This document shows positions 1 through 52,311 of a stretch of 52,311 nt of DNA, in pieces (the stretch's first letter is position 1; every line of letters begins with the position of its first letter). The translations under genes and the position numbers were made by a program. Below the pieces are notes generated by a model. The model saw only the letters and a program-made list of their open reading frames with translations. It was not told where the DNA came from and ran no database searches. Origin of the DNA: Gammaproteobacteria bacterium (GTDB lineage: Bacteria; Pseudomonadota; Gammaproteobacteria; SZUA-152); NCBI GenBank assembly GCA_029882975.1, contig JAOUJW010000037.1:1-52311 (forward strand), written 5' to 3'.

Positions 1-155
1 GCTGGTGTTGGTGCCGGTGCGGGAGTTGGTGCGGGCGCCGGAGTTGGTGCCGGTGCGGGAGTTGGTGCCGGTGCGGGAGTTGGTGCCGGTGCGGGAGTTG
101 GTGCCGGTGCCGGAGTTGGTGCCGGAGTTGGTGCCGGTGCCGGCGGTGGCGGGGG
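1..155. repeat. 18-bp tandem repeat coding Pro-Ala-Pro-Thr tail
   Basis: The unit, on the + strand, is close to GGAGTTGGTGCCGGTGCG and recurs several times with small changes. On the minus strand it encodes PAPTPA-type hexapeptides in the tail of the multiheme protein. The other frames are also open through the repeat, but these are shadows. Confidence 0.85.
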
Positions 156-1349
156 TGGGGTCCCTCCGCCCATACCGGGTGGAGGAGGTGGTGGTGTAGA
201 TGGCGGCAAAGATACCAAACAGTTGCCAATCGTATTGACCCAACTGTTTACCATGTGACATGCGCTACAATCATAGCCTGTCGTGGAGCAGTGGCCTCCC
301 GGCAAACTATGGCAATCACTACACTGGCCCAGTGCCTGAGAGTGATCGATAGGAAGCAGGGTGGGTATCCATGCATTCGTGCTATGACAGCCTTCACAAA
401 AAAATGAGGTGTTAGGGTGAGTAGCGGGTTTTGCTGTGGATCCACTGTTGCCATCATGGCAACCGGATTGAGCACAGGGCTGGCCTGCGACTATGGCGTG
501 ATTTAATAAGGCACCTAACCAAGAGGTCGTGCTATGGCAGGCTTCGCAAGCGAAAGTGGTTGGGATATGACTGGACCCTTTGCCTGTGGTTATGACGTTA
601 TCATGGCAATTTTCACAGGCCTCCGTTGTTTGAGAGTGGTCGATTAACGTAAATGAGTTCCACGTCGTTGTTGAATGACATGCCTGACATAAATCTGATG
701 TGAGTGGGTGGGTGGCTCCTTTATTGGGCGCATAGACATTGTCATGGCATCCGGACTGGGTACAGGCGAGATCCTGTACGGTGGTATGATCCAGAGCTCC
801 GGGTGTTGCACTTGTCAAAGCGGAAATTGCGCTTTCGCCGTAGTCGTTTTGAGCGGTGATATAAAAATAGACGGTGACGTCATTGCTAAGATTTACCTGG
901 GTATGGCTGGTATCTGTGGTTGTCGCGACTAGGGTAATGTTGCCGGGGATTAGGTCCTCACGGGGGCCCATGTAAACATTGTACGCCGTGGCATCATTCA
1001 GTGCTTGCCAGTTGATGCGTACAGCGCCGTTCATTTCTATGACTCGGGCAATTTGCGGTGCGTCCGGTATCAAGCCCTGACCGGTGGCGTCCACCGAAAT
1101 GGAAATATGATCGCCGGCGGAAACCGTTAAACCCATGGCTTCACAATTCCATGCGATTCCCACCGGCTGGTAGGCGCTTACCCTTTCACCTGTGGTTTTA
1201 TTCTTACATTTTACTTTTTGTATAGTGGTTACGCCGCTTAAGCTGCCACCGGTTTGCTGGGCAAACACGGGTACTGAAATTAGAATGGCGAATAGCAGGA
1301 CGAAATGCCTGTATTTATGCTTTAAGCGAGCTATATTATCTATCTCCAT
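1..1349 (-). CDS. Exported multiheme cytochrome with fibronectin III-like domain (3' end cut by window)
   Basis: The reading frame opens at an ATG at 1349, seven bases after GGAG, and stays open to the window edge, so the C-terminus is missing. A signal peptide ends near residue 30 (VFAQQ). Residues of about 90-180 look like a fibronectin type III domain (DAPQIARV, INWQALNDATAYNVYMG, YFYITAQN). Six canonical CXXCH motifs follow (CQACH, CENCH, CEACH, CEGCH, CSDCH, CSACH), plus two CX4CH variants (CTQSGCH, CAQSGCH). The spacing 'CHST-x-W ... DH' matches the 17-heme protein at 13480, so the two are probably homologues. A proline-rich PAPTPA tail begins after the hemes and runs off the edge. I infer a periplasmic or cell-surface electron-transfer protein; the electron partner is unknown. 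The CX4CH sites may or may not carry heme. Confidence 0.85.
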   Translation of the reverse strand, partial: MEIDNIARLKHKYRHFVLLFAILISVPVFAQQTGGSLSGVTTIQKVKCKNKTTGERVSAYQPVGIAWNCEAMGLTVSAGDHISISVDATGQGLIPDAPQIARVIEMNGAVRINWQALNDATAYNVYMGPREDLIPGNITLVATTTDTSHTQVNLSNDVTVYFYITAQNDYGESAISALTSATPGALDHTTVQDLACTQSGCHDNVYAPNKGATHPLTSDLCQACHSTTTWNSFTLIDHSQTTEACENCHDNVITTGKGSSHIPTTFACEACHSTTSWLGALLNHAIVAGQPCAQSGCHDGNSGSTAKPATHPNTSFFCEGCHSTNAWIPTLLPIDHSQALGQCSDCHSLPGGHCSTTGYDCSACHMVNSWVNTIGNCLVSLPPSTPPPPPPGMGGGTPPPPPPAPAPTPAPTPAPAPTPAPAPTPAPAPTPAPAPTPAPAPTPAPAPTP

Positions 1350-1530
1350 TAATATGCTCCTTATTATTACAGCTGCTTATATAAGTTAACGTGCAATCTG
1401 CGTAACACTAGCAATTAATTTAAGTAATTCAAGTCCGGTTGTGTAAAAAGGTATTATTTGCCTGAAAACTGATGGAGCAATGTGCAAATTGAACAGAGTC
1501 TGTTCTAATGGATTTTGGTGTGGGGGTAAT

Positions 1531-1557
1531 AAAAAGGCGGATACGAGTGTATCCGCC
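1531..1557 (-). terminator. Rho-independent terminator of the FadL gene
   Basis: Read on the minus strand, a perfect 9-bp stem (GGCGGATAC / GTATCCGCC, loop of 4) is followed by TTTTTATT. It lies 35 bases after the FadL stop. A second 8-bp inverted repeat (1567-1574 / 1587-1594) overlaps the stop codon. Confidence 0.8.
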
Positions 1558-1591
1558 GGAGTAGTTTAAGCTCAGTGTTTAATAATTGAGC

Positions 1592-2893
1592 TTAGAAATT
1601 GTAGTTGACCTGGGCACTGATAATGTTAACGGAAAGGTCGTAAGTTCCGTTCAGGGTCTGACCCAGGGCATTTGTTCTATTAATCGCCGTATCGTCGATC
1701 ATTATGTGTACATAGCCAAAATCAAAACTCATGGTACCTTGTTTGTAACCCAAGCCTAATGCCAGCCAAGTACGGTCGTTGTCCGGTACCCGAGGTGAGC
1801 GGTAGGTGGAATTGGGGGCGGCGCCTTCATCGAAAGCAAATCCACCACGGTAGGTGAAGTTTTGATTGGCAAGATAGTTGATCCCGACAGAATATTTGAA
1901 AGTGTCTTTCCAGTGCATTTCTTCTACGGTGGTGGGCGTATTGGGATTGCTGTATTCCACTTTCAGCTCATTCAAGCGACTCCATTTTGTAAGAGTGATA
2001 TCCCCAAGGAGCTGAATTTTTGGAGTCACCATTTGCACGGAACTTAGGCTGGCGGTTTCCGGTAGCGTAAGGTTCGCAGTCGCATCTGAATTAGCAAAGG
2101 CTATGGCTATTGGTGTGGCGGCGAGTGGTGCGGGTATAGTGAAGTTGGATTGGCCTTCCAGTTTGTGTTTGACCTTGGATCGGTATGAAAACCCGATTTT
2201 GGCAGATTGGGACGGTGCGAATAAAATTCCTGTGTTATAGCCCATAGCCCAACTGTCCCCGGTGATTTCAGCAAATCCGTCCAATGAACCTGCAGGGTTG
2301 CCGGAGATGGTACCAAAGTCCACTACATTGCTGAGAGTGGCATCTGCATATTGGAGATTCATTCCAAAACCCAGAGACCAGCCGCCGGCCACGCTAAAGG
2401 CTAAAGAGGGATTAAAATTTACGGTTTTCAGTTGGGACTTTACGGCTTGGTATCGTCCTACCCAACTCTTATCGTACTCGGTGGTCAGTCCATAGGGAGC
2501 AGAGATACCGATTCCAAATTTAGTTGCGCTGCCAATATTGGTTACATAGTAAGCATTGGGAACCAGCTCCGTACCGCCGGCATCGCCGCCGTTACCGCCG
2601 CTCACCGTTCCTCCTCCGCCGTATCGGGTATTGCCATTGCTAAACTTAGCTGAGGGTGTAATGGCATGTAGAGCAAAACTGCCGGTATTGCCATTGAGTT
2701 GGGTCATCCCCGCCGGATTAAAGAATACAGTAGAGGCGTCATTGCTAACGGCTGCCGACCCTGCATAGGCGTTGCCCAGACCGCTTACGTTTTGTTCGAC
2801 AATGGAAAATCCCGCAGACCAAGCCAGCCCCGGTAAGGCCAAGGTGCTTAGAATTGCGGAAGTTTTTATTAAACCCATAGTTGGTGTTTTCAT
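1592..2893 (-). CDS. FadL/OmpP1-family outer-membrane hydrophobic-substrate channel
   Basis: The 433-residue protein has a signal peptide ending in GLAWSA and then the hallmark FadL amino terminus: AGFSIVEQ, GLGNAYAG and NPAGM. It ends in an aromatic residue (VNYNF), as outer-membrane barrels do. Family members are 14-stranded barrels that let long-chain fatty acids or aromatic hydrocarbons cross the outer membrane. The ATG at 2893 has AAGGAG about 10 bases upstream. It is transcribed away from a second FadL-type gene at 3189 and has its own terminator. The substrate cannot be told from sequence. Confidence 0.93.
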   Translation of the reverse strand: MKTPTMGLIKTSAILSTLALPGLAWSAGFSIVEQNVSGLGNAYAGSAAVSNDASTVFFNPAGMTQLNGNTGSFALHAITPSAKFSNGNTRYGGGGTVSGGNGGDAGGTELVPNAYYVTNIGSATKFGIGISAPYGLTTEYDKSWVGRYQAVKSQLKTVNFNPSLAFSVAGGWSLGFGMNLQYADATLSNVVDFGTISGNPAGSLDGFAEITGDSWAMGYNTGILFAPSQSAKIGFSYRSKVKHKLEGQSNFTIPAPLAATPIAIAFANSDATANLTLPETASLSSVQMVTPKIQLLGDITLTKWSRLNELKVEYSNPNTPTTVEEMHWKDTFKYSVGINYLANQNFTYRGGFAFDEGAAPNSTYRSPRVPDNDRTWLALGLGYKQGTMSFDFGYVHIMIDDTAINRTNALGQTLNGTYDLSVNIISAQVNYNF

Positions 2894-3101
2894 GGGATCA
2901 GGCTCCTTGCAGCGTTGGTTTCATAGTTGTTTGTCTTCATAATTAATTCAAAGATAGAAATCGCTATTTCGTATATAAAAAGACGCTGGTATTCTTAACT
3001 GGCGCCGTACTTTGTCACACGAAACTCATCAAAAAGCTTCAAAAAAATTACGCCTGGCTTAAATTTTTAAATTGGTGTAAATGTAACAGAAAAATTGGTT
3101 G

Positions 3102-3107
3102 TATAAT
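3102..3107 (+). promoter_or_regulatory. Possible -10 element for the second FadL gene
   Basis: A perfect TATAAT lies 82 bases before the GTG start, in a very AT-rich stretch between the two divergent FadL genes. I see no good -35 at 16-18 bases, so the call is weak. Confidence 0.35.
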
Positions 3108-3188
3108 ATTTTTATTGGAGCGAATTCTTTATCTCTATTAAAGTGGAATAGAGCCGTACCATAATAAAACGCACCGGGAGAATCTCAA

Positions 3189-4631
3189 GTGAAAAAATCA
3201 CATTTCAAACAAGTCTTGCCGCTAGGATTGATGAGTCTAGTCTTATCGCCTGGGTTGTATGCTACCAACGGTATGAATTTAGAAGGCTATGGCCCCGAAG
3301 CACATGCTATGGGTGGCGCTTCCATGGCATATGATAATGGCACAGCTGCCGTTATGAACAATCCGGCTACATTGGGTTTTATGGAAAAAAGCAGGCTGGA
3401 TGTGGCGTTTGGGTTTTTAGGGCCGAATGTGACTTCCAACGGCGCTGATTCCTCCGCCGATGCGTTTTATATGCCGGCAATCGGGTATATCCAAAAAAAC
3501 AATAATTTGTTTTATGGGGTTACCATGTTTTCCCAAGGTGGGATGGGGACGGAGTATGACAACGCTGGTTTTATGACAGAAGGGGGCCCAAGTTCCGGTA
3601 AAACTGTGCGGTCGGAAGTGGGTGTTGGACGGTTAATTTTTCCATTGGCAATGCGTGTTAATAATCAGCTTAGTGTGGCGGCAACCTTAGATTATGTTTG
3701 GGCAGGTATGGACTTGCAAATGGACATGAGCGGAGCACAGTTTGGTGATATGACCGTGGTGGGTTCTCAGTCCAAGGGTTCAGTATCCGGTTCACTCCCA
3801 ACTCAATTGGGGGGAATGGAATTTGTCGGCATACTGCAAGGCGGTAATCCCGTAAATTGGGCCCGGTTTGACTTTTCAGATGGCAGCCCATTTACTGGAA
3901 AAGCAAAAGGCACCGGGCTGGCGGGGAAAGTCGGCGTTATGTTTCAGATGAATTCCCAGGTTTCCTTCGGCGCTACTTACCATACTGAAACCTCGTTAGG
4001 TGATATGACCTCGGATAATTCCACCATAATGATGAGCGCCAATATTGATGATAACTACTTAAACCAAACTTGGGATGGCGGCGGTACCGGCACAGCGGCG
4101 GGAACATATACTGCGGTAACCATTCCACTAACTGGTAAGATTTCAATCAAAGATTTTCAATGGCCCGCCGCCTTGGGATTTGGTACTCAGTTTAAACTAA
4201 ACAATATAATCACCTTGGTCGCAGACATTAAACAAGTATTTTGGTCGAGCGTGATGAAGAATTTCAACATGACCTTTAATGCTGGAACTCAACCCGGATT
4301 GGCTGCTGGATTCTCTGGTGGAGATCTGAACGCTGCGTTAAAACAGGAATGGGATGATCAAACGGTATTGCAATTAGGGGGAGCCTATCAGTTCAATCCT
4401 GATTGGGTTTTTAGAGGTGGTTATAACTATGCATCCAATCCTATTCCTAACGAATACCTCAATCAATTGTTTCCCGCAACGATTGAACATCATCTGACGA
4501 TGGGGGCAGGGCACAAACTGGATGGATCCTCTTCAATCGATTTTTCATTAGCGTACGCTTTGTCAAATGAATCTGCCGGAGTTAAACACAGCCAGACCAA
4601 TTGGCAATTTCTTTACACCCATATGTTCTAA
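3189..4631 (+). CDS. Second FadL/OmpP1-family outer-membrane channel
   Basis: The 480-residue protein starts at GTG 3189 after GGGAG (8-base spacing) and has a signal peptide ending in GLYA. The mature N-terminus (TNGMNLEGYGPEAHAMGGAS, then NNPATLGF) is a diverged form of the FadL pattern in which NPAGM has become NPATL. The C-terminus ends in phenylalanine (YTHMF), the barrel-assembly signal. It differs clearly from the neighbouring FadL, so the two are paralogues from different subfamilies rather than a recent duplication. The role is probably uptake of a hydrophobic compound, unproven. A strong terminator follows. Confidence 0.88.
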   Translation: MKKSHFKQVLPLGLMSLVLSPGLYATNGMNLEGYGPEAHAMGGASMAYDNGTAAVMNNPATLGFMEKSRLDVAFGFLGPNVTSNGADSSADAFYMPAIGYIQKNNNLFYGVTMFSQGGMGTEYDNAGFMTEGGPSSGKTVRSEVGVGRLIFPLAMRVNNQLSVAATLDYVWAGMDLQMDMSGAQFGDMTVVGSQSKGSVSGSLPTQLGGMEFVGILQGGNPVNWARFDFSDGSPFTGKAKGTGLAGKVGVMFQMNSQVSFGATYHTETSLGDMTSDNSTIMMSANIDDNYLNQTWDGGGTGTAAGTYTAVTIPLTGKISIKDFQWPAALGFGTQFKLNNIITLVADIKQVFWSSVMKNFNMTFNAGTQPGLAAGFSGGDLNAALKQEWDDQTVLQLGGAYQFNPDWVFRGGYNYASNPIPNEYLNQLFPATIEHHLTMGAGHKLDGSSSIDFSLAYALSNESAGVKHSQTNWQFLYTHMF

Positions 4632-4656
4632 GATTGAGCGATTTGCGAGGTCTGAT

Positions 4657-4688
4657 AAAAAACCCCCGGTTAGAAGCCGGGGGTTTTT
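4657..4688. terminator. Bidirectional Rho-independent terminator
   Basis: The arms CCCCCGG (4663-4669) and CCGGGGG (4677-4683) are flanked by an A-run on the left and a T-run on the right, so the structure works both ways. It sits between the convergent FadL gene (ends 4631) and ankyrin gene (ends 4718). Confidence 0.9.
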
Positions 4689-4717
4689 CGTAGATCAAAA
4701 CAAATGGTCCGAAGGTG

Positions 4718-5866
4718 CTATTCCAGCAACTTCTTTAATAACCCCATTTCCCCCCGATCATAGTTTTCCAGGGCAGCGGAGGTATCTTCGTGGCCTTCGT
4801 TTTTAGCCAAGGAATATGCCGTGTTGCCCAGTTTGTTAACCTGCGTGGTTAGAGCGCCGTAGCTGAGCAGGGTGTTCAGGGTGTCTGTCTTGCCCAATTC
4901 GGCCGCCAGCAACAGGGCGGTGTTGTCATAGTTGTTTTTCAGGTTCACATTGGCGCCGGCGTCCAGTAACATTTTGACAATGTCTTTGTAGCCGCCAGTG
5001 GTGGCGAACATGAGAGCGGTGTTACCGCTTTTGGATTGAATATCCACATGCGCGCCTTTTTTCAACAAGATTGTCACAACCTCAGCGTAACCGCCTTTAG
5101 CCGCACGCATCAATGGGGTTTGTTGATTTACGTCGCGGATGTTAATCTCGATCTTTCTTTGTGACAGCAACACCTTGACCATATCGGCAGAGCCGTGATC
5201 GGCGGCAAACCACAATGCGGACCGGCCGTAACCGTCAGTGCCGTTTATATTGGCACCGGAGGCGACTATTTTACGGGCGATGGCATCATAGGAAAAACGT
5301 GCGGCTGTGGTAAGCGCGGTTAAAAACGTTTTGTCCTGAATGGTTCGGTTTGCGCCTTTTTCAATGAGGAAAGAGGCGACATTAAAGTACCCCATACGAA
5401 TGGACCAAATAAGAGCGGTGCGGCCAAATTTATCGGTTGTGTTCATGCTGGCACCACGGCTGAGAAGCTCAGCGACCGCTTCGCGTTGGCCATTGCGGGC
5501 GGCCCAGGCCAAAGGTGTGAGTCCGTCCAAATCTGCCAGGTTGATGTCACCACCGTGTTTTTGCAATAAACGAATGATCGCCGGATGACCGCGCCAAGCC
5601 GCATAGGTCATGGCGCTGCGACCGTCTCGGTCACGGGCATTGATGTTGCCTTTCGGGATCAGTTTGCTTACCTCGTCCTGTTTGCCTTTCCATGCGGCAT
5701 ACATAAGCTGGGTCCAACCGTCGTATAACTGGATTTTTTCGGCGGGATCCGGGGTTCTGTTTTTGAATCGCTCGCTTTTGGCAGCCAAAGCGCTGGTCGA
5801 GCCCAGTGAGGCAATAAGAAAAATACTACTAAGTGTAGTAAATATGGTAAATTTGGCGCTTGTCAT
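4718..5866 (-). CDS. Exported ankyrin-repeat protein
   Basis: About nine to ten ankyrin repeats of 33 residues fill the protein after residue 45, with typical turns such as DGRSAMTYAAWRGH, GLTPLAWAARNG and GNTALMFATTGG. I place the start at the ATG at 5866 because a clean signal peptide then follows (MTSAKFTIF ... TSALAAK). An in-frame ATG at 5905 would put 13 extra residues ahead of it and has no ribosome-binding site. Exported ankyrin proteins are protein-binding scaffolds in the periplasm; the partner here is unknown. Together with the Sel1 protein at 5967 and the Sel1-ankyrin protein at 17794, it flanks the cytochrome cluster. Confidence 0.85.
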   Translation of the reverse strand: MTSAKFTIFTTLSSIFLIASLGSTSALAAKSERFKNRTPDPAEKIQLYDGWTQLMYAAWKGKQDEVSKLIPKGNINARDRDGRSAMTYAAWRGHPAIIRLLQKHGGDINLADLDGLTPLAWAARNGQREAVAELLSRGASMNTTDKFGRTALIWSIRMGYFNVASFLIEKGANRTIQDKTFLTALTTAARFSYDAIARKIVASGANINGTDGYGRSALWFAADHGSADMVKVLLSQRKIEINIRDVNQQTPLMRAAKGGYAEVVTILLKKGAHVDIQSKSGNTALMFATTGGYKDIVKMLLDAGANVNLKNNYDNTALLLAAELGKTDTLNTLLSYGALTTQVNKLGNTAYSLAKNEGHEDTSAALENYDRGEMGLLKKLLE

Positions 5867-5966
5867 GGCGATATCGATTCCATTATGAATAAAACAGGAC
5901 AACATATTGTAATATTTACGGTTCGGGACCGGAAGAGGGTTTCCGTTGAAATAGTCTATCGATACA

Positions 5967-7730
5967 ATGGACCCGCTGATTCAGGTTTTTAGCTTATCTT
6001 TTATGATGAAAATAAGATATATCATTGTTTTTACGTTTTTTTTAGTGGTCGGTGTAGCATCGGCGGACGAAGCCAAGCCTGTGGAAAGCAAGGCCAAAAC
6101 TTCGAAAAGCACAAAAAAAACACCATCTCAAGACGATGCAGTGTCTGCTGCTTCTAAACAGGTTGTGATTCCCTCGGCTGTAGAGTGGTATTTGGATATG
6201 GCGGAAATGGGGGACAAGGATGCTCAGTTTAATTTGGGTTCCATTTATGAAACCGGTTTTGGCGTAGAGGTGGACTATAAGTCGGCGGTGAAGTGGTATA
6301 CCGAAGCGGCGAAACAAAATCATCCCGTAGCCCAAATTAAATTAGGTATGATGCACTATCTGGGCTTGGGGGGTGAAGTCAGTATTATTCGTGGTAAAAA
6401 ATGGATCAATGAAGCGGTAAAAAACGGAAACTCGGTTGCCAAACTGTTGCAAACCAAAGTGCTGGCGCACGATGCAGAAGCCGATATTGACCCAAAGAAA
6501 GTTATAGGTAAAGTTCGAGCTGCTTACGATAAAGGCGAAATCAATGCAGAAGAAACTTTGCGTTTGGAGTTACAAAAAATTCAGCGGCAACGCAAAGTAG
6601 AACAGCCCAAGGAGCGATTTTCCGGAAAAGTGACCGGCTCCGGCGCTAAACCCGGTTCGGTCAAGAATCGAGTTCCTGCTTTTCTGGAAGACAAAGTCAA
6701 ATCGGTGGTTCCAACAGGGGATAGCCTGGTCATGATTCGCCGCAATGCTCGCGAAGGAGTTCCTGAAGCCCAGTTCGAATTGGCGCAATTGTATGCAAGT
6801 GGGGAAAAAGTAGAACGAAACCTCAAGGAAGCGTTTCGATGGTATTCCTCTGCGGCTAATCATGGGTACAAGGATGCTCAATACCGCTTAGGTTTGGCTT
6901 ATCTGTATGGGTTGGGGGTCAATAAGAGCCTGGCTCAAGCAGGCATGTGGTTAAAGAAAGCCAGTGAACAGCAGCAGAAATCTGCCAGCTTGTTGTTAGC
7001 CTATTCCAGTTCGATTCGTGGCGGAGCCGTGGATAGAGAGAACTCCATACTTCTGAGTTGGTATATCGATGCTGCGATCGACGGTGACGGTGCAGCAATG
7101 ATGGGTTTGGGGACTATGTTTGAATACGGGTGGGGCGTTCCCATGAATGTGGATGAAGCGAAGCAGTGGTATCGCAAAGCTCGTGATATTGGAATACGCG
7201 GCGCCGCCAAAGCCTTCCGCGGAGTGAGAGTCGGTGAGGGTGAAAACGTGGGGCAACAAGGGGCAGCTTCCGAGGACGATGCCAATAAATTCGTTCCGCT
7301 CAAGCCTCGACGTGAGCGTGAAGCACCGGAGGAAGCGAGCCCTCAGCGCCGCACAGAGAGCCCGCAGCGGATGGAGAGCCCTCAGCGGATGGAGAGCCCG
7401 CAGCGGATGGAGAGCCCTCAGCGGATGGAGAGCCCTCAGCGGATGGAGAGCCCTCAGCGGATGGAGAGCTCTCAGCGGATGGAGAGCCCTCAGCGCACAG
7501 AGAGCCCTCAGCATAGCAGAGTCCAAGATCAAGCCGCCGACGGACAGCATACCCCTCTGGTGGTACAACAAGGCAGCCGCAGTCCCTTTCAGCATCCCAT
7601 GCCAGAGGCTGAATCCTCCGATTCCATTAACATGGACCGCTTGAAAGAAACGGTTACTCCTGTGTTGCTATTGTTTCTGGGTTTATTTCTCGGTGGTATG
7701 GCATTTAATTTTTTGCGTCGCATCACCTGA
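5967..7730 (+). CDS. Exported Sel1-repeat protein with Met-Glu-Ser-Pro-Gln-Arg repeats and C-terminal anchor
   Basis: A signal peptide (MKIRYIIVFTFFLVVGVASA) is followed by Sel1-like TPR repeats in two blocks, at about residues 70-150 and 255-420 (for example DAQFNLGSIYETGFGVEVD and GYKDAQYRLGLAYLYGLGV). A low-complexity stretch of about nine hexapeptides (TESPQR, MESPQR) comes next. A hydrophobic segment near the end (VTPVLLLFLGLFLGGMAF) and a short basic tail suggest inner-membrane anchoring with the repeats in the periplasm. The true start is more likely ATG 6003 or 6006 than 5967, because the signal peptide begins there; no start has a strong Shine-Dalgarno. The function is unknown. Sel1 proteins usually scaffold complexes. 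Confidence 0.85.
   Translation: MDPLIQVFSLSFMMKIRYIIVFTFFLVVGVASADEAKPVESKAKTSKSTKKTPSQDDAVSAASKQVVIPSAVEWYLDMAEMGDKDAQFNLGSIYETGFGVEVDYKSAVKWYTEAAKQNHPVAQIKLGMMHYLGLGGEVSIIRGKKWINEAVKNGNSVAKLLQTKVLAHDAEADIDPKKVIGKVRAAYDKGEINAEETLRLELQKIQRQRKVEQPKERFSGKVTGSGAKPGSVKNRVPAFLEDKVKSVVPTGDSLVMIRRNAREGVPEAQFELAQLYASGEKVERNLKEAFRWYSSAANHGYKDAQYRLGLAYLYGLGVNKSLAQAGMWLKKASEQQQKSASLLLAYSSSIRGGAVDRENSILLSWYIDAAIDGDGAAMMGLGTMFEYGWGVPMNVDEAKQWYRKARDIGIRGAAKAFRGVRVGEGENVGQQGAASEDDANKFVPLKPRREREAPEEASPQRRTESPQRMESPQRMESPQRMESPQRMESPQRMESPQRMESSQRMESPQRTESPQHSRVQDQAADGQHTPLVVQQGSRSPFQHPMPEAESSDSINMDRLKETVTPVLLLFLGLFLGGMAFNFLRRIT
7335..7512 (+). repeat. 18-bp tandem repeat, about nine units
   Basis: The unit GAGAGCCCTCAGCGGATG encodes ESPQRM. 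Units differ by single silent changes (CCC/CCT), one Ser for Pro, and Thr for Met at both ends. The array lies between the Sel1 domain and the membrane anchor, so it acts as a charged linker whose length could vary between strains. Confidence 0.9.
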
Positions 7731-7735
7731 AATGT

Positions 7736-7765
7736 CGAGTAAACCGGGGTCAAGCGGTTTACTCG
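7736..7765. terminator. Hairpin between convergent genes
   Basis: A perfect 10-bp inverted repeat (CGAGTAAACC / GGTTTACTCG, 10-base loop) lies in the 41-base gap between two convergent stop codons. It lacks a long T-run, so its strength as a terminator is uncertain. Confidence 0.6.
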
Positions 7766-7771
7766 ATCGCC

Positions 7772-9136
7772 TTATTCAGTCCCGAACTTGGTTTCGATTT
7801 GTATGCCTAGCTCTCGCAACATGGGGGTGGGTAAAACTCCGCCCGCACAGACAATGATTCCGTCATTGGGGAGTTCAAACGTGTCGTCTTTGTATTTCAT
7901 TACTACGTTGCTTGGCGTGATGTTTTTTACTTGAGAGCCCATTAAGCATTGTAGTTGGCCTGCTTTAACGGCGTCGTCAATTTTCACCACGTTTTTCGGG
8001 TTGGCTTTTTGGAAAGCGCTGCCGCGGTAGGACAGGGTGACTTCCGTGCCTATTTCTTCAGAAATCTGTAAAGCGGCTTCCAGAGCACTGTTACCACCAC
8101 CCACCACCAGTACTCGTTTATTGCGATACTGGCTGGGGTCGTCCAGCTTGTACACCACCTTTTCATGTTCCTCTCCGGGTACGCCCAGCTTGCGTGGGGT
8201 GCCCCGTCGTCCGATGGCCAGGAGTATGGTTTTAGTGTGGTACTTATTACGCTGGGTCGTCACTAAATAACCATCATCAAGTTTCTCAATTTTATCCATG
8301 CGTTCCAGCGTGTTGATGCGAACCCCGGATTTTTGTTGCGCTGCATTCCAGAAATTGATCAGGATTTCTTTGGTGGTTTCACCGAATTTTACGTGGCCGA
8401 TGATGGGGAGCTTAACCGGTGCAGTCATCACTATTTTTCCCCTGGGGAAGTGGGCCACAGTGCCCCCCAGAGTTTCCTGCTCAACAGTGATGTAATTTAA
8501 GCCTTGTTCATGTGCAAACAGTGAAGCGGAAAAGCCGGCAGGACCGGCGCCAATGATGATTACATCGTAAGGGGCGGAGCTCTCCATCATACGTACCGTC
8601 TTTGACAGGTTCTCCATGGCCTGGCGACCCTGTTCTATGGCATTTCGAATCAACCCCATACCTCCCAATTCTCCGGCGACGAAAATGCCGGGTACATTGG
8701 TTTCAAAATTGGGCTGTACAAACGGTATGTCCACACCCCGAGTTTCTGTGCCCAGTACTAAGGTGATGGCATCTGTTGGGCAAGCGGTTTTACAGGCACC
8801 GTGGCCGATGCAGTGGGAAGGGTTCACCAATTGGGCTTTTTCCTTGATGACGCCCAATACATTACCTTCCGGGCAGGCATCCACACAAGTAGCACAACCC
8901 AGGCACAAATTCCTGTCGATAATAGGGTGCAGGGACATGGGTTCAAAATACCCTGTCTCCTGTGCCATTAATAAGCTGCTGGTACTTTCCCGGTCTCTTT
9001 TGGCTTTAACTTTTTTGTAGATTGCCCAGGAAAGTAAAACCGGGATCAGATATATGAGAATTTTAGGAGCGTCTTCTAAGCCTGTAACCCTCAATAAATA
9101 CAGTAAATCGGCTATGAATTGAGATTTGTCTTCCAC
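7772..9136 (-). CDS. Membrane-anchored ferredoxin/FAD-NAD(P) oxidoreductase
   Basis: The 454-residue protein has one N-terminal membrane helix (about 26-40: ILIYLIPVLLSWAIY) and a two-cluster ferredoxin domain. Cluster 1 is C78-x2-C81-x2-C84-x3-C88-P. Cluster 2 is C109-x2-H112-x2-C115-x3-C119-P, with His where the second Cys is expected. The FAD dinucleotide fold (IIIGAGPAG, 194-201) and the second NAD(P) fold (VLVVGGGNSA, 342-351) follow, as in the thioredoxin-reductase superfamily. The FAD-domain segment VPGIFVAGELGG, normally C-terminal, lies at 148-159, before the GxGxxG. I see no CxxC redox disulfide in the flavin domain. The likely role is electron transfer between NAD(P)H and the membrane. 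It is divergent from the cytochrome cluster. Confidence 0.88.
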   Translation of the reverse strand: MEDKSQFIADLLYLLRVTGLEDAPKILIYLIPVLLSWAIYKKVKAKRDRESTSSLLMAQETGYFEPMSLHPIIDRNLCLGCATCVDACPEGNVLGVIKEKAQLVNPSHCIGHGACKTACPTDAITLVLGTETRGVDIPFVQPNFETNVPGIFVAGELGGMGLIRNAIEQGRQAMENLSKTVRMMESSAPYDVIIIGAGPAGFSASLFAHEQGLNYITVEQETLGGTVAHFPRGKIVMTAPVKLPIIGHVKFGETTKEILINFWNAAQQKSGVRINTLERMDKIEKLDDGYLVTTQRNKYHTKTILLAIGRRGTPRKLGVPGEEHEKVVYKLDDPSQYRNKRVLVVGGGNSALEAALQISEEIGTEVTLSYRGSAFQKANPKNVVKIDDAVKAGQLQCLMGSQVKNITPSNVVMKYKDDTFELPNDGIIVCAGGVLPTPMLRELGIQIETKFGTE

Positions 9137-9685
9137 TGTGAGTCCCCAACCACTGGATTGTTGTTTTTATAGTTTGTGTATTCTTTCTTTTTCCGGATTA
9201 ATTTCCTTAACAGTTCCATTGTTTTAGCTGCAATTTCCGCAGTCTAAAATATAGATATCATCACCCTAATACAAGCGGTTTATATAAAATTCTGTTTGAA
9301 ATAACCCGGAGGGATTATAACAAGTTAGAAAATCTGTGCGGTTATTTTTCTTCCTCTACGTACGAAAAAGATTGATGGGGTCATTAAGATATTGCTTGCG
9401 GTACTTTTTCTGGCTAGAATGCCAGTAAAAGTATTACTTATGTAGTAAGATTATTTTTTATGAAGTGGTTACGAGATCTCTAAGCGAGATTGAGCTTCTC
9501 TCTATAAGTGTTTGATTCTGCAGTTTTGTGGCATAATGAAATTGACAAAACAGGGCAACGCGGTGTCTACTTGCGTGTTTCCGGGCGGTAAAGGTAGGCG
9601 GTCGCTATAACTATTTTAATGATTTGATAAGTGTGCTTGATTATAATGACAAGCCAGTTAGCACACTTGGAAAAAGGAGTCACAA
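9137..9685. other. AT-rich intergenic region between divergent genes, no gene seen
   Basis: No plausible coding frame is present. It must hold the promoters of the oxidoreductase (leftward) and the cytochrome cluster (rightward). The inverted repeat AGTGTGCT / AGCACACT (9630-9637 / 9660-9667) encloses a TATAAT (9642-9647), 38 bases before the GTG at 9686, and could be an operator. No convincing -35 is visible. Confidence 0.5.
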
Positions 9686-10423
9686 GTGGCTGACGATACA
9701 TTGGGGGCAAAAGGCGCTTTTTCAAAAGTCGCCAAACATCCCTTTAGTTTTGCGGTGCTGGTGTTAAGCCTTGTCATTTTGCTGGTTTGGTATGATCTGC
9801 GGGGTACTTTGAAACAGGAGCAGAATCCGGCGAGCATGATAGGACAGGATTCCATGCGAGGCCCAATGGGGTCGAGTGAACCTCTTGTACCGTTGGGGCC
9901 GGCTACAAACTCCAACAGCGGACGTTCCCAACCGCAAGTTTTGGAGAATTTGACGGGACAACAATCTTCAGCCGCAGGCGCCATTGGCGATTTGGTGGGC
10001 AGATTAGAAGAAAAAGTAAAATCGGATCCCAAAAATATTGGCAATCGGCTGTTATTGGCTCAAACCTATAAAGAACTGGGGCGAGCAGATGAGGCGGTGT
10101 TGCTGTTGCAGGAGCTGCATAAAGAAAACCCCGAGAATCAAAGGGCTGTATTGGTCTTAGTGTCCATTTACAGTCAAAGCGACAATCCTCAGGAAGTCTC
10201 CGAGGCATTGAAGCTGGTGCAGAAAATTAAACCGGATGCAACAACACCGGAATATCTGCTGCGCATGTATACCGGGGATGCAATGATGCGGCAAAACAAT
10301 GTAAAAGATGCTGTGGTACAGTGGCAACAGGCCTTAATCACCATGCCACAGAGAGATCCTAATTATACGGTTTTAGAAAAAAGAGTTATGGAATTGTCAG
10401 CAAAGGACTCAGCGAACCCCTGA
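9686..10423 (+). CDS. Inner-membrane-anchored TPR protein, CcmI/CcmH-like
   Basis: The 245-residue protein starts at GTG 9686 after AAGGAG (8-base spacing). A single membrane helix (FSFAVLVLSLVILLVWYDL, about 20-38) is followed by a linker and TPR repeats (about 110-240; LLLAQTYKELGRADEAVLLL, YLLRMYTGDAMMRQNNVKDAV). The sequence RLEEKVKSDPKN before the TPRs resembles the periplasmic TPR part of the c-type cytochrome maturation factor CcmI, which holds apocytochromes for heme attachment. It is the first gene of the cluster ahead of two cytochromes with 38 CXXCH motifs in total, so a dedicated apocytochrome chaperone is a reasonable inference. A general assembly scaffold is the alternative. Confidence 0.8.
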   Translation: MADDTLGAKGAFSKVAKHPFSFAVLVLSLVILLVWYDLRGTLKQEQNPASMIGQDSMRGPMGSSEPLVPLGPATNSNSGRSQPQVLENLTGQQSSAAGAIGDLVGRLEEKVKSDPKNIGNRLLLAQTYKELGRADEAVLLLQELHKENPENQRAVLVLVSIYSQSDNPQEVSEALKLVQKIKPDATTPEYLLRMYTGDAMMRQNNVKDAVVQWQQALITMPQRDPNYTVLEKRVMELSAKDSANP

Positions 10424-10558
10424 TGCAACTGGGGCGACAATTATGACTATTCGTGGTTTTGGGATTTTTCCTTGTCTTGACGTAATGAGCTTGCATAGTG
10501 AATCAGGCAAGAGAAGGCATAGAAGAACCCCTTTAGTAGTTATAGGAAGTAGACGTGC

Positions 10559-11656
10559 ATGACAAACTTTAACACAGATATTAAACAGCAGGCGATTGAG
10601 CTGGATGGAGGGCCCGCTATGTCATTTGACTCCGGGCCGGCCGCAGAACAAAGATCGCAGCAAACTGCCGAGGCAGCAAAGGCGCAGTTTAAATCACAAA
10701 CCCATTCAGATGTTTTTGGTCTCAATTCTCCTGGTGGTGGTGCGGCACCCATCATTGGGGCGACGGCGCTATTGGCGGCAAAGTATCCCACCCATGCTGC
10801 GGAAAAAAACGATCGCAAATCCCGGTTTGAAACCCGCCTGGTGTTGTTTATCACCCTGGCCTTAACGGCATTGATTGTATATGGGTGGACTCAGTGGGGT
10901 AAGATCAATTTCAGGGCATCCTTTGATTTTGTTTATAATTCCGGCTTGATTGGCGGTATTTTGATGCTGTTGACCCTGCTATATGCAATTCGCAAGCGCG
11001 TAAAGCTTTTGAAAAAGCTCGGTGGTATGGAAGGCTGGTATTATTTCCATCTGATTGGCGGGGTCATTGGTCCTGTTATTGTGATTTTTCATACCTCATT
11101 TTCTTTGAAGTCGGTAAACAGCACCATGGCGTTCGTAGCAATGATGTTGGTGGTGATCAGCGGCTTGGTGGGTCGCTATATATACACTCGCATCGGTTAT
11201 GGCTTGTATCGCAAAATCGAATACATTCGAGATACCGAAACAGCATTGATAGATTCTTTGCGGCGTTATCCCTCACAGGGGGTGGAGAATATTGAACGCA
11301 GGCTGTCTACGTTTGCCTTGGCGTGTTTGGCCGGCCCGAAAGATTTGATTAAATTGCCTTTGAGGTTTTTGGCCATCCGAACCGCTTCAGCCACATGCTA
11401 CGTTCGCGCATCAGAAGATCTTAGTACTATGTTGCGGTATCTTGCCCAGGAAGAAGGGTGGAGTATCGGTATCTATAAAGATCTTCTGGAGCAAGAGAAG
11501 CGTTTGTTGCGGGATCACATTAACTCAGTGGTGGATATCGCTTATGTCCATTTGTACGAGCGACTCCTGGTGCGTTGGCGAATCATCCACATACCTTTGT
11601 TATACATTCTGTTCATCACCGGCGTGGCCCATGTAGTGGCTGTGCATATGTATTAG
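10559..11656 (+). CDS. Polytopic inner-membrane protein, putative di-heme cytochrome b
   Basis: The 365-residue protein has a hydrophilic N-terminal region of about 90 residues, then about five membrane helices (about 93-110, 128-144, 162-178, 190-208, 342-362). Two helices carry histidines in the H-x13-H spacing that holds two stacked b hemes in cytochrome b proteins: H164/H178 and H344/H358, with H363 nearby. A cytoplasmic or periplasmic helical domain (about 210-335) separates the fourth and fifth helices. ATG 10559 has AGGAAG upstream. In context it could pass electrons between the quinone pool, or the oxidoreductase at 7772, and the periplasmic multiheme cytochromes. The heme assignment is inferred from spacing only; I do not recognise the family. 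Confidence 0.75.
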   Translation: MTNFNTDIKQQAIELDGGPAMSFDSGPAAEQRSQQTAEAAKAQFKSQTHSDVFGLNSPGGGAAPIIGATALLAAKYPTHAAEKNDRKSRFETRLVLFITLALTALIVYGWTQWGKINFRASFDFVYNSGLIGGILMLLTLLYAIRKRVKLLKKLGGMEGWYYFHLIGGVIGPVIVIFHTSFSLKSVNSTMAFVAMMLVVISGLVGRYIYTRIGYGLYRKIEYIRDTETALIDSLRRYPSQGVENIERRLSTFALACLAGPKDLIKLPLRFLAIRTASATCYVRASEDLSTMLRYLAQEEGWSIGIYKDLLEQEKRLLRDHINSVVDIAYVHLYERLLVRWRIIHIPLLYILFITGVAHVVAVHMY

Positions 11657-11746
11657 TTGATACAGTACTGGTACATATTTTATGGCTCGTTTGCTTTCCC
11701 ATCCATTGTCCGGTCCCTTAGCTGATAAAGTTAGGGGTTGACAGCT

Positions 11747-13339
11747 ATGTTTTCACTACGGATAGTACTTCGAACAGTCGTTTTAGCTTGGGGATTTTTT
11801 TTGATGACGGTCATGCCCTGGGCGGAGGCTGCGATCGATCCCATGGAGCGTATGGAGCATTTGGTACAACCCGGGGATGTCATTAAAGGGCATGCACGCT
11901 TTGAAAAAAAGTGTAATAAATGTCATGAACCGTTTAATAAGGAAAAACAGAATACTTTATGTCGAGATTGCCACGAGCAAATTGACAAGGATTTGAAAGG
12001 AAAAAAAGGATTTCATGGGCGAATCCATAATGCCCAGAAGCGTGAGTGTCATACCTGCCATACCGACCATAAAGGCCGGGATATGGATATCGTGCAGATG
12101 GACCGGGAGACATTCGATCACGATAAGACCAATTTTAAACTTCGGGGAAACCACGACTCCATAACATGTAACAGCTGTCATAAAAAAGAAGGTTTCTATC
12201 GCCTGCCTCGCCATAGCTGCATAGATTGCCACGAGAAAGATGACTCCCACAAACAACGTATGGGCACGAAGTGCGAAAATTGCCATATCGAGGCCGCTTG
12301 GTTACCTGCGTTTTTTGACCATTCCAAGACCGATTTCCCTTTACGAAATAACCACACAAATGTCGGTTGTCAGTATTGTCATGTGAATGAGACTTATGCG
12401 GATTCACCAAAAAACTGTTATTTCTGCCATTATCTGGATGATGTTCACGAGGGTAACCGAGGTATTAAATGTCACGAGTGTCATAATGACCAGCGTTGGT
12501 CTCGAATTGAATTTGATCACGACGACGACACGGAGTTTGTATTAAATAAGGCGCACACTCGCTTATTGTGTAAGGATTGTCATAAGAAAAATATATTCAA
12601 AGAGGAGCTTTCCACTACCTGTTTTTCCTGCCACGAGGTTCACGATACTCATGCCGGTTTGTATGGCAAACGCTGCAACGATTGTCACACGGAAAAAGCC
12701 TGGTTAGATCTTAAATTTGACCACGACAAGGATACAGGGTTTCCCCTCAAGGGCGAGCACAAAGATTTGAGCTGTAAAGCCTGTCATAAGGGCGATATAT
12801 TTAAAGATAAGATTTCCGCAAGCTGTTCCGGTTGTCACAAGTTGGACGACGCCCACGAAGGGCAGGTGGGGGACAAGTGTACCCACTGCCACAACGAGGA
12901 AAGCTGGGTTAAAAAAGTTACCTTTGATCATGATATTACTAAATTTCCCCTACACGGCTCCCATCCCTTATTGAGCTGCGAGGACTGCCATACCTCCGGA
13001 AAATATCAGGATGCTCCTGTGATATGCGACGCCTGCCACAAAAAGGATGACACGCATGAGCGCAAGTTGGGTACTAAATGTGAACGTTGTCATGGTCCTC
13101 TTGACTGGTTGGCCTGGAATTTTGATCACGATAAAGAAACAGATTATCCTTTGGATGGTAAACACGAAGGCTTGGATTGCCACGGTTGCCATAGTGAGCC
13201 GGTGAAAGACAATAAGTTTGAGTTGGAGACCTTTTGTTTCGCTTGTCACGAAAAAGACGATAACCATGGTGGTCGGTTGGGGCGCCAGTGTGAAAAATGT
13301 CATATTACCAAGTCATTCAAAGAGATTCAGGTGAAATAG
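11747..13339 (+). CDS. 21-CXXCH multiheme c-type cytochrome built of seven tri-heme modules
   Basis: A signal peptide ending in PWAEA is followed by 21 CXXCH motifs. From the fourth motif on they recur in modules of about 65-70 residues with the order CXXCH, CXXCH, D-D-x-H, CXXCH, W, F-D-H, then x-N/E/S/K-H. Each module so offers three non-CXXCH histidines for three hemes, which suggests all-bis-histidine ligation as in NrfH/cytochrome c3-like proteins. I chose ATG 11747 (AGGGG upstream) over the TTG at 11738. The mature protein has no membrane anchor, so it is likely periplasmic and could span the periplasm as a wire. The neighbours are a putative membrane cytochrome b upstream, and another cytochrome and a barrel downstream. 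Confidence 0.93.
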   Translation: MFSLRIVLRTVVLAWGFFLMTVMPWAEAAIDPMERMEHLVQPGDVIKGHARFEKKCNKCHEPFNKEKQNTLCRDCHEQIDKDLKGKKGFHGRIHNAQKRECHTCHTDHKGRDMDIVQMDRETFDHDKTNFKLRGNHDSITCNSCHKKEGFYRLPRHSCIDCHEKDDSHKQRMGTKCENCHIEAAWLPAFFDHSKTDFPLRNNHTNVGCQYCHVNETYADSPKNCYFCHYLDDVHEGNRGIKCHECHNDQRWSRIEFDHDDDTEFVLNKAHTRLLCKDCHKKNIFKEELSTTCFSCHEVHDTHAGLYGKRCNDCHTEKAWLDLKFDHDKDTGFPLKGEHKDLSCKACHKGDIFKDKISASCSGCHKLDDAHEGQVGDKCTHCHNEESWVKKVTFDHDITKFPLHGSHPLLSCEDCHTSGKYQDAPVICDACHKKDDTHERKLGTKCERCHGPLDWLAWNFDHDKETDYPLDGKHEGLDCHGCHSEPVKDNKFELETFCFACHEKDDNHGGRLGRQCEKCHITKSFKEIQVK

Positions 13340-13479
13340 ACCCATTCTATGTGACTTCGCTTTGCGGGATTGCAATATTATTCCACCTCAAACAGCGGAC
13401 TTATTGAGTAGCAGCATAATTGCTGTAAACTGTCATAGATAGCATTACACCCGCAGGAAAATCGAGAAACTGTAACGTT

Positions 13480-14781
13480 ATGGTTGCGAGTATGATCAAA
13501 AAACTGAGCAAACCCATGCTTGGAGCGGGTTATTGCTTAATTTTTTGCCTAAGTTTTGTGTTCCCAGTTCAATCGCAGGTCCTGATTGAGGAATATGACC
13601 ACTCGGTTCAAGTGGAAGATCCGAGTCGTTTCAGTCATTTAACCACGGGCTTTCCTTTAACCGGTGCTCACGAGCTGATTACTTGTATTTCCTGCCATAG
13701 TAACGGGTTTTATGAAAAACTTCCGCGCCGCTGCGATTCTTGTCACAACAATAAGCGGGCGCAGGGTGCATCCGGCCAACATGCAACCATAAACCAGCCC
13801 TGCGATGTGTGTCACACAACCTCCGGTTTTTTTGAGACAATCGCTATGGACCACGCCATCGTTAACGGCAACTGTATTTCCTGTCACAATGGCGCCACTA
13901 TATCGGGTAAACCTCAAACCCATGTTCGAGTCAGCGACTGGTGTGATGCCTGCCATGATCGCCGCTACTGGAAACCCTTGCGAAAATTGGATCACGAGCA
14001 AACCCAGGCGCCTTGTCTGGATTGTCATAATGGCAGTATCGCGACCGGCAAATCAGCGAGTCATATTGTCAGTACGGACCACTGTTCCGGGTGTCACCAG
14101 TCCCTCACCTCATGGGAGCTATCGGCGCGACTGAATCATGACCAATTACAGAATCCGTGCACGGTCTGTCATCGTTCGAATGCTAAACATTTACGTGTAT
14201 CACAACAATGCCAAAGCTGTCATGGTACATCCCACTGGATACCGGTTATCAAACTGGATCATTTGGCTTTGATGGGAGATTGCGCTAATTGTCATGATCA
14301 GCCGGTTCAGCACCCAAGAGCAACGGTATCTTGTATCTCCTGTCATAGCACGACCAATTGGCGTTTAATGGAACTTGATCATAACCATTTTTTGGGTACG
14401 TGTTCGCAGTGTCACCAAAAGGATTTCCCGTCTGCCCATATTCAAGTTCGACGTAATTGTGGTGCTTGCCACCATACAAAAACTTGGCAAGATAATGTTA
14501 AAATGGACCACGAAGAAGTGCAGGGTTTATGTAAGAGTTGTCATCAAAGTCCCAAAGAACATCCTGTTTTCGGTTATGACTGTGTGGTTTGTCATAGCAC
14601 ACGAGGTTTTGAGCCTGCCGTGATTGATCACAGCGCTATTTCTCCTCATTATTGTCGTGTTTGTCACAATGGTAGAATTGCTGAAGGTAAACCGGTGGAA
14701 CATTGCCGGACTCGCCGCGAGTGCGATTATTGCCATGAGAAATCGGGTTGGGAGAATGCACGATCGTGTAAATCCAGGTAA
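13480..14781 (+). CDS. 17-CXXCH multiheme c-type cytochrome
   Basis: The 433-residue protein has an N-terminal signal peptide (cleavage probably after VQSQ) and 17 CXXCH motifs. After a first part resembling the 21-heme protein (TTGFPLTGAHELITC), the pattern becomes a two-heme unit: CXXCH-N-G ... H ... CXXCH ... W ... (L/M)DH. The same unit occurs in the truncated multiheme protein at 1-1349. The conserved DH and xxH residues are probable distal heme ligands. ATG 13480 is taken; ATG 13492 is also possible, and neither has a strong Shine-Dalgarno. It lies between the 21-heme gene and the barrel gene. I infer a periplasmic or surface electron carrier working with the barrel. There is no lipobox. 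Confidence 0.92.
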   Translation: MVASMIKKLSKPMLGAGYCLIFCLSFVFPVQSQVLIEEYDHSVQVEDPSRFSHLTTGFPLTGAHELITCISCHSNGFYEKLPRRCDSCHNNKRAQGASGQHATINQPCDVCHTTSGFFETIAMDHAIVNGNCISCHNGATISGKPQTHVRVSDWCDACHDRRYWKPLRKLDHEQTQAPCLDCHNGSIATGKSASHIVSTDHCSGCHQSLTSWELSARLNHDQLQNPCTVCHRSNAKHLRVSQQCQSCHGTSHWIPVIKLDHLALMGDCANCHDQPVQHPRATVSCISCHSTTNWRLMELDHNHFLGTCSQCHQKDFPSAHIQVRRNCGACHHTKTWQDNVKMDHEEVQGLCKSCHQSPKEHPVFGYDCVVCHSTRGFEPAVIDHSAISPHYCRVCHNGRIAEGKPVEHCRTRRECDYCHEKSGWENARSCKSR

Positions 14782-14837
14782 ACTTCGACTCGGTCTAAAC
14801 AATTTGATATAAAAACAATATTGAGGGTGAATCGCGG

Positions 14838-15269
14838 GTGTCTGTTAAAAATATTATATTGATAATGGTTCTCATCACCATTGGATATATATATACCACC
14901 TACATGGGGGAGAAACCAGAATCTTTGGTTGCGGATTTGGTGTTAACCAAAGAAAAGGACGGTGGCAATATTCATCTGGATTTTTCCGGGCCTGTTCGGC
15001 ATTTGGGGCATTTTCCAGAAGTGGAAGGGAATATCATTCAAATTAAACTGCGAGCCATTTCTTTTCATAAATTTCAGGAAAATTTCTCGGTTGTTGATAA
15101 GTTTTTGCTCGCGGGACGGGCTGGAGATTATTTTATCCAAGATATTCGTTACGAAGGCGATGTACCCGGCGGCCCTTTTGTCATCATAAAGTTTACCAAA
15201 CCCATGAGCTATCTGGTCAATGAAGGGGACGGGTTGAAGGGTTTATTAATTAATTATAAATCACTTTGA
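14838..15269 (+). CDS. Small anchored protein, paralogue of the N-terminal domain of the next gene
   Basis: The 143-residue protein starts at GTG 14838 after GAGGGTG and has one N-terminal hydrophobic segment (IILIMVLITIGYIYTTYMG), an uncleaved anchor or signal. The remainder is a single domain of about 105 residues, rich in beta-strand pattern. It shares clear landmarks with residues 45-150 of the barrel protein at 15330: HFPEVEGNIIQIKL against HFPQTFGEIIQIQL, and YEGDVPGGPFVIIKFTKPM against YEEGVPGGPYLTLRFTHPM. The fold looks AMIN-like (periplasmic domains that bind peptidoglycan or secretin partners), but this is a guess. It probably helps to assemble or dock the conduit. Confidence 0.75.
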   Translation: MSVKNIILIMVLITIGYIYTTYMGEKPESLVADLVLTKEKDGGNIHLDFSGPVRHLGHFPEVEGNIIQIKLRAISFHKFQENFSVVDKFLLAGRAGDYFIQDIRYEGDVPGGPFVIIKFTKPMSYLVNEGDGLKGLLINYKSL

Positions 15270-15329
15270 TTTATCAGAATTAATTGTTAATTTATACGAA
15301 TTTATAATAATAATTCACCTTATTAGGGC

Positions 15330-17639
15330 ATGGGATTTAAAGGTTATCGAATGTCATACTGTTCTGAGAGTCGCTTACGCGCTGGCTTGTATCCTGTAGT
15401 ATTACTGGCCGCGATATTATGCCTGTTAGGTCAGCGAGCAATGGCCGCCGAGGTGGTATTGCAGGATATAAAAATCACCAAGGAGGGCGCCGCCACTCAA
15501 GTGGAAATTTCCCTTGGGCGGGCACTGGGCTATGTGAAGCATTTTCCGCAAACATTTGGCGAAATAATTCAGATCCAATTGTTGTTGGATGCGGACAAAC
15601 AGCGGTTGATCCATAAGGAAATGCGTCAGGGCAAAGAGCTGCAGGCAGTCGCCGGTGGTAAACAACCTTTGACTTACGTCACTTACGAAGAAGGTGTACC
15701 GGGAGGACCCTATTTAACGTTACGTTTTACCCACCCTATGGAATTCACGGTTGAAGCAAAAAGCGACACTTCTTTGCTCATCACCCTGACAGAAAAGCAA
15801 CAAACCCAACAGGCGTCTTCAGACATTTCCACAGGATCCACGCCCCCCGGTATGTCGCCACCGCCAGGAACTACCAGCACCGCGCCACAAAGCAAGCAAC
15901 TCAATGTAGGCGAGCTTATGGCTAAGGCCCGACAGGCTTTAACTTTCGGTGATAATGAAGGCTCAGCAAGATTGTTACGCAAAATTATTGCGATTCCGGA
16001 TAACCCTCACGCACAGGAGGCGCGCGAATTGTTGGGGCTGTCTTTAGAGCGTAGTAAGCAAATCGATCGTGCCCGATTCGAATATAACAAATACCTGGAG
16101 CTGTATAAGAAGGGCGATGGTCCGACCCGAGTCAAACAAAGACTGCAGGCGTTAGACAGCATGGGTATTGTGAAAAAACGTAAAAAACTGCGTGTGGTTC
16201 GCCGCGAAGAAGACCGGCAAACTTACAAATTCTTTGGGCGAATTTCTCAAGACTATGGGCAAAATCTGGCCCTGGACAATCCGGAGTTGGGGCCGGGCGA
16301 AACTGCATCCAGTGATGAAAAATTTGTTAAAACCGTTCGCAGCAGCAGCCATGTCAGTTTACGGGGTCGCTATCAGGATGGAAATCGTATTATCAATTCA
16401 GTTATGACCGGCAGTTATTCCTGGAGTCAGTTTGGTGACCGGGACCCCAGGAAAGATACGAGGCCATCGGATTTTTATGTTAATTATTCCCAGGATCGAG
16501 ACACCTTGTTTGCCACCTTGGGATTGCATCGGGCTCGAAGCGCCGGGGTTTATGATCGATTCTGGGGTGTGACGGGCGGAGCGGAAGTGTCTGAAGGTGT
16601 GACCGTAAGTCTGCTCGGCGGGGATGTTTATACTCATGATGTAACTTATGAGAAAAACTTTTTTGCTGTAAAAGCTGCATTGGGTAAACGACGTGCCATA
16701 GTATCCGGTAATGTGTATATGGTAAATCAAACGGTTGACTCCATGGCAGATCGTGAGGCCATGGGTGGAGATATGCGTTACTCTGAAAAGGAAGTTACCA
16801 TGTTCGGCAGCCTGGATTACGACACATTTTACGGGGTGCCCACCTTGGGTAATGTACGGTGGGGGTGGCAGTACAACAAAAAGTCTCGTCTCAATATCTC
16901 TTACGATTATCGCAATCTGATTTTTACCAGTCAGGCAACACGCTTGTATTACACAAATGCCACTCTTAACTATGCCTTTGACGGTATCGATGAAATGCGT
17001 AAAGTGTTCTCTGATGAGCGAATCAAGGAAATTGCCAGAGCCTATACGGCCAAAACCCATTCCATAACAGCGGGTACCAGTATTCAGGAAGACAAGGATA
17101 ATCAATACACATTTGATTTTTCCATGTACAAATCCTTAGACGGTGACTCGGTCACGATTACCCAGGCAGAGGTAGATCGCGTGCCTGGAGGCGCCACAAC
17201 GATTGGAGAAGGAAATACCATTTCACCGCTGTTAGAGAATCGTACCTATACGTTGTCTGCTCAGTGGATTGCCAGTAATGCGCTGCAGGAAAACGATTTG
17301 CATGTCGTTGGGGTACGCGCATCGCAGTATCAGACTCGAAATGCAGGCTCTGGCCAGTTGGAGACTACGTCCACGGATGTATCTTTGTTTGTCAATTCAC
17401 GTTTGGCTCCCATTAATAATTGGAACCCTCGCCCCCGACTAACCATGAGCTACCGTAAGTTTGCGGGAGTTAGCACAGGTAACCGCCTCATGGTTCAACC
17501 GACGGTTAAATTGGACTACCGTTGGAAGAAAGAGTGGGTTTTCGATGTGGAGTTTGGCATTACATGGCTGGACTACGCTAACGATGATTTTGATAAAAAC
17601 GAGGGTGCCATCCGATTGGGTTATAACTACACCTTCTGA
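15330..17639 (+). CDS. Outer-membrane beta-barrel with N-terminal AMIN-like and TPR domains
   Basis: The 769-residue protein has a signal peptide (LYPVVLLAAILCLLGQRAMA, about residues 20-39), an AMIN-like domain (about 40-150) homologous to the upstream small protein, a Pro/Ser/Thr linker (about 160-190), a TPR region (about 195-275: LMAKARQALTFGDNEGSARL, ARFEYNKYLELYKKG), and then about 460 residues of alternating strands with aromatic girdles. It ends in YNYTF, the barrel-assembly signature. The order periplasmic docking domain, TPR, barrel differs from MtrB/PioB porins, which lack such an N-terminal extension. Given the two multiheme genes just upstream, it is the best candidate for an outer-membrane sheath through which cytochromes pass electrons. 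An ordinary secretion or channel role cannot be excluded. Confidence 0.85.
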   Translation: MGFKGYRMSYCSESRLRAGLYPVVLLAAILCLLGQRAMAAEVVLQDIKITKEGAATQVEISLGRALGYVKHFPQTFGEIIQIQLLLDADKQRLIHKEMRQGKELQAVAGGKQPLTYVTYEEGVPGGPYLTLRFTHPMEFTVEAKSDTSLLITLTEKQQTQQASSDISTGSTPPGMSPPPGTTSTAPQSKQLNVGELMAKARQALTFGDNEGSARLLRKIIAIPDNPHAQEARELLGLSLERSKQIDRARFEYNKYLELYKKGDGPTRVKQRLQALDSMGIVKKRKKLRVVRREEDRQTYKFFGRISQDYGQNLALDNPELGPGETASSDEKFVKTVRSSSHVSLRGRYQDGNRIINSVMTGSYSWSQFGDRDPRKDTRPSDFYVNYSQDRDTLFATLGLHRARSAGVYDRFWGVTGGAEVSEGVTVSLLGGDVYTHDVTYEKNFFAVKAALGKRRAIVSGNVYMVNQTVDSMADREAMGGDMRYSEKEVTMFGSLDYDTFYGVPTLGNVRWGWQYNKKSRLNISYDYRNLIFTSQATRLYYTNATLNYAFDGIDEMRKVFSDERIKEIARAYTAKTHSITAGTSIQEDKDNQYTFDFSMYKSLDGDSVTITQAEVDRVPGGATTIGEGNTISPLLENRTYTLSAQWIASNALQENDLHVVGVRASQYQTRNAGSGQLETTSTDVSLFVNSRLAPINNWNPRPRLTMSYRKFAGVSTGNRLMVQPTVKLDYRWKKEWVFDVEFGITWLDYANDDFDKNEGAIRLGYNYTF

Positions 17640-17675
17640 TGAACAGCTGTTTCTTTAAGCGGTGTTTGGGTGCTT

Positions 17676-17764
17676 GTGTCTCTGATTGAGACACTGTTAT
17701 GTCTTAAGCTGGGGCATTGAGGCACATTGCTTTGAGACACATGGCATTGACACATCAGTGCCAT
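17676..17764. terminator. Two hairpins between convergent genes
   Basis: GTGTCTC / GAGACAC (17676-17694, loop of 5) and ATGGCA / TGCCAT (17741-17764) lie between the convergent barrel gene and Sel1-ankyrin gene. Neither has a T-run, so terminator function is tentative. Confidence 0.4.
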
Positions 17765-17793
17765 GATGCTTGTTGTGTTAAAATGTATTCGAG

Positions 17794-19551
17794 TTATTTT
17801 TTCTTCTTTTTCTCCAGCTCACCCTTGGGTATTTTAAAATCGGGGACCCGGGCTCCGGAATTCTTCAGCAAGCGATAAGTCTCATCATGACCGTAGCTGG
17901 CAGCGATGTAAATGGGAGACAGGCGTCGATTGGACACGGCATTGATATCGGCGCCTTTGTCAATCAGGGCTTTAGTTACCCGAATGTGGCCATTTCTGGC
18001 GGCCAGCATCAGCGCGGTCCAGCCTTGATTGTTTCTCATGTTTGGGTTGGCGCCTTTATCAATGAGTTCCAGTACCAACTCGGGTTTGTTGATTTCTGCG
18101 GCGTGCATAAGTGCGGTAAATCCATCGGTATTGCGTTCGTTTAGAGAGGCGCCTTGTTGAATAAGGAAATTGGCCACTTTATCCTGCTTGCCACGTACAG
18201 CTGCGATTAAGGCCGTGTCGCCAAATTGGCTGCGGCCGTCTATACGGGCTTTGCCCTTGAGTAAAGTTTTCACCATGGGTAGGTTGCCTCGTTCTGCAGC
18301 AATGACCAATGCAATATTGCCGCGCTCATTGGGCACTTGCGGATCGACACCACCTTTGAGTAGAGCCGTTACGACCTTTTCCAAGCTATATATGGTTGCG
18401 TAAATCAAGGCGGTATTCCCGTGATTATTTTTTGCCAAACCGATGGTACCGGTGGCTGTATTGAGTAATAAAGAATTTATGGCCTTGAGGTTGGCTTTTT
18501 CCACGGCAAGGAGCAAAGGGGTTAAACCGGTTTTGTCGGCAATAGCGGCTGAGGCATTGTGTTCCAGCAGGATTCTAATGGTGGCCGGCTTGTCGTTAAA
18601 TGCGGCGTGATGTAGAGCCGTTCGCCCCAGAGCATCCTGATGATTGATATTGGCTTTGGCTTTTAGGAGTTCCTTCACAATGCCCTGGTGGTCAGCGGCA
18701 GCCGCAATAAGCAAAGGCGTGCGCTCTAAAGCATCCGTGTTTTCTAAATCCGCGTCTTCTTCGATCAGGACGCGCGTGGCATCCGCATTGTTGCGCATGG
18801 CCGCATAGGCCAATGCGGAATAGCCGGCTTTATCTTTCATGTCGCTTAAGGCTTCACGTTTTATCAAGGTTCGTACGGTGTCTGCACGGTTGAAATAGGC
18901 GGCTTCCATTAGTGCGGTACGAGCGCTTTTATCTGCAGCATTAACGCCGGCTCCCAATTTGAGTAGTTCCAAAGCGGTGTTGCTATGACCTTCAGCAGCG
19001 GCCCATCGTAGTAAGTCGTTTATGTCCAGTGGGTCCTTGTCTTTGCTCTTTTTTTGTTTGCGAATATCGAAATTGAGATTGGCCATAGGATCGTTGGACA
19101 TTTGTTCGAGTTTTTCTTTGGCCAGTTCCACTTTTTGCGATGCGGCCTTGCGGAACCATTGGTAGGCTTGTTCTTTGTCCTGTGGCGTGCCCCAACCCTT
19201 CAAGTGCATCATGCCCAAATTGTATTGGGCTTGAGGGTGACCTTTTTCTGCCGCCCGTTTGAACCACTGAAATGCCTTGTCAATGTCCTTTTTAGCGCCG
19301 GTCCCAAGGCGGTGCATGACTCCCAGGCGATATTGCGAGTTGGTATGGCCTTTTTTGGCCAGCTCATTCCACAGTTTGATGGCGGTGTCATAATCCCGTA
19401 ATTTAGCCGATTCCATTGCTTTAATGTAATTTGGGTGTTCTTGCGCCGCATGAACCGGCTCCAGACTGAGTAGGGCGGCCATTAGCAATACGGCCGGTCT
19501 CATTGCGGTAAGGATCAAGGATAAGATTGGGGTGGCATTCGGTCTGATCAT
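17794..19551 (-). CDS. Exported Sel1-plus-ankyrin repeat protein
   Basis: The 585-residue protein has a signal peptide (about residues 17-36, ending PVHAA), two to three Sel1 repeats (about 50-150; SQYRLGVMHRLGTGAKKD, PQAQYNLGMMHLKGWGTPQD), then about eleven ankyrin repeats to residue 570, and a lysine-rich tail. ATG 19551 is used; ATG 19503 would start the signal peptide more tightly but has no ribosome-binding site. It combines in one chain the two repeat types found separately in the proteins at 4718 and 5967. It is convergent with the barrel gene. The likely role is a periplasmic protein scaffold; no enzymatic motif is visible. Confidence 0.87.
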   Translation of the reverse strand: MIRPNATPILSLILTAMRPAVLLMAALLSLEPVHAAQEHPNYIKAMESAKLRDYDTAIKLWNELAKKGHTNSQYRLGVMHRLGTGAKKDIDKAFQWFKRAAEKGHPQAQYNLGMMHLKGWGTPQDKEQAYQWFRKAASQKVELAKEKLEQMSNDPMANLNFDIRKQKKSKDKDPLDINDLLRWAAAEGHSNTALELLKLGAGVNAADKSARTALMEAAYFNRADTVRTLIKREALSDMKDKAGYSALAYAAMRNNADATRVLIEEDADLENTDALERTPLLIAAAADHQGIVKELLKAKANINHQDALGRTALHHAAFNDKPATIRILLEHNASAAIADKTGLTPLLLAVEKANLKAINSLLLNTATGTIGLAKNNHGNTALIYATIYSLEKVVTALLKGGVDPQVPNERGNIALVIAAERGNLPMVKTLLKGKARIDGRSQFGDTALIAAVRGKQDKVANFLIQQGASLNERNTDGFTALMHAAEINKPELVLELIDKGANPNMRNNQGWTALMLAARNGHIRVTKALIDKGADINAVSNRRLSPIYIAASYGHDETYRLLKNSGARVPDFKIPKGELEKKKKK

Positions 19552-19750
19552 AACTATTCTCTACATTAAATACACGAGGCCGTCAGGTGATTTTATATCA
19601 AAAAGCTGTAAGATGTATTGAATTCTCAAGACTAAATGGTGAAAATTCCTGCGCTATGCAGCTGGGATATTGGGTCCCTGCGAAATGGTGCAGAAAAAAT
19701 AACCATACAATGTATACAAGATATAGTGGCGCAGGGAAAAAGGGAAAAGC

Positions 19751-20917
19751 ATGAATCTTCATGAATATCAGGCAAAAAATCTATTTAAAGAATACGGAAT
19801 TCGAGTCGCTGACAGTTGCGTCGTCGATACCCCGGAAGCCGCCGTAGCGGCCGCACAACAGTTGGGTGGATCATCTTGGATGGTGAAAGCCCAGGTTCAC
19901 ACCGGTGGACGTGGTAAAGCCGGTGGGGTAAAAAAAGTCTCCGGACAGGAACAATTGCTGGACACCGCACGCGCCATGTTGGGATCCACCCTGGCTACCC
20001 ATCAAACGGCATCAGAAGGTTTGCCGGTGAACCAGGTTTTAATTGAAGCCCTGAGCGAATTTACACAGGAATTGTATTTGAGTGCCTTAGTGGATCGAGG
20101 TAACCAGCGGGTAGTGTTTATTGCGTCGGCATCCGGCGGAATGGATATTGAAGAAGTGGCGCGGGATCAGCCCGAGGCTATTTTTACCACTGTCATTAAC
20201 CCCTGCACCGGGGTGATGCCCTATCAATGTCGTCAATTGGTGTTTGATATGGGTTTGTCCACCAAGTTGATTACGCCGCTATACCAGGTGATGAAAAGCC
20301 TGTATACCCTGTTTCTGGAAAAGGACCTTAGCCTGATTGAAATTAATCCCCTGGTTATTACCTCAGACGAGCAACTTTTGGCCTTGGATGCAAAGATCAA
20401 TATAGACGACAACGCCTTGTTTCGGCAATCGGCTTTGAGTGCCCTGCGGGATTCATCACAGGAAGATGAGCGTGAGCATCATGCCCGTCAGTTTGATTTA
20501 AATTATGTCACCTTGGACGGGAACATTGGGTGCATGGTCAATGGGGCCGGATTGGCCATGGCGACGATGGATTTGATTAAACTCCATGGAGGTAATCCGG
20601 CGAATTTTCTCGATGTCGGAGGGGGTATCACGGTGGATCGGGTGGTAGAGGCCTTCAAACTGGTGATGTCCGATTCCAAAGTCAACGCTATATTGGTGAA
20701 TATTTTCGGCGGCATCGTTCGTTGCGACCTTATTGCGGATGGCATTATACGGGCTATCGAGGAAGTGTCCTTGTCAGTTCCGGTTGTGGTGCGGTTGGAA
20801 GGTACCAATGTGGAGCAGGGTTTGAGTCTGTTAAAGGCCAGCGGTCTGCAAGTGGAAACGGCTGAGAATCTGACCGAAGCTGCCGTGAAAGTGGTAAAAG
20901 CAGCGAGGGGGGCTTAA
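19751..20917 (+). CDS. sucC: Succinyl-CoA synthetase (ADP-forming) beta subunit
   Basis: The 388-residue ATP-grasp protein matches SucC along its length: [34 protein letters not shown] (nucleotide-binding), LIEINPLV, and [17 protein letters not shown] near the C-terminus. With SucD it interconverts succinyl-CoA + ADP + Pi and succinate + CoA + ATP in the TCA cycle. AAGGGA precedes the ATG. Its stop overlaps the sucD start by one base (TAATG), a sign of translational coupling. A leader of about 200 bases upstream contains a 7-bp long-range pair (19676-19682 / 19730-19736). Here it is linked to nadE and glnB rather than to sucAB. Confidence 0.97.
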
Positions 20918-21789
20918 TGGCTATTTTAATCGATAAAAATACTCGGGTGATTTGTCAGGGGTTTACCGGCAAACAAGGCACGTTTCATTCTGAGCAGGCC
21001 ATCGCTTACGGAACCCAAATGGTGGGTGGTGTTACGCCAGGCAAGGGTGGGCAAACCCACCTGAATTTACCCGTTTTCAATACTGTGAGAGAGGCAGTGG
21101 ACCAGGCAGGTGCCAATGCCACCATGATTTTTGTACCTGCGGCTTATGCGGCTGACAGTATTCTGGAAGCCGCTGAAGCCGGAATCAAAGTGATTGTGTG
21201 TATTACCGAAGGTATCCCGGTTTTGGATATGGTGAAAGTCAAAGCCATATTAAAGGGCAGTGACGTACAATTGATCGGTCCTAATTGCCCGGGTGTAATT
21301 ACACCGGGTGTCTGCAAAATTGGAATTATGCCCGGTTCCATTCATCAGCAGGGAAGTATCGGTATTGTGTCCCGTTCCGGTACACTGACGTATGAAGCGG
21401 TTTACCAGACTACACAAAACAGTCTTGGGCAGAGTACCTGTGTAGGTATCGGTGGAGATCCCATTCATGGGCTCAATTTTATCGACTGTCTGCAAATGTT
21501 TGAGCAGGACCGTCAAACCAAGGGAATTATTATGGTGGGTGAAATTGGCGGTACAGCGGAACAGGAAGCGGCGGAGTTTATTAAAAGTAATGTGCGCAAA
21601 CCTGTGGTGGGGTACATCGCGGGAGTTACCGCACCGCCGGGCAAACGCATGGGGCATGCCGGTGCCATTATCAGCGGTGGATCCGGGACAGCGCATCAAA
21701 AATTTGCTGCATTGGAAGCAGCGGGGGTCAATATTGCCCGGTCACCAGCGGAGTTGGGGGTGAAAATGCTGGAATTTTTTTCCGGGTAG
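20917..21789 (+). CDS. sucD: Succinyl-CoA synthetase alpha subunit
   Basis: The 290-residue protein follows the SucD consensus closely: [20 protein letters not shown] (CoA-binding Rossmann start), [24 protein letters not shown], and [14 protein letters not shown], which carries the histidine phosphorylated during catalysis. It forms the heterodimer or heterotetramer with SucC. Its start shares one base with the sucC stop. Length is standard. Confidence 0.97.
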
Positions 21790-21854
21790 TTTACAAACCG
21801 GTAGTTCGATGTATTTGCTGCTAAATGCAGCGAACGAAACGGCTGGAGTAGGAA

Positions 21855-23841
<1,987 letters not shown>

Positions 23842-23862
23842 TCTTTAGATTCGGATTATGAC

Positions 23863-23891
23863 GCTGCCGAGGATGGTTATCGGCAGCTTTT
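23863..23891 (+). terminator. Rho-independent terminator after glnB
   Basis: A perfect 8-bp stem (GCTGCCGA / TCGGCAGC) with a 9-base loop is followed by TTTT. It lies between the convergent glnB and bamD genes. Confidence 0.8.
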
Positions 23892-23904
23892 CCCGTCGCT
23901 CCGT

Positions 23905-24780
23905 TTAATTCACCTGGCTCGGCTCCGGGTAGTTCTTTTCCAAGACCCGTTTTGCATCCTGAGCCAATTCATGCATTTGTAGCTTGGTATAGGCAATATT
24001 AAGCAGCTTTAACGCTTTTTCCACGGCCGGGGTACGCGGATAGTGTTCCACAACATATTTGGCCCGGTTGATGACGGCCACGTAAGCTTCACGCTCCAGG
24101 TAATAATCTGCAACCTTTATTTCGTGCATGGCCAGCGTATTGCGTTGGAATTTCATGCGCTTAATCGCATCAGGAACGTATTTGCTGCTGGGAAAGTGTT
24201 TCACCAGTTTGGAGAAATAATTGAAAGACTCCTTAGCGGAGCTGGGATCGCGCATCGCAGGGTCCTGTGGCACCAGGCTGTCCAGGGGCGAATCTTTTTT
24301 ATGAAAGCTGGCCAGTCCGCGTAGATAATACATGTAATCCACATTAGGATGGGTGGGGTGTAGTTTTATAAATCGATCAGCTGACGCGATTGCGGAATCG
24401 TATTCTTCATACTTGTAGTGCGCATACGCGGCTTCCATCTGAGCGTTTTCCGCCAAAGTTCCGAATGGAAATCTGGATTCAAGTGTTTCATAATATTCGA
24501 TTGCCAATTGATAATCGCCGTCTTTGACTTCTTTTTGGGCGTGTTGATACAGTTGCTGGGCGCTCCACCCGGCGGTGGGATCGTCATTTTCCTCTGTGGT
24601 GCCGGCGCAGGCGCTGAGTACGAGTACAGTCACAGCGGTGAGCACAGATCGAAACAGGGGCTTATACTGGAGCTTGAGCCATGTAGGCAATGCGGGCTTG
24701 ACGGTTTTTGTCACAGTGGAGTCCGGTAATAGTAAGGTCAGGAAAGTTGGCAAAATTTGCATAGTTTTAAATATCAACAA
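23905..24780 (-). CDS. bamD: Outer-membrane assembly lipoprotein BamD
   Basis: The protein has a lipobox (VLVLSAC) followed by five TPR repeats typical of BamD (LYQHAQKEVKDGDYQLAIEY, YETLESRFPFGTLAENAQ, MYYLRGLASF). BamD is the essential lipoprotein that works with BamA to fold outer-membrane barrels. The open frame gives 291 residues with about 55 ahead of the lipid cysteine, too long for a lipoprotein signal, so the true start is probably internal and uses a non-ATG codon. ATG 24762 is another option. rluD and pgeF are divergent next to it, the order seen in many gammaproteobacteria. Confidence 0.93.
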   Translation of the reverse strand: MLIFKTMQILPTFLTLLLPDSTVTKTVKPALPTWLKLQYKPLFRSVLTAVTVLVLSACAGTTEENDDPTAGWSAQQLYQHAQKEVKDGDYQLAIEYYETLESRFPFGTLAENAQMEAAYAHYKYEEYDSAIASADRFIKLHPTHPNVDYMYYLRGLASFHKKDSPLDSLVPQDPAMRDPSSAKESFNYFSKLVKHFPSSKYVPDAIKRMKFQRNTLAMHEIKVADYYLEREAYVAVINRAKYVVEHYPRTPAVEKALKLLNIAYTKLQMHELAQDAKRVLEKNYPEPSQVN

Positions 24781-24929
24781 GTTACTGGTGTCGGGTCAAT
24801 CGAAAAGCCTATTATAACTCACTGTGGTAGCGGACTCTATGGGGGCGCTTTGCCTCAATGTTCACTCATGCTGTCGGTAGCTTGCAGTTGGCTCCCACAG
24901 GCATCATTACCACAAGCCGCATTATTGCC

Positions 24930-25886
24930 ATGACCGATTCCTATTTTAAAGTTCAAATTCCCAGTCAATGTTCCGGTGATCGTTTGGACATCGCATTAAC
25001 GACTTTGTTTCCTGAGTTTTCCCGTTCACGTTTACAAAAATGGATCAAGCAGGGCTTGGTGCAGGTGGATCATGAGTATCGTAAACCCAAAGACACGGTA
25101 CATGAAGGGGAATGGGTGGAGGTATGGGCCTCAGTTGAACAAAGCAATCAGTGGCAGGCACAAGCCATCGACTTGGAAGTGGTTTATGAGGATGAAGACA
25201 TTATTGTCATCAACAAGCCGGCGGGCTTGGTTGTGCATCCGGGTGCCGGTAATCCCGATGGCACCTTAAGTAATGGACTGTTATATGCCTATCCTCAATT
25301 GACAAGTGTACCTAGAGCCGGTGTAATTCATCGCCTGGATAAGGATACTACCGGATTGCTGGTGGTGGCGCGTACCTTAGCTGCCCACAAAACCCTGGTG
25401 GAGCAATTGCAAGCGCGAGAGTTTGAACGTTGTTACCAGGCTTTATGTTGCGGTGTGTTGAACAGTGGGGGCACCGTGGACCAGCCCATACGGAGGCATC
25501 CGTTGCATCGAACTCGAATGGCCGTGGTGTCGGGAGGCAAGGAAGCCGTGACCCACTATCGTGTTGGCGAACGGTTTCGCTTCCACACTTTGCTCAATGT
25601 ACGTTTGGAAACCGGACGTACCCATCAGATTCGGGTGCACATGGCCTTCATTCACCATCCTCTGGTGGGTGATCCGACATATGGCGGGCGATTAAAGTTG
25701 AGTTCAAATTGCTCGGAACGATTTACCACCGAGTTGCGTAGTTTTAAGCGTCAGGCTTTACATGCGCAAAAATTGGGTTTGCAGCACCCGCGTAGCGGAG
25801 AAGTGTTGCAATGGGAGGCCCCTCTGCCGGAGGATATGATGAGCTTAATTGCTGCGGCCAGGGAAGATGCTGAGGCTGGGTGTTGA
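24930..25886 (+). CDS. rluD: 23S rRNA pseudouridine synthase D
   Basis: The protein has an N-terminal S4 RNA-binding domain (GDRLDIALTTLFPEFSRSRL) and the RsuA/RluA catalytic domain with the RLD motif (GVIHRLDKDTTGLLVVA), whose Asp is the nucleophile, plus LETGRTHQIRVHM. RluD makes pseudouridines 1911, 1915 and 1917 in helix 69 of 23S rRNA. ATG 24930 gives a 318-residue protein that begins like RluD homologues. An upstream ATG at 24858 would add 24 residues; neither start has a clear ribosome-binding site. Confidence 0.94.
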   Translation: MTDSYFKVQIPSQCSGDRLDIALTTLFPEFSRSRLQKWIKQGLVQVDHEYRKPKDTVHEGEWVEVWASVEQSNQWQAQAIDLEVVYEDEDIIVINKPAGLVVHPGAGNPDGTLSNGLLYAYPQLTSVPRAGVIHRLDKDTTGLLVVARTLAAHKTLVEQLQAREFERCYQALCCGVLNSGGTVDQPIRRHPLHRTRMAVVSGGKEAVTHYRVGERFRFHTLLNVRLETGRTHQIRVHMAFIHHPLVGDPTYGGRLKLSSNCSERFTTELRSFKRQALHAQKLGLQHPRSGEVLQWEAPLPEDMMSLIAAAREDAEAGC

Positions 25887-25947
25887 TTCAGAATGTCGAA
25901 GCACGCAAATAATGTGATGCAGGGCCAATGGACGAACACAACAATTC

Positions 25948-26718
25948 GTGACAATAATGAACGACGACAATAAATTTATCATGCCGCAATGGGGTGTGCC
26001 GAGTTGGGTTAGGGCAGCGGTGACCACTCGCCTGGGAGGCGTTAGCAGCCAACCGTATGACAGTTTTAACCTGGGTGACCACGTGGGGGATGATCCCGGC
26101 ACCGTAGCCTTAAACCGTCAACGTCTGCTGGACGAAATGCAGCTACCGTCTGTACCGGTTTGGTTGCAGCAGGTTCATGGTATCCGGGTGGTTGATGCCG
26201 CCGGGGTGAGTAAAGCGGATGCGGTACAAGCGGATGCGGCCTTCACCCGAACTCCCGGAGTGGTATGTGCGGTCATGACGGCCGACTGTTTACCTGTTCT
26301 ATTCTCTGATCGTGAGGGTACCGTGGTGGCGGCTGCCCATGCCGGTTGGCGGGGCTTGGCGCAAGGGGTGTTAGAAGCAACGGTAGCAGCCATGGGCGTA
26401 GTGGATATTAGCGAGCTATGTGTCTGGTTAGGCCCTGGTATCGGCGCCAAAGCCTTTGAAGTCGGTGAGGATGTACGCAACGCTTTTCTGGCTTACGACG
26501 AACAGTCTGTCTTGGCTTTTGCGGATGTGGGTAACAAAAAGTTTTTAGCAGATATGGATTTGCTGGCCAGGCAGCGACTGCAAAGCCTGGGGGTGACTCA
26601 GATTAGCGGTGGGGGATATTGCACCTATTCTGATGCACAGCGGTTTTACTCCTATCGCCGGGATAAGATTACCGGGCGCATGGCTTCATTAATTTGGCTG
26701 GACGCCTCGTCGGCGTAA
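25948..26718 (+). CDS. pgeF: Laccase-domain purine nucleoside phosphorylase / polyphenol oxidase
   Basis: The 256-residue protein belongs to the YfiH/PgeF (DUF152) family: VTTRLGGVSSQPYDSFNLGD, MTADCLPVLF, AAHAGWRGLAQGVLE, and WLGPGIG. The conserved His and Cys residues bind a metal. E. coli YfiH/PgeF clears miscoded peptidoglycan precursors, and homologues show purine nucleoside phosphorylase or laccase activity. The start may be ATG 25957 instead of 25948. It follows rluD, a conserved neighbour. Confidence 0.93.
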   Translation: MTIMNDDNKFIMPQWGVPSWVRAAVTTRLGGVSSQPYDSFNLGDHVGDDPGTVALNRQRLLDEMQLPSVPVWLQQVHGIRVVDAAGVSKADAVQADAAFTRTPGVVCAVMTADCLPVLFSDREGTVVAAAHAGWRGLAQGVLEATVAAMGVVDISELCVWLGPGIGAKAFEVGEDVRNAFLAYDEQSVLAFADVGNKKFLADMDLLARQRLQSLGVTQISGGGYCTYSDAQRFYSYRRDKITGRMASLIWLDASSA

Positions 26719-26734
26719 CCGTTTGGAATCATTC

Positions 26735-27526
26735 ATGGATATAATTTTTTGGATCGTACTGTTTAGCCTTATTGGTGGTGTGCTCAGCGTACTATTGGCT
26801 GCTTCTTTTTTGTTTCTGCCGGAGACCGTTCGCAATCGTCTTGTGCCGCACCTGATCAGTTTTGCTATTGGTTCGTTGTTGGGAGCTGCATTTTTGGGTT
26901 TGCTGCCGCATGCCTTTGAGGAATTAAAGCACGGCGATTATCACAATATTTTCTTGGCTGTGTTATTGGGCTTGCTGGGTTTTTTCGTGTTGGAAAAGTT
27001 GGTGTTGTGGCGTCATTGTCATACGGATCATTGCGAAGCTCACGGGGCTCATGAGGCGCACGGGTCTCATAATCAAAATTCTACCGCAGGAATTCTGGTA
27101 CTCATTGGAGATGCTGTACACAATTTTGTAGACGGGGTTTTAATTTGCGCTGCATTTCTAGCCGATTTTGATTTGGGTGTGGTTACCGCCATCGCCATTG
27201 CGGCGCATGAAATTCCCCAGGAGGTAGGGGATTTCGTGGTGCTATTGCACAGCGGTTTTAGTCGTAAGAAAGCCTTGGTTTACAATATGCTCGCCAGTTT
27301 GGCAACAGTGGCCGGGGCTTTGTTGGCATATTTCGGTTTACAACAGATGCAGGCCCTGTTGCCGTGGGTGTTGGCAGTGGCAGCTTCCAGTTTTATTTAT
27401 GTGGCCGTGGCGGATTTGATTCCCGGTTTGCACAAGCGAGCCCAAATCAATCATACCGCTCAGCAGTTATTTCTCATTGCTGCCGGCGTGCTGACGATAT
27501 ATTTTACCCATTCTTCCATGCACTGA
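26735..27526 (+). CDS. ZIP-family metal transporter
   Basis: The protein has about eight membrane helices. The ZIP signature in the metal-binding helices is intact: HNFVDGVLI and, in the next helix, AAHEIPQEVGDF. A histidine-rich loop (HCHTDHCEAHGAHEAHGSHN) sits between helices 3 and 4, as in zinc and iron importers of this family. It likely imports Zn2+ or other divalent cations across the inner membrane. I chose ATG 26735 (GGA upstream) over TTG 26723. It is not close enough to ZupT to use that name. Confidence 0.92.
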   Translation: MDIIFWIVLFSLIGGVLSVLLAASFLFLPETVRNRLVPHLISFAIGSLLGAAFLGLLPHAFEELKHGDYHNIFLAVLLGLLGFFVLEKLVLWRHCHTDHCEAHGAHEAHGSHNQNSTAGILVLIGDAVHNFVDGVLICAAFLADFDLGVVTAIAIAAHEIPQEVGDFVVLLHSGFSRKKALVYNMLASLATVAGALLAYFGLQQMQALLPWVLAVAASSFIYVAVADLIPGLHKRAQINHTAQQLFLIAAGVLTIYFTHSSMH

Positions 27527-27551
27527 ACCGGGGAGTCATATCGGAGGGGCT

Positions 27552-28079
27552 ATGCAACAAAAGGTACAACAATGGTACATGCTCAGTGTCTTGGGCAAGG
27601 ATCAAGCGGGGATTGTATCTCGGGTATCCACCGAGCTTTTCAATGCGGGTTGTCATTTAGGCGAGGCTTCCATGAATCGCCTGGGGGGTAATTTCACCAT
27701 CATGATGATGGTGCGGGCGGATAATCCGGAAGATTTAATACAACGGCTGAATCCTATAACCCTGGATATGGATTTGCGTTTACATATCGACCCCATTGCT
27801 GCCAGTTTGCATGATCATCGCCAGGCGAATGTGCGCATCAGCGTGTATGGGGCCGATCGAGCCGGTATTGTGTCGCACGTGACTTCAGTGCTTGCCCGGG
27901 CCGGTCTGGATATTTTGGATTTGCAATCCGATGTGGCCGGCAGTGAGGACAAACCCGTTTACGTGATGAATATCGAAGGTTATGCGGCACAAGGTGTAGA
28001 GGCGCTGCAACAAGCGCTGGCTCAGATATCCTCTGACGTACAGGTAAATTTGCAGCCCATAGATACTTTGTTTGCTTAA
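27552..28079 (+). CDS. gcvR: Glycine cleavage system repressor-type double ACT protein
   Basis: The 175-residue protein consists of two ACT domains (WYMLSVLGKDQAGIVSRVST, and RISVYGADRAGIVSHVTSVL). This is the GcvR architecture; GcvR binds GcvA and lowers gcv expression when glycine is scarce. The gcv genes are not in the window. It stands 17 bases ahead of def, so the two are probably co-transcribed. Confidence 0.88.
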   Translation: MQQKVQQWYMLSVLGKDQAGIVSRVSTELFNAGCHLGEASMNRLGGNFTIMMMVRADNPEDLIQRLNPITLDMDLRLHIDPIAASLHDHRQANVRISVYGADRAGIVSHVTSVLARAGLDILDLQSDVAGSEDKPVYVMNIEGYAAQGVEALQQALAQISSDVQVNLQPIDTLFA

Positions 28080-28096
28080 TTCGGTAGGGCGAGTAA

Positions 28097-28597
28097 ATGG
28101 CTTTTGATATTCTCACCGTGCCTGACGAACGTTTAAAACAACCGAGCGGGTCGGTACAGGAATTTAATGCAGAACTTCGGCAATTTGTTCAGGCATTGGA
28201 GCAAACCATGCGTAATGGCCCTGGCGGTGTGGGCATCGCCGCGTCTCAGGTCGGTCGGTTTCAGCGCATTGCCATCGTGGATGTATCGTCCAAACCCAAA
28301 ATCAAACACAATGGCTGTATGGTATTGATTAATCCCCAAATCACGCATTGGGAGGGTATGGCTAAAGGCCGGGAAGGCTGTATGTCAGTGCCAGATTTTA
28401 CCGGTGATGTGATTCGAGCTGAATGTATTTCCATAGAAGCTTATGATGTTAATGGTATGTTGCAGCAATACCATTGTGAAGGCTACGAAGCTCGTGCTGT
28501 GCAACACGAAGTGGACCACATGGACGGGATATTGTTTTTAGATCGCCTGGTAAGTCGTCGTACCGATTTGTTTCCACGCAAAGTCTACAAGAAATAA
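28097..28597 (+). CDS. def: Peptide deformylase
   Basis: The 166-residue enzyme has all three family motifs: motif 1 GGVGIAASQVG, motif 2 EGCMSVP (Leu replaced by Met, metal-ligand Cys kept) and motif 3 QHEVDHMDG with the two His ligands and catalytic Glu. It removes the formyl group from nascent N-terminal Met. It lies apart from fmt, so it may be a second deformylase next to a def-fmt copy elsewhere. Confidence 0.95.
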   Translation: MAFDILTVPDERLKQPSGSVQEFNAELRQFVQALEQTMRNGPGGVGIAASQVGRFQRIAIVDVSSKPKIKHNGCMVLINPQITHWEGMAKGREGCMSVPDFTGDVIRAECISIEAYDVNGMLQQYHCEGYEARAVQHEVDHMDGILFLDRLVSRRTDLFPRKVYKK

Positions 28598-28640
28598 ATT
28601 CTTTGAAATGACTTACACTCCGGCCTGAGGGGTAACGCTA

Positions 28641-29378
28641 CTATTTAAGCGCAGCCCTGGGAATCAAAGGACGCACATAAGGCCACACCGTATCCAGCAT
28701 CAGGCTCTGTGCATTTTCTTTAGGGTGTATCCCGTCTTTTTGCATATACTTTGGATTGTTAGCAAATCCTTTCATTAGGAAGGGGACCAGGGTTAATTGG
28801 TATTTTTCGGCGAGATTTTTATACGTTTGTTGGAACTGTTGCGTGTAGAATTTGCCATAGTTTGGAGGGAGCTGCATGCCTATGAGAACAATTTTGGTTT
28901 TTCTCGGTAGGATGATTTTTATGATGCGCTCCAAATTGTCTTCCATCAGCGATAAAGGTAAACCTCGCAAGCCGTCATTGCCGCCCAACTCCAGGATGAC
29001 AATGTCCGGATTGTGCTTACTTAATAAAGATCCAATTCGTGCCAAACCGCCTTCGGTGGTTTCTCCGCCGATGCTGGCGTTGATGATTTTTGCGCGAAAA
29101 TAACGGGTGGAAAGACGTTTTTGCAATAGGTTTACCCAACCGGCTTGCGGCTCCATGCCATGGGCGGCGCTGAGGCTGTCACCCAATACCAATATTTTGG
29201 GTACATTGGGGCCGTCAAGCAATGGATTGCTGGAGGCCGGGGTTGGGGTGTCACCTAATGCCAGGTGCTTGGATGCATTGGGTCCGTCCGGAGCCTTTGC
29301 ATTGACCGGTGTATTGGCGTTGAGAAACAAAACACAAACGGTATAAAACAAGATTGTCTTTAAGGATATTGCACTCAT
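28641..29378 (-). CDS. tesA: Periplasmic GDSL esterase / acyl-CoA thioesterase I-like
   Basis: The 245-residue protein has a signal peptide (FYTVCVLFLNANTPVNAKA) and the SGNH blocks: VLGDSLSAAHG (Ser), GGETTEGG (Gly), ELGGNDGLRG (Asn) and DGIHP (Asp-His). This is the TesA/lysophospholipase L1 family, divergent from ybbA as in E. coli. Between signal and block I there is an extra stretch of about 30 residues that repeats the start of block I (DGPNASKHLALGD against DGPNVPKILVLGD). Its ATG overlaps the ybbA ATG on the other strand. Confidence 0.93.
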   Translation of the reverse strand: MSAISLKTILFYTVCVLFLNANTPVNAKAPDGPNASKHLALGDTPTPASSNPLLDGPNVPKILVLGDSLSAAHGMEPQAGWVNLLQKRLSTRYFRAKIINASIGGETTEGGLARIGSLLSKHNPDIVILELGGNDGLRGLPLSLMEDNLERIIKIILPRKTKIVLIGMQLPPNYGKFYTQQFQQTYKNLAEKYQLTLVPFLMKGFANNPKYMQKDGIHPKENAQSLMLDTVWPYVRPLIPRAALK

Positions 29379-30069
29379 GGTTCAAATCTTACCCATAATA
29401 CAAGTTCAAAATCTATACAAAGCGGTGGCGGGTCCGCAGTCACAACAAAATTTGACCATTCTAAACCAAATTAATTTCACTATTAACAATGGCGAAACTG
29501 TGGCCATTGTTGGGCCATCCGGGTCTGGAAAATCCACTTTGTTGGGATTGTTGGCCGGTTTGGACCAACCCAGCGGTGGCAGTGTTGTATTGGACGGAGC
29601 CTCATTGTACGACAAGGATGAAGACAGTCGAGCCGTGTTGCGGGCACAAAAGCTGGGTTTTGTATTTCAGGCATTTCAATTATTACCGACGTTAACTGCA
29701 TTGGAAAATGTTATGTTGCCACTGGAAATTCTAGACCAAAAGAATGCCAGAAGCACAGCCCTGGAGGTTTTGGAACGGGTGGGGTTACAGGATCGAGTTT
29801 CCCACTACCCCAACCAGTTATCCGGCGGTGAGCAGCAAAGAGTCGCTATCGCCAGGGCTTTTGCCCCCAGGCCAAAAATTCTACTGGCCGATGAGCCAAC
29901 CGGCAATCTGGATACTCACACGGGGCAGCGCGTCATCGATTTGCTGTTTGAGTTGAACGCAGAACAAGGGACCACTTTGGTGCTGGTAACCCACGATCAT
30001 AATTTGGCGCAGCGTTGTCAGCGTGAACTGCGCCTGGAAGGTGGTAGTTTGTTGCAGGAGCGAACATGA
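29377..30069 (+). CDS. ybbA: ABC transporter ATP-binding protein YbbA
   Basis: The 230-residue ATPase has Walker A GPSGSGKST, Q-loop FQAFQL, signature LSGGEQQRVAIARA, Walker B ILLADEPTGNLD and H-loop THDH. It belongs to the LolD/MacB-like class that pairs with long-helix permeases. It ends in a 4-base ATGA overlap with ybbP. Conserved clustering with tesA points to a role in envelope lipid or hydrophobic compound handling, but the substrate of YbbAP is not settled. Confidence 0.94.
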   Translation: MVQILPIIQVQNLYKAVAGPQSQQNLTILNQINFTINNGETVAIVGPSGSGKSTLLGLLAGLDQPSGGSVVLDGASLYDKDEDSRAVLRAQKLGFVFQAFQLLPTLTALENVMLPLEILDQKNARSTALEVLERVGLQDRVSHYPNQLSGGEQQRVAIARAFAPRPKILLADEPTGNLDTHTGQRVIDLLFELNAEQGTTLVLVTHDHNLAQRCQRELRLEGGSLLQERT

Positions 30070-32558
30070 GAGCCGGGTTACTATTGGCCTTGCGCATGTT
30101 AAAGCGGGACTGGAGTGCCGGCGAGTTGCGGGTGCTGGGTGCATCCATTGTGGTGGCGGTGAGCTGTGTGACTGCGGTGGTGTTTTTCACCGATCGCATT
30201 TCCCAGGCTTTGACACATCAAGCCGGTGAGTTGATTGCCGCGGATCTGCGTTTGGTAGCGGATCATCCGGTGCCGGACCGGTATGAACAATTGATGCAAA
30301 GGCAATCGCTGCGAAGTGCTCGGACGATTAGTTTTCGCAGCATGGTGTTACATGGAACGAAAACGCAATTAGCGGAGCTTAAGGCCGTTTCCGGTACTTA
30401 TCCTTTGCGAGGGCAGGTCCGTATCAGTCGCACCCTGTACGGTGCTGGAGAAGCGGCATCGGGAGTCCCTGCGGCGGGTAAAATATGGGTCGAGGCGGCC
30501 TTGCTGCGGCAATTGGGTATGGGCGTAGGCGATACTGTTCAGCTCGGTGCACATCCTTTTGTGGTCGATGCGGTTATCGTGTATGAGCCTGATCGCAGCG
30601 GCGATATGTTCAGCATTGCTCCTCGGGTGATGCTCAATGTCGTGGACTTGGGCAATACCGAACTGCTTCAGGAAGGCAGTCGAGCGCATTATTCCCTGCT
30701 GGTGGCAGGGGAGCCAAAGGCAATTGCTGCCTATCGAAACGCCATCGAACCTAAACTGGGGCGGGGAGAGCGTCTGGAAACGGTGCAAGATGCACGTCAG
30801 GAGGTACGTATCGCATTGCAGCGGGCGCAACAATTTCTGGGGCTGGCGGCCATCGTCAGTGTGATTCTGGCCTGTGTTGCGGTGGCGCTGTCTGCACGTC
30901 GCTTTGCCGAACGGCATCTAAACGCCTGTGCCATCCTGCGTTGTTTGGGGGCGCGTCAAGTACAGATTACTCAGATCTATTTTTTTCAACTATTGATATT
31001 GAGTCTGGTTGCCAGTGCGCTGGGCTGTGGTTTTGGTTACGCTGCCCAAAGCGTCTTGGCGGATTTGCTGGGGCAGCTGTTATTGGTGCGCCTACCCATG
31101 CCTTCGGCTTGGCCGGTGCTTACCGGATTTGTTATTGGCATGGTGGGTTTGTTGGGTTTTGCTTTACCCCCGGTGATGCGTTTGAAGCGGGTGTCTACCT
31201 TGCGGGTGTTTCGGCGCGAACTGGGTTCCATCCCGCCTTTGTCCCTGTCGTCCTATTTGCTGGGAATTATTGCTTTGCTGTTGTTAGTGCTGTGGCAGTC
31301 CGGCGATTTGAAGTTGGGCGGGATTGTTTTGGCCGGCTTGCTGGTGACCACCCTGGTGTTGATTGCGCTGGCGTATGTACTGGTTTTGGCATTAACCCGA
31401 GTGCCGTTAGGCGAGGGGGTGGCTTGGCGTTTTGGAATTAAAAACATCGTGCGCAAACCGGCCGCCAGCGTGGTGCAGGTGCTGGCTTTTGGGGTGGGTA
31501 TCATGGTGATGTTGTTGTTGACGCTGGTGCGCGGAGATATTCTTCAGGCGTGGCAAAATAAGTTGCCACAAGATGCCGCCAACCGCTTTGTCATCAATAT
31601 TCAAAAGCACCAAACCGAGGCGGTTTTGGAATTTTTCCAACAACAAGGTCTGAGTAAGGTGTCCTTGTTTCCCATGGTTCGCGGCCGGCTTCAAACCATT
31701 AATGGTATCCAAATAGATACAGGCAAGTATGAGGAACAACGAGCTAAGAACCTGTTGAATCGTGAATTTAATTTGTCCTGGGCCCGTAGGATGCAGGAAG
31801 ACAACAAAATCGTCGCCGGCGCTTGGTGGCCGGACAACGGACAGTGGCGCAATGAAATCTCCTTGGAGCAAGGTATCGCCAAGACCCTGGGAATTGAACT
31901 GGGCGACGAGTTGAGTTTCATGATTTCAGGCTCCTTGTTTAAGGCTAAAGTGACCAGTATACGCACGGTACAATGGGATAGTTTTCGTCCTAATTTCTTT
32001 GTGATTTTACCGCCGGTGTTAGCTGAGTATCCGGTCAGCTATATCACCAGTTTTCACCTGACCCAAGATCGAACAGAAATTTTGGAGCAACTGGTCAAAC
32101 GTTTTCCCAATTTAACCGTGGTGGATATTTCCGCCGTGATGGATCAAGTACGTAATATTATGGATAAGGTCAATTTGGCGGTAGAGTACGTTTTTATGTT
32201 CACACTGTTAGCAGGATTAATGGTTTTGTACGCAGCCATTCAAACGACTCAGGACCAAAGGGTACGGGAAAACGCGATTCTCCGCGCCTTGGGAGCAAAA
32301 CGCCGGCGTTTATTGCAGGGCCTGGTAGCGGAGTTTGCGGTGGTGGGGGCTTTGGCGGGCATACTGGCTGCGGCTCTGGCACTGGTGTTGGCTTATGTAG
32401 TTTCGGTACAGGTGTTGGAGTTGGCTTATGCATTTAATCCGTGGATTCCGTTACTGGGCCTATTAGGCGGCGCCTTGGGAGTGGGAGTGGGGGGCACCTT
32501 GGGTGCGCGGAAAGTGCTGGCGAAACCACCACTGGTAGTGTTACGTGATGCGCTTTAA
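30066..32558 (+). CDS. ybbP: ABC transporter permease YbbP (FtsX/MacB-like)
   Basis: The 830-residue protein has an N-terminal membrane helix, a large periplasmic domain, a cluster of helices (about 255-480), a second periplasmic domain and three C-terminal helices, the duplicated FtsX-like layout of the YbbP/LolC-type permeases. Motifs include QTTQDQRVRENAILRALGAK in the C-terminal FtsX domain. It works with YbbA. Its start overlaps ybbA by 4 bases, so the two are translationally coupled. Confidence 0.93.
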   Translation: MRAGLLLALRMLKRDWSAGELRVLGASIVVAVSCVTAVVFFTDRISQALTHQAGELIAADLRLVADHPVPDRYEQLMQRQSLRSARTISFRSMVLHGTKTQLAELKAVSGTYPLRGQVRISRTLYGAGEAASGVPAAGKIWVEAALLRQLGMGVGDTVQLGAHPFVVDAVIVYEPDRSGDMFSIAPRVMLNVVDLGNTELLQEGSRAHYSLLVAGEPKAIAAYRNAIEPKLGRGERLETVQDARQEVRIALQRAQQFLGLAAIVSVILACVAVALSARRFAERHLNACAILRCLGARQVQITQIYFFQLLILSLVASALGCGFGYAAQSVLADLLGQLLLVRLPMPSAWPVLTGFVIGMVGLLGFALPPVMRLKRVSTLRVFRRELGSIPPLSLSSYLLGIIALLLLVLWQSGDLKLGGIVLAGLLVTTLVLIALAYVLVLALTRVPLGEGVAWRFGIKNIVRKPAASVVQVLAFGVGIMVMLLLTLVRGDILQAWQNKLPQDAANRFVINIQKHQTEAVLEFFQQQGLSKVSLFPMVRGRLQTINGIQIDTGKYEEQRAKNLLNREFNLSWARRMQEDNKIVAGAWWPDNGQWRNEISLEQGIAKTLGIELGDELSFMISGSLFKAKVTSIRTVQWDSFRPNFFVILPPVLAEYPVSYITSFHLTQDRTEILEQLVKRFPNLTVVDISAVMDQVRNIMDKVNLAVEYVFMFTLLAGLMVLYAAIQTTQDQRVRENAILRALGAKRRRLLQGLVAEFAVVGALAGILAAALALVLAYVVSVQVLELAYAFNPWIPLLGLLGGALGVGVGGTLGARKVLAKPPLVVLRDAL

Positions 32559-32578
32559 TGTAAAGCTTCGTTAAGCGA

Positions 32579-32923
32579 CTAAAAGGTTCCGCCATCCCAA
32601 CCCCATAAGTTTCCAGGGGCATTACTGAATTCGATATAAACCCGGTTTTGATCAATTCCCAACTGGTCGGAAATCAAGGCGCACAGACTTTGCGACAATT
32701 GGGAAGTTTGGGCGTCAGGCAAACCGATACTTTTAAGTTCCAGATACGCTAAAGGCTCAGAGCTGCCGGCAAACATCATGGGGACGGGATCGGGCAATGC
32801 CACCATCACATAGCTCTCCGGTTTACCCAAAATTTCCGCCACCGTCAAAGAGGCTTTTCGCAGCAATTCATTGGTGTTGATTTGATCCGGGCCTTGATTG
32901 GTCTGGATGCTTAAGTAAGGCAT
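32579..32923 (-). CDS. MIF/tautomerase-family protein
   Basis: The 114-residue protein starts MPYLSIQTN, leaving Pro as first residue after Met removal, which is the catalytic base of tautomerases. It carries the MIF-family C-terminal pattern (RVYIEFSNAPGNLWGWDGGTF). Bacterial members can tautomerise phenylpyruvate-like ketones, but physiological roles are mostly unknown. Its gene converges on ybbP and is not linked to a pathway here. A good ribosome-binding site (GGAG) precedes the ATG. Confidence 0.9.
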   Translation of the reverse strand: MPYLSIQTNQGPDQINTNELLRKASLTVAEILGKPESYVMVALPDPVPMMFAGSSEPLAYLELKSIGLPDAQTSQLSQSLCALISDQLGIDQNRVYIEFSNAPGNLWGWDGGTF

Positions 32924-33023
32924 GACAAACTCCTCCGCAAAATAGTAATGCGGAGGAGTTTACAAGGTTTTACACCTGAAAACAGATTTATACAGATCAG
33001 TTTTGTAAATTTTTACAGTGGTA

Positions 33024-33335
33024 TCAAGAGTTAACCACTTTTTCGTCTTCCAGCTCAAACATGTTGAGATGGTTGTTGTCCACCCAGCTCATAATGTAAG
33101 TGTACATTTCCGGGTAGGTTTCCTTCAATAGGGGGTCAACGGAGACGCATTTTACACCGTTGATGGTCATAGGACGCAGCAATGGGGAATAGCGGATTCT
33201 TTGGTCCCGGCCGAATGTGGACAGGGCGCCGCTCATGCGTTCGGCCCAGTCGCTTGGCCGAAATTTGCGGCCATTTTGTGTAATACCTTCGATAACTATT
33301 TTTTTCACGGCTTCTGTACTAGATGTTGTTAACAT
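33024..33335 (-). CDS. DUF3579 family protein
   Basis: The 103-residue cytoplasmic protein (KIVIEGITQNGRKFRPSDWAERM, YSPLLRPMTINGVKCVSVDP) matches the small proteobacterial family DUF3579, which has no established function. There is no signal or membrane helix. Sequence after residue 90 is acidic. It lies on the opposite strand from ilvB, which starts 470 bases away. Confidence 0.85.
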   Translation of the reverse strand: MLTTSSTEAVKKIVIEGITQNGRKFRPSDWAERMSGALSTFGRDQRIRYSPLLRPMTINGVKCVSVDPLLKETYPEMYTYIMSWVDNNHLNMFELEDEKVVNS

Positions 33336-33807
33336 GAAATTCGAATCTGTATTTCGGCTTCAATGGTCAAAACTTGAAAATTGTTTCGTGGAAAACCGAT
33401 TTTCAGAAAAAATTGCGGTTTTCGGCGAACACGAGGACAGCAGTGGAAGAGACAACAGATGAATTAACAAAGTTCTGGGCCCCCGACCATAAAAAACAGT
33501 TCCATCCGGTACTAAGCATACATCATTAATTGATATAATATTTTATCATTTGCAAATAAGGTTTGTATACTGCTTTCTGGGGAACTGCGGTGGATATCCC
33601 GGAGGCATGCAGGGTTTTGTGCCTGAGCGTGAGCTGAGGGTGGCCATAGAGAGTGGTGCCGGGTGCTGTGGTGGAAAAAGTCTTGACGCAGACCGGGGTT
33701 GCACGTTACTTTTCCCTGTTTGGCTAGAGCGTGCTTCTTTGTACCGCAAAGTCGAAAAACCATGTCGCAGAGTGGATTTGGGTCAATCAAATAAGAGAGA
33801 GTTTGCT
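33336..33807. other. Leader region upstream of ilvB, no gene seen
   Basis: The region holds the promoters for the DUF3579 gene (leftward) and the ilv operon (rightward). Candidates are a TATAAT at 33534-33539 and a TTGACG-17-TTACTT pair (33683-33688 / 33706-33711), both weak. The ilvB frame stays open for 86 codons upstream of its start, but the translation lacks similarity to acetolactate synthases. I see no amino-acid-rich leader peptide and no terminator hairpin. Confidence 0.45.
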
Positions 33808-35529
33808 GTGGAATTAAGCGGTTCAGAAATTCTAATCCGGTTCCTCGAAGATGAGGGTGTGGAGTACCTGTTTGGGTATCCCGGCGGTGCCGTGCTGCAC
33901 ATTTATGATGAATTGTACAAGCGCGACAAAATTAAGCACATACTGGTTCGCCATGAACAGGGTGCTACTCACGCGGCCGATGGATATGCCCGCGCCACCG
34001 GAAAAACCGGCGTGGTTTTAGTCACTTCAGGTCCTGGGGCCACCAATGCAGTTACGGGTATCGCCACGGCCTACCTGGATTCCATTCCTATGGTGATCAT
34101 CACCGGTCAGGTGGCTACCCAATTTATAGGCAGTGATGCCTTTCAGGAAGTAGACAGTGTGGGAATTACCCGTCCCTGCGTTAAGCATAATTTTTTGGTG
34201 AAAAACCTGGAAGATTTGGCGCTTACCCTGAAAAAAGCCTTCTACGTGGCCAGCACCGGCCGACCGGGTCCGGTGGTAGTGGATATTCCCAAAGATATTA
34301 CCGCGCCTAATTTAAAAGTACCCTATGAATTTCCCAAATCTTTGGAAATGCGCTCTTATAATCCCGTATGCAAGGGACACCCGCGCCAAGAAAAGAAAGC
34401 GGTAGACCTGATTTTAGGCGCTAAAAAACCCATGATTTACAGTGGCGGCGGTGTTGTTTTGAGCAACGCCCATGAAGAATTAACTGCATTTGCCCGTTTA
34501 TTGGGTTTCCCGATAACCAATACCCTGATGGGCCTGGGCGCTTATCCTGCCTCCGATGAACAATTTGTGGGTATGTTAGGTATGCACGGCACTTACGAAG
34601 CCAATATGGCCATGCATGATTGCGATGTGTTATTGGCAATTGGTGCTCGTTTCGATGACCGGGTAACGGGGGATACGGAGAAGTTCTGCCCGGATGCCAA
34701 AATAATCCATATCGACATTGATCCTTCATCCATATCCAAGAACATTCAAGTGGATGTGCCCATCGTGGGTGATGTGAAGGAAGTGCTACAGAATTTAATC
34801 GCCGAGATCAAATCTCGCAAAAACAAGCCCGATGCCACGGCTTTGAAGCAATGGTGGGGACAAATCAGAGAGTGGCAGAAAGAAAATTGTCTAAATTATG
34901 ACCGTAACAGTGAATTGATCAAGCCTCAATATGTTTTGGAAAAACTCTATGAAGTAACGGGCGGCGATGCTTTCGTTACCTCCGATGTGGGGCAGCATCA
35001 AATGTTTACGGCGCAGTTCTACAAATTTAACAAACCTCGTCGCTGGATCAACTCAGGTGGTCTGGGAACCATGGGCTTTGGCCTACCCGCTGCCATGGGG
35101 GTGCAACTGGCCTTTCCTGACGATCCGGTGGTTTGTGTTACCGGTGAAGCCAGTATCCAAATGTGTATCCAGGAACTGTCTACCTGCAAGCAATACGATT
35201 TACCCGTCAAACTGGTGAATCTCAACAACCGCTACATGGGTATGGTGCGGCAATGGCAAGAGTTTATTTACGAAAGTCGTTACTCCCACTCCTATATGGA
35301 AGCTTTGCCTGACTTTGTTAAACTGGCGGAGAGCTATGGCCACGTGGGTATTCAGGTGACCAAACCGGCAGACGTGGAGCCGGCCCTGCGAGAGGCCTTC
35401 GGCAAGTACAAGAAACGACTGGTGTTTTTGGATTTTATTACGGACCAGTCAGAAAATGTGTATCCCATGATTATGACCGGCCAAGGTCATAATGAGATGT
35501 TTCTGTCTTCATCCCGGGAGTTGGCATAA
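33808..35529 (+). CDS. ilvB: Acetolactate synthase large (catalytic) subunit
   Basis: The 573-residue ThDP enzyme has GYPGGAVLHIYDEL, the catalytic Glu in VRHEQGATHAADGYARA, SGPGATNAVTGIATAY, and the ThDP-binding GEASIQMCIQEL...NNRYMGMV (here GEA in place of the usual GDG/GDA). It condenses two pyruvates, or pyruvate and 2-oxobutyrate, for Val, Leu and Ile synthesis. I chose GTG 33808, which gives the family N-terminus MELSGSEILIRFL and has AGAGAG upstream. The upstream in-frame ATG is rejected. It is coupled to ilvH by a TAATG overlap. Confidence 0.95.
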   Translation: MELSGSEILIRFLEDEGVEYLFGYPGGAVLHIYDELYKRDKIKHILVRHEQGATHAADGYARATGKTGVVLVTSGPGATNAVTGIATAYLDSIPMVIITGQVATQFIGSDAFQEVDSVGITRPCVKHNFLVKNLEDLALTLKKAFYVASTGRPGPVVVDIPKDITAPNLKVPYEFPKSLEMRSYNPVCKGHPRQEKKAVDLILGAKKPMIYSGGGVVLSNAHEELTAFARLLGFPITNTLMGLGAYPASDEQFVGMLGMHGTYEANMAMHDCDVLLAIGARFDDRVTGDTEKFCPDAKIIHIDIDPSSISKNIQVDVPIVGDVKEVLQNLIAEIKSRKNKPDATALKQWWGQIREWQKENCLNYDRNSELIKPQYVLEKLYEVTGGDAFVTSDVGQHQMFTAQFYKFNKPRRWINSGGLGTMGFGLPAAMGVQLAFPDDPVVCVTGEASIQMCIQELSTCKQYDLPVKLVNLNNRYMGMVRQWQEFIYESRYSHSYMEALPDFVKLAESYGHVGIQVTKPADVEPALREAFGKYKKRLVFLDFITDQSENVYPMIMTGQGHNEMFLSSSRELA

Positions 35530-36017
35530 TGCGGCATATTATTTCTATATTATTGGAAAATGAAGCAGGTGCCTTGTCGCGTGTTGCCGGTTTATTTTCG
35601 GCCCGGGGGTACAATATAGAATCCCTGACGGTCGCGCCTACGGAAGATCAGACCTTATCCCGCATTACCCTGGTGACCAGCGGCTCGGATAATATTATCG
35701 AGCAAATAACCAAACAGCTTAACAAACTTGTGGATGTGGTTAAGTTGGTGGATTTAACCGAAGGTGATCACATTGAACGGGAAATGATGATGATTAAAGT
35801 ATCCACCAATGGGGCGGATCGGGATGAAGTGAAGCGGTTGGTGGATATTTTTCGCGGCCGCATTATTGATGTCAGTGAATCCACTTATACCATCGAATTG
35901 ACCGGTTCCGGGCCCAAGCTGGACGCTTTTATCCGTTCTCTGGGTTCCCCCATATTGGAAACCGTACGTTCGGGTGTGGCGGCCATTTCCAGAGGTTCAA
36001 AAGCCTTGCACATCTAA
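35529..36017 (+). CDS. ilvH: Acetolactate synthase small (regulatory) subunit
   Basis: The 162-residue protein has an N-terminal ACT domain (MRHIISILLENEAGALSRVAGLF, RGYNIESLTVAPTED) that senses valine, and the usual C-terminal half. It stimulates the large subunit and gives it feedback control. Its start shares one base with the ilvB stop. Confidence 0.96.
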   Translation: MRHIISILLENEAGALSRVAGLFSARGYNIESLTVAPTEDQTLSRITLVTSGSDNIIEQITKQLNKLVDVVKLVDLTEGDHIEREMMMIKVSTNGADRDEVKRLVDIFRGRIIDVSESTYTIELTGSGPKLDAFIRSLGSPILETVRSGVAAISRGSKALHI

Positions 36018-36055
36018 TCGGACCCAACGGTAAAAAAAATTTTAAAGCTATTTAG

Positions 36056-37093
<1,038 letters not shown>

Positions 37094-37124
37094 TCGTCGT
37101 TGTAAGGTAGAAACAGTTGTGTCG

Positions 37125-37160
37125 CAGTCCGTTTCAGTTGGATATCCAAGGGACGGACTG
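37125..37160 (+). promoter_or_regulatory. Nested dyad between ilvC and the psd-like gene
   Basis: The arms CAGTCCGT (37125-37132) and ACGGACTG (37153-37160) enclose the perfect palindrome TTGGATATCCAA (37138-37149). No T-run follows. It may be an intercistronic stem-loop limiting read-through or stabilising ilvC mRNA, or an operator. Confidence 0.45.
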
Positions 37161-37211
37161 TGGCTGCGCGTGTATGCCATTTGGTGCGCATGAGTTGGGG
37201 TTGAGTGTGAG

Positions 37212-37844
37212 ATGGTAAATAAACGATACCCTTTGGTGGCTCGGGAAGCGTGGCTGGTTATCACGGTGCTGGTTCTGGTTTCTTTTACAGTTCACTATGC
37301 TCTGGGAGTCATCGTTGCGATTCCATTGTGGTTGCTAACCCTGGGGGCTGCCTATTTATTTCGAGATCCTAACCGTCCGGTTCCACCCAAGCCCCTTGCG
37401 GTGGTGAGCCCGGTGGACGGAACAGTGCTGGCCGTGGAGACGGTGGACGCCAGCCCATATACTGACGCGGCCGTTGTGAAAATCTGTTTGCGCATGGGGC
37501 CGGCCGATGTTTACACCATACGCAGCCCCATGGAGGGCAAGGTCCTGAAGCAATGGCTTCCACGCGAACATACCGAAAGCCAAGCAGGTTGCGACCGCTT
37601 TGCCCAATGGGTGCAAAGTGATGAGCAGGACGATGTGATACTCACGGTTAAACCGTCCCATGTTTTGAAACGACCGCATTGCTATGTACACAGTGGGGAG
37701 CGAGTGGGACAGGGGCAGCGTTGCGGCATAGCACCTTTTGGAGCCATTGTGGATGTGTACGTGCCGAATTCCTCTCGGATTGAAACCCAAAAAGGTGATA
37801 GAGTGCACGCCGGTTCGGACACATTGGCGACTTTGGTGCACTAG
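37212..37844 (+). CDS. Phosphatidylserine decarboxylase-like protein lacking active-site residues
   Basis: The 210-residue protein has the architecture of short-type Psd: two N-terminal membrane segments, FRDPNRPVP, VSPVDGTVLAVE, and the C-terminal VDVYVP...GDRVHAGSDTLA. Short Psd proenzymes self-cleave at Gly-Ser (family pattern RFGSRVDVYLP) to make the pyruvoyl group. Here that site reads PFGAIVDVYVP, so the serine is Ala178 (GCC, 37743-37745). The conserved DVHVNR region reads DVYTIR (Tyr101). The Asp of the PxDG motif remains. Position between ilvC and pssA is the normal place of psd. It is probably a pseudoenzyme or has another function, and a working Psd should exist elsewhere if the cell makes phosphatidylethanolamine. 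Confidence 0.82.
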   Translation: MVNKRYPLVAREAWLVITVLVLVSFTVHYALGVIVAIPLWLLTLGAAYLFRDPNRPVPPKPLAVVSPVDGTVLAVETVDASPYTDAAVVKICLRMGPADVYTIRSPMEGKVLKQWLPREHTESQAGCDRFAQWVQSDEQDDVILTVKPSHVLKRPHCYVHSGERVGQGQRCGIAPFGAIVDVYVPNSSRIETQKGDRVHAGSDTLATLVH

Positions 37845-37848
37845 GGCT

Positions 37849-37944
37849 GACGAAACGACAGTTAGACGAAACGACAGTTAGACGAAACGACAGTTAGACG
37901 AAACGACAGTTAGACGAAACTACAGTTGGACGAAACTGCAAATG
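37849..37944 (+). repeat. 16-bp tandem repeat, six units
   Basis: The unit GACGAAACGACAGTTA occurs four times exactly (37849-37912) and twice with changes (37913-37944). It starts just after the psd-like stop codon and ends about 85 bases before pssA. It contains no inverted symmetry and codes for nothing obvious. Confidence 0.95.
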
Positions 37945-38027
37945 CCGGATTAAACAACCAAACCCAAATGACAAATTGCAAACCAATTTACTACCAATCA
38001 AGCTAATCAAGCAGTCGGGAACAGCAT

Positions 38028-38903
38028 ATGGACAACGGCTCGGAAAAACCGCTCAGCAGTGAAGAAAAGAAAAGACGACGGGGTATATACCTGTTACCCA
38101 ATTTGTTTACCACAGCCTGTTTGTTTTCAGGATTCTATGCTGTGGTGGCGGCCATGGGTGGGCGCTATGAAGCGGCCGCCATAGCCGTTTTTATTGCCAT
38201 GGTGATGGATGGCTTGGACGGCCGGGTGGCTCGTCTCACTAACACCCAGACGGATTTTGGGGCTCAATACGACAGTTTGGCAGACATGGTTTCCTTCGGT
38301 GTGGCACCGGCTTTGGTCATGTATGCTTGGTCTTTGAGTCAACTGGGAAAACCCGGTTGGCTGGCGGCCTTTATATACACAGCGGCGGCTGCGTTGCGAT
38401 TGGCGCGATTTAATACCCAGGTGGGTGTTGCCGACAAGCGCTATTTTCAAGGTTTGGCCAGTCCGGCTGCGGCAGCTACAGTGATGGGTGGTGTCTGGGT
38501 GGCGGTGGACTTCAATTTCACCGGCGCAGACCTGAAAATTGTGGCGTTTATCCTGACGGTTGCCTGCGGTGTGCTCATGGTCAGTAATGTGCGTTACCGC
38601 AGTTTCAAAGATTTGGATTTGAAAGGCAAAGTCCCGTTTGTAGCCATGCTGGTACTGGTGCTGGTGTTTGTGTTTATCTCTTTTGATCCGCCCACCGTAT
38701 TGTTTTGTATATTTTTTCTGTATGCCATGTCGGGGCCCGTTTTTATGATTCCCACATTGCGCCAACGACTTAAAGCCAAACGCGCGGCGAGAGCGGCAGT
38801 ATCACCGCAGCAAACCGAGGTGGAGCAAGAGGATGCTTTGCCTGACGCGAACTCCGGATTGGGGTCCACAGGGGATGACGAGGAGCGCAAACATCTGAAC
38901 TAA
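38028..38903 (+). CDS. pssA: CDP-diacylglycerol-serine O-phosphatidyltransferase
   Basis: The 291-residue membrane protein has the CDP-alcohol phosphatidyltransferase signature D-G-x2-A-R-x8-G-x3-D-x3-D (MDGLDGRVARLTNT, FGAQYDSLAD) and about seven to eight membrane helices. It makes phosphatidylserine from CDP-diacylglycerol and serine; this is the integral-membrane type, not the E. coli peripheral type. The C-terminal tail of about 45 residues is acidic and variable. The next step would be Psd, but the neighbouring Psd-like protein seems inactive. Confidence 0.95.
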   Translation: MDNGSEKPLSSEEKKRRRGIYLLPNLFTTACLFSGFYAVVAAMGGRYEAAAIAVFIAMVMDGLDGRVARLTNTQTDFGAQYDSLADMVSFGVAPALVMYAWSLSQLGKPGWLAAFIYTAAAALRLARFNTQVGVADKRYFQGLASPAAAATVMGGVWVAVDFNFTGADLKIVAFILTVACGVLMVSNVRYRSFKDLDLKGKVPFVAMLVLVLVFVFISFDPPTVLFCIFFLYAMSGPVFMIPTLRQRLKAKRAARAAVSPQQTEVEQEDALPDANSGLGSTGDDEERKHLN

Positions 38904-39039
38904 CTATCTGCCGCTTATTGGGTGCCTAAAACCAAGATCTAACCCCAAGATTTCCAGACTGCCCGGTTCAATGTGTCAAAGCTCATAACATTGGCATTGG
39001 AGACTTGAATCTTTTAGTTTTTTATGTTTTATTTATGTT

Positions 39040-39123
39040 ATGAATTTTAACCTTCTTGACAACTTCTTCTCTTTTTCCGTGGCTGCTCTACCGGCCGTTC
39101 TGCTGCTGCCCTGCGGGCAGTGA
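39040..39123 (+). CDS. Putative leucine leader peptide of leuA
   Basis: A 27-codon ORF, MNFNLLDN...LLLPCGQ, with six Leu codons, four of them near its end (CTA, then CTG CTG CTG). It lies 170 bases before leuA, where gammaproteobacteria often carry a leucine attenuator leader. The CTG run leads straight into a hairpin (39106-39120) that contains the stop-proximal codons. No clear Shine-Dalgarno precedes the ATG, which lowers confidence. Under leucine starvation a ribosome stalled at the CTG run would alter downstream pairing. Confidence 0.5.
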   Translation: MNFNLLDNFFSFSVAALPAVLLLPCGQ

Positions 39124-39222
39124 ATCCTACTTAAAAAATATCCAGTTTATCTACCCTTATCCTGCGTTTCTTAACAACGCGGTCGGCGTGTTGTCCCCAA
39201 TGGGACGGTTCACATCTAAGGG
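39106..39222 (+). promoter_or_regulatory. Structured leader of leuA
   Basis: Hairpin 1 is CTGCCC / GGGCAG (39106-39111 / 39115-39120). An outer stem CCCTTA / TAAGGG (39154-39159 / 39217-39222) encloses GCGTT / AACGC (39164-39168 / 39176-39180) and GTCCC / GGGAC (39193-39197 / 39202-39206). A further hairpin, ATCATAC / GTATGAT, lies at about 39248-39268 close to the leuA start. No T-run is present, so control would be by Rho or translation. Confidence 0.45.
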
Positions 39223-39292
39223 AGAAGCGAACAAAAGCATGCGCCAAAAATCATACAAACTGGTATGATGCGCACAAATACGGAGCAATACC

Positions 39293-40831
39293 ATGAGCGA
39301 GAAGTTGATAATTTTTGATACCACGTTGCGTGATGGGGAACAAAGCCCGGGCGCGTCTATGACCAAAGAAGAAAAAATTCGAATTGCCACCGCGCTGGAA
39401 AAAATGCATGTGGACGTGATCGAAGCGGGGTTTCCTATCGCCAGTCAGGGAGATTTCGAAGCGGTGCAGGCAGTGGCTAATACCATCAAAAACAGTACTG
39501 TCTGTGGTTTGGCTCGAGCCTTGGACAAAGACATAGACCGTGCCGGCGAGGCGCTTAAGGGAGCAGCATCGGCACGTATCCATACCTTTATAGCCACTTC
39601 GCCCATCCACATGAAAATGAAATTGCGTATGTCGTCTCAGGAAGTGTTGGATCAAGCGGTGTATGCGGTGAAACGGGCTCGGCAATTTACAGATAATGTG
39701 GAGTTTTCACCCGAAGACGCCGGTCGCTCTGAGTTGGATTTTTTGTGCCGGGTATTGGAAGCGGTTATTGATGCGGGCGCGCGCACGGTCAATATCCCGG
39801 ACACCGTGGGATACAATGTGCCCGATCAGTTCGGATCTTTGATACGCCAGTTAATTGAAAAAGTGCCCAACTCAGACAAGGCGGTATTTTCGGTACATTG
39901 CCACAACGATTTGGGTTTGGCCGTGGCCAATTCCTTATCGGCCGTACTCAATGGTGCCCGGCAGGTAGAATGCACCATCAATGGTTTGGGAGAACGGGCC
40001 GGCAATGCCTCTTTGGAAGAAGTGGTCATGGCCGTAACCACACGCCAGGATATTTTTCCCTGTAATGTCGGTCATATCGATAAAACACAAATAGTACCTT
40101 GTTCCCGCTTGGTGTCCGGAATCACCGGTTTTACCGTGCAGCCCAATAAGGCCATTGTAGGGGTAAACGCATTTGCTCACGAGTCGGGAATTCATCAAGA
40201 CGGCGTGTTGAAAAGCCGGGAAACTTACGAAATTATGCGTGCCGAGGATGTGGGCTGGAGCACCAATCGCATGGTGCTGGGTAAACATTCCGGGCGCAAT
40301 GCATTTAAAACCCGCTTACAGGAATTGGGTATCAGCTTCGCCTCTGAGCAGGAATTAAACCAGACGTTTCTTCGTTTTAAGGAATTGGCGGACAAGAAGC
40401 ACGAAATTTACGATGACGATTTACAGGCCTTGGCTACCACCGCAAACCTGGAATCTGTGAACGAACGCATCAAATTGGTTTCATTGAAGGTGTGTTCTGA
40501 AACCGGGGAAACGCCTTGCGCGCAGGTGACCGTGACCATTGACGGTAAGGAGCAAAATGCCAGCAGCGAAGGCGGAGGGCCGGTGGATGCGGCATATCAG
40601 GCTATTGAATCCGTCGTCAAAAGCGAGAGTACGCTGCAGTTGTATTCGGTCAACAACATCACCACGGGCACGGACTCACAGGGAGAAGTTACGGTCAGAC
40701 TGGAAAAAGCCGGACATATAGTTAACGGCCAGGGTGCCGATACAGATATAGTGATTGCATCAGCTAAAGCCTATATTAATGCTTTAAACAAAATTGTTGC
40801 GCCGGAGCAAAGACAACACCCGCAGGTATAG
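39293..40831 (+). CDS. leuA: 2-isopropylmalate synthase
   Basis: The 512-residue enzyme has the DRE-TIM motif [16 protein letters not shown], the metal-binding [28 protein letters not shown] and the C-terminal leucine-feedback domain (about 380-505). It condenses acetyl-CoA with 2-oxoisovalerate, the first committed step to leucine. GGAG lies 8 bases before the ATG. A 389-base leader upstream is described separately. leuB, leuC and leuD are not in the window. Confidence 0.96.
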
Positions 40832-40851
40832 AGACAAGAGTACGGACTAAA

Positions 40852-41634
40852 GTGGATACATTGCAGCAACAATATCTTCAAGCGCTGGGCATACAGACCT
40901 GGGAACTGAAGCTCACTCCGGAGACGGGTGTGGATGACAGTTGCAAGGTTTCGGCGCGGGCACACTCCCTGGAGTCAATCCAGAGTCCGGTCGCTGTGCC
41001 GGAGCCGCAAAGGGAATCTGTACCGCGATCATCCCCGAACTCGCCCCCGGCGGACTGGAAAACTCTGCAGTACCGGGTGCAACACTGTGATAAGTGCTCT
41101 TTACACCAAAATCGCACCCAGGCCGTATTTGGGGTAGGGGACATGCAAGCTCGTTGGATGGTTATCGGCGAAGCTCCCGGAGCCGATGAGGATCTTCAGG
41201 GGGAGCCCTTTGTGGGGCGGGCGGGGCAACTGCTGAATGAAATGTTGCTCGCCATGGGGTTGAAACGAGAGCAAGTATATATTGCCAATATCCTCAAATG
41301 TCGTCCGCCGAATAACCGTGATCCACGCCCCGAAGAGGTGCAGCAGTGTGAAGGCTATTTGCAGGCGCAAATTCAGTTGATTCAACCCCGATTGATCCTG
41401 GCATTAGGTCGTATTGCGGCGCAAAATTTGTTGCGCACTGACACGGCCGTGGGGCGATTGCGCAAACAACGCTTTGAATATTGTGATATACCCGTGATTG
41501 TAACTTACCATCCGGCCTATTTGCTGCGCTCCGGTAAAGAGAAACGTAAAGCCTGGCAGGACTTATTATATGCCATGCAGGTGTATCGAAGCTTGGAGAA
41601 AAAGGAATTGGAACAACAGGGGTTGCTGCAGTGA
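40852..41634 (+). CDS. Uracil-DNA glycosylase, Fe-S (family 4/5) type
   Basis: The 260-residue protein has motif A GEAPGADED, motif B TYHPAYLLR and four cysteines for a 4Fe-4S cluster (CDKC, then LKC and VQQC spaced 15-16 residues apart), as in family 4 enzymes. It removes uracil from DNA. An N-terminal stretch of about 70 residues ahead of the catalytic domain (PEPQRESVPRSSPNSPPA) is Pro/Ser-rich and common in gammaproteobacterial versions annotated as 'DNA polymerase'. The start is GTG 40852. It overlaps rimI by 4 bases. Confidence 0.92.
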   Translation: MDTLQQQYLQALGIQTWELKLTPETGVDDSCKVSARAHSLESIQSPVAVPEPQRESVPRSSPNSPPADWKTLQYRVQHCDKCSLHQNRTQAVFGVGDMQARWMVIGEAPGADEDLQGEPFVGRAGQLLNEMLLAMGLKREQVYIANILKCRPPNNRDPRPEEVQQCEGYLQAQIQLIQPRLILALGRIAAQNLLRTDTAVGRLRKQRFEYCDIPVIVTYHPAYLLRSGKEKRKAWQDLLYAMQVYRSLEKKELEQQGLLQ

Positions 41635-42098
41635 GCGCCGTTATGCAGCAGCCAAGCTTTGATGTACGGCCTATGCAGGCAGGTGATGTGATTGCCGTTA
41701 TGGATATCGAAATGCAGATGTATGCTTTTCCCTGGACCCGGCAGATTTTTCTGGATTGCCTGCGCGTGGGCTACGATTGCCTGGTGGGGGAGCATGACGG
41801 CGAGGTGGCCGGCTATGCCATTATGTCCAGTGGCGCGGGCGAGGCGCATTTGCTGAATCTGTGCACCCGCACAGAGCAGCAGCGGCGTGGACTGGGTGAA
41901 ACCTTGTTACGGCGCGTGATTGCATTAGCGAAATCCAAACAAGTGGATTCACTGTTTTTAGAAGTCAGACCTTCCAATCATGCGGCCCTGCATCTGTACA
42001 GTAAAATAGGCTTTAATCAGGTGGGACTGCGTAAAAATTACTATCCCACTTCTCACGGGCGCGAAGACGCGGTGATTTTGGCATACGCCATCGACTAA
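41631..42098 (+). CDS. rimI: Ribosomal protein S18 alanine N-acetyltransferase
   Basis: The GNAT-fold protein of 155 residues has the acetyl-CoA loop RTEQQRRGLGETLL and the RimI signatures FLEVRPSNHAALHLYSKIGF and RKNYYP. It acetylates the N-terminal Ala of S18. GTG 41631 overlaps the upstream stop (GTGA); ATG 41643 is an alternative start. tsaB, a frequent neighbour, is not here. Confidence 0.93.
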   Translation: MSAVMQQPSFDVRPMQAGDVIAVMDIEMQMYAFPWTRQIFLDCLRVGYDCLVGEHDGEVAGYAIMSSGAGEAHLLNLCTRTEQQRRGLGETLLRRVIALAKSKQVDSLFLEVRPSNHAALHLYSKIGFNQVGLRKNYYPTSHGREDAVILAYAID

Positions 42099-42107
42099 GG
42101 AATCTCT

Positions 42108-43037
42108 TTGTATCCCGCAATATTTCTAATGGGTCCAACGGCCTCGGGGAAAACTGCGTTGGCATTTGAGTTGGTGCAGCAACTACCCTGTGAGATTATC
42201 AGTGTCGACTCAGCTTTGGTGTATCGGGGTATGGATATCGGTACGGCCAAACCGGATGCCCGCTTGCTACAACAGGCCCCGCACCGGCTTATTGATATTT
42301 GTGATCCTTCAGAAACTTATTCCGCCGCTCGGTTTCGTCAGGATGCTTTACTGGCCATGGAGGAAATACAGCGAGCGGGTAAGATTCCCCTGTTGGTGGG
42401 CGGGACTTTTCTGTATTTTCGGGCTTTGGAGCAAGGCCTGTCTCCCTTACCGCAAGCGAATGCTCAGGTGCGTCAGAAAATCGAACAGTGGGCGCAACAA
42501 CAGGGATGGGAGCAGGTACACCGGCGTTTGCGTCAAGTGGACCCGGAGGCGGCACAACGGATCCATCCCAATGACCCACAACGAATCCAGCGCGCTTTGG
42601 AAGTTTATGAGATCACCGGAATGTCTATGAGTGAACTGATGGCCAAAGGCAGGGATGACGCTCCTCCATATAACATCAGTAAAATAGTCGTCGCGCCGCA
42701 GGATCGAACCGTGCTGCATGAACGTATCGCTGCACGTCTTAACATTATGATGCAACAGGGGTTTATTGAAGAAGTTCAAGGCCTGTGGGAGCGAGGTGAT
42801 CTGAACGCGGAACTGCCGTCCATGCGCGCTGTCGGATATCGGCAGGTATGGCAATATTTGCAGGGCGAATTAGAGCGTGTCCAGCTCGAGGAAAAAATCC
42901 TGTTTGCAACCCGCCAATACGCCAAACGGCAGTTAACCTGGTTGCGTTCTGAGGCCAATGCCCAGTGGTTTGACCCCACTGAGCAAGAAATTTTACCAAA
43001 TGTATTGAAAAAGTTGAGATTCGACACCATTTTTTGA
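42108..43037 (+). CDS. miaA: tRNA dimethylallyltransferase
   Basis: The 309-residue protein has the P-loop GPTASGKT, the substrate region SVDSALVYRGMDIGTAKP, and VGGTFLYFRAL. It prenylates A37 in tRNAs reading UNN codons. The start is TTG 42108 with AAGGA upstream; the first ATG (residue 7) would cut into the P-loop region. hfq follows after 150 bases, the conserved miaA-hfq-hflX order. Confidence 0.96.
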   Translation: MYPAIFLMGPTASGKTALAFELVQQLPCEIISVDSALVYRGMDIGTAKPDARLLQQAPHRLIDICDPSETYSAARFRQDALLAMEEIQRAGKIPLLVGGTFLYFRALEQGLSPLPQANAQVRQKIEQWAQQQGWEQVHRRLRQVDPEAAQRIHPNDPQRIQRALEVYEITGMSMSELMAKGRDDAPPYNISKIVVAPQDRTVLHERIAARLNIMMQQGFIEEVQGLWERGDLNAELPSMRAVGYRQVWQYLQGELERVQLEEKILFATRQYAKRQLTWLRSEANAQWFDPTEQEILPNVLKKLRFDTIF

Positions 43038-43064
43038 ACTTTCAATATGGAAATCAACCTAATG

Positions 43065-43073
43065 TGCTATAGT
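43065..43073 (+). promoter_or_regulatory. Possible extended -10 promoter for hfq
   Basis: TGCTATAGT fits an extended -10 (TG-N-TATAAT with one mismatch), 114 bases before the hfq ATG and after the miaA stop. No -35 is needed for this class. Tentative. Confidence 0.35.
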
Positions 43074-43186
43074 TTTTGTAAGTTTGCGGCATTTCCGCGA
43101 ACCGGCGCGCTTAATTGGGCGAGATCATGGACTTTGTGATTTCCTCCTAATTTATACAACAAAGATAAAATTGAGGAGATTTTGAC

Positions 43187-43435
43187 ATGCCAAAAGGGCA
43201 ATCACTACAAGACCCTTTCTTAAATGCTCTGAGAAAAGAACGAGTACCCGTGGCGATCTATCTCGTTAACGGCATTAAACTACAAGGGCAAATTGATTCG
43301 TTTGATCAATTCGTAGTACTTCTGAAGAACAGCGTTAGTCAAATGGTGTATAAACATGCAATTTCAACAGTGGTTCCGGCACGTAATGTTAAGTTGCCAG
43401 CCAGCGAAACCAATTCAGAACCAAGAAGTTCATAA
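43187..43435 (+). CDS. hfq: RNA chaperone Hfq
   Basis: The 82-residue Sm-like protein shows Sm1 ([25 protein letters not shown]) and Sm2 ([10 protein letters not shown]), with the Q8/F42/K56/H57 RNA-binding set (LQDPFLN, FDQFVV, YKHA). The C-terminal tail is short (about 15 residues). It matches small RNAs to mRNAs. GAGGAG precedes the ATG. Confidence 0.97.
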
Positions 43436-43469
43436 ATTTGTCCCCAGATTTTTTAGTACCTGTTCGGTA

Positions 43470-43495
43470 GGGGGCGCCCTTGTTTGAGCGCCCCC
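43470..43495 (+). promoter_or_regulatory. Perfect hairpin holding the hflX ribosome-binding site and start codon
   Basis: GGGGGCGC (43470-43477) pairs without mismatch with GCGCCCCC (43488-43495). The 10-base loop contains the TTG start codon (43480-43482), and the G-run that would serve as ribosome-binding site is in the left arm. Such a fold should limit hflX translation. Confidence 0.6.
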
Positions 43496-44793
43496 AATCG
43501 GGTGAACGAGCGATACTTGTCCATATCAATTTTTCATCCAATTCCGGTGATGAACAAATTCAGGAGTTTCGAGAACTGGCTGTATCAGCAGGTGCCACGC
43601 CTGTTGCTGTGGTGACAGGTTCTCGTCGTACCCCGGAACCCAAGTATTTAATCGGAGCCGCCAAAGCCGAAGAGGTGGCGGTGTTACTGAAAAGTGAAAA
43701 TGCCGATTTGGTACTGGTGGATCATGAGCTGACACCGGCTCAGGAACGTAATCTGGAACGTCTGTTACAGTGCCAGGTATTGGATCGCAGCGGATTGATA
43801 TTGGACATATTTGCTCAAAGAGCCTCGTCCCATGCGGGTCGTCTGCAAGTTGAGCTGGCGCAACTGCAACACCTATCTACGCGCTTGGTTCGCGGATGGA
43901 CTCACTTGGAACGCCAAAAGGGTGGTATAGGTTTGCGTGGTCCGGGGGAAACCCAGTTGGAAACGGACCGACGTCTTATCGGCGTACGTATAAAACAACT
44001 GAAAAAGCGCTTACAAAAAGTACAAAATAGTCGGCACCAGGGGCGCAGAGCCCGTCAAAAGGCAGAAATTCCCACCGTGTCTTTGGTTGGGTATACCAAT
44101 GCCGGTAAATCCACATTGTTTAATCGTATGACCAGCTCTGCCGTGTATGCGGCTGATCAATTGTTCGCCACATTGGATCCCACTTTGCGGCGTGTGCCTC
44201 TGGACTATGGCGATTCCATTATACTGGCGGATACGGTAGGTTTTATTCGACAACTCCCCCATGATCTGGTGGAAGCGTTTAAATCCACCCTGGAAGAAAC
44301 CCGCGAGGCGGCTTTATTGCTGCACGTGGTTGACGCCGGCGATGTTAACTACAAAGATAATATAGATCAGGTGAATTTGGTGCTGGAGGAAATCGGCGCT
44401 GATGCCGTGCGTCAGATCGAGGTGTACAATAAGATAGACTGTCTGGAACAAAGCGAACCCCGAATTGACCGGGATGCGGATGGTAAGATCAAGCGAGTGT
44501 GGTTATCTGCGGCGACCGGCAATGGAGTGGATTTATTGCAACAAGCTTTAAAGGAAGAATTTAACCGTCAAGTGCAAACCACTTGGGTCAAGTTTCCAGT
44601 AGAAGCCGGCGATATACGCGCCCATTTGTATCGAAACGGTCAAGTGCACAACGAAAGAATGAGTGGTACAGACTTGTTGTTACAGGTCACCATAGACAGT
44701 AAGGAATTGGAAAATATCACCTCAGTAATGGGTGTAATTTCCTTGTTGGACGGCGAAGATGAACAAAAAGCCGCATCAAACGGTTGCGGCTAA
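43480..44793 (+). CDS. hflX: Ribosome-associated GTPase HflX
   Basis: The 437-residue protein has the HflX N-terminal domain (FERPQSGERAILVHI, PKYLIGAAKAEEV), the coiled linker (GIGLRGPGETQLETDRRLI), and the G domain with G1 GYTNAGKST, G3 DTVGF, G4 NKID and G5 SAATG. It splits stalled ribosomes after stress. The start is TTG 43480, which gives the conserved MFERP start; later ATGs would delete conserved residues. Confidence 0.96.
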   Translation: MFERPQSGERAILVHINFSSNSGDEQIQEFRELAVSAGATPVAVVTGSRRTPEPKYLIGAAKAEEVAVLLKSENADLVLVDHELTPAQERNLERLLQCQVLDRSGLILDIFAQRASSHAGRLQVELAQLQHLSTRLVRGWTHLERQKGGIGLRGPGETQLETDRRLIGVRIKQLKKRLQKVQNSRHQGRRARQKAEIPTVSLVGYTNAGKSTLFNRMTSSAVYAADQLFATLDPTLRRVPLDYGDSIILADTVGFIRQLPHDLVEAFKSTLEETREAALLLHVVDAGDVNYKDNIDQVNLVLEEIGADAVRQIEVYNKIDCLEQSEPRIDRDADGKIKRVWLSAATGNGVDLLQQALKEEFNRQVQTTWVKFPVEAGDIRAHLYRNGQVHNERMSGTDLLLQVTIDSKELENITSVMGVISLLDGEDEQKAASNGCG

Positions 44794-45037
44794 GCGGAGA
44801 GGGTCCTACAATTCACCCCTTGGCGCGTAATTACCGGGGAATCTTTGCGTTTTTGTAAAATTCGGTAGGTTGGGCGGAGCCGGCGTAATTTGCTCTTGCC
44901 ACGGTTGGCATTTTGCCGCAAGGTCCATGGATCTGCGGGGGATGCACAAGTTTCGTGGGAGGCAGGAGCCGGGAGCGATTGGCCAGGCGACGCATCAGAT
45001 TTTTAAAACTGTTTCTAAACAAATATGGAGTAGATGA

Positions 45038-46234
45038 ATGGCCTGGAATGAGCCGGGAGGTTCTGGAAAAAAAGACCCTTGGGGTAATGGCGGTGGAGAT
45101 CAGGGACCGCCAGACCTTGATGAGGTTGTAAAAAAAATGCAGGAGAAATTCGGTGCCTTATTTGGTGGTGGCAAAGGCCGCGGTCAATCCGGTTCGAGTT
45201 CCGGTAAGGGGGGGTCCATTGGTTTGGGCGCCATCATACTTCTTGCTGCAGCTATCTGGGGGGCTTCCGGAATCTACATCATCGACGAGGGTCGCCGTGG
45301 TGTGGTATTGCAGTTCGGTGCTTATAAAGAAACCACTTTACCTGGGCCGCATTGGTTCCCACGTTTTATTCAAAGCGTGGAAGTGGTGGATATCCAGAAT
45401 ATCCGCAGTGCCACCATTGGTTATCGCAGTGGTTCCGGATCCGGATCCGGGTCCGGATCTTCGCGCCAGTCCAATATTGGACGCGAGTCACTCATGCTCA
45501 CCAAAGACGAAAACATTGTTGATATTAAAATGGCAGTGCAATACAAGGTGAAAAGTGCCAGTGATTATCTGTTTAAAGTGACCGAGCCCGATATCACGCT
45601 ACGCCAGGCCACTGAAAGTGCTGTGCGTGAAATTATCGGTGGCAATAATATGGACTTTGTTCTGACCGAAGGCCGAACTGAAATCGCCTCGAAAGCACAT
45701 GCGCTTACTCAGGAAATTCTGGATCGCTACAACACCGGATTGGAAATCACCAGTGTCAATATGCAGGATGCCCAACCACCTGAGCAGGTGCAAGCCGCGT
45801 TTGAAGATGCCGTAAAAGCTCGTGAGGATAATGTGCGAGCCATCAATAAAGCTCAGGCCCATGCCAATGAGGTCTTGCCTAAGGCCCGAGGTAATGCGGC
45901 GGTGTTGGTTGCGGAAGCCAAGGCTTATCGGGATAAAGTTATCCTGGAAGCCCAGGGTGAAGCCAATCGCTTCCTGAAGATACTGGAGGAATACAAGCGG
46001 GCGCCTCAGGTAACCCGGAAACGTCTATACCTGGAATCCGTGGAAACCGTCATGACGAATGCCACCAAAATCATGGTGGATGTGAAAGGCGGCAATAACC
46101 TGATGTATCTGCCTTTGGATCGACTGATGGATCAAAATGTAAGGTCTCAGATATCACAAACGCCGGTGATTGTAGAAGAGGAGCCCGTGAAAGTGGAACG
46201 GCGCCGTGAACGCCGACGCCGGGGGGAAAGATAA
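45038..46234 (+). CDS. hflK: FtsH modulator HflK
   Basis: The 398-residue SPFH protein has a Gly-rich cytoplasmic start (NEPGGSGKKDPWGNGGG), one membrane helix (about 64-84), the SPFH/band 7 domain and a long coiled coil. With HflC it forms a periplasmic cage around FtsH. A Gly-Ser run (SGSGSGSGSGS, about residues 131-141, coded by GGATCC-like units at 45432-45460) replaces the loop before LMLTKDENIVD. The 244 bases upstream hold no gene but carry a REP-like half-site (GTAGGTTGGGCGGAGCC, about 44864). Its stop overlaps the hflC start. Confidence 0.96.
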   Translation: MAWNEPGGSGKKDPWGNGGGDQGPPDLDEVVKKMQEKFGALFGGGKGRGQSGSSSGKGGSIGLGAIILLAAAIWGASGIYIIDEGRRGVVLQFGAYKETTLPGPHWFPRFIQSVEVVDIQNIRSATIGYRSGSGSGSGSGSSRQSNIGRESLMLTKDENIVDIKMAVQYKVKSASDYLFKVTEPDITLRQATESAVREIIGGNNMDFVLTEGRTEIASKAHALTQEILDRYNTGLEITSVNMQDAQPPEQVQAAFEDAVKAREDNVRAINKAQAHANEVLPKARGNAAVLVAEAKAYRDKVILEAQGEANRFLKILEEYKRAPQVTRKRLYLESVETVMTNATKIMVDVKGGNNLMYLPLDRLMDQNVRSQISQTPVIVEEEPVKVERRRERRRRGER

Positions 46235-47088
46235 TGGCACAACTTAAAATGTTAGGCGGGTTTATTGCGGTGGCAATTTTGCTGGTTGCTTCCTTTGCCG
46301 TGTTCATTGTTGACGAGCGTGACAAAGTTATATTGTTCCGTTTGGGGGAAATTGTTAAAACCGATTTCGCTCCGGGCTTGTACTTTAAAATGCCCTTTGT
46401 GAACAATGTGCGCAAGTTTGACTCCCGGATTCAAACCCTGGATGCCAAACCGGAGCGTTATTTAACCAGTGAGAAAAAGAACGTCATCGTGGATTCTTTT
46501 GTCAAATGGCGCATTAATAATGTTTCCAGCTATTACACCACCACCGGTGGTGATGCCCTGCGAGCCAACGAACGATTGTCACAGTTTATTAAAGACGGCT
46601 TACGCGGCGAGTTTGGTAAACGTACCATCCAGGAAGTGATTTCCGGGGAACGTAAAGAAATCATGGATTTGATTAACGCAGAAGCGAACAAACTGGCCGA
46701 AACCTTCGGTATCGAAGTGGTGGATGTTCGCATCAAACGGGTGGACTTGGCTGAAAACGTCAGCGCCTCCGTTTACAGTCGAATGGAAGCGGAGCGTGAG
46801 CGTGTTGCCAAGGACTATCGAGCCCGAGGTCGGGAAGAGGCGGAAAAAATCAAGGCTGAAGCCAATCGTGAGGCGACCATCATTGAGGCTACCGCATTCA
46901 AAGAAGCCGAGACCCTCAAAGGTGACGGAGACGCCAAGGCTTCCAAGATTTATGCTGACGCTTACAAGAAAGACGCAGAGTTTTATTCCCTGTATCGAAG
47001 TTTGAACGCCTACAAGACCACCTTCGCCGATAAAAATGACGTATTGGTCATAGAGCCCAACTCTGAGTTTTTTAAGTACTTTAAATAA
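46234..47088 (+). CDS. hflC: FtsH modulator HflC
   Basis: The 284-residue SPFH protein has an N-terminal membrane helix (FIAVAILLVASFAVFIV), the family opening DERDKVILFRLGEI, and the coiled coil region RMEAERERVAKDYRARGREE. It is the partner of HflK. The start codon shares a base with the hflK stop (TAATG). Confidence 0.96.
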   Translation: MAQLKMLGGFIAVAILLVASFAVFIVDERDKVILFRLGEIVKTDFAPGLYFKMPFVNNVRKFDSRIQTLDAKPERYLTSEKKNVIVDSFVKWRINNVSSYYTTTGGDALRANERLSQFIKDGLRGEFGKRTIQEVISGERKEIMDLINAEANKLAETFGIEVVDVRIKRVDLAENVSASVYSRMEAERERVAKDYRARGREEAEKIKAEANREATIIEATAFKEAETLKGDGDAKASKIYADAYKKDAEFYSLYRSLNAYKTTFADKNDVLVIEPNSEFFKYFK

Positions 47089-47098
47089 TAATTAGGCA

Positions 47099-47119
47099 GC
47101 CGGGCCTTCCGGGCCCGGC
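47099..47119 (+). terminator. GC-rich hairpin after hflC
   Basis: A perfect 8-bp stem GCCGGGCC / GGCCCGGC with a 5-base loop lies 10 bases after the hflC stop. No T-run follows, so it may be a processing or partial termination site. Confidence 0.45.
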
Positions 47120-47180
47120 AATGTTAGAGGGGGCGGCGTTTTTGTCTATAAAAATGACCGCGAAGCCGTACGACAATCCT

Positions 47181-47349
47181 ATGTGGCATGAACTGTTGTA
47201 GCATTAGCCCTGTTGCTGGTTATAGGGGTTGTTTGCGTTCTTAAATCCTCAGGCATTTCGTCAAGTGAATGGAAAATAAAAGTTTGCGTTCCTCGGCCCT
47301 GGTGAGTATGGTTCTGGGCGTGTTACTGTTGTACCTGGCTAATCTCTGA
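47181..47349 (+). pseudogene. Frameshifted DUF2065 (YjeT-like) gene
   Basis: DUF2065 genes code for about 60 residues with two membrane helices and normally lie between hflC and hisZ. Here the pieces of one are readable in order but in different frames: MWHELL (47181, frame a), ALALLLVI (47201, frame c), GLFAFLNPQAFRQVNGK (47226, frame a), and SLRSSALVSMVLGVLLLYL (47281, frame b) ending at a TGA at 47347. LNPQAFR is the most recognisable family motif. At least three frameshifts are needed, so a single sequencing error cannot explain it. Confidence 0.8.
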
Positions 47350-47374
47350 GCAGAGGTTTTTTAGAAAATCAAAC

Positions 47375-48544
47375 ATGAAAGATGATCGTTGGATATTGCC
47401 GGAAGGCATAGAAGAGTTGTTACCCGAGGACGCCCGGCGTCTGGAGCTGTTACGACGGCAACTGCTGGATCTCATGCACAATTGGGGTTACGACATCGTC
47501 ATGCCGCCCTTCGTGGAGTATATCGAATCCCTACTCACCAGTATGGGTACCGAACTGGATCTGCAAACCTTCAAACTTCTGGACCAGAAAACCGGCCGTA
47601 CCATGGGTATTCGGGCCGATATGACCACTCAAGTGGCCCGTATTGATGCGCATCGATTGCGTCGGAATGAACCGACCCGGCTTTGTTATATGGGTACCGT
47701 ATTACGCGCCCGCAGTGATGAATTTGCCAGTTCTCGAAGCCTGATCCAAATTGGCGCGGAGTTGTATGGCCACGCGGGTGTTGAGAGCGATGCGGAAATG
47801 CTGTGCTTGATGTTAGAGGTGCTGGCTTTTGCGGGTATCCAAAGCTATGTGGATATTGGGCATGTGGGAATTTTTCAGGGCCTGGCTACACAGGCGGCTT
47901 TGGATAAAGAACAAAAAGATTTTTTATTCAATGCCTTGCAGCGAAAAGCGGTGCCGGAGATTGACGCCTATTTACATCAACTGTCATTGCAGCAAGACCA
48001 CCGCGACATGTTGGCCGCTTTGGCCTGGCTCAATGGAGGCACCGAAGTCTTTGAGTTGGCACGGCAAAAGCTCAGCGCCGCCACTGCAGAGGTAAAACAG
48101 GCGATAAGCGAAATGGAGCAGGTCGCTCAACTGGTCAGTGCCCGCCATCCCCAAATTCCCTTACACTATGATTTTGCAGAGGTTCGCGGGATTAAATACC
48201 ACACCGGTGTTGTTTTTGCCGCCTATCATCCGGATTTAGGACAGGCTCTGGCCCAAGGCGGCCGTTACGACGACATTGGTAAAACCTTTGGCCGGGCTCG
48301 GCCCGCCACCGGATTTAGTGCCGATTTACGCACATTAATGCGCCTGGGGTCATCGGAACCCAGCACAAAAAATGCTATATTTGCCCCCGCGGGATCGGAC
48401 CCCGCACTGTTGAAAAAAATAGCGGACTTGCGAGCCTCCGGACAACGAGTGGTGCAGCAATTGCCCGGCCAGACGGGAGGAGCTAAGGAACTGCAGTGCG
48501 ATCAGGTTTTGGAGTTAATCGAAGGGGAGTGGGTGCTGCGTTAG
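47375..48544 (+). CDS. hisZ: ATP phosphoribosyltransferase regulatory subunit
   Basis: The 389-residue protein is a catalytically inactive HisRS-like paralogue: LPEGIEELLPEDARRLELLR, MGIRADMTTQVARID, and YHTGVVFAAYHPDLGQALAQGGRYDDI. It combines with short-form HisG to make the first enzyme of histidine synthesis. It lacks the anticodon-binding domain of HisS. The position between hflC and purA is standard; hisG is elsewhere. Confidence 0.95.
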   Translation: MKDDRWILPEGIEELLPEDARRLELLRRQLLDLMHNWGYDIVMPPFVEYIESLLTSMGTELDLQTFKLLDQKTGRTMGIRADMTTQVARIDAHRLRRNEPTRLCYMGTVLRARSDEFASSRSLIQIGAELYGHAGVESDAEMLCLMLEVLAFAGIQSYVDIGHVGIFQGLATQAALDKEQKDFLFNALQRKAVPEIDAYLHQLSLQQDHRDMLAALAWLNGGTEVFELARQKLSAATAEVKQAISEMEQVAQLVSARHPQIPLHYDFAEVRGIKYHTGVVFAAYHPDLGQALAQGGRYDDIGKTFGRARPATGFSADLRTLMRLGSSEPSTKNAIFAPAGSDPALLKKIADLRASGQRVVQQLPGQTGGAKELQCDQVLELIEGEWVLR

Positions 48545-48585
48545 TACCCGCAATGACAGTAAAACAGCAATAGAGCCAGTTTTAA

Positions 48586-49896
<1,311 letters not shown>

Positions 49897-49911
49897 TTTG
49901 GTTGTTGTTCT

Positions 49912-50030
49912 GTAGCGCGGGTAGATATTGTACCCACGCGGAACATTGCTTGGTGTTAGGTGTTGCTGTAGTCGATCACCTCGGGGCGGATGTGCGTAAC
50001 TGTAGGGCGGGTTAGCTCGCGTAACCCGCC
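49912..50030 (+). repeat. Two REP-like hairpins, each headed by GTAG
   Basis: Unit 1 (49912-49940) is GTAG followed by CGCGGGTA / TACCCACGCG with a small bulge. Unit 2 (50002-50030) is GTAG followed by a perfect 9-bp stem GGCGGGTTA / TAACCCGCC. A GTAG tetranucleotide before an imperfect palindrome is the description of REP elements mobilised by RAYT transposases. They lie 62 bases apart (same orientation) in the gap after purA. Confidence 0.6.
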
Positions 50031-50159
50031 GAGCAGAGTATCGGTTGTTCTCAATTTTTCTATTAGTCCTTAGTCCTTGTTCCTTTGAACGAAATCTAAT
50101 AAATAAAAGAACTGAATTCGTTCAATGGACTAAACAGGAAACAAAAGCCCCACCACCAA

Positions 50160-50921
50160 TCATATCGCCTGAAATATCAAATGAATCCCAATCAACGTCA
50201 TTAAATAAATAAAACTCTGCTTTAATAAACGCTCATTGATCCGCTGCGATAAATGCGCCCCCAATTGCCCACCGATAATCGTACCCAAAGCGCCGGCGGC
50301 AAAATGTTTCAAGGGTAAATCGGCGGTGTTGGACCAATGTACCGTCGCAGCTACCGCGGCCAGAGCAAAGGTCATGGGAATCGCTGTGGCAATGGCGCGT
50401 TTCATTTCCAAATGCAGGCGGTTGCGCATAGCCGGGATAAGCCATTCGCTGATCCCAACAGATAAGGAACCCATTAACAGACCGAGAAATCCGGGGATAG
50501 CACACAATCGGGTGACTATACGTTTATCGAATTCGTATCGGGCATTGTCGGAAAGCTCTTCCTGAGTGGAGACAAACAGCACGGCCAGGATCATGGCCAT
50601 TAATCCCAAAGACATTTGTACAACTTCCTGAGAGAGCTTGAAGCTGAGAAAGCCACCCAGGATGACTCCGGGCAGAGCACATAAAATAAAAATACCGGTG
50701 AGTTTTTTCTCCACTAAGCCGGCGCGCAAATAAGCGATAGTGCCACTACCGGTTCCGGCCACCTGAATCATCAATGATGTGGCAACCGCTTCCTGCGGGG
50801 AAAAGCCATAGCCTAAAATGAGCAAGGGCGTCCACAAAATACCGGCACCTATGCCCATGGCCATAGCGACAGTGGCGATGGCCAGGCCCGCCAGGGTTAA
50901 TATCGCTAACTCAATCATCAT
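50160..50921 (-). CDS. TSUP-family (TauE/SafE) membrane permease
   Basis: The 253-residue protein has about eight helices and the duplicated TauE/SafE pattern (MGIGAGILWTPLLILGYGF, ATSLMIQVAGTGSGTIAYLRAG, LGGFLSFKLS; second half MGSLSVGISEWLIPAMRN, GTIIGGQLGAHLSQRI). Family members export sulfite, sulfoacetate or related sulfur/organic anions. It begins inside the end of the HAMP gene (11-base overlap, ATGATGATTGA), so the two are one operon. The substrate is unknown. Confidence 0.9.
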   Translation of the reverse strand: MMIELAILTLAGLAIATVAMAMGIGAGILWTPLLILGYGFSPQEAVATSLMIQVAGTGSGTIAYLRAGLVEKKLTGIFILCALPGVILGGFLSFKLSQEVVQMSLGLMAMILAVLFVSTQEELSDNARYEFDKRIVTRLCAIPGFLGLLMGSLSVGISEWLIPAMRNRLHLEMKRAIATAIPMTFALAAVAATVHWSNTADLPLKHFAAGALGTIIGGQLGAHLSQRINERLLKQSFIYLMTLIGIHLIFQAI

Positions 50922-51480
50922 CTATGTCGGTATGCAGTAGGGTAAAGGAATCCACAAAGTGACACAGGGTCTTTAAATGATCCTTCATGTCGCTTAATGC
51001 TTCGGTGTTGTCCGGCTTGGCTTCAATCAATTGGTTGAGCCGATCGATGGCTTCCATGGTGGTTGTGGCCGTGAACTTAGCCACCTCCTGGAGGTTGCTC
51101 GTGAGTTCGTTGATGGCGGTGCCCACCTGTCCGATTTCATCACCGGTTTCGATGGGGACCACCTGGCTGAGATCGCCCTCATTGATTTTGGCGGCCACGT
51201 CCGCCATTTTTTGCAAGGGGTGGGTAATATTCTTGATAAACATCATTAATACAATCGCTACAACCAGCGTTAATACTCCAAACATGATGACCACTTTGTT
51301 GCGTAAATTGATCAACGGTTGGGAAACTGCATCATCGGTCGCATGGGCAGGTACAGCACACATTTCCGTTTGCAGTCCGGTGCGATTCATCTCGAAATAG
51401 AATTCGACACCAATGAGCATAGCTGCAAAGGCGATCAACAGAAAATAGTTGATCAGACGGGTTTGCAGTTTATTGTTCAT
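50911..51480 (-). CDS. HAMP-domain membrane protein without output domain
   Basis: The 189-residue protein has two membrane helices (about 11-28 and 62-82) enclosing a short periplasmic loop of about 35 residues with one cysteine. A HAMP domain follows (about 83-135: ITHPLQKMADVAAKINEGDL, VPIETGDEIGQVGTAINEL), and then a short helical tail. It looks like the front part of a chemoreceptor or histidine kinase with no signalling module. AGGGA lies 8 bases before ATG 51480. It is coupled to the TSUP permease. It may tune the permease or form mixed dimers with a complete sensor. Confidence 0.85.
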   Translation of the reverse strand: MNNKLQTRLINYFLLIAFAAMLIGVEFYFEMNRTGLQTEMCAVPAHATDDAVSQPLINLRNKVVIMFGVLTLVVAIVLMMFIKNITHPLQKMADVAAKINEGDLSQVVPIETGDEIGQVGTAINELTSNLQEVAKFTATTTMEAIDRLNQLIEAKPDNTEALSDMKDHLKTLCHFVDSFTLLHTDIDDD

Positions 51481-51575
51481 ATACCAAATCCCTGGACTAT
51501 TTTCATCAAAGAAGTTGTTTTAGCGAAGGAGTAAATTATGTATGCACGGCCAATGCCATATAAACGAAACCATAT

Positions 51576-52311
51576 TTATTTGTATGTGACTATTTTTACC
51601 CGCATACCCGGATAGATCTTGTGTGGATTTTTGATTTTGCTGAGCTTGGCCAGTTCTTTATAACGGAAAGGGTTCTGTATATAGCGCTTGGCGATATCCC
51701 ACAAGGTGTCACCTTTTACAACCACATGAACAATCTCCTGCTTGGTGTCGCGGCCTTGTTTGGGTTGATTTAACACAATGGTGACATCGTTGCCGATTTG
51801 TTCGATGGAGGCTTTGTACTCTTCCATCTGAGAGTCTTGCTGTTTTAATTTGCGTTCCATCCATTCGATGCGTGCACGCATGTCGCTGATAAGTTGTAAG
51901 TCTGTGGCGTTACCGGACGTGGTGTCGCCGTCGTGATACCCGGCTACTTTCGTTTCCAACGCCGTTAAAGCAGACTGAAGTGCAGCAATGTTGTCTTCGG
52001 CGAACTTCATACGTGTGAGCAGGGATTCCAATTGAGAATTTGTGCTGCTCTGCATCTTCTCCCATGATTGCATGGCAATTTCTCGAATTTCCGATTTTGT
52101 TAGAGAATGTGCCACGGATTGCGTCTCAGTTGGTTTAGAGCCCACGGCAGAGCCGCTGGAGGACATAGAGCCAGAGCCATCAGCGAATGAAGAGCCATCA
52201 GCGAATGAAGAGCCATCAGCGGGTGAAGAGCCATCAGCGAATGAAGAGCCATTAGCGGATGAAGAGCCCCCAGCGGGTGAAGAGCCCTCAGTTCCCTTAG
52301 TGGCTAATGGG
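51576..52311 (-). CDS. LysM-domain protein with coiled coil and hexapeptide repeats (5' end cut by window)
   Basis: The frame is open to the right edge, so the N-terminus is missing; the ATG at 52166 is internal. From the edge inward there are about six hexapeptide repeats (G-S-S-[FPS]-A-[DNG]), a coiled coil region (about 52100-51800) and a C-terminal LysM domain (VVVKGDTLWDIAKRYIQNPF, NPHKIYPGMRVKI) that binds peptidoglycan. I infer a periplasmic or envelope-attached protein. A signal or membrane segment would be in the missing part. Confidence 0.85.
   Translation of the reverse strand, partial: PLATKGTEGSSPAGGSSSANGSSFADGSSPADGSSFADGSSFADGSGSMSSSGSAVGSKPTETQSVAHSLTKSEIREIAMQSWEKMQSSTNSQLESLLTRMKFAEDNIAALQSALTALETKVAGYHDGDTTSGNATDLQLISDMRARIEWMERKLKQQDSQMEEYKASIEQIGNDVTIVLNQPKQGRDTKQEIVHVVVKGDTLWDIAKRYIQNPFRYKELAKLSKIKNPHKIYPGMRVKIVTYK
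52173..52290. repeat. 18-bp tandem repeat in the LysM gene
   Basis: The unit, on the + strand, is AGAGCCATCAGCGAATGA, present about six to seven times with small changes. On the coding (minus) strand it gives Ser-Phe/Pro-Ala-Asp-Gly-Ser. It is in frame with the LysM ORF and continues up to about 20 bases from the window edge. Confidence 0.88.

Follow-up and report, generated by a model that had tools for sequence, protein, structure and literature searches.

The window (the whole stretch of 52,311 nucleotides that was analyzed) carries in its 4718–19,551 region what is likely a PCC3 porin–cytochrome complex served by a neighboring oxidoreductase gene, here called OXR, as its cytoplasmic electron-entry module. 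The encoded proteins probably form a trans-envelope electron chain of heme proteins that crosses both membranes. The first-pass annotation had proposed an undescribed inner-to-outer-membrane electron conduit in this place. The gene content speaks strongly for such a conduit, but the conduit is not undescribed, as the block is the complex that was described and named PCC3 by He et al. in 2017 (PMC5566968). All seven of the genes listed in that annotation were found at the coordinates given there, and the block proved to be larger than they imply, because the ankyrin/Sel1 genes at 4718–7730 and 17,794–19,551 have PCC3-side relatives.

The features of PCC3 that were tested, namely the 21-heme cytochrome, the signature of the inner-membrane protein (IMP), the barrel gene, and synteny with a named locus, were all found in the window. 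The named locus is that of Amphritea atlantica DSM 18887 (L112), whose IMP, 21-heme and 63-heme cytochromes, and barrel are homologous to and syntenic with those of the window, and whose PCC3 is printed with 63 and 21 hemes in the available text of He et al. (PMC5566968). Note that the link from the window to the defining paper runs through Amphritea and not through the PCC3 sequences of Sideroxydans lithotrophicus ES-1. The close relatives of the window in the scan of named genomes are uncultured Gammaproteobacteria. The gene set lies beyond chance, because it is found again, with its order kept, in other genera and phyla.

OXR (7772–9136, minus strand; 454 amino acids) is a membrane-anchored oxidoreductase of the 2×[4Fe-4S]/FAD/NAD(P) type, with two 4Fe-4S motifs and a FAD/NAD(P) domain matched by Pfam (Fer4 and Pyr_redox_2/3). 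Inspection by eye reveals a hydrophobic N-terminal helix followed by basic residues, which would put the enzyme on the cytoplasmic side. The Pfam domains and this N-terminal arrangement agree with the earlier description of an anchored, cytoplasm-facing Fe-S/FAD/NAD(P) oxidoreductase. The FAD domain is nearest to YpdA and thioredoxin reductase (TrxR) and is apparently circularly permuted: the piece of OXR that precedes it matches the C-terminal end of Pyr_redox_2, the segment that normally ends the domain. No redox CXXC pair was seen in the FAD domain when the alignment was examined by eye. All 64 OXR proteins that show two motifs have a histidine in place of the second cysteine of Fe-S motif 2. 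Judged by its sequence, OXR is a divergent oxidoreductase that is deeply conserved.

The IMP (10,559–11,656, plus strand; 365 amino acids) is a five-helix protein predicted to hold two b-type hemes, an assignment made from alignment A2, an AlphaFold2 model, and the PCC3 IMP signature. It contains the motifs W160-x3-H164-x13-H178, W340-x3-H344-x13-H358, and SGLVG, whose residues do not vary among the 18 sequences aligned in A2, and the model has five membrane-length helices, which together bear out the proposed membrane protein with two H-x13-H helices. The published PCC3 IMP is given as ∼300 amino acids with five helices, WX3HX13H on helices 3 and 5, and SGXXG on helix 4 (available text of PMC5566968). 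At E values up to 0.1, the IMP matched no Pfam family, including the FRD membrane domain (PF01794). Its structure search (Foldseek/VIA) returned long-helix noise; neither a ferric reductase nor a cytochrome b or MsrQ-like fold stood among these listed matches, an outcome that carries no weight against any such fold. The IMP alignment, searched as a profile against the PDB, yielded mostly chance matches to fused b562, and this line was set aside.

The two cytochromes together bear 38 heme motifs, and the CXXCH counts reported earlier were exact, with 21 at 11,738–13,339 and 17 at 13,480–14,781 (both plus strand). The first of these proteins, a predicted periplasmic cytochrome c with 25.4 amino acids per heme, is 39 to 68% identical to 15 relatives (alignment A1), and exactly 21 motifs are present in 77 of the 80 loci kept. 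The 17-heme protein corresponds in place and in BLASTP likeness to the second cytochromes of other loci, which have up to 69 hemes, and is a putative counterpart of the PCC3 “extracellular” cytochrome that may likewise lie outside the cell. Scores against the decaheme MtrA/DmsE model (TIGR03508; cut-off 192.2 bits) were 43 bits for the 17-heme protein and 17 bits for the 21-heme protein. In these scores, and in the lack of an MtrB/PioB match for the barrel protein (see below), the system differs from MtrAB, MtoAB, and PioAB. A paired pattern of CXXCH-like motifs searched for in the host's own genome gave 22 matches versus 19 in the reversed control, which is chance level, and was dropped.

The outer-membrane protein encoded at 15,330–17,639 (plus strand) is modeled by AlphaFold2 as a beta-sandwich (residues 44–154), TPR helices (193–278), and a barrel of 22 strands (300–768), with a mean pLDDT of 80.3 and a pTM of 0.58. 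It is 21 to 47% identical to 24 barrels of other PCC3 loci. Foldseek matches are to generic porins as well as to ushers and PelB/BcsC-type barrels, all with low query-side TM-scores (0.35 at most), and therefore support a barrel and nothing more specific. A barrel predicted to be too narrow would have spoken against the conduit, and the predicted 22 strands give no such refutation. In Pfam searches at E values up to 0.1, only TPR families were matched and no MtrB/PioB family was. Thus, of the AMIN-TPR-barrel architecture assigned previously, the TPR portion and the 22-strand barrel stand, whereas the AMIN portion has no Pfam match. The small anchored protein at 14,838–15,269 (plus strand) had also been called AMIN-like, but it matches no Pfam family at the same threshold and the assignment was rejected. 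It is instead a homologue of the barrel protein's N-domain (31% over 116 amino acids; BLASTP E 3e-13), and it is kept in loci L032, L034, and L038.

The gene at 9686–10,423 (plus strand) encodes a membrane-anchored TPR protein (Pfam TPR matches) and is an accessory gene of the window's clade. Its proposed likeness to CcmI is weak and the name CcmI was rejected for it, as TPR_CcmH_CycH scored 32 bits, under the cut-off of 42. Strong relatives (E up to 1e-10) occur at 10 other loci of the tree, and a branch with support of 94 sets these loci and the window apart from the rest. This restriction to one clade holds for that threshold among the loci in the tree, and weaker matches were also seen in L131 and L154. 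A CcmF gene is present elsewhere in the host genome.

Three repeat-protein genes flank this set. An ankyrin-repeat protein of 395 amino acids (4718–5905, minus strand; Pfam ankyrin matches) has a probable signal peptide by eye and homologues beside OXR/PCC3 in relatives, and may be a periplasmic partner. A Sel1-repeat protein of 587 amino acids (5967–7730, plus strand; Pfam Sel1) has a probable signal peptide and a C-terminal membrane helix by eye, and its gene occupies the same place in five loci from relatives of the host family (L034, L038, L039, L041, and L042). A third protein, with both Sel1 and ankyrin repeats (17,794–19,551, minus strand; 585 amino acids; Pfam and BLASTP neighbors), again has a probable signal peptide by eye and is related to the ankyrin protein adjoining OXR in other PCC3 loci.

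The linkage of OXR to this complex was assessed by counting genomes and loci. Among 369 genomes of the host's class, OXR is found in 43 and the 21-heme cytochrome in 40, with both in 39 versus 4.7 expected (Fisher p ∼6e-47). The inclusion of OXR in the first-pass annotation was correct. OXR lies on the same contig as the cytochrome at 38 of 44 places, with a median gap of 1330 bases, each of six split cytochrome matches being counted by its first piece only. The genes mostly keep together, and the scattering among relatives that would have spoken against a common system was not the rule. At the remaining six places (G123 C200, G024, G213, G291, G208, and G108) OXR is absent from the cytochrome's contig; some of these resemble contig breaks, whereas G024 and G108 have the two genes on different contigs with no sign of a break. 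Four genomes carry OXR with no 21-heme match. The other PCC3 genes run into the contig end in two of them (G200 and G326), G285 has IMP and barrel pieces with no cytochrome found, and the G120 contig is 3.5 kb with short ORFs bearing heme motifs.

Named genomes give a similar picture. When all ORFs were taken, OXR was present in 66 of the 80 named loci kept, a count adopted over 58 of 80 because greedy ORF picking hid genes. In the subset of 35 loci with 7 kb of flank on each side, OXR occurs in 34, the barrel in 34, and ankyrin in 32. Two loci (L083 and L109) have neither OXR nor the IMP beside the cytochrome. A plasmid of Emticicia (Bacteroidota) carries IMP, OXR, a 23-heme, and a 40-heme cytochrome gene in a row on one strand, with the cytochrome-biogenesis gene ccsA preceding the operon and with no ankyrin gene and no protein matching the barrel model in it. 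OXR, and nearly as often ankyrin, is therefore as constant as the four published genes, and we favor a PCC3 core that includes OXR.

The available text of the defining paper sets out PCC3 as four genes and mentions neither OXR nor ankyrin genes (PMC5566968). Our search of print, which covered the main text of openly available papers, found neither described as a part of PCC3. A cluster named “4Fe-4S ferredoxin iron-sulfur binding domain protein” is present in 41 of 87 genomes in Table 1 of PMC10734462, where the periplasmic PCC3 cytochrome is present in 42. This cluster may be OXR, although the accessible text draws no tie to PCC3.

The gene set, heme motifs, histidine pairs, barrel, and linkage were obtained from sequence or model, and from these we infer the cofactors, contacts, locations, and NAD(P)H as donor in the following scheme. 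NAD(P)H or a low-potential carrier would reduce the FAD and two [4Fe-4S] clusters of OXR, which would pass electrons to the two b-type hemes of the IMP and thereby across the inner membrane, such that OXR and the IMP would make a split inner part like that of ferric reductase or NADPH oxidase. The 21-heme cytochrome would serve as carrier over the periplasm, and the barrel and 17-heme cytochrome would take the electrons across the outer membrane to an acceptor outside the cell. The periplasmic part probably has the ankyrin/Sel1 proteins as its scaffold. Stated in full, PCC3 might be a trans-envelope NAD(P)H:extracellular-acceptor oxidoreductase, composed of a circularly permuted TrxR-like Fe-S flavoprotein whose second cluster motif bears a histidine, a di-heme-b IMP, a 21-heme cable, a barrel, and an ankyrin scaffold, rather than a quinone-linked iron oxidase. 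We offer this complete reading tentatively, at somewhat below an even chance.

Outward electron flow is the least certain step of the scheme, and we see it as evenly balanced. Direction had earlier been held to be impossible to tell; a constant NAD(P)-type partner of PCC3 argues for outward flow, short of proof. With an outside donor near 0 mV, transfer to NAD(P)+ by way of OXR and the IMP would, by textbook energetics, be an uphill redox step that also has to work against the membrane potential. Distant IMPs bear on the same question, as three of the four such loci examined place the IMP beside, or joined to, a different flavin reductase. It adjoins one in L063 and L065 and appears to be fused to one in L064, in each case next to an 8- or 10-heme cytochrome gene, and no flavin reductase was found among the genes scanned at L062.

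The published model runs in the opposite direction: Fe(II), minerals, or perhaps reduced sulfur outside the cell would donate electrons, which would pass both cytochromes and the IMP and reach the quinone pool. OXR would then have a side role. Such inward, quinone-linked flow was hypothesized by He et al. (PMC5566968), and we consider it rather unlikely here. The host genome, which encodes RuBisCO, DsrA, and a heme-copper oxidase, could be that of an organism whose lifestyle is compatible with electron uptake, and this counts against outward flow. The copy-2 IMP of Sideroxydans CL21 PCC3 also rises when cells can oxidize iron (PMC12442390), which fits inward flow. However, the PCC3 genes of S. 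lithotrophicus ES-1 fall rather than rise in expression on Fe(II) (PMC8788666), and its extracellular PCC3 cytochrome Slit_1448 is zero in the eight proteome-table values shown. Furthermore, the model leaves unexplained both the constancy of OXR, which equals that of the IMP, and the flavin-reductase partners of distant IMPs. We prefer the outward split-reductase module because of the constancy of OXR and ankyrin, the Emticicia gene row, and these flavin reductases. PCC3 is called functionally unverified in PMC12442390, and the published work, as far as its accessible text goes, is at the level of expression and proteome, not biochemistry of a PCC3 part.

A TrxR-like OXR could alternatively act through the IMP to keep the CXXCH cysteines of apocytochromes reduced before heme attachment. 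The nearest relatives of its FAD domain, the weak CcmH/CycH likeness of the TPR gene, and the ccsA gene upstream of the Emticicia operon all suit an assembly role, but a thiol system would seem to have no need for the [4Fe-4S] pair and b-hemes, no CXXC pair was seen by eye, and strong TPR-gene relatives are confined to one clade, so that we find it improbable. More improbable still is a complex that stores electrons or buffers redox state in the periplasm, with no route outside: the many heme motifs in two proteins would suit it and a capacitor function for PCC3 is raised in PMC10734462, but the outer-membrane barrel accompanies the cytochromes in nearly every well-flanked locus.

PCC3 is discussed as a possible iron oxidase. 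Should its constant partner be a cytoplasmic enzyme of the NAD(P)H type, the direction and entry point assumed for it may be wrong. The IMP has been put forward as a potential marker for active iron oxidation (PMC12442390), and iron oxidation read from PCC3 transcripts could then mislead. An outward split-reductase module would also give Gram-negative cells a pathway, open to direct test, that leads from NAD(P)H to the cell exterior and by which cytosolic reducing power could be vented, for example by autotrophs of sulfur and iron zones, and PCC3, now defined by four genes, would need two further core genes. OXR may mark PCC3 in genomes more sharply than do the low-complexity cytochromes.

MtrCAB, MtoAB, and PioAB resemble the window in pairing a periplasmic multiheme cytochrome with a barrel across the outer membrane and differ in the inner part, which is CymA there and the IMP with OXR here. 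Ferric reductase and NADPH oxidase, with which MsrPQ is grouped as a similar system, share two HX13H pairs on two helices and a cytoplasmic flavin/NAD(P)-type module. In the window, by contrast, the flavin part is encoded separately as a TrxR-like Fe-S protein and the acceptor would be a multiheme wire. The likeness of the IMP to ferric reductase was already remarked by He et al. (PMC5566968). PCC4 and the porin-less multiheme/IMP clusters of the same paper, as described in its available text, have the IMP histidine pattern, multiheme cytochromes, and mostly a further redox protein, but fewer hemes and other redox proteins than the window; the distant IMP loci have 8 to 10 hemes. The systems of PMC13322032 and PMC11223495, from the text available, are different ones and were set aside. 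Most similar in layout is PCC3 itself (Sideroxydans ES-1 Slit_0867-0870, Leptothrix, and Amphritea), with a porin, second and 21-heme cytochromes, a five-helix IMP, and few residues per heme. Heme sites number 17 and 21 in the first ES-1 cluster (PMC8788666), as they do in the window, whose clade differs in having a TPR gene besides and in encoding the N-domain of the barrel a second time as a free protein.

The block was found to be a conserved conduit belonging to PCC3, a kind of porin–cytochrome complex already published by He et al. in 2017 (PMC5566968), and the first-pass proposal that it is undescribed was not borne out. It lies on one of the 59 contigs of a 5.18 Mb genome and comprises six genes on the forward strand, starting at 9686 (a TPR gene), 10559 (an inner-membrane protein, IMP, 10559–11656), 11738 and 13480 (multiheme cytochromes), 14838 (a homologue of the barrel N-terminal domain), and 15330 (the barrel), with a membrane-anchored 2x[4Fe-4S]/FAD/NAD(P)-type oxidoreductase gene (OXR, 7772–9136) diverging from them. 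The available portions of the original description define PCC3 by a barrel, two multiheme cytochromes, one extracellular (median 34 hemes) and one periplasmic (median 21), and an IMP of about 300 residues whose five helices include WX3HX13H on the third and fifth and SGXXG on the fourth (PMC5566968). The window IMP carries W160-x3-H164-x13-H178, W340-x3-H344-x13-H358, and SGLVG at 201–205. The two H-x13-H motifs claimed by the first-pass annotation are therefore present, and the motif residues do not vary across the 18 rows of one alignment or, except for W160 (conserved in at least 90%), across the 32 rows of a second. AlphaFold2 places five membrane-length helices in this protein, the last preceded by a long helical stretch (mean pLDDT 79.6, pTM 0.71), and a structure model of the barrel protein shows a beta-sandwich, TPR helices, and 22 strands.

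The cytochromes contain 21 CXXCH motifs in 533 residues and 17 in 433 residues, confirming the earlier counts. The resulting 25.4 and 25.5 residues per heme fall within the range reported for PCC3 (22–39, median 26; PMC5566968), and the same pair of heme-site numbers, 17 and 21, is given for the first PCC3 cluster of Sideroxydans lithotrophicus ES-1 (PMC8788666). By scanning named genomes with the 21-heme alignment, we recovered 241 relatives by one peptide pattern, of which the 80 best were retained. These include Amphritea atlantica DSM 18887, named by He et al. for a PCC3 with 63 and 21 hemes (PMC5566968), wherein the IMP, 21-heme cytochrome, 63-heme cytochrome, and 739-aa barrel genes are arranged as in the window, a single small gene preceding the barrel. 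Exactly 21 CXXCH motifs were counted in the periplasmic cytochrome of 77 of these best 80 of 241 loci (22, 23, and 27 in the rest). Of 77 IMPs, 76 have two HX13H motifs; the remaining one is a 173-residue piece.

What we did not find in print is the association of PCC3 with OXR and with an ankyrin-repeat protein, and the new content is these two further core genes and their implications. PCC3 descriptions, in the portions available, name four genes (PMC5566968, PMC10734462, PMC12442390, PMC8788666), and no mention of ankyrin was found in the PCC3 electron-transfer literature searched. Of 369 genomes sampled from the class, our own among them, 43 contain OXR (E <= 1e-60), 40 contain the 21-heme cytochrome, and 39 contain both versus 4.7 expected (Fisher p about 6e-47, which overstates independence because genomes share ancestry). 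Co-occurrence with the oxidoreductase, which the first-pass annotation had put forward as a check for six genes, is thus evident for the 21-heme cytochrome, mostly on the same contig: OXR accompanies 38 of 44 cytochrome places, at a median gap of 1330 bases and at most 9133. The six others are in G123 (contig C200), G024, G213, G291, G208, and G108. G123 looks like an assembly break, with the cluster ending close to the edge of one contig and OXR lying at the beginning of another; G213 holds an OXR piece of 115 residues; G024 has PCC3 genes together with an ankyrin gene within 20 kb and OXR on a different contig; and in G108 the cytochrome and OXR are on different contigs, both far from base 1.

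Counting all ORFs in the best 80 of 241 named loci gave OXR in 66, IMP in 77, a second cytochrome in 74, the barrel in 61, and ankyrin in 59, although many of these loci are truncated by contig ends. For the 35 of these loci flanked by 7 kb or more on both sides, the corresponding numbers are 34, 34, 35, 34, and 32. OXR is also present in loci titled Nitrospirota, Nitrospira, Nitrospinaceae, Omnitrophota, and Deltaproteobacteria (L073, L074, L093, L118, L119, L127); neither OXR nor IMP was found in one 10.7 kb Omnitrophota locus (L109). One further PCC3 locus (L149:6399–11026) holds IMP, barrel pieces, and OXR with no multiheme cytochrome between, and looks degenerate.

OXR comprises an Fe-S region (about residues 70–125) and an FAD/NAD(P) region (about 190–450). 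Its FAD domain aligns to Pyr_redox_2 positions 1–251, and the missing end (258–291) is matched by a stretch preceding the domain (E 0.0093), such that the domain looks circularly permuted. Of 66 OXRs, two of which are truncated, 64 contain a GELGGxGL segment. The second cluster motif is C-x2-H-x2-C-x3-CP; its His is found in all 64 OXRs showing two motifs, and may be a cluster ligand, while the first motif has Cys in 63 of 64.

In five genomes (G028, G061, G051, G066, and G037) the IMP matches were all weak (E 2e-8 to 2e-4), and the neighborhoods of all except G028 were examined. G037 (L065) has an IMP of 209 aa, overlapping an FAD_binding_6/NAD_binding_1/Fer2 reductase, and an 8-heme cytochrome. 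G051 (L063) combines IMP with a Pyr_redox/cNMP/Fer4 protein and a 10-heme cytochrome. In G066 (L064), a single 660-aa ORF (8480–10462) with Pyr_redox_2, Rubredoxin_C, and Fer2_BFD overlaps a 10-heme cytochrome gene; its C-terminal ~170 residues hold two HX13H motifs, with the WX3H form in the first only and no SGXXG. This reductase–IMP fusion is suggestive only, because the IMP score is low (17 bits). G061 (L062) has IMP and a 10-heme cytochrome, and no flavin reductase among the neighbors scanned. Because different flavin reductases occupy the same position next to this type of membrane protein, we argue that the position is functional, and we favor an NAD(P)H link. The available text of He et al. 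already noted "another redox protein" in PCC4 and porin-less IMP clusters (PMC5566968). The 10-heme cytochromes at L062:663–2354 and L063:1386–3125 have in common an atypical N-terminal region that by eye resembles FHA.

The thermodynamic case for outward electron flow is textbook reasoning rather than a finding of this analysis. Published expression data, as far as the accessible portions extend, point both ways: the ES-1 PCC3 clusters go down on Fe(II) (PMC8788666), whereas the IMP of PCC3 copy 2 in Sideroxydans CL21 goes up with iron oxidation (PMC12442390). The PCC3 rows examined in an ES-1 magnetite proteome table range from 0 to about 63, lower than the Cyc2 rows.

A second PCC3 cluster resides elsewhere in the same genome (C1:39001–59000), with a 722-aa barrel, cytochromes of 23 and 21 hemes, IMP, OXR, and ankyrin. 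In a quick tree of 93 rows, the 11 rows with the TPR gene form one side of a branch with support 94, just below the 95 mark; this second copy falls in their sister set, and the 22 rows jointly have support 99. Both types occur in our genome, G001, G056, and G123, and an old duplication, or transfer, is therefore likely. The genome also yields two RuBisCO large-chain matches, a COX1, CcmF, and DsrA, which suggests from gene content a sulfur-metabolizing autotroph.

PCC3 has been reported from Alpha-, Beta-, and Gammaproteobacteria, according to the available portions of the survey (PMC5566968). A plasmid of the Bacteroidota member Emticicia oligotrophica (NC_018749.1) carries IMP (hhalign probability 99.8%), OXR (47% identity), and 23- and 40-heme cytochromes head to tail. 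Neither our barrel model nor a Pfam family matched the 538-aa protein that follows, and the locus lacks an ankyrin gene. This PCC3-like operon comes after a ccsA gene.

Two FadL-like outer-membrane protein genes (1592–4631) adjoin the window block, and in L034, L038, L039, L041, and L042 at least one of the two has a relative close to the block. At 7000–7600, a Sel1 gene contains a tandem repeat of ESPQRM units with more than one frame open.
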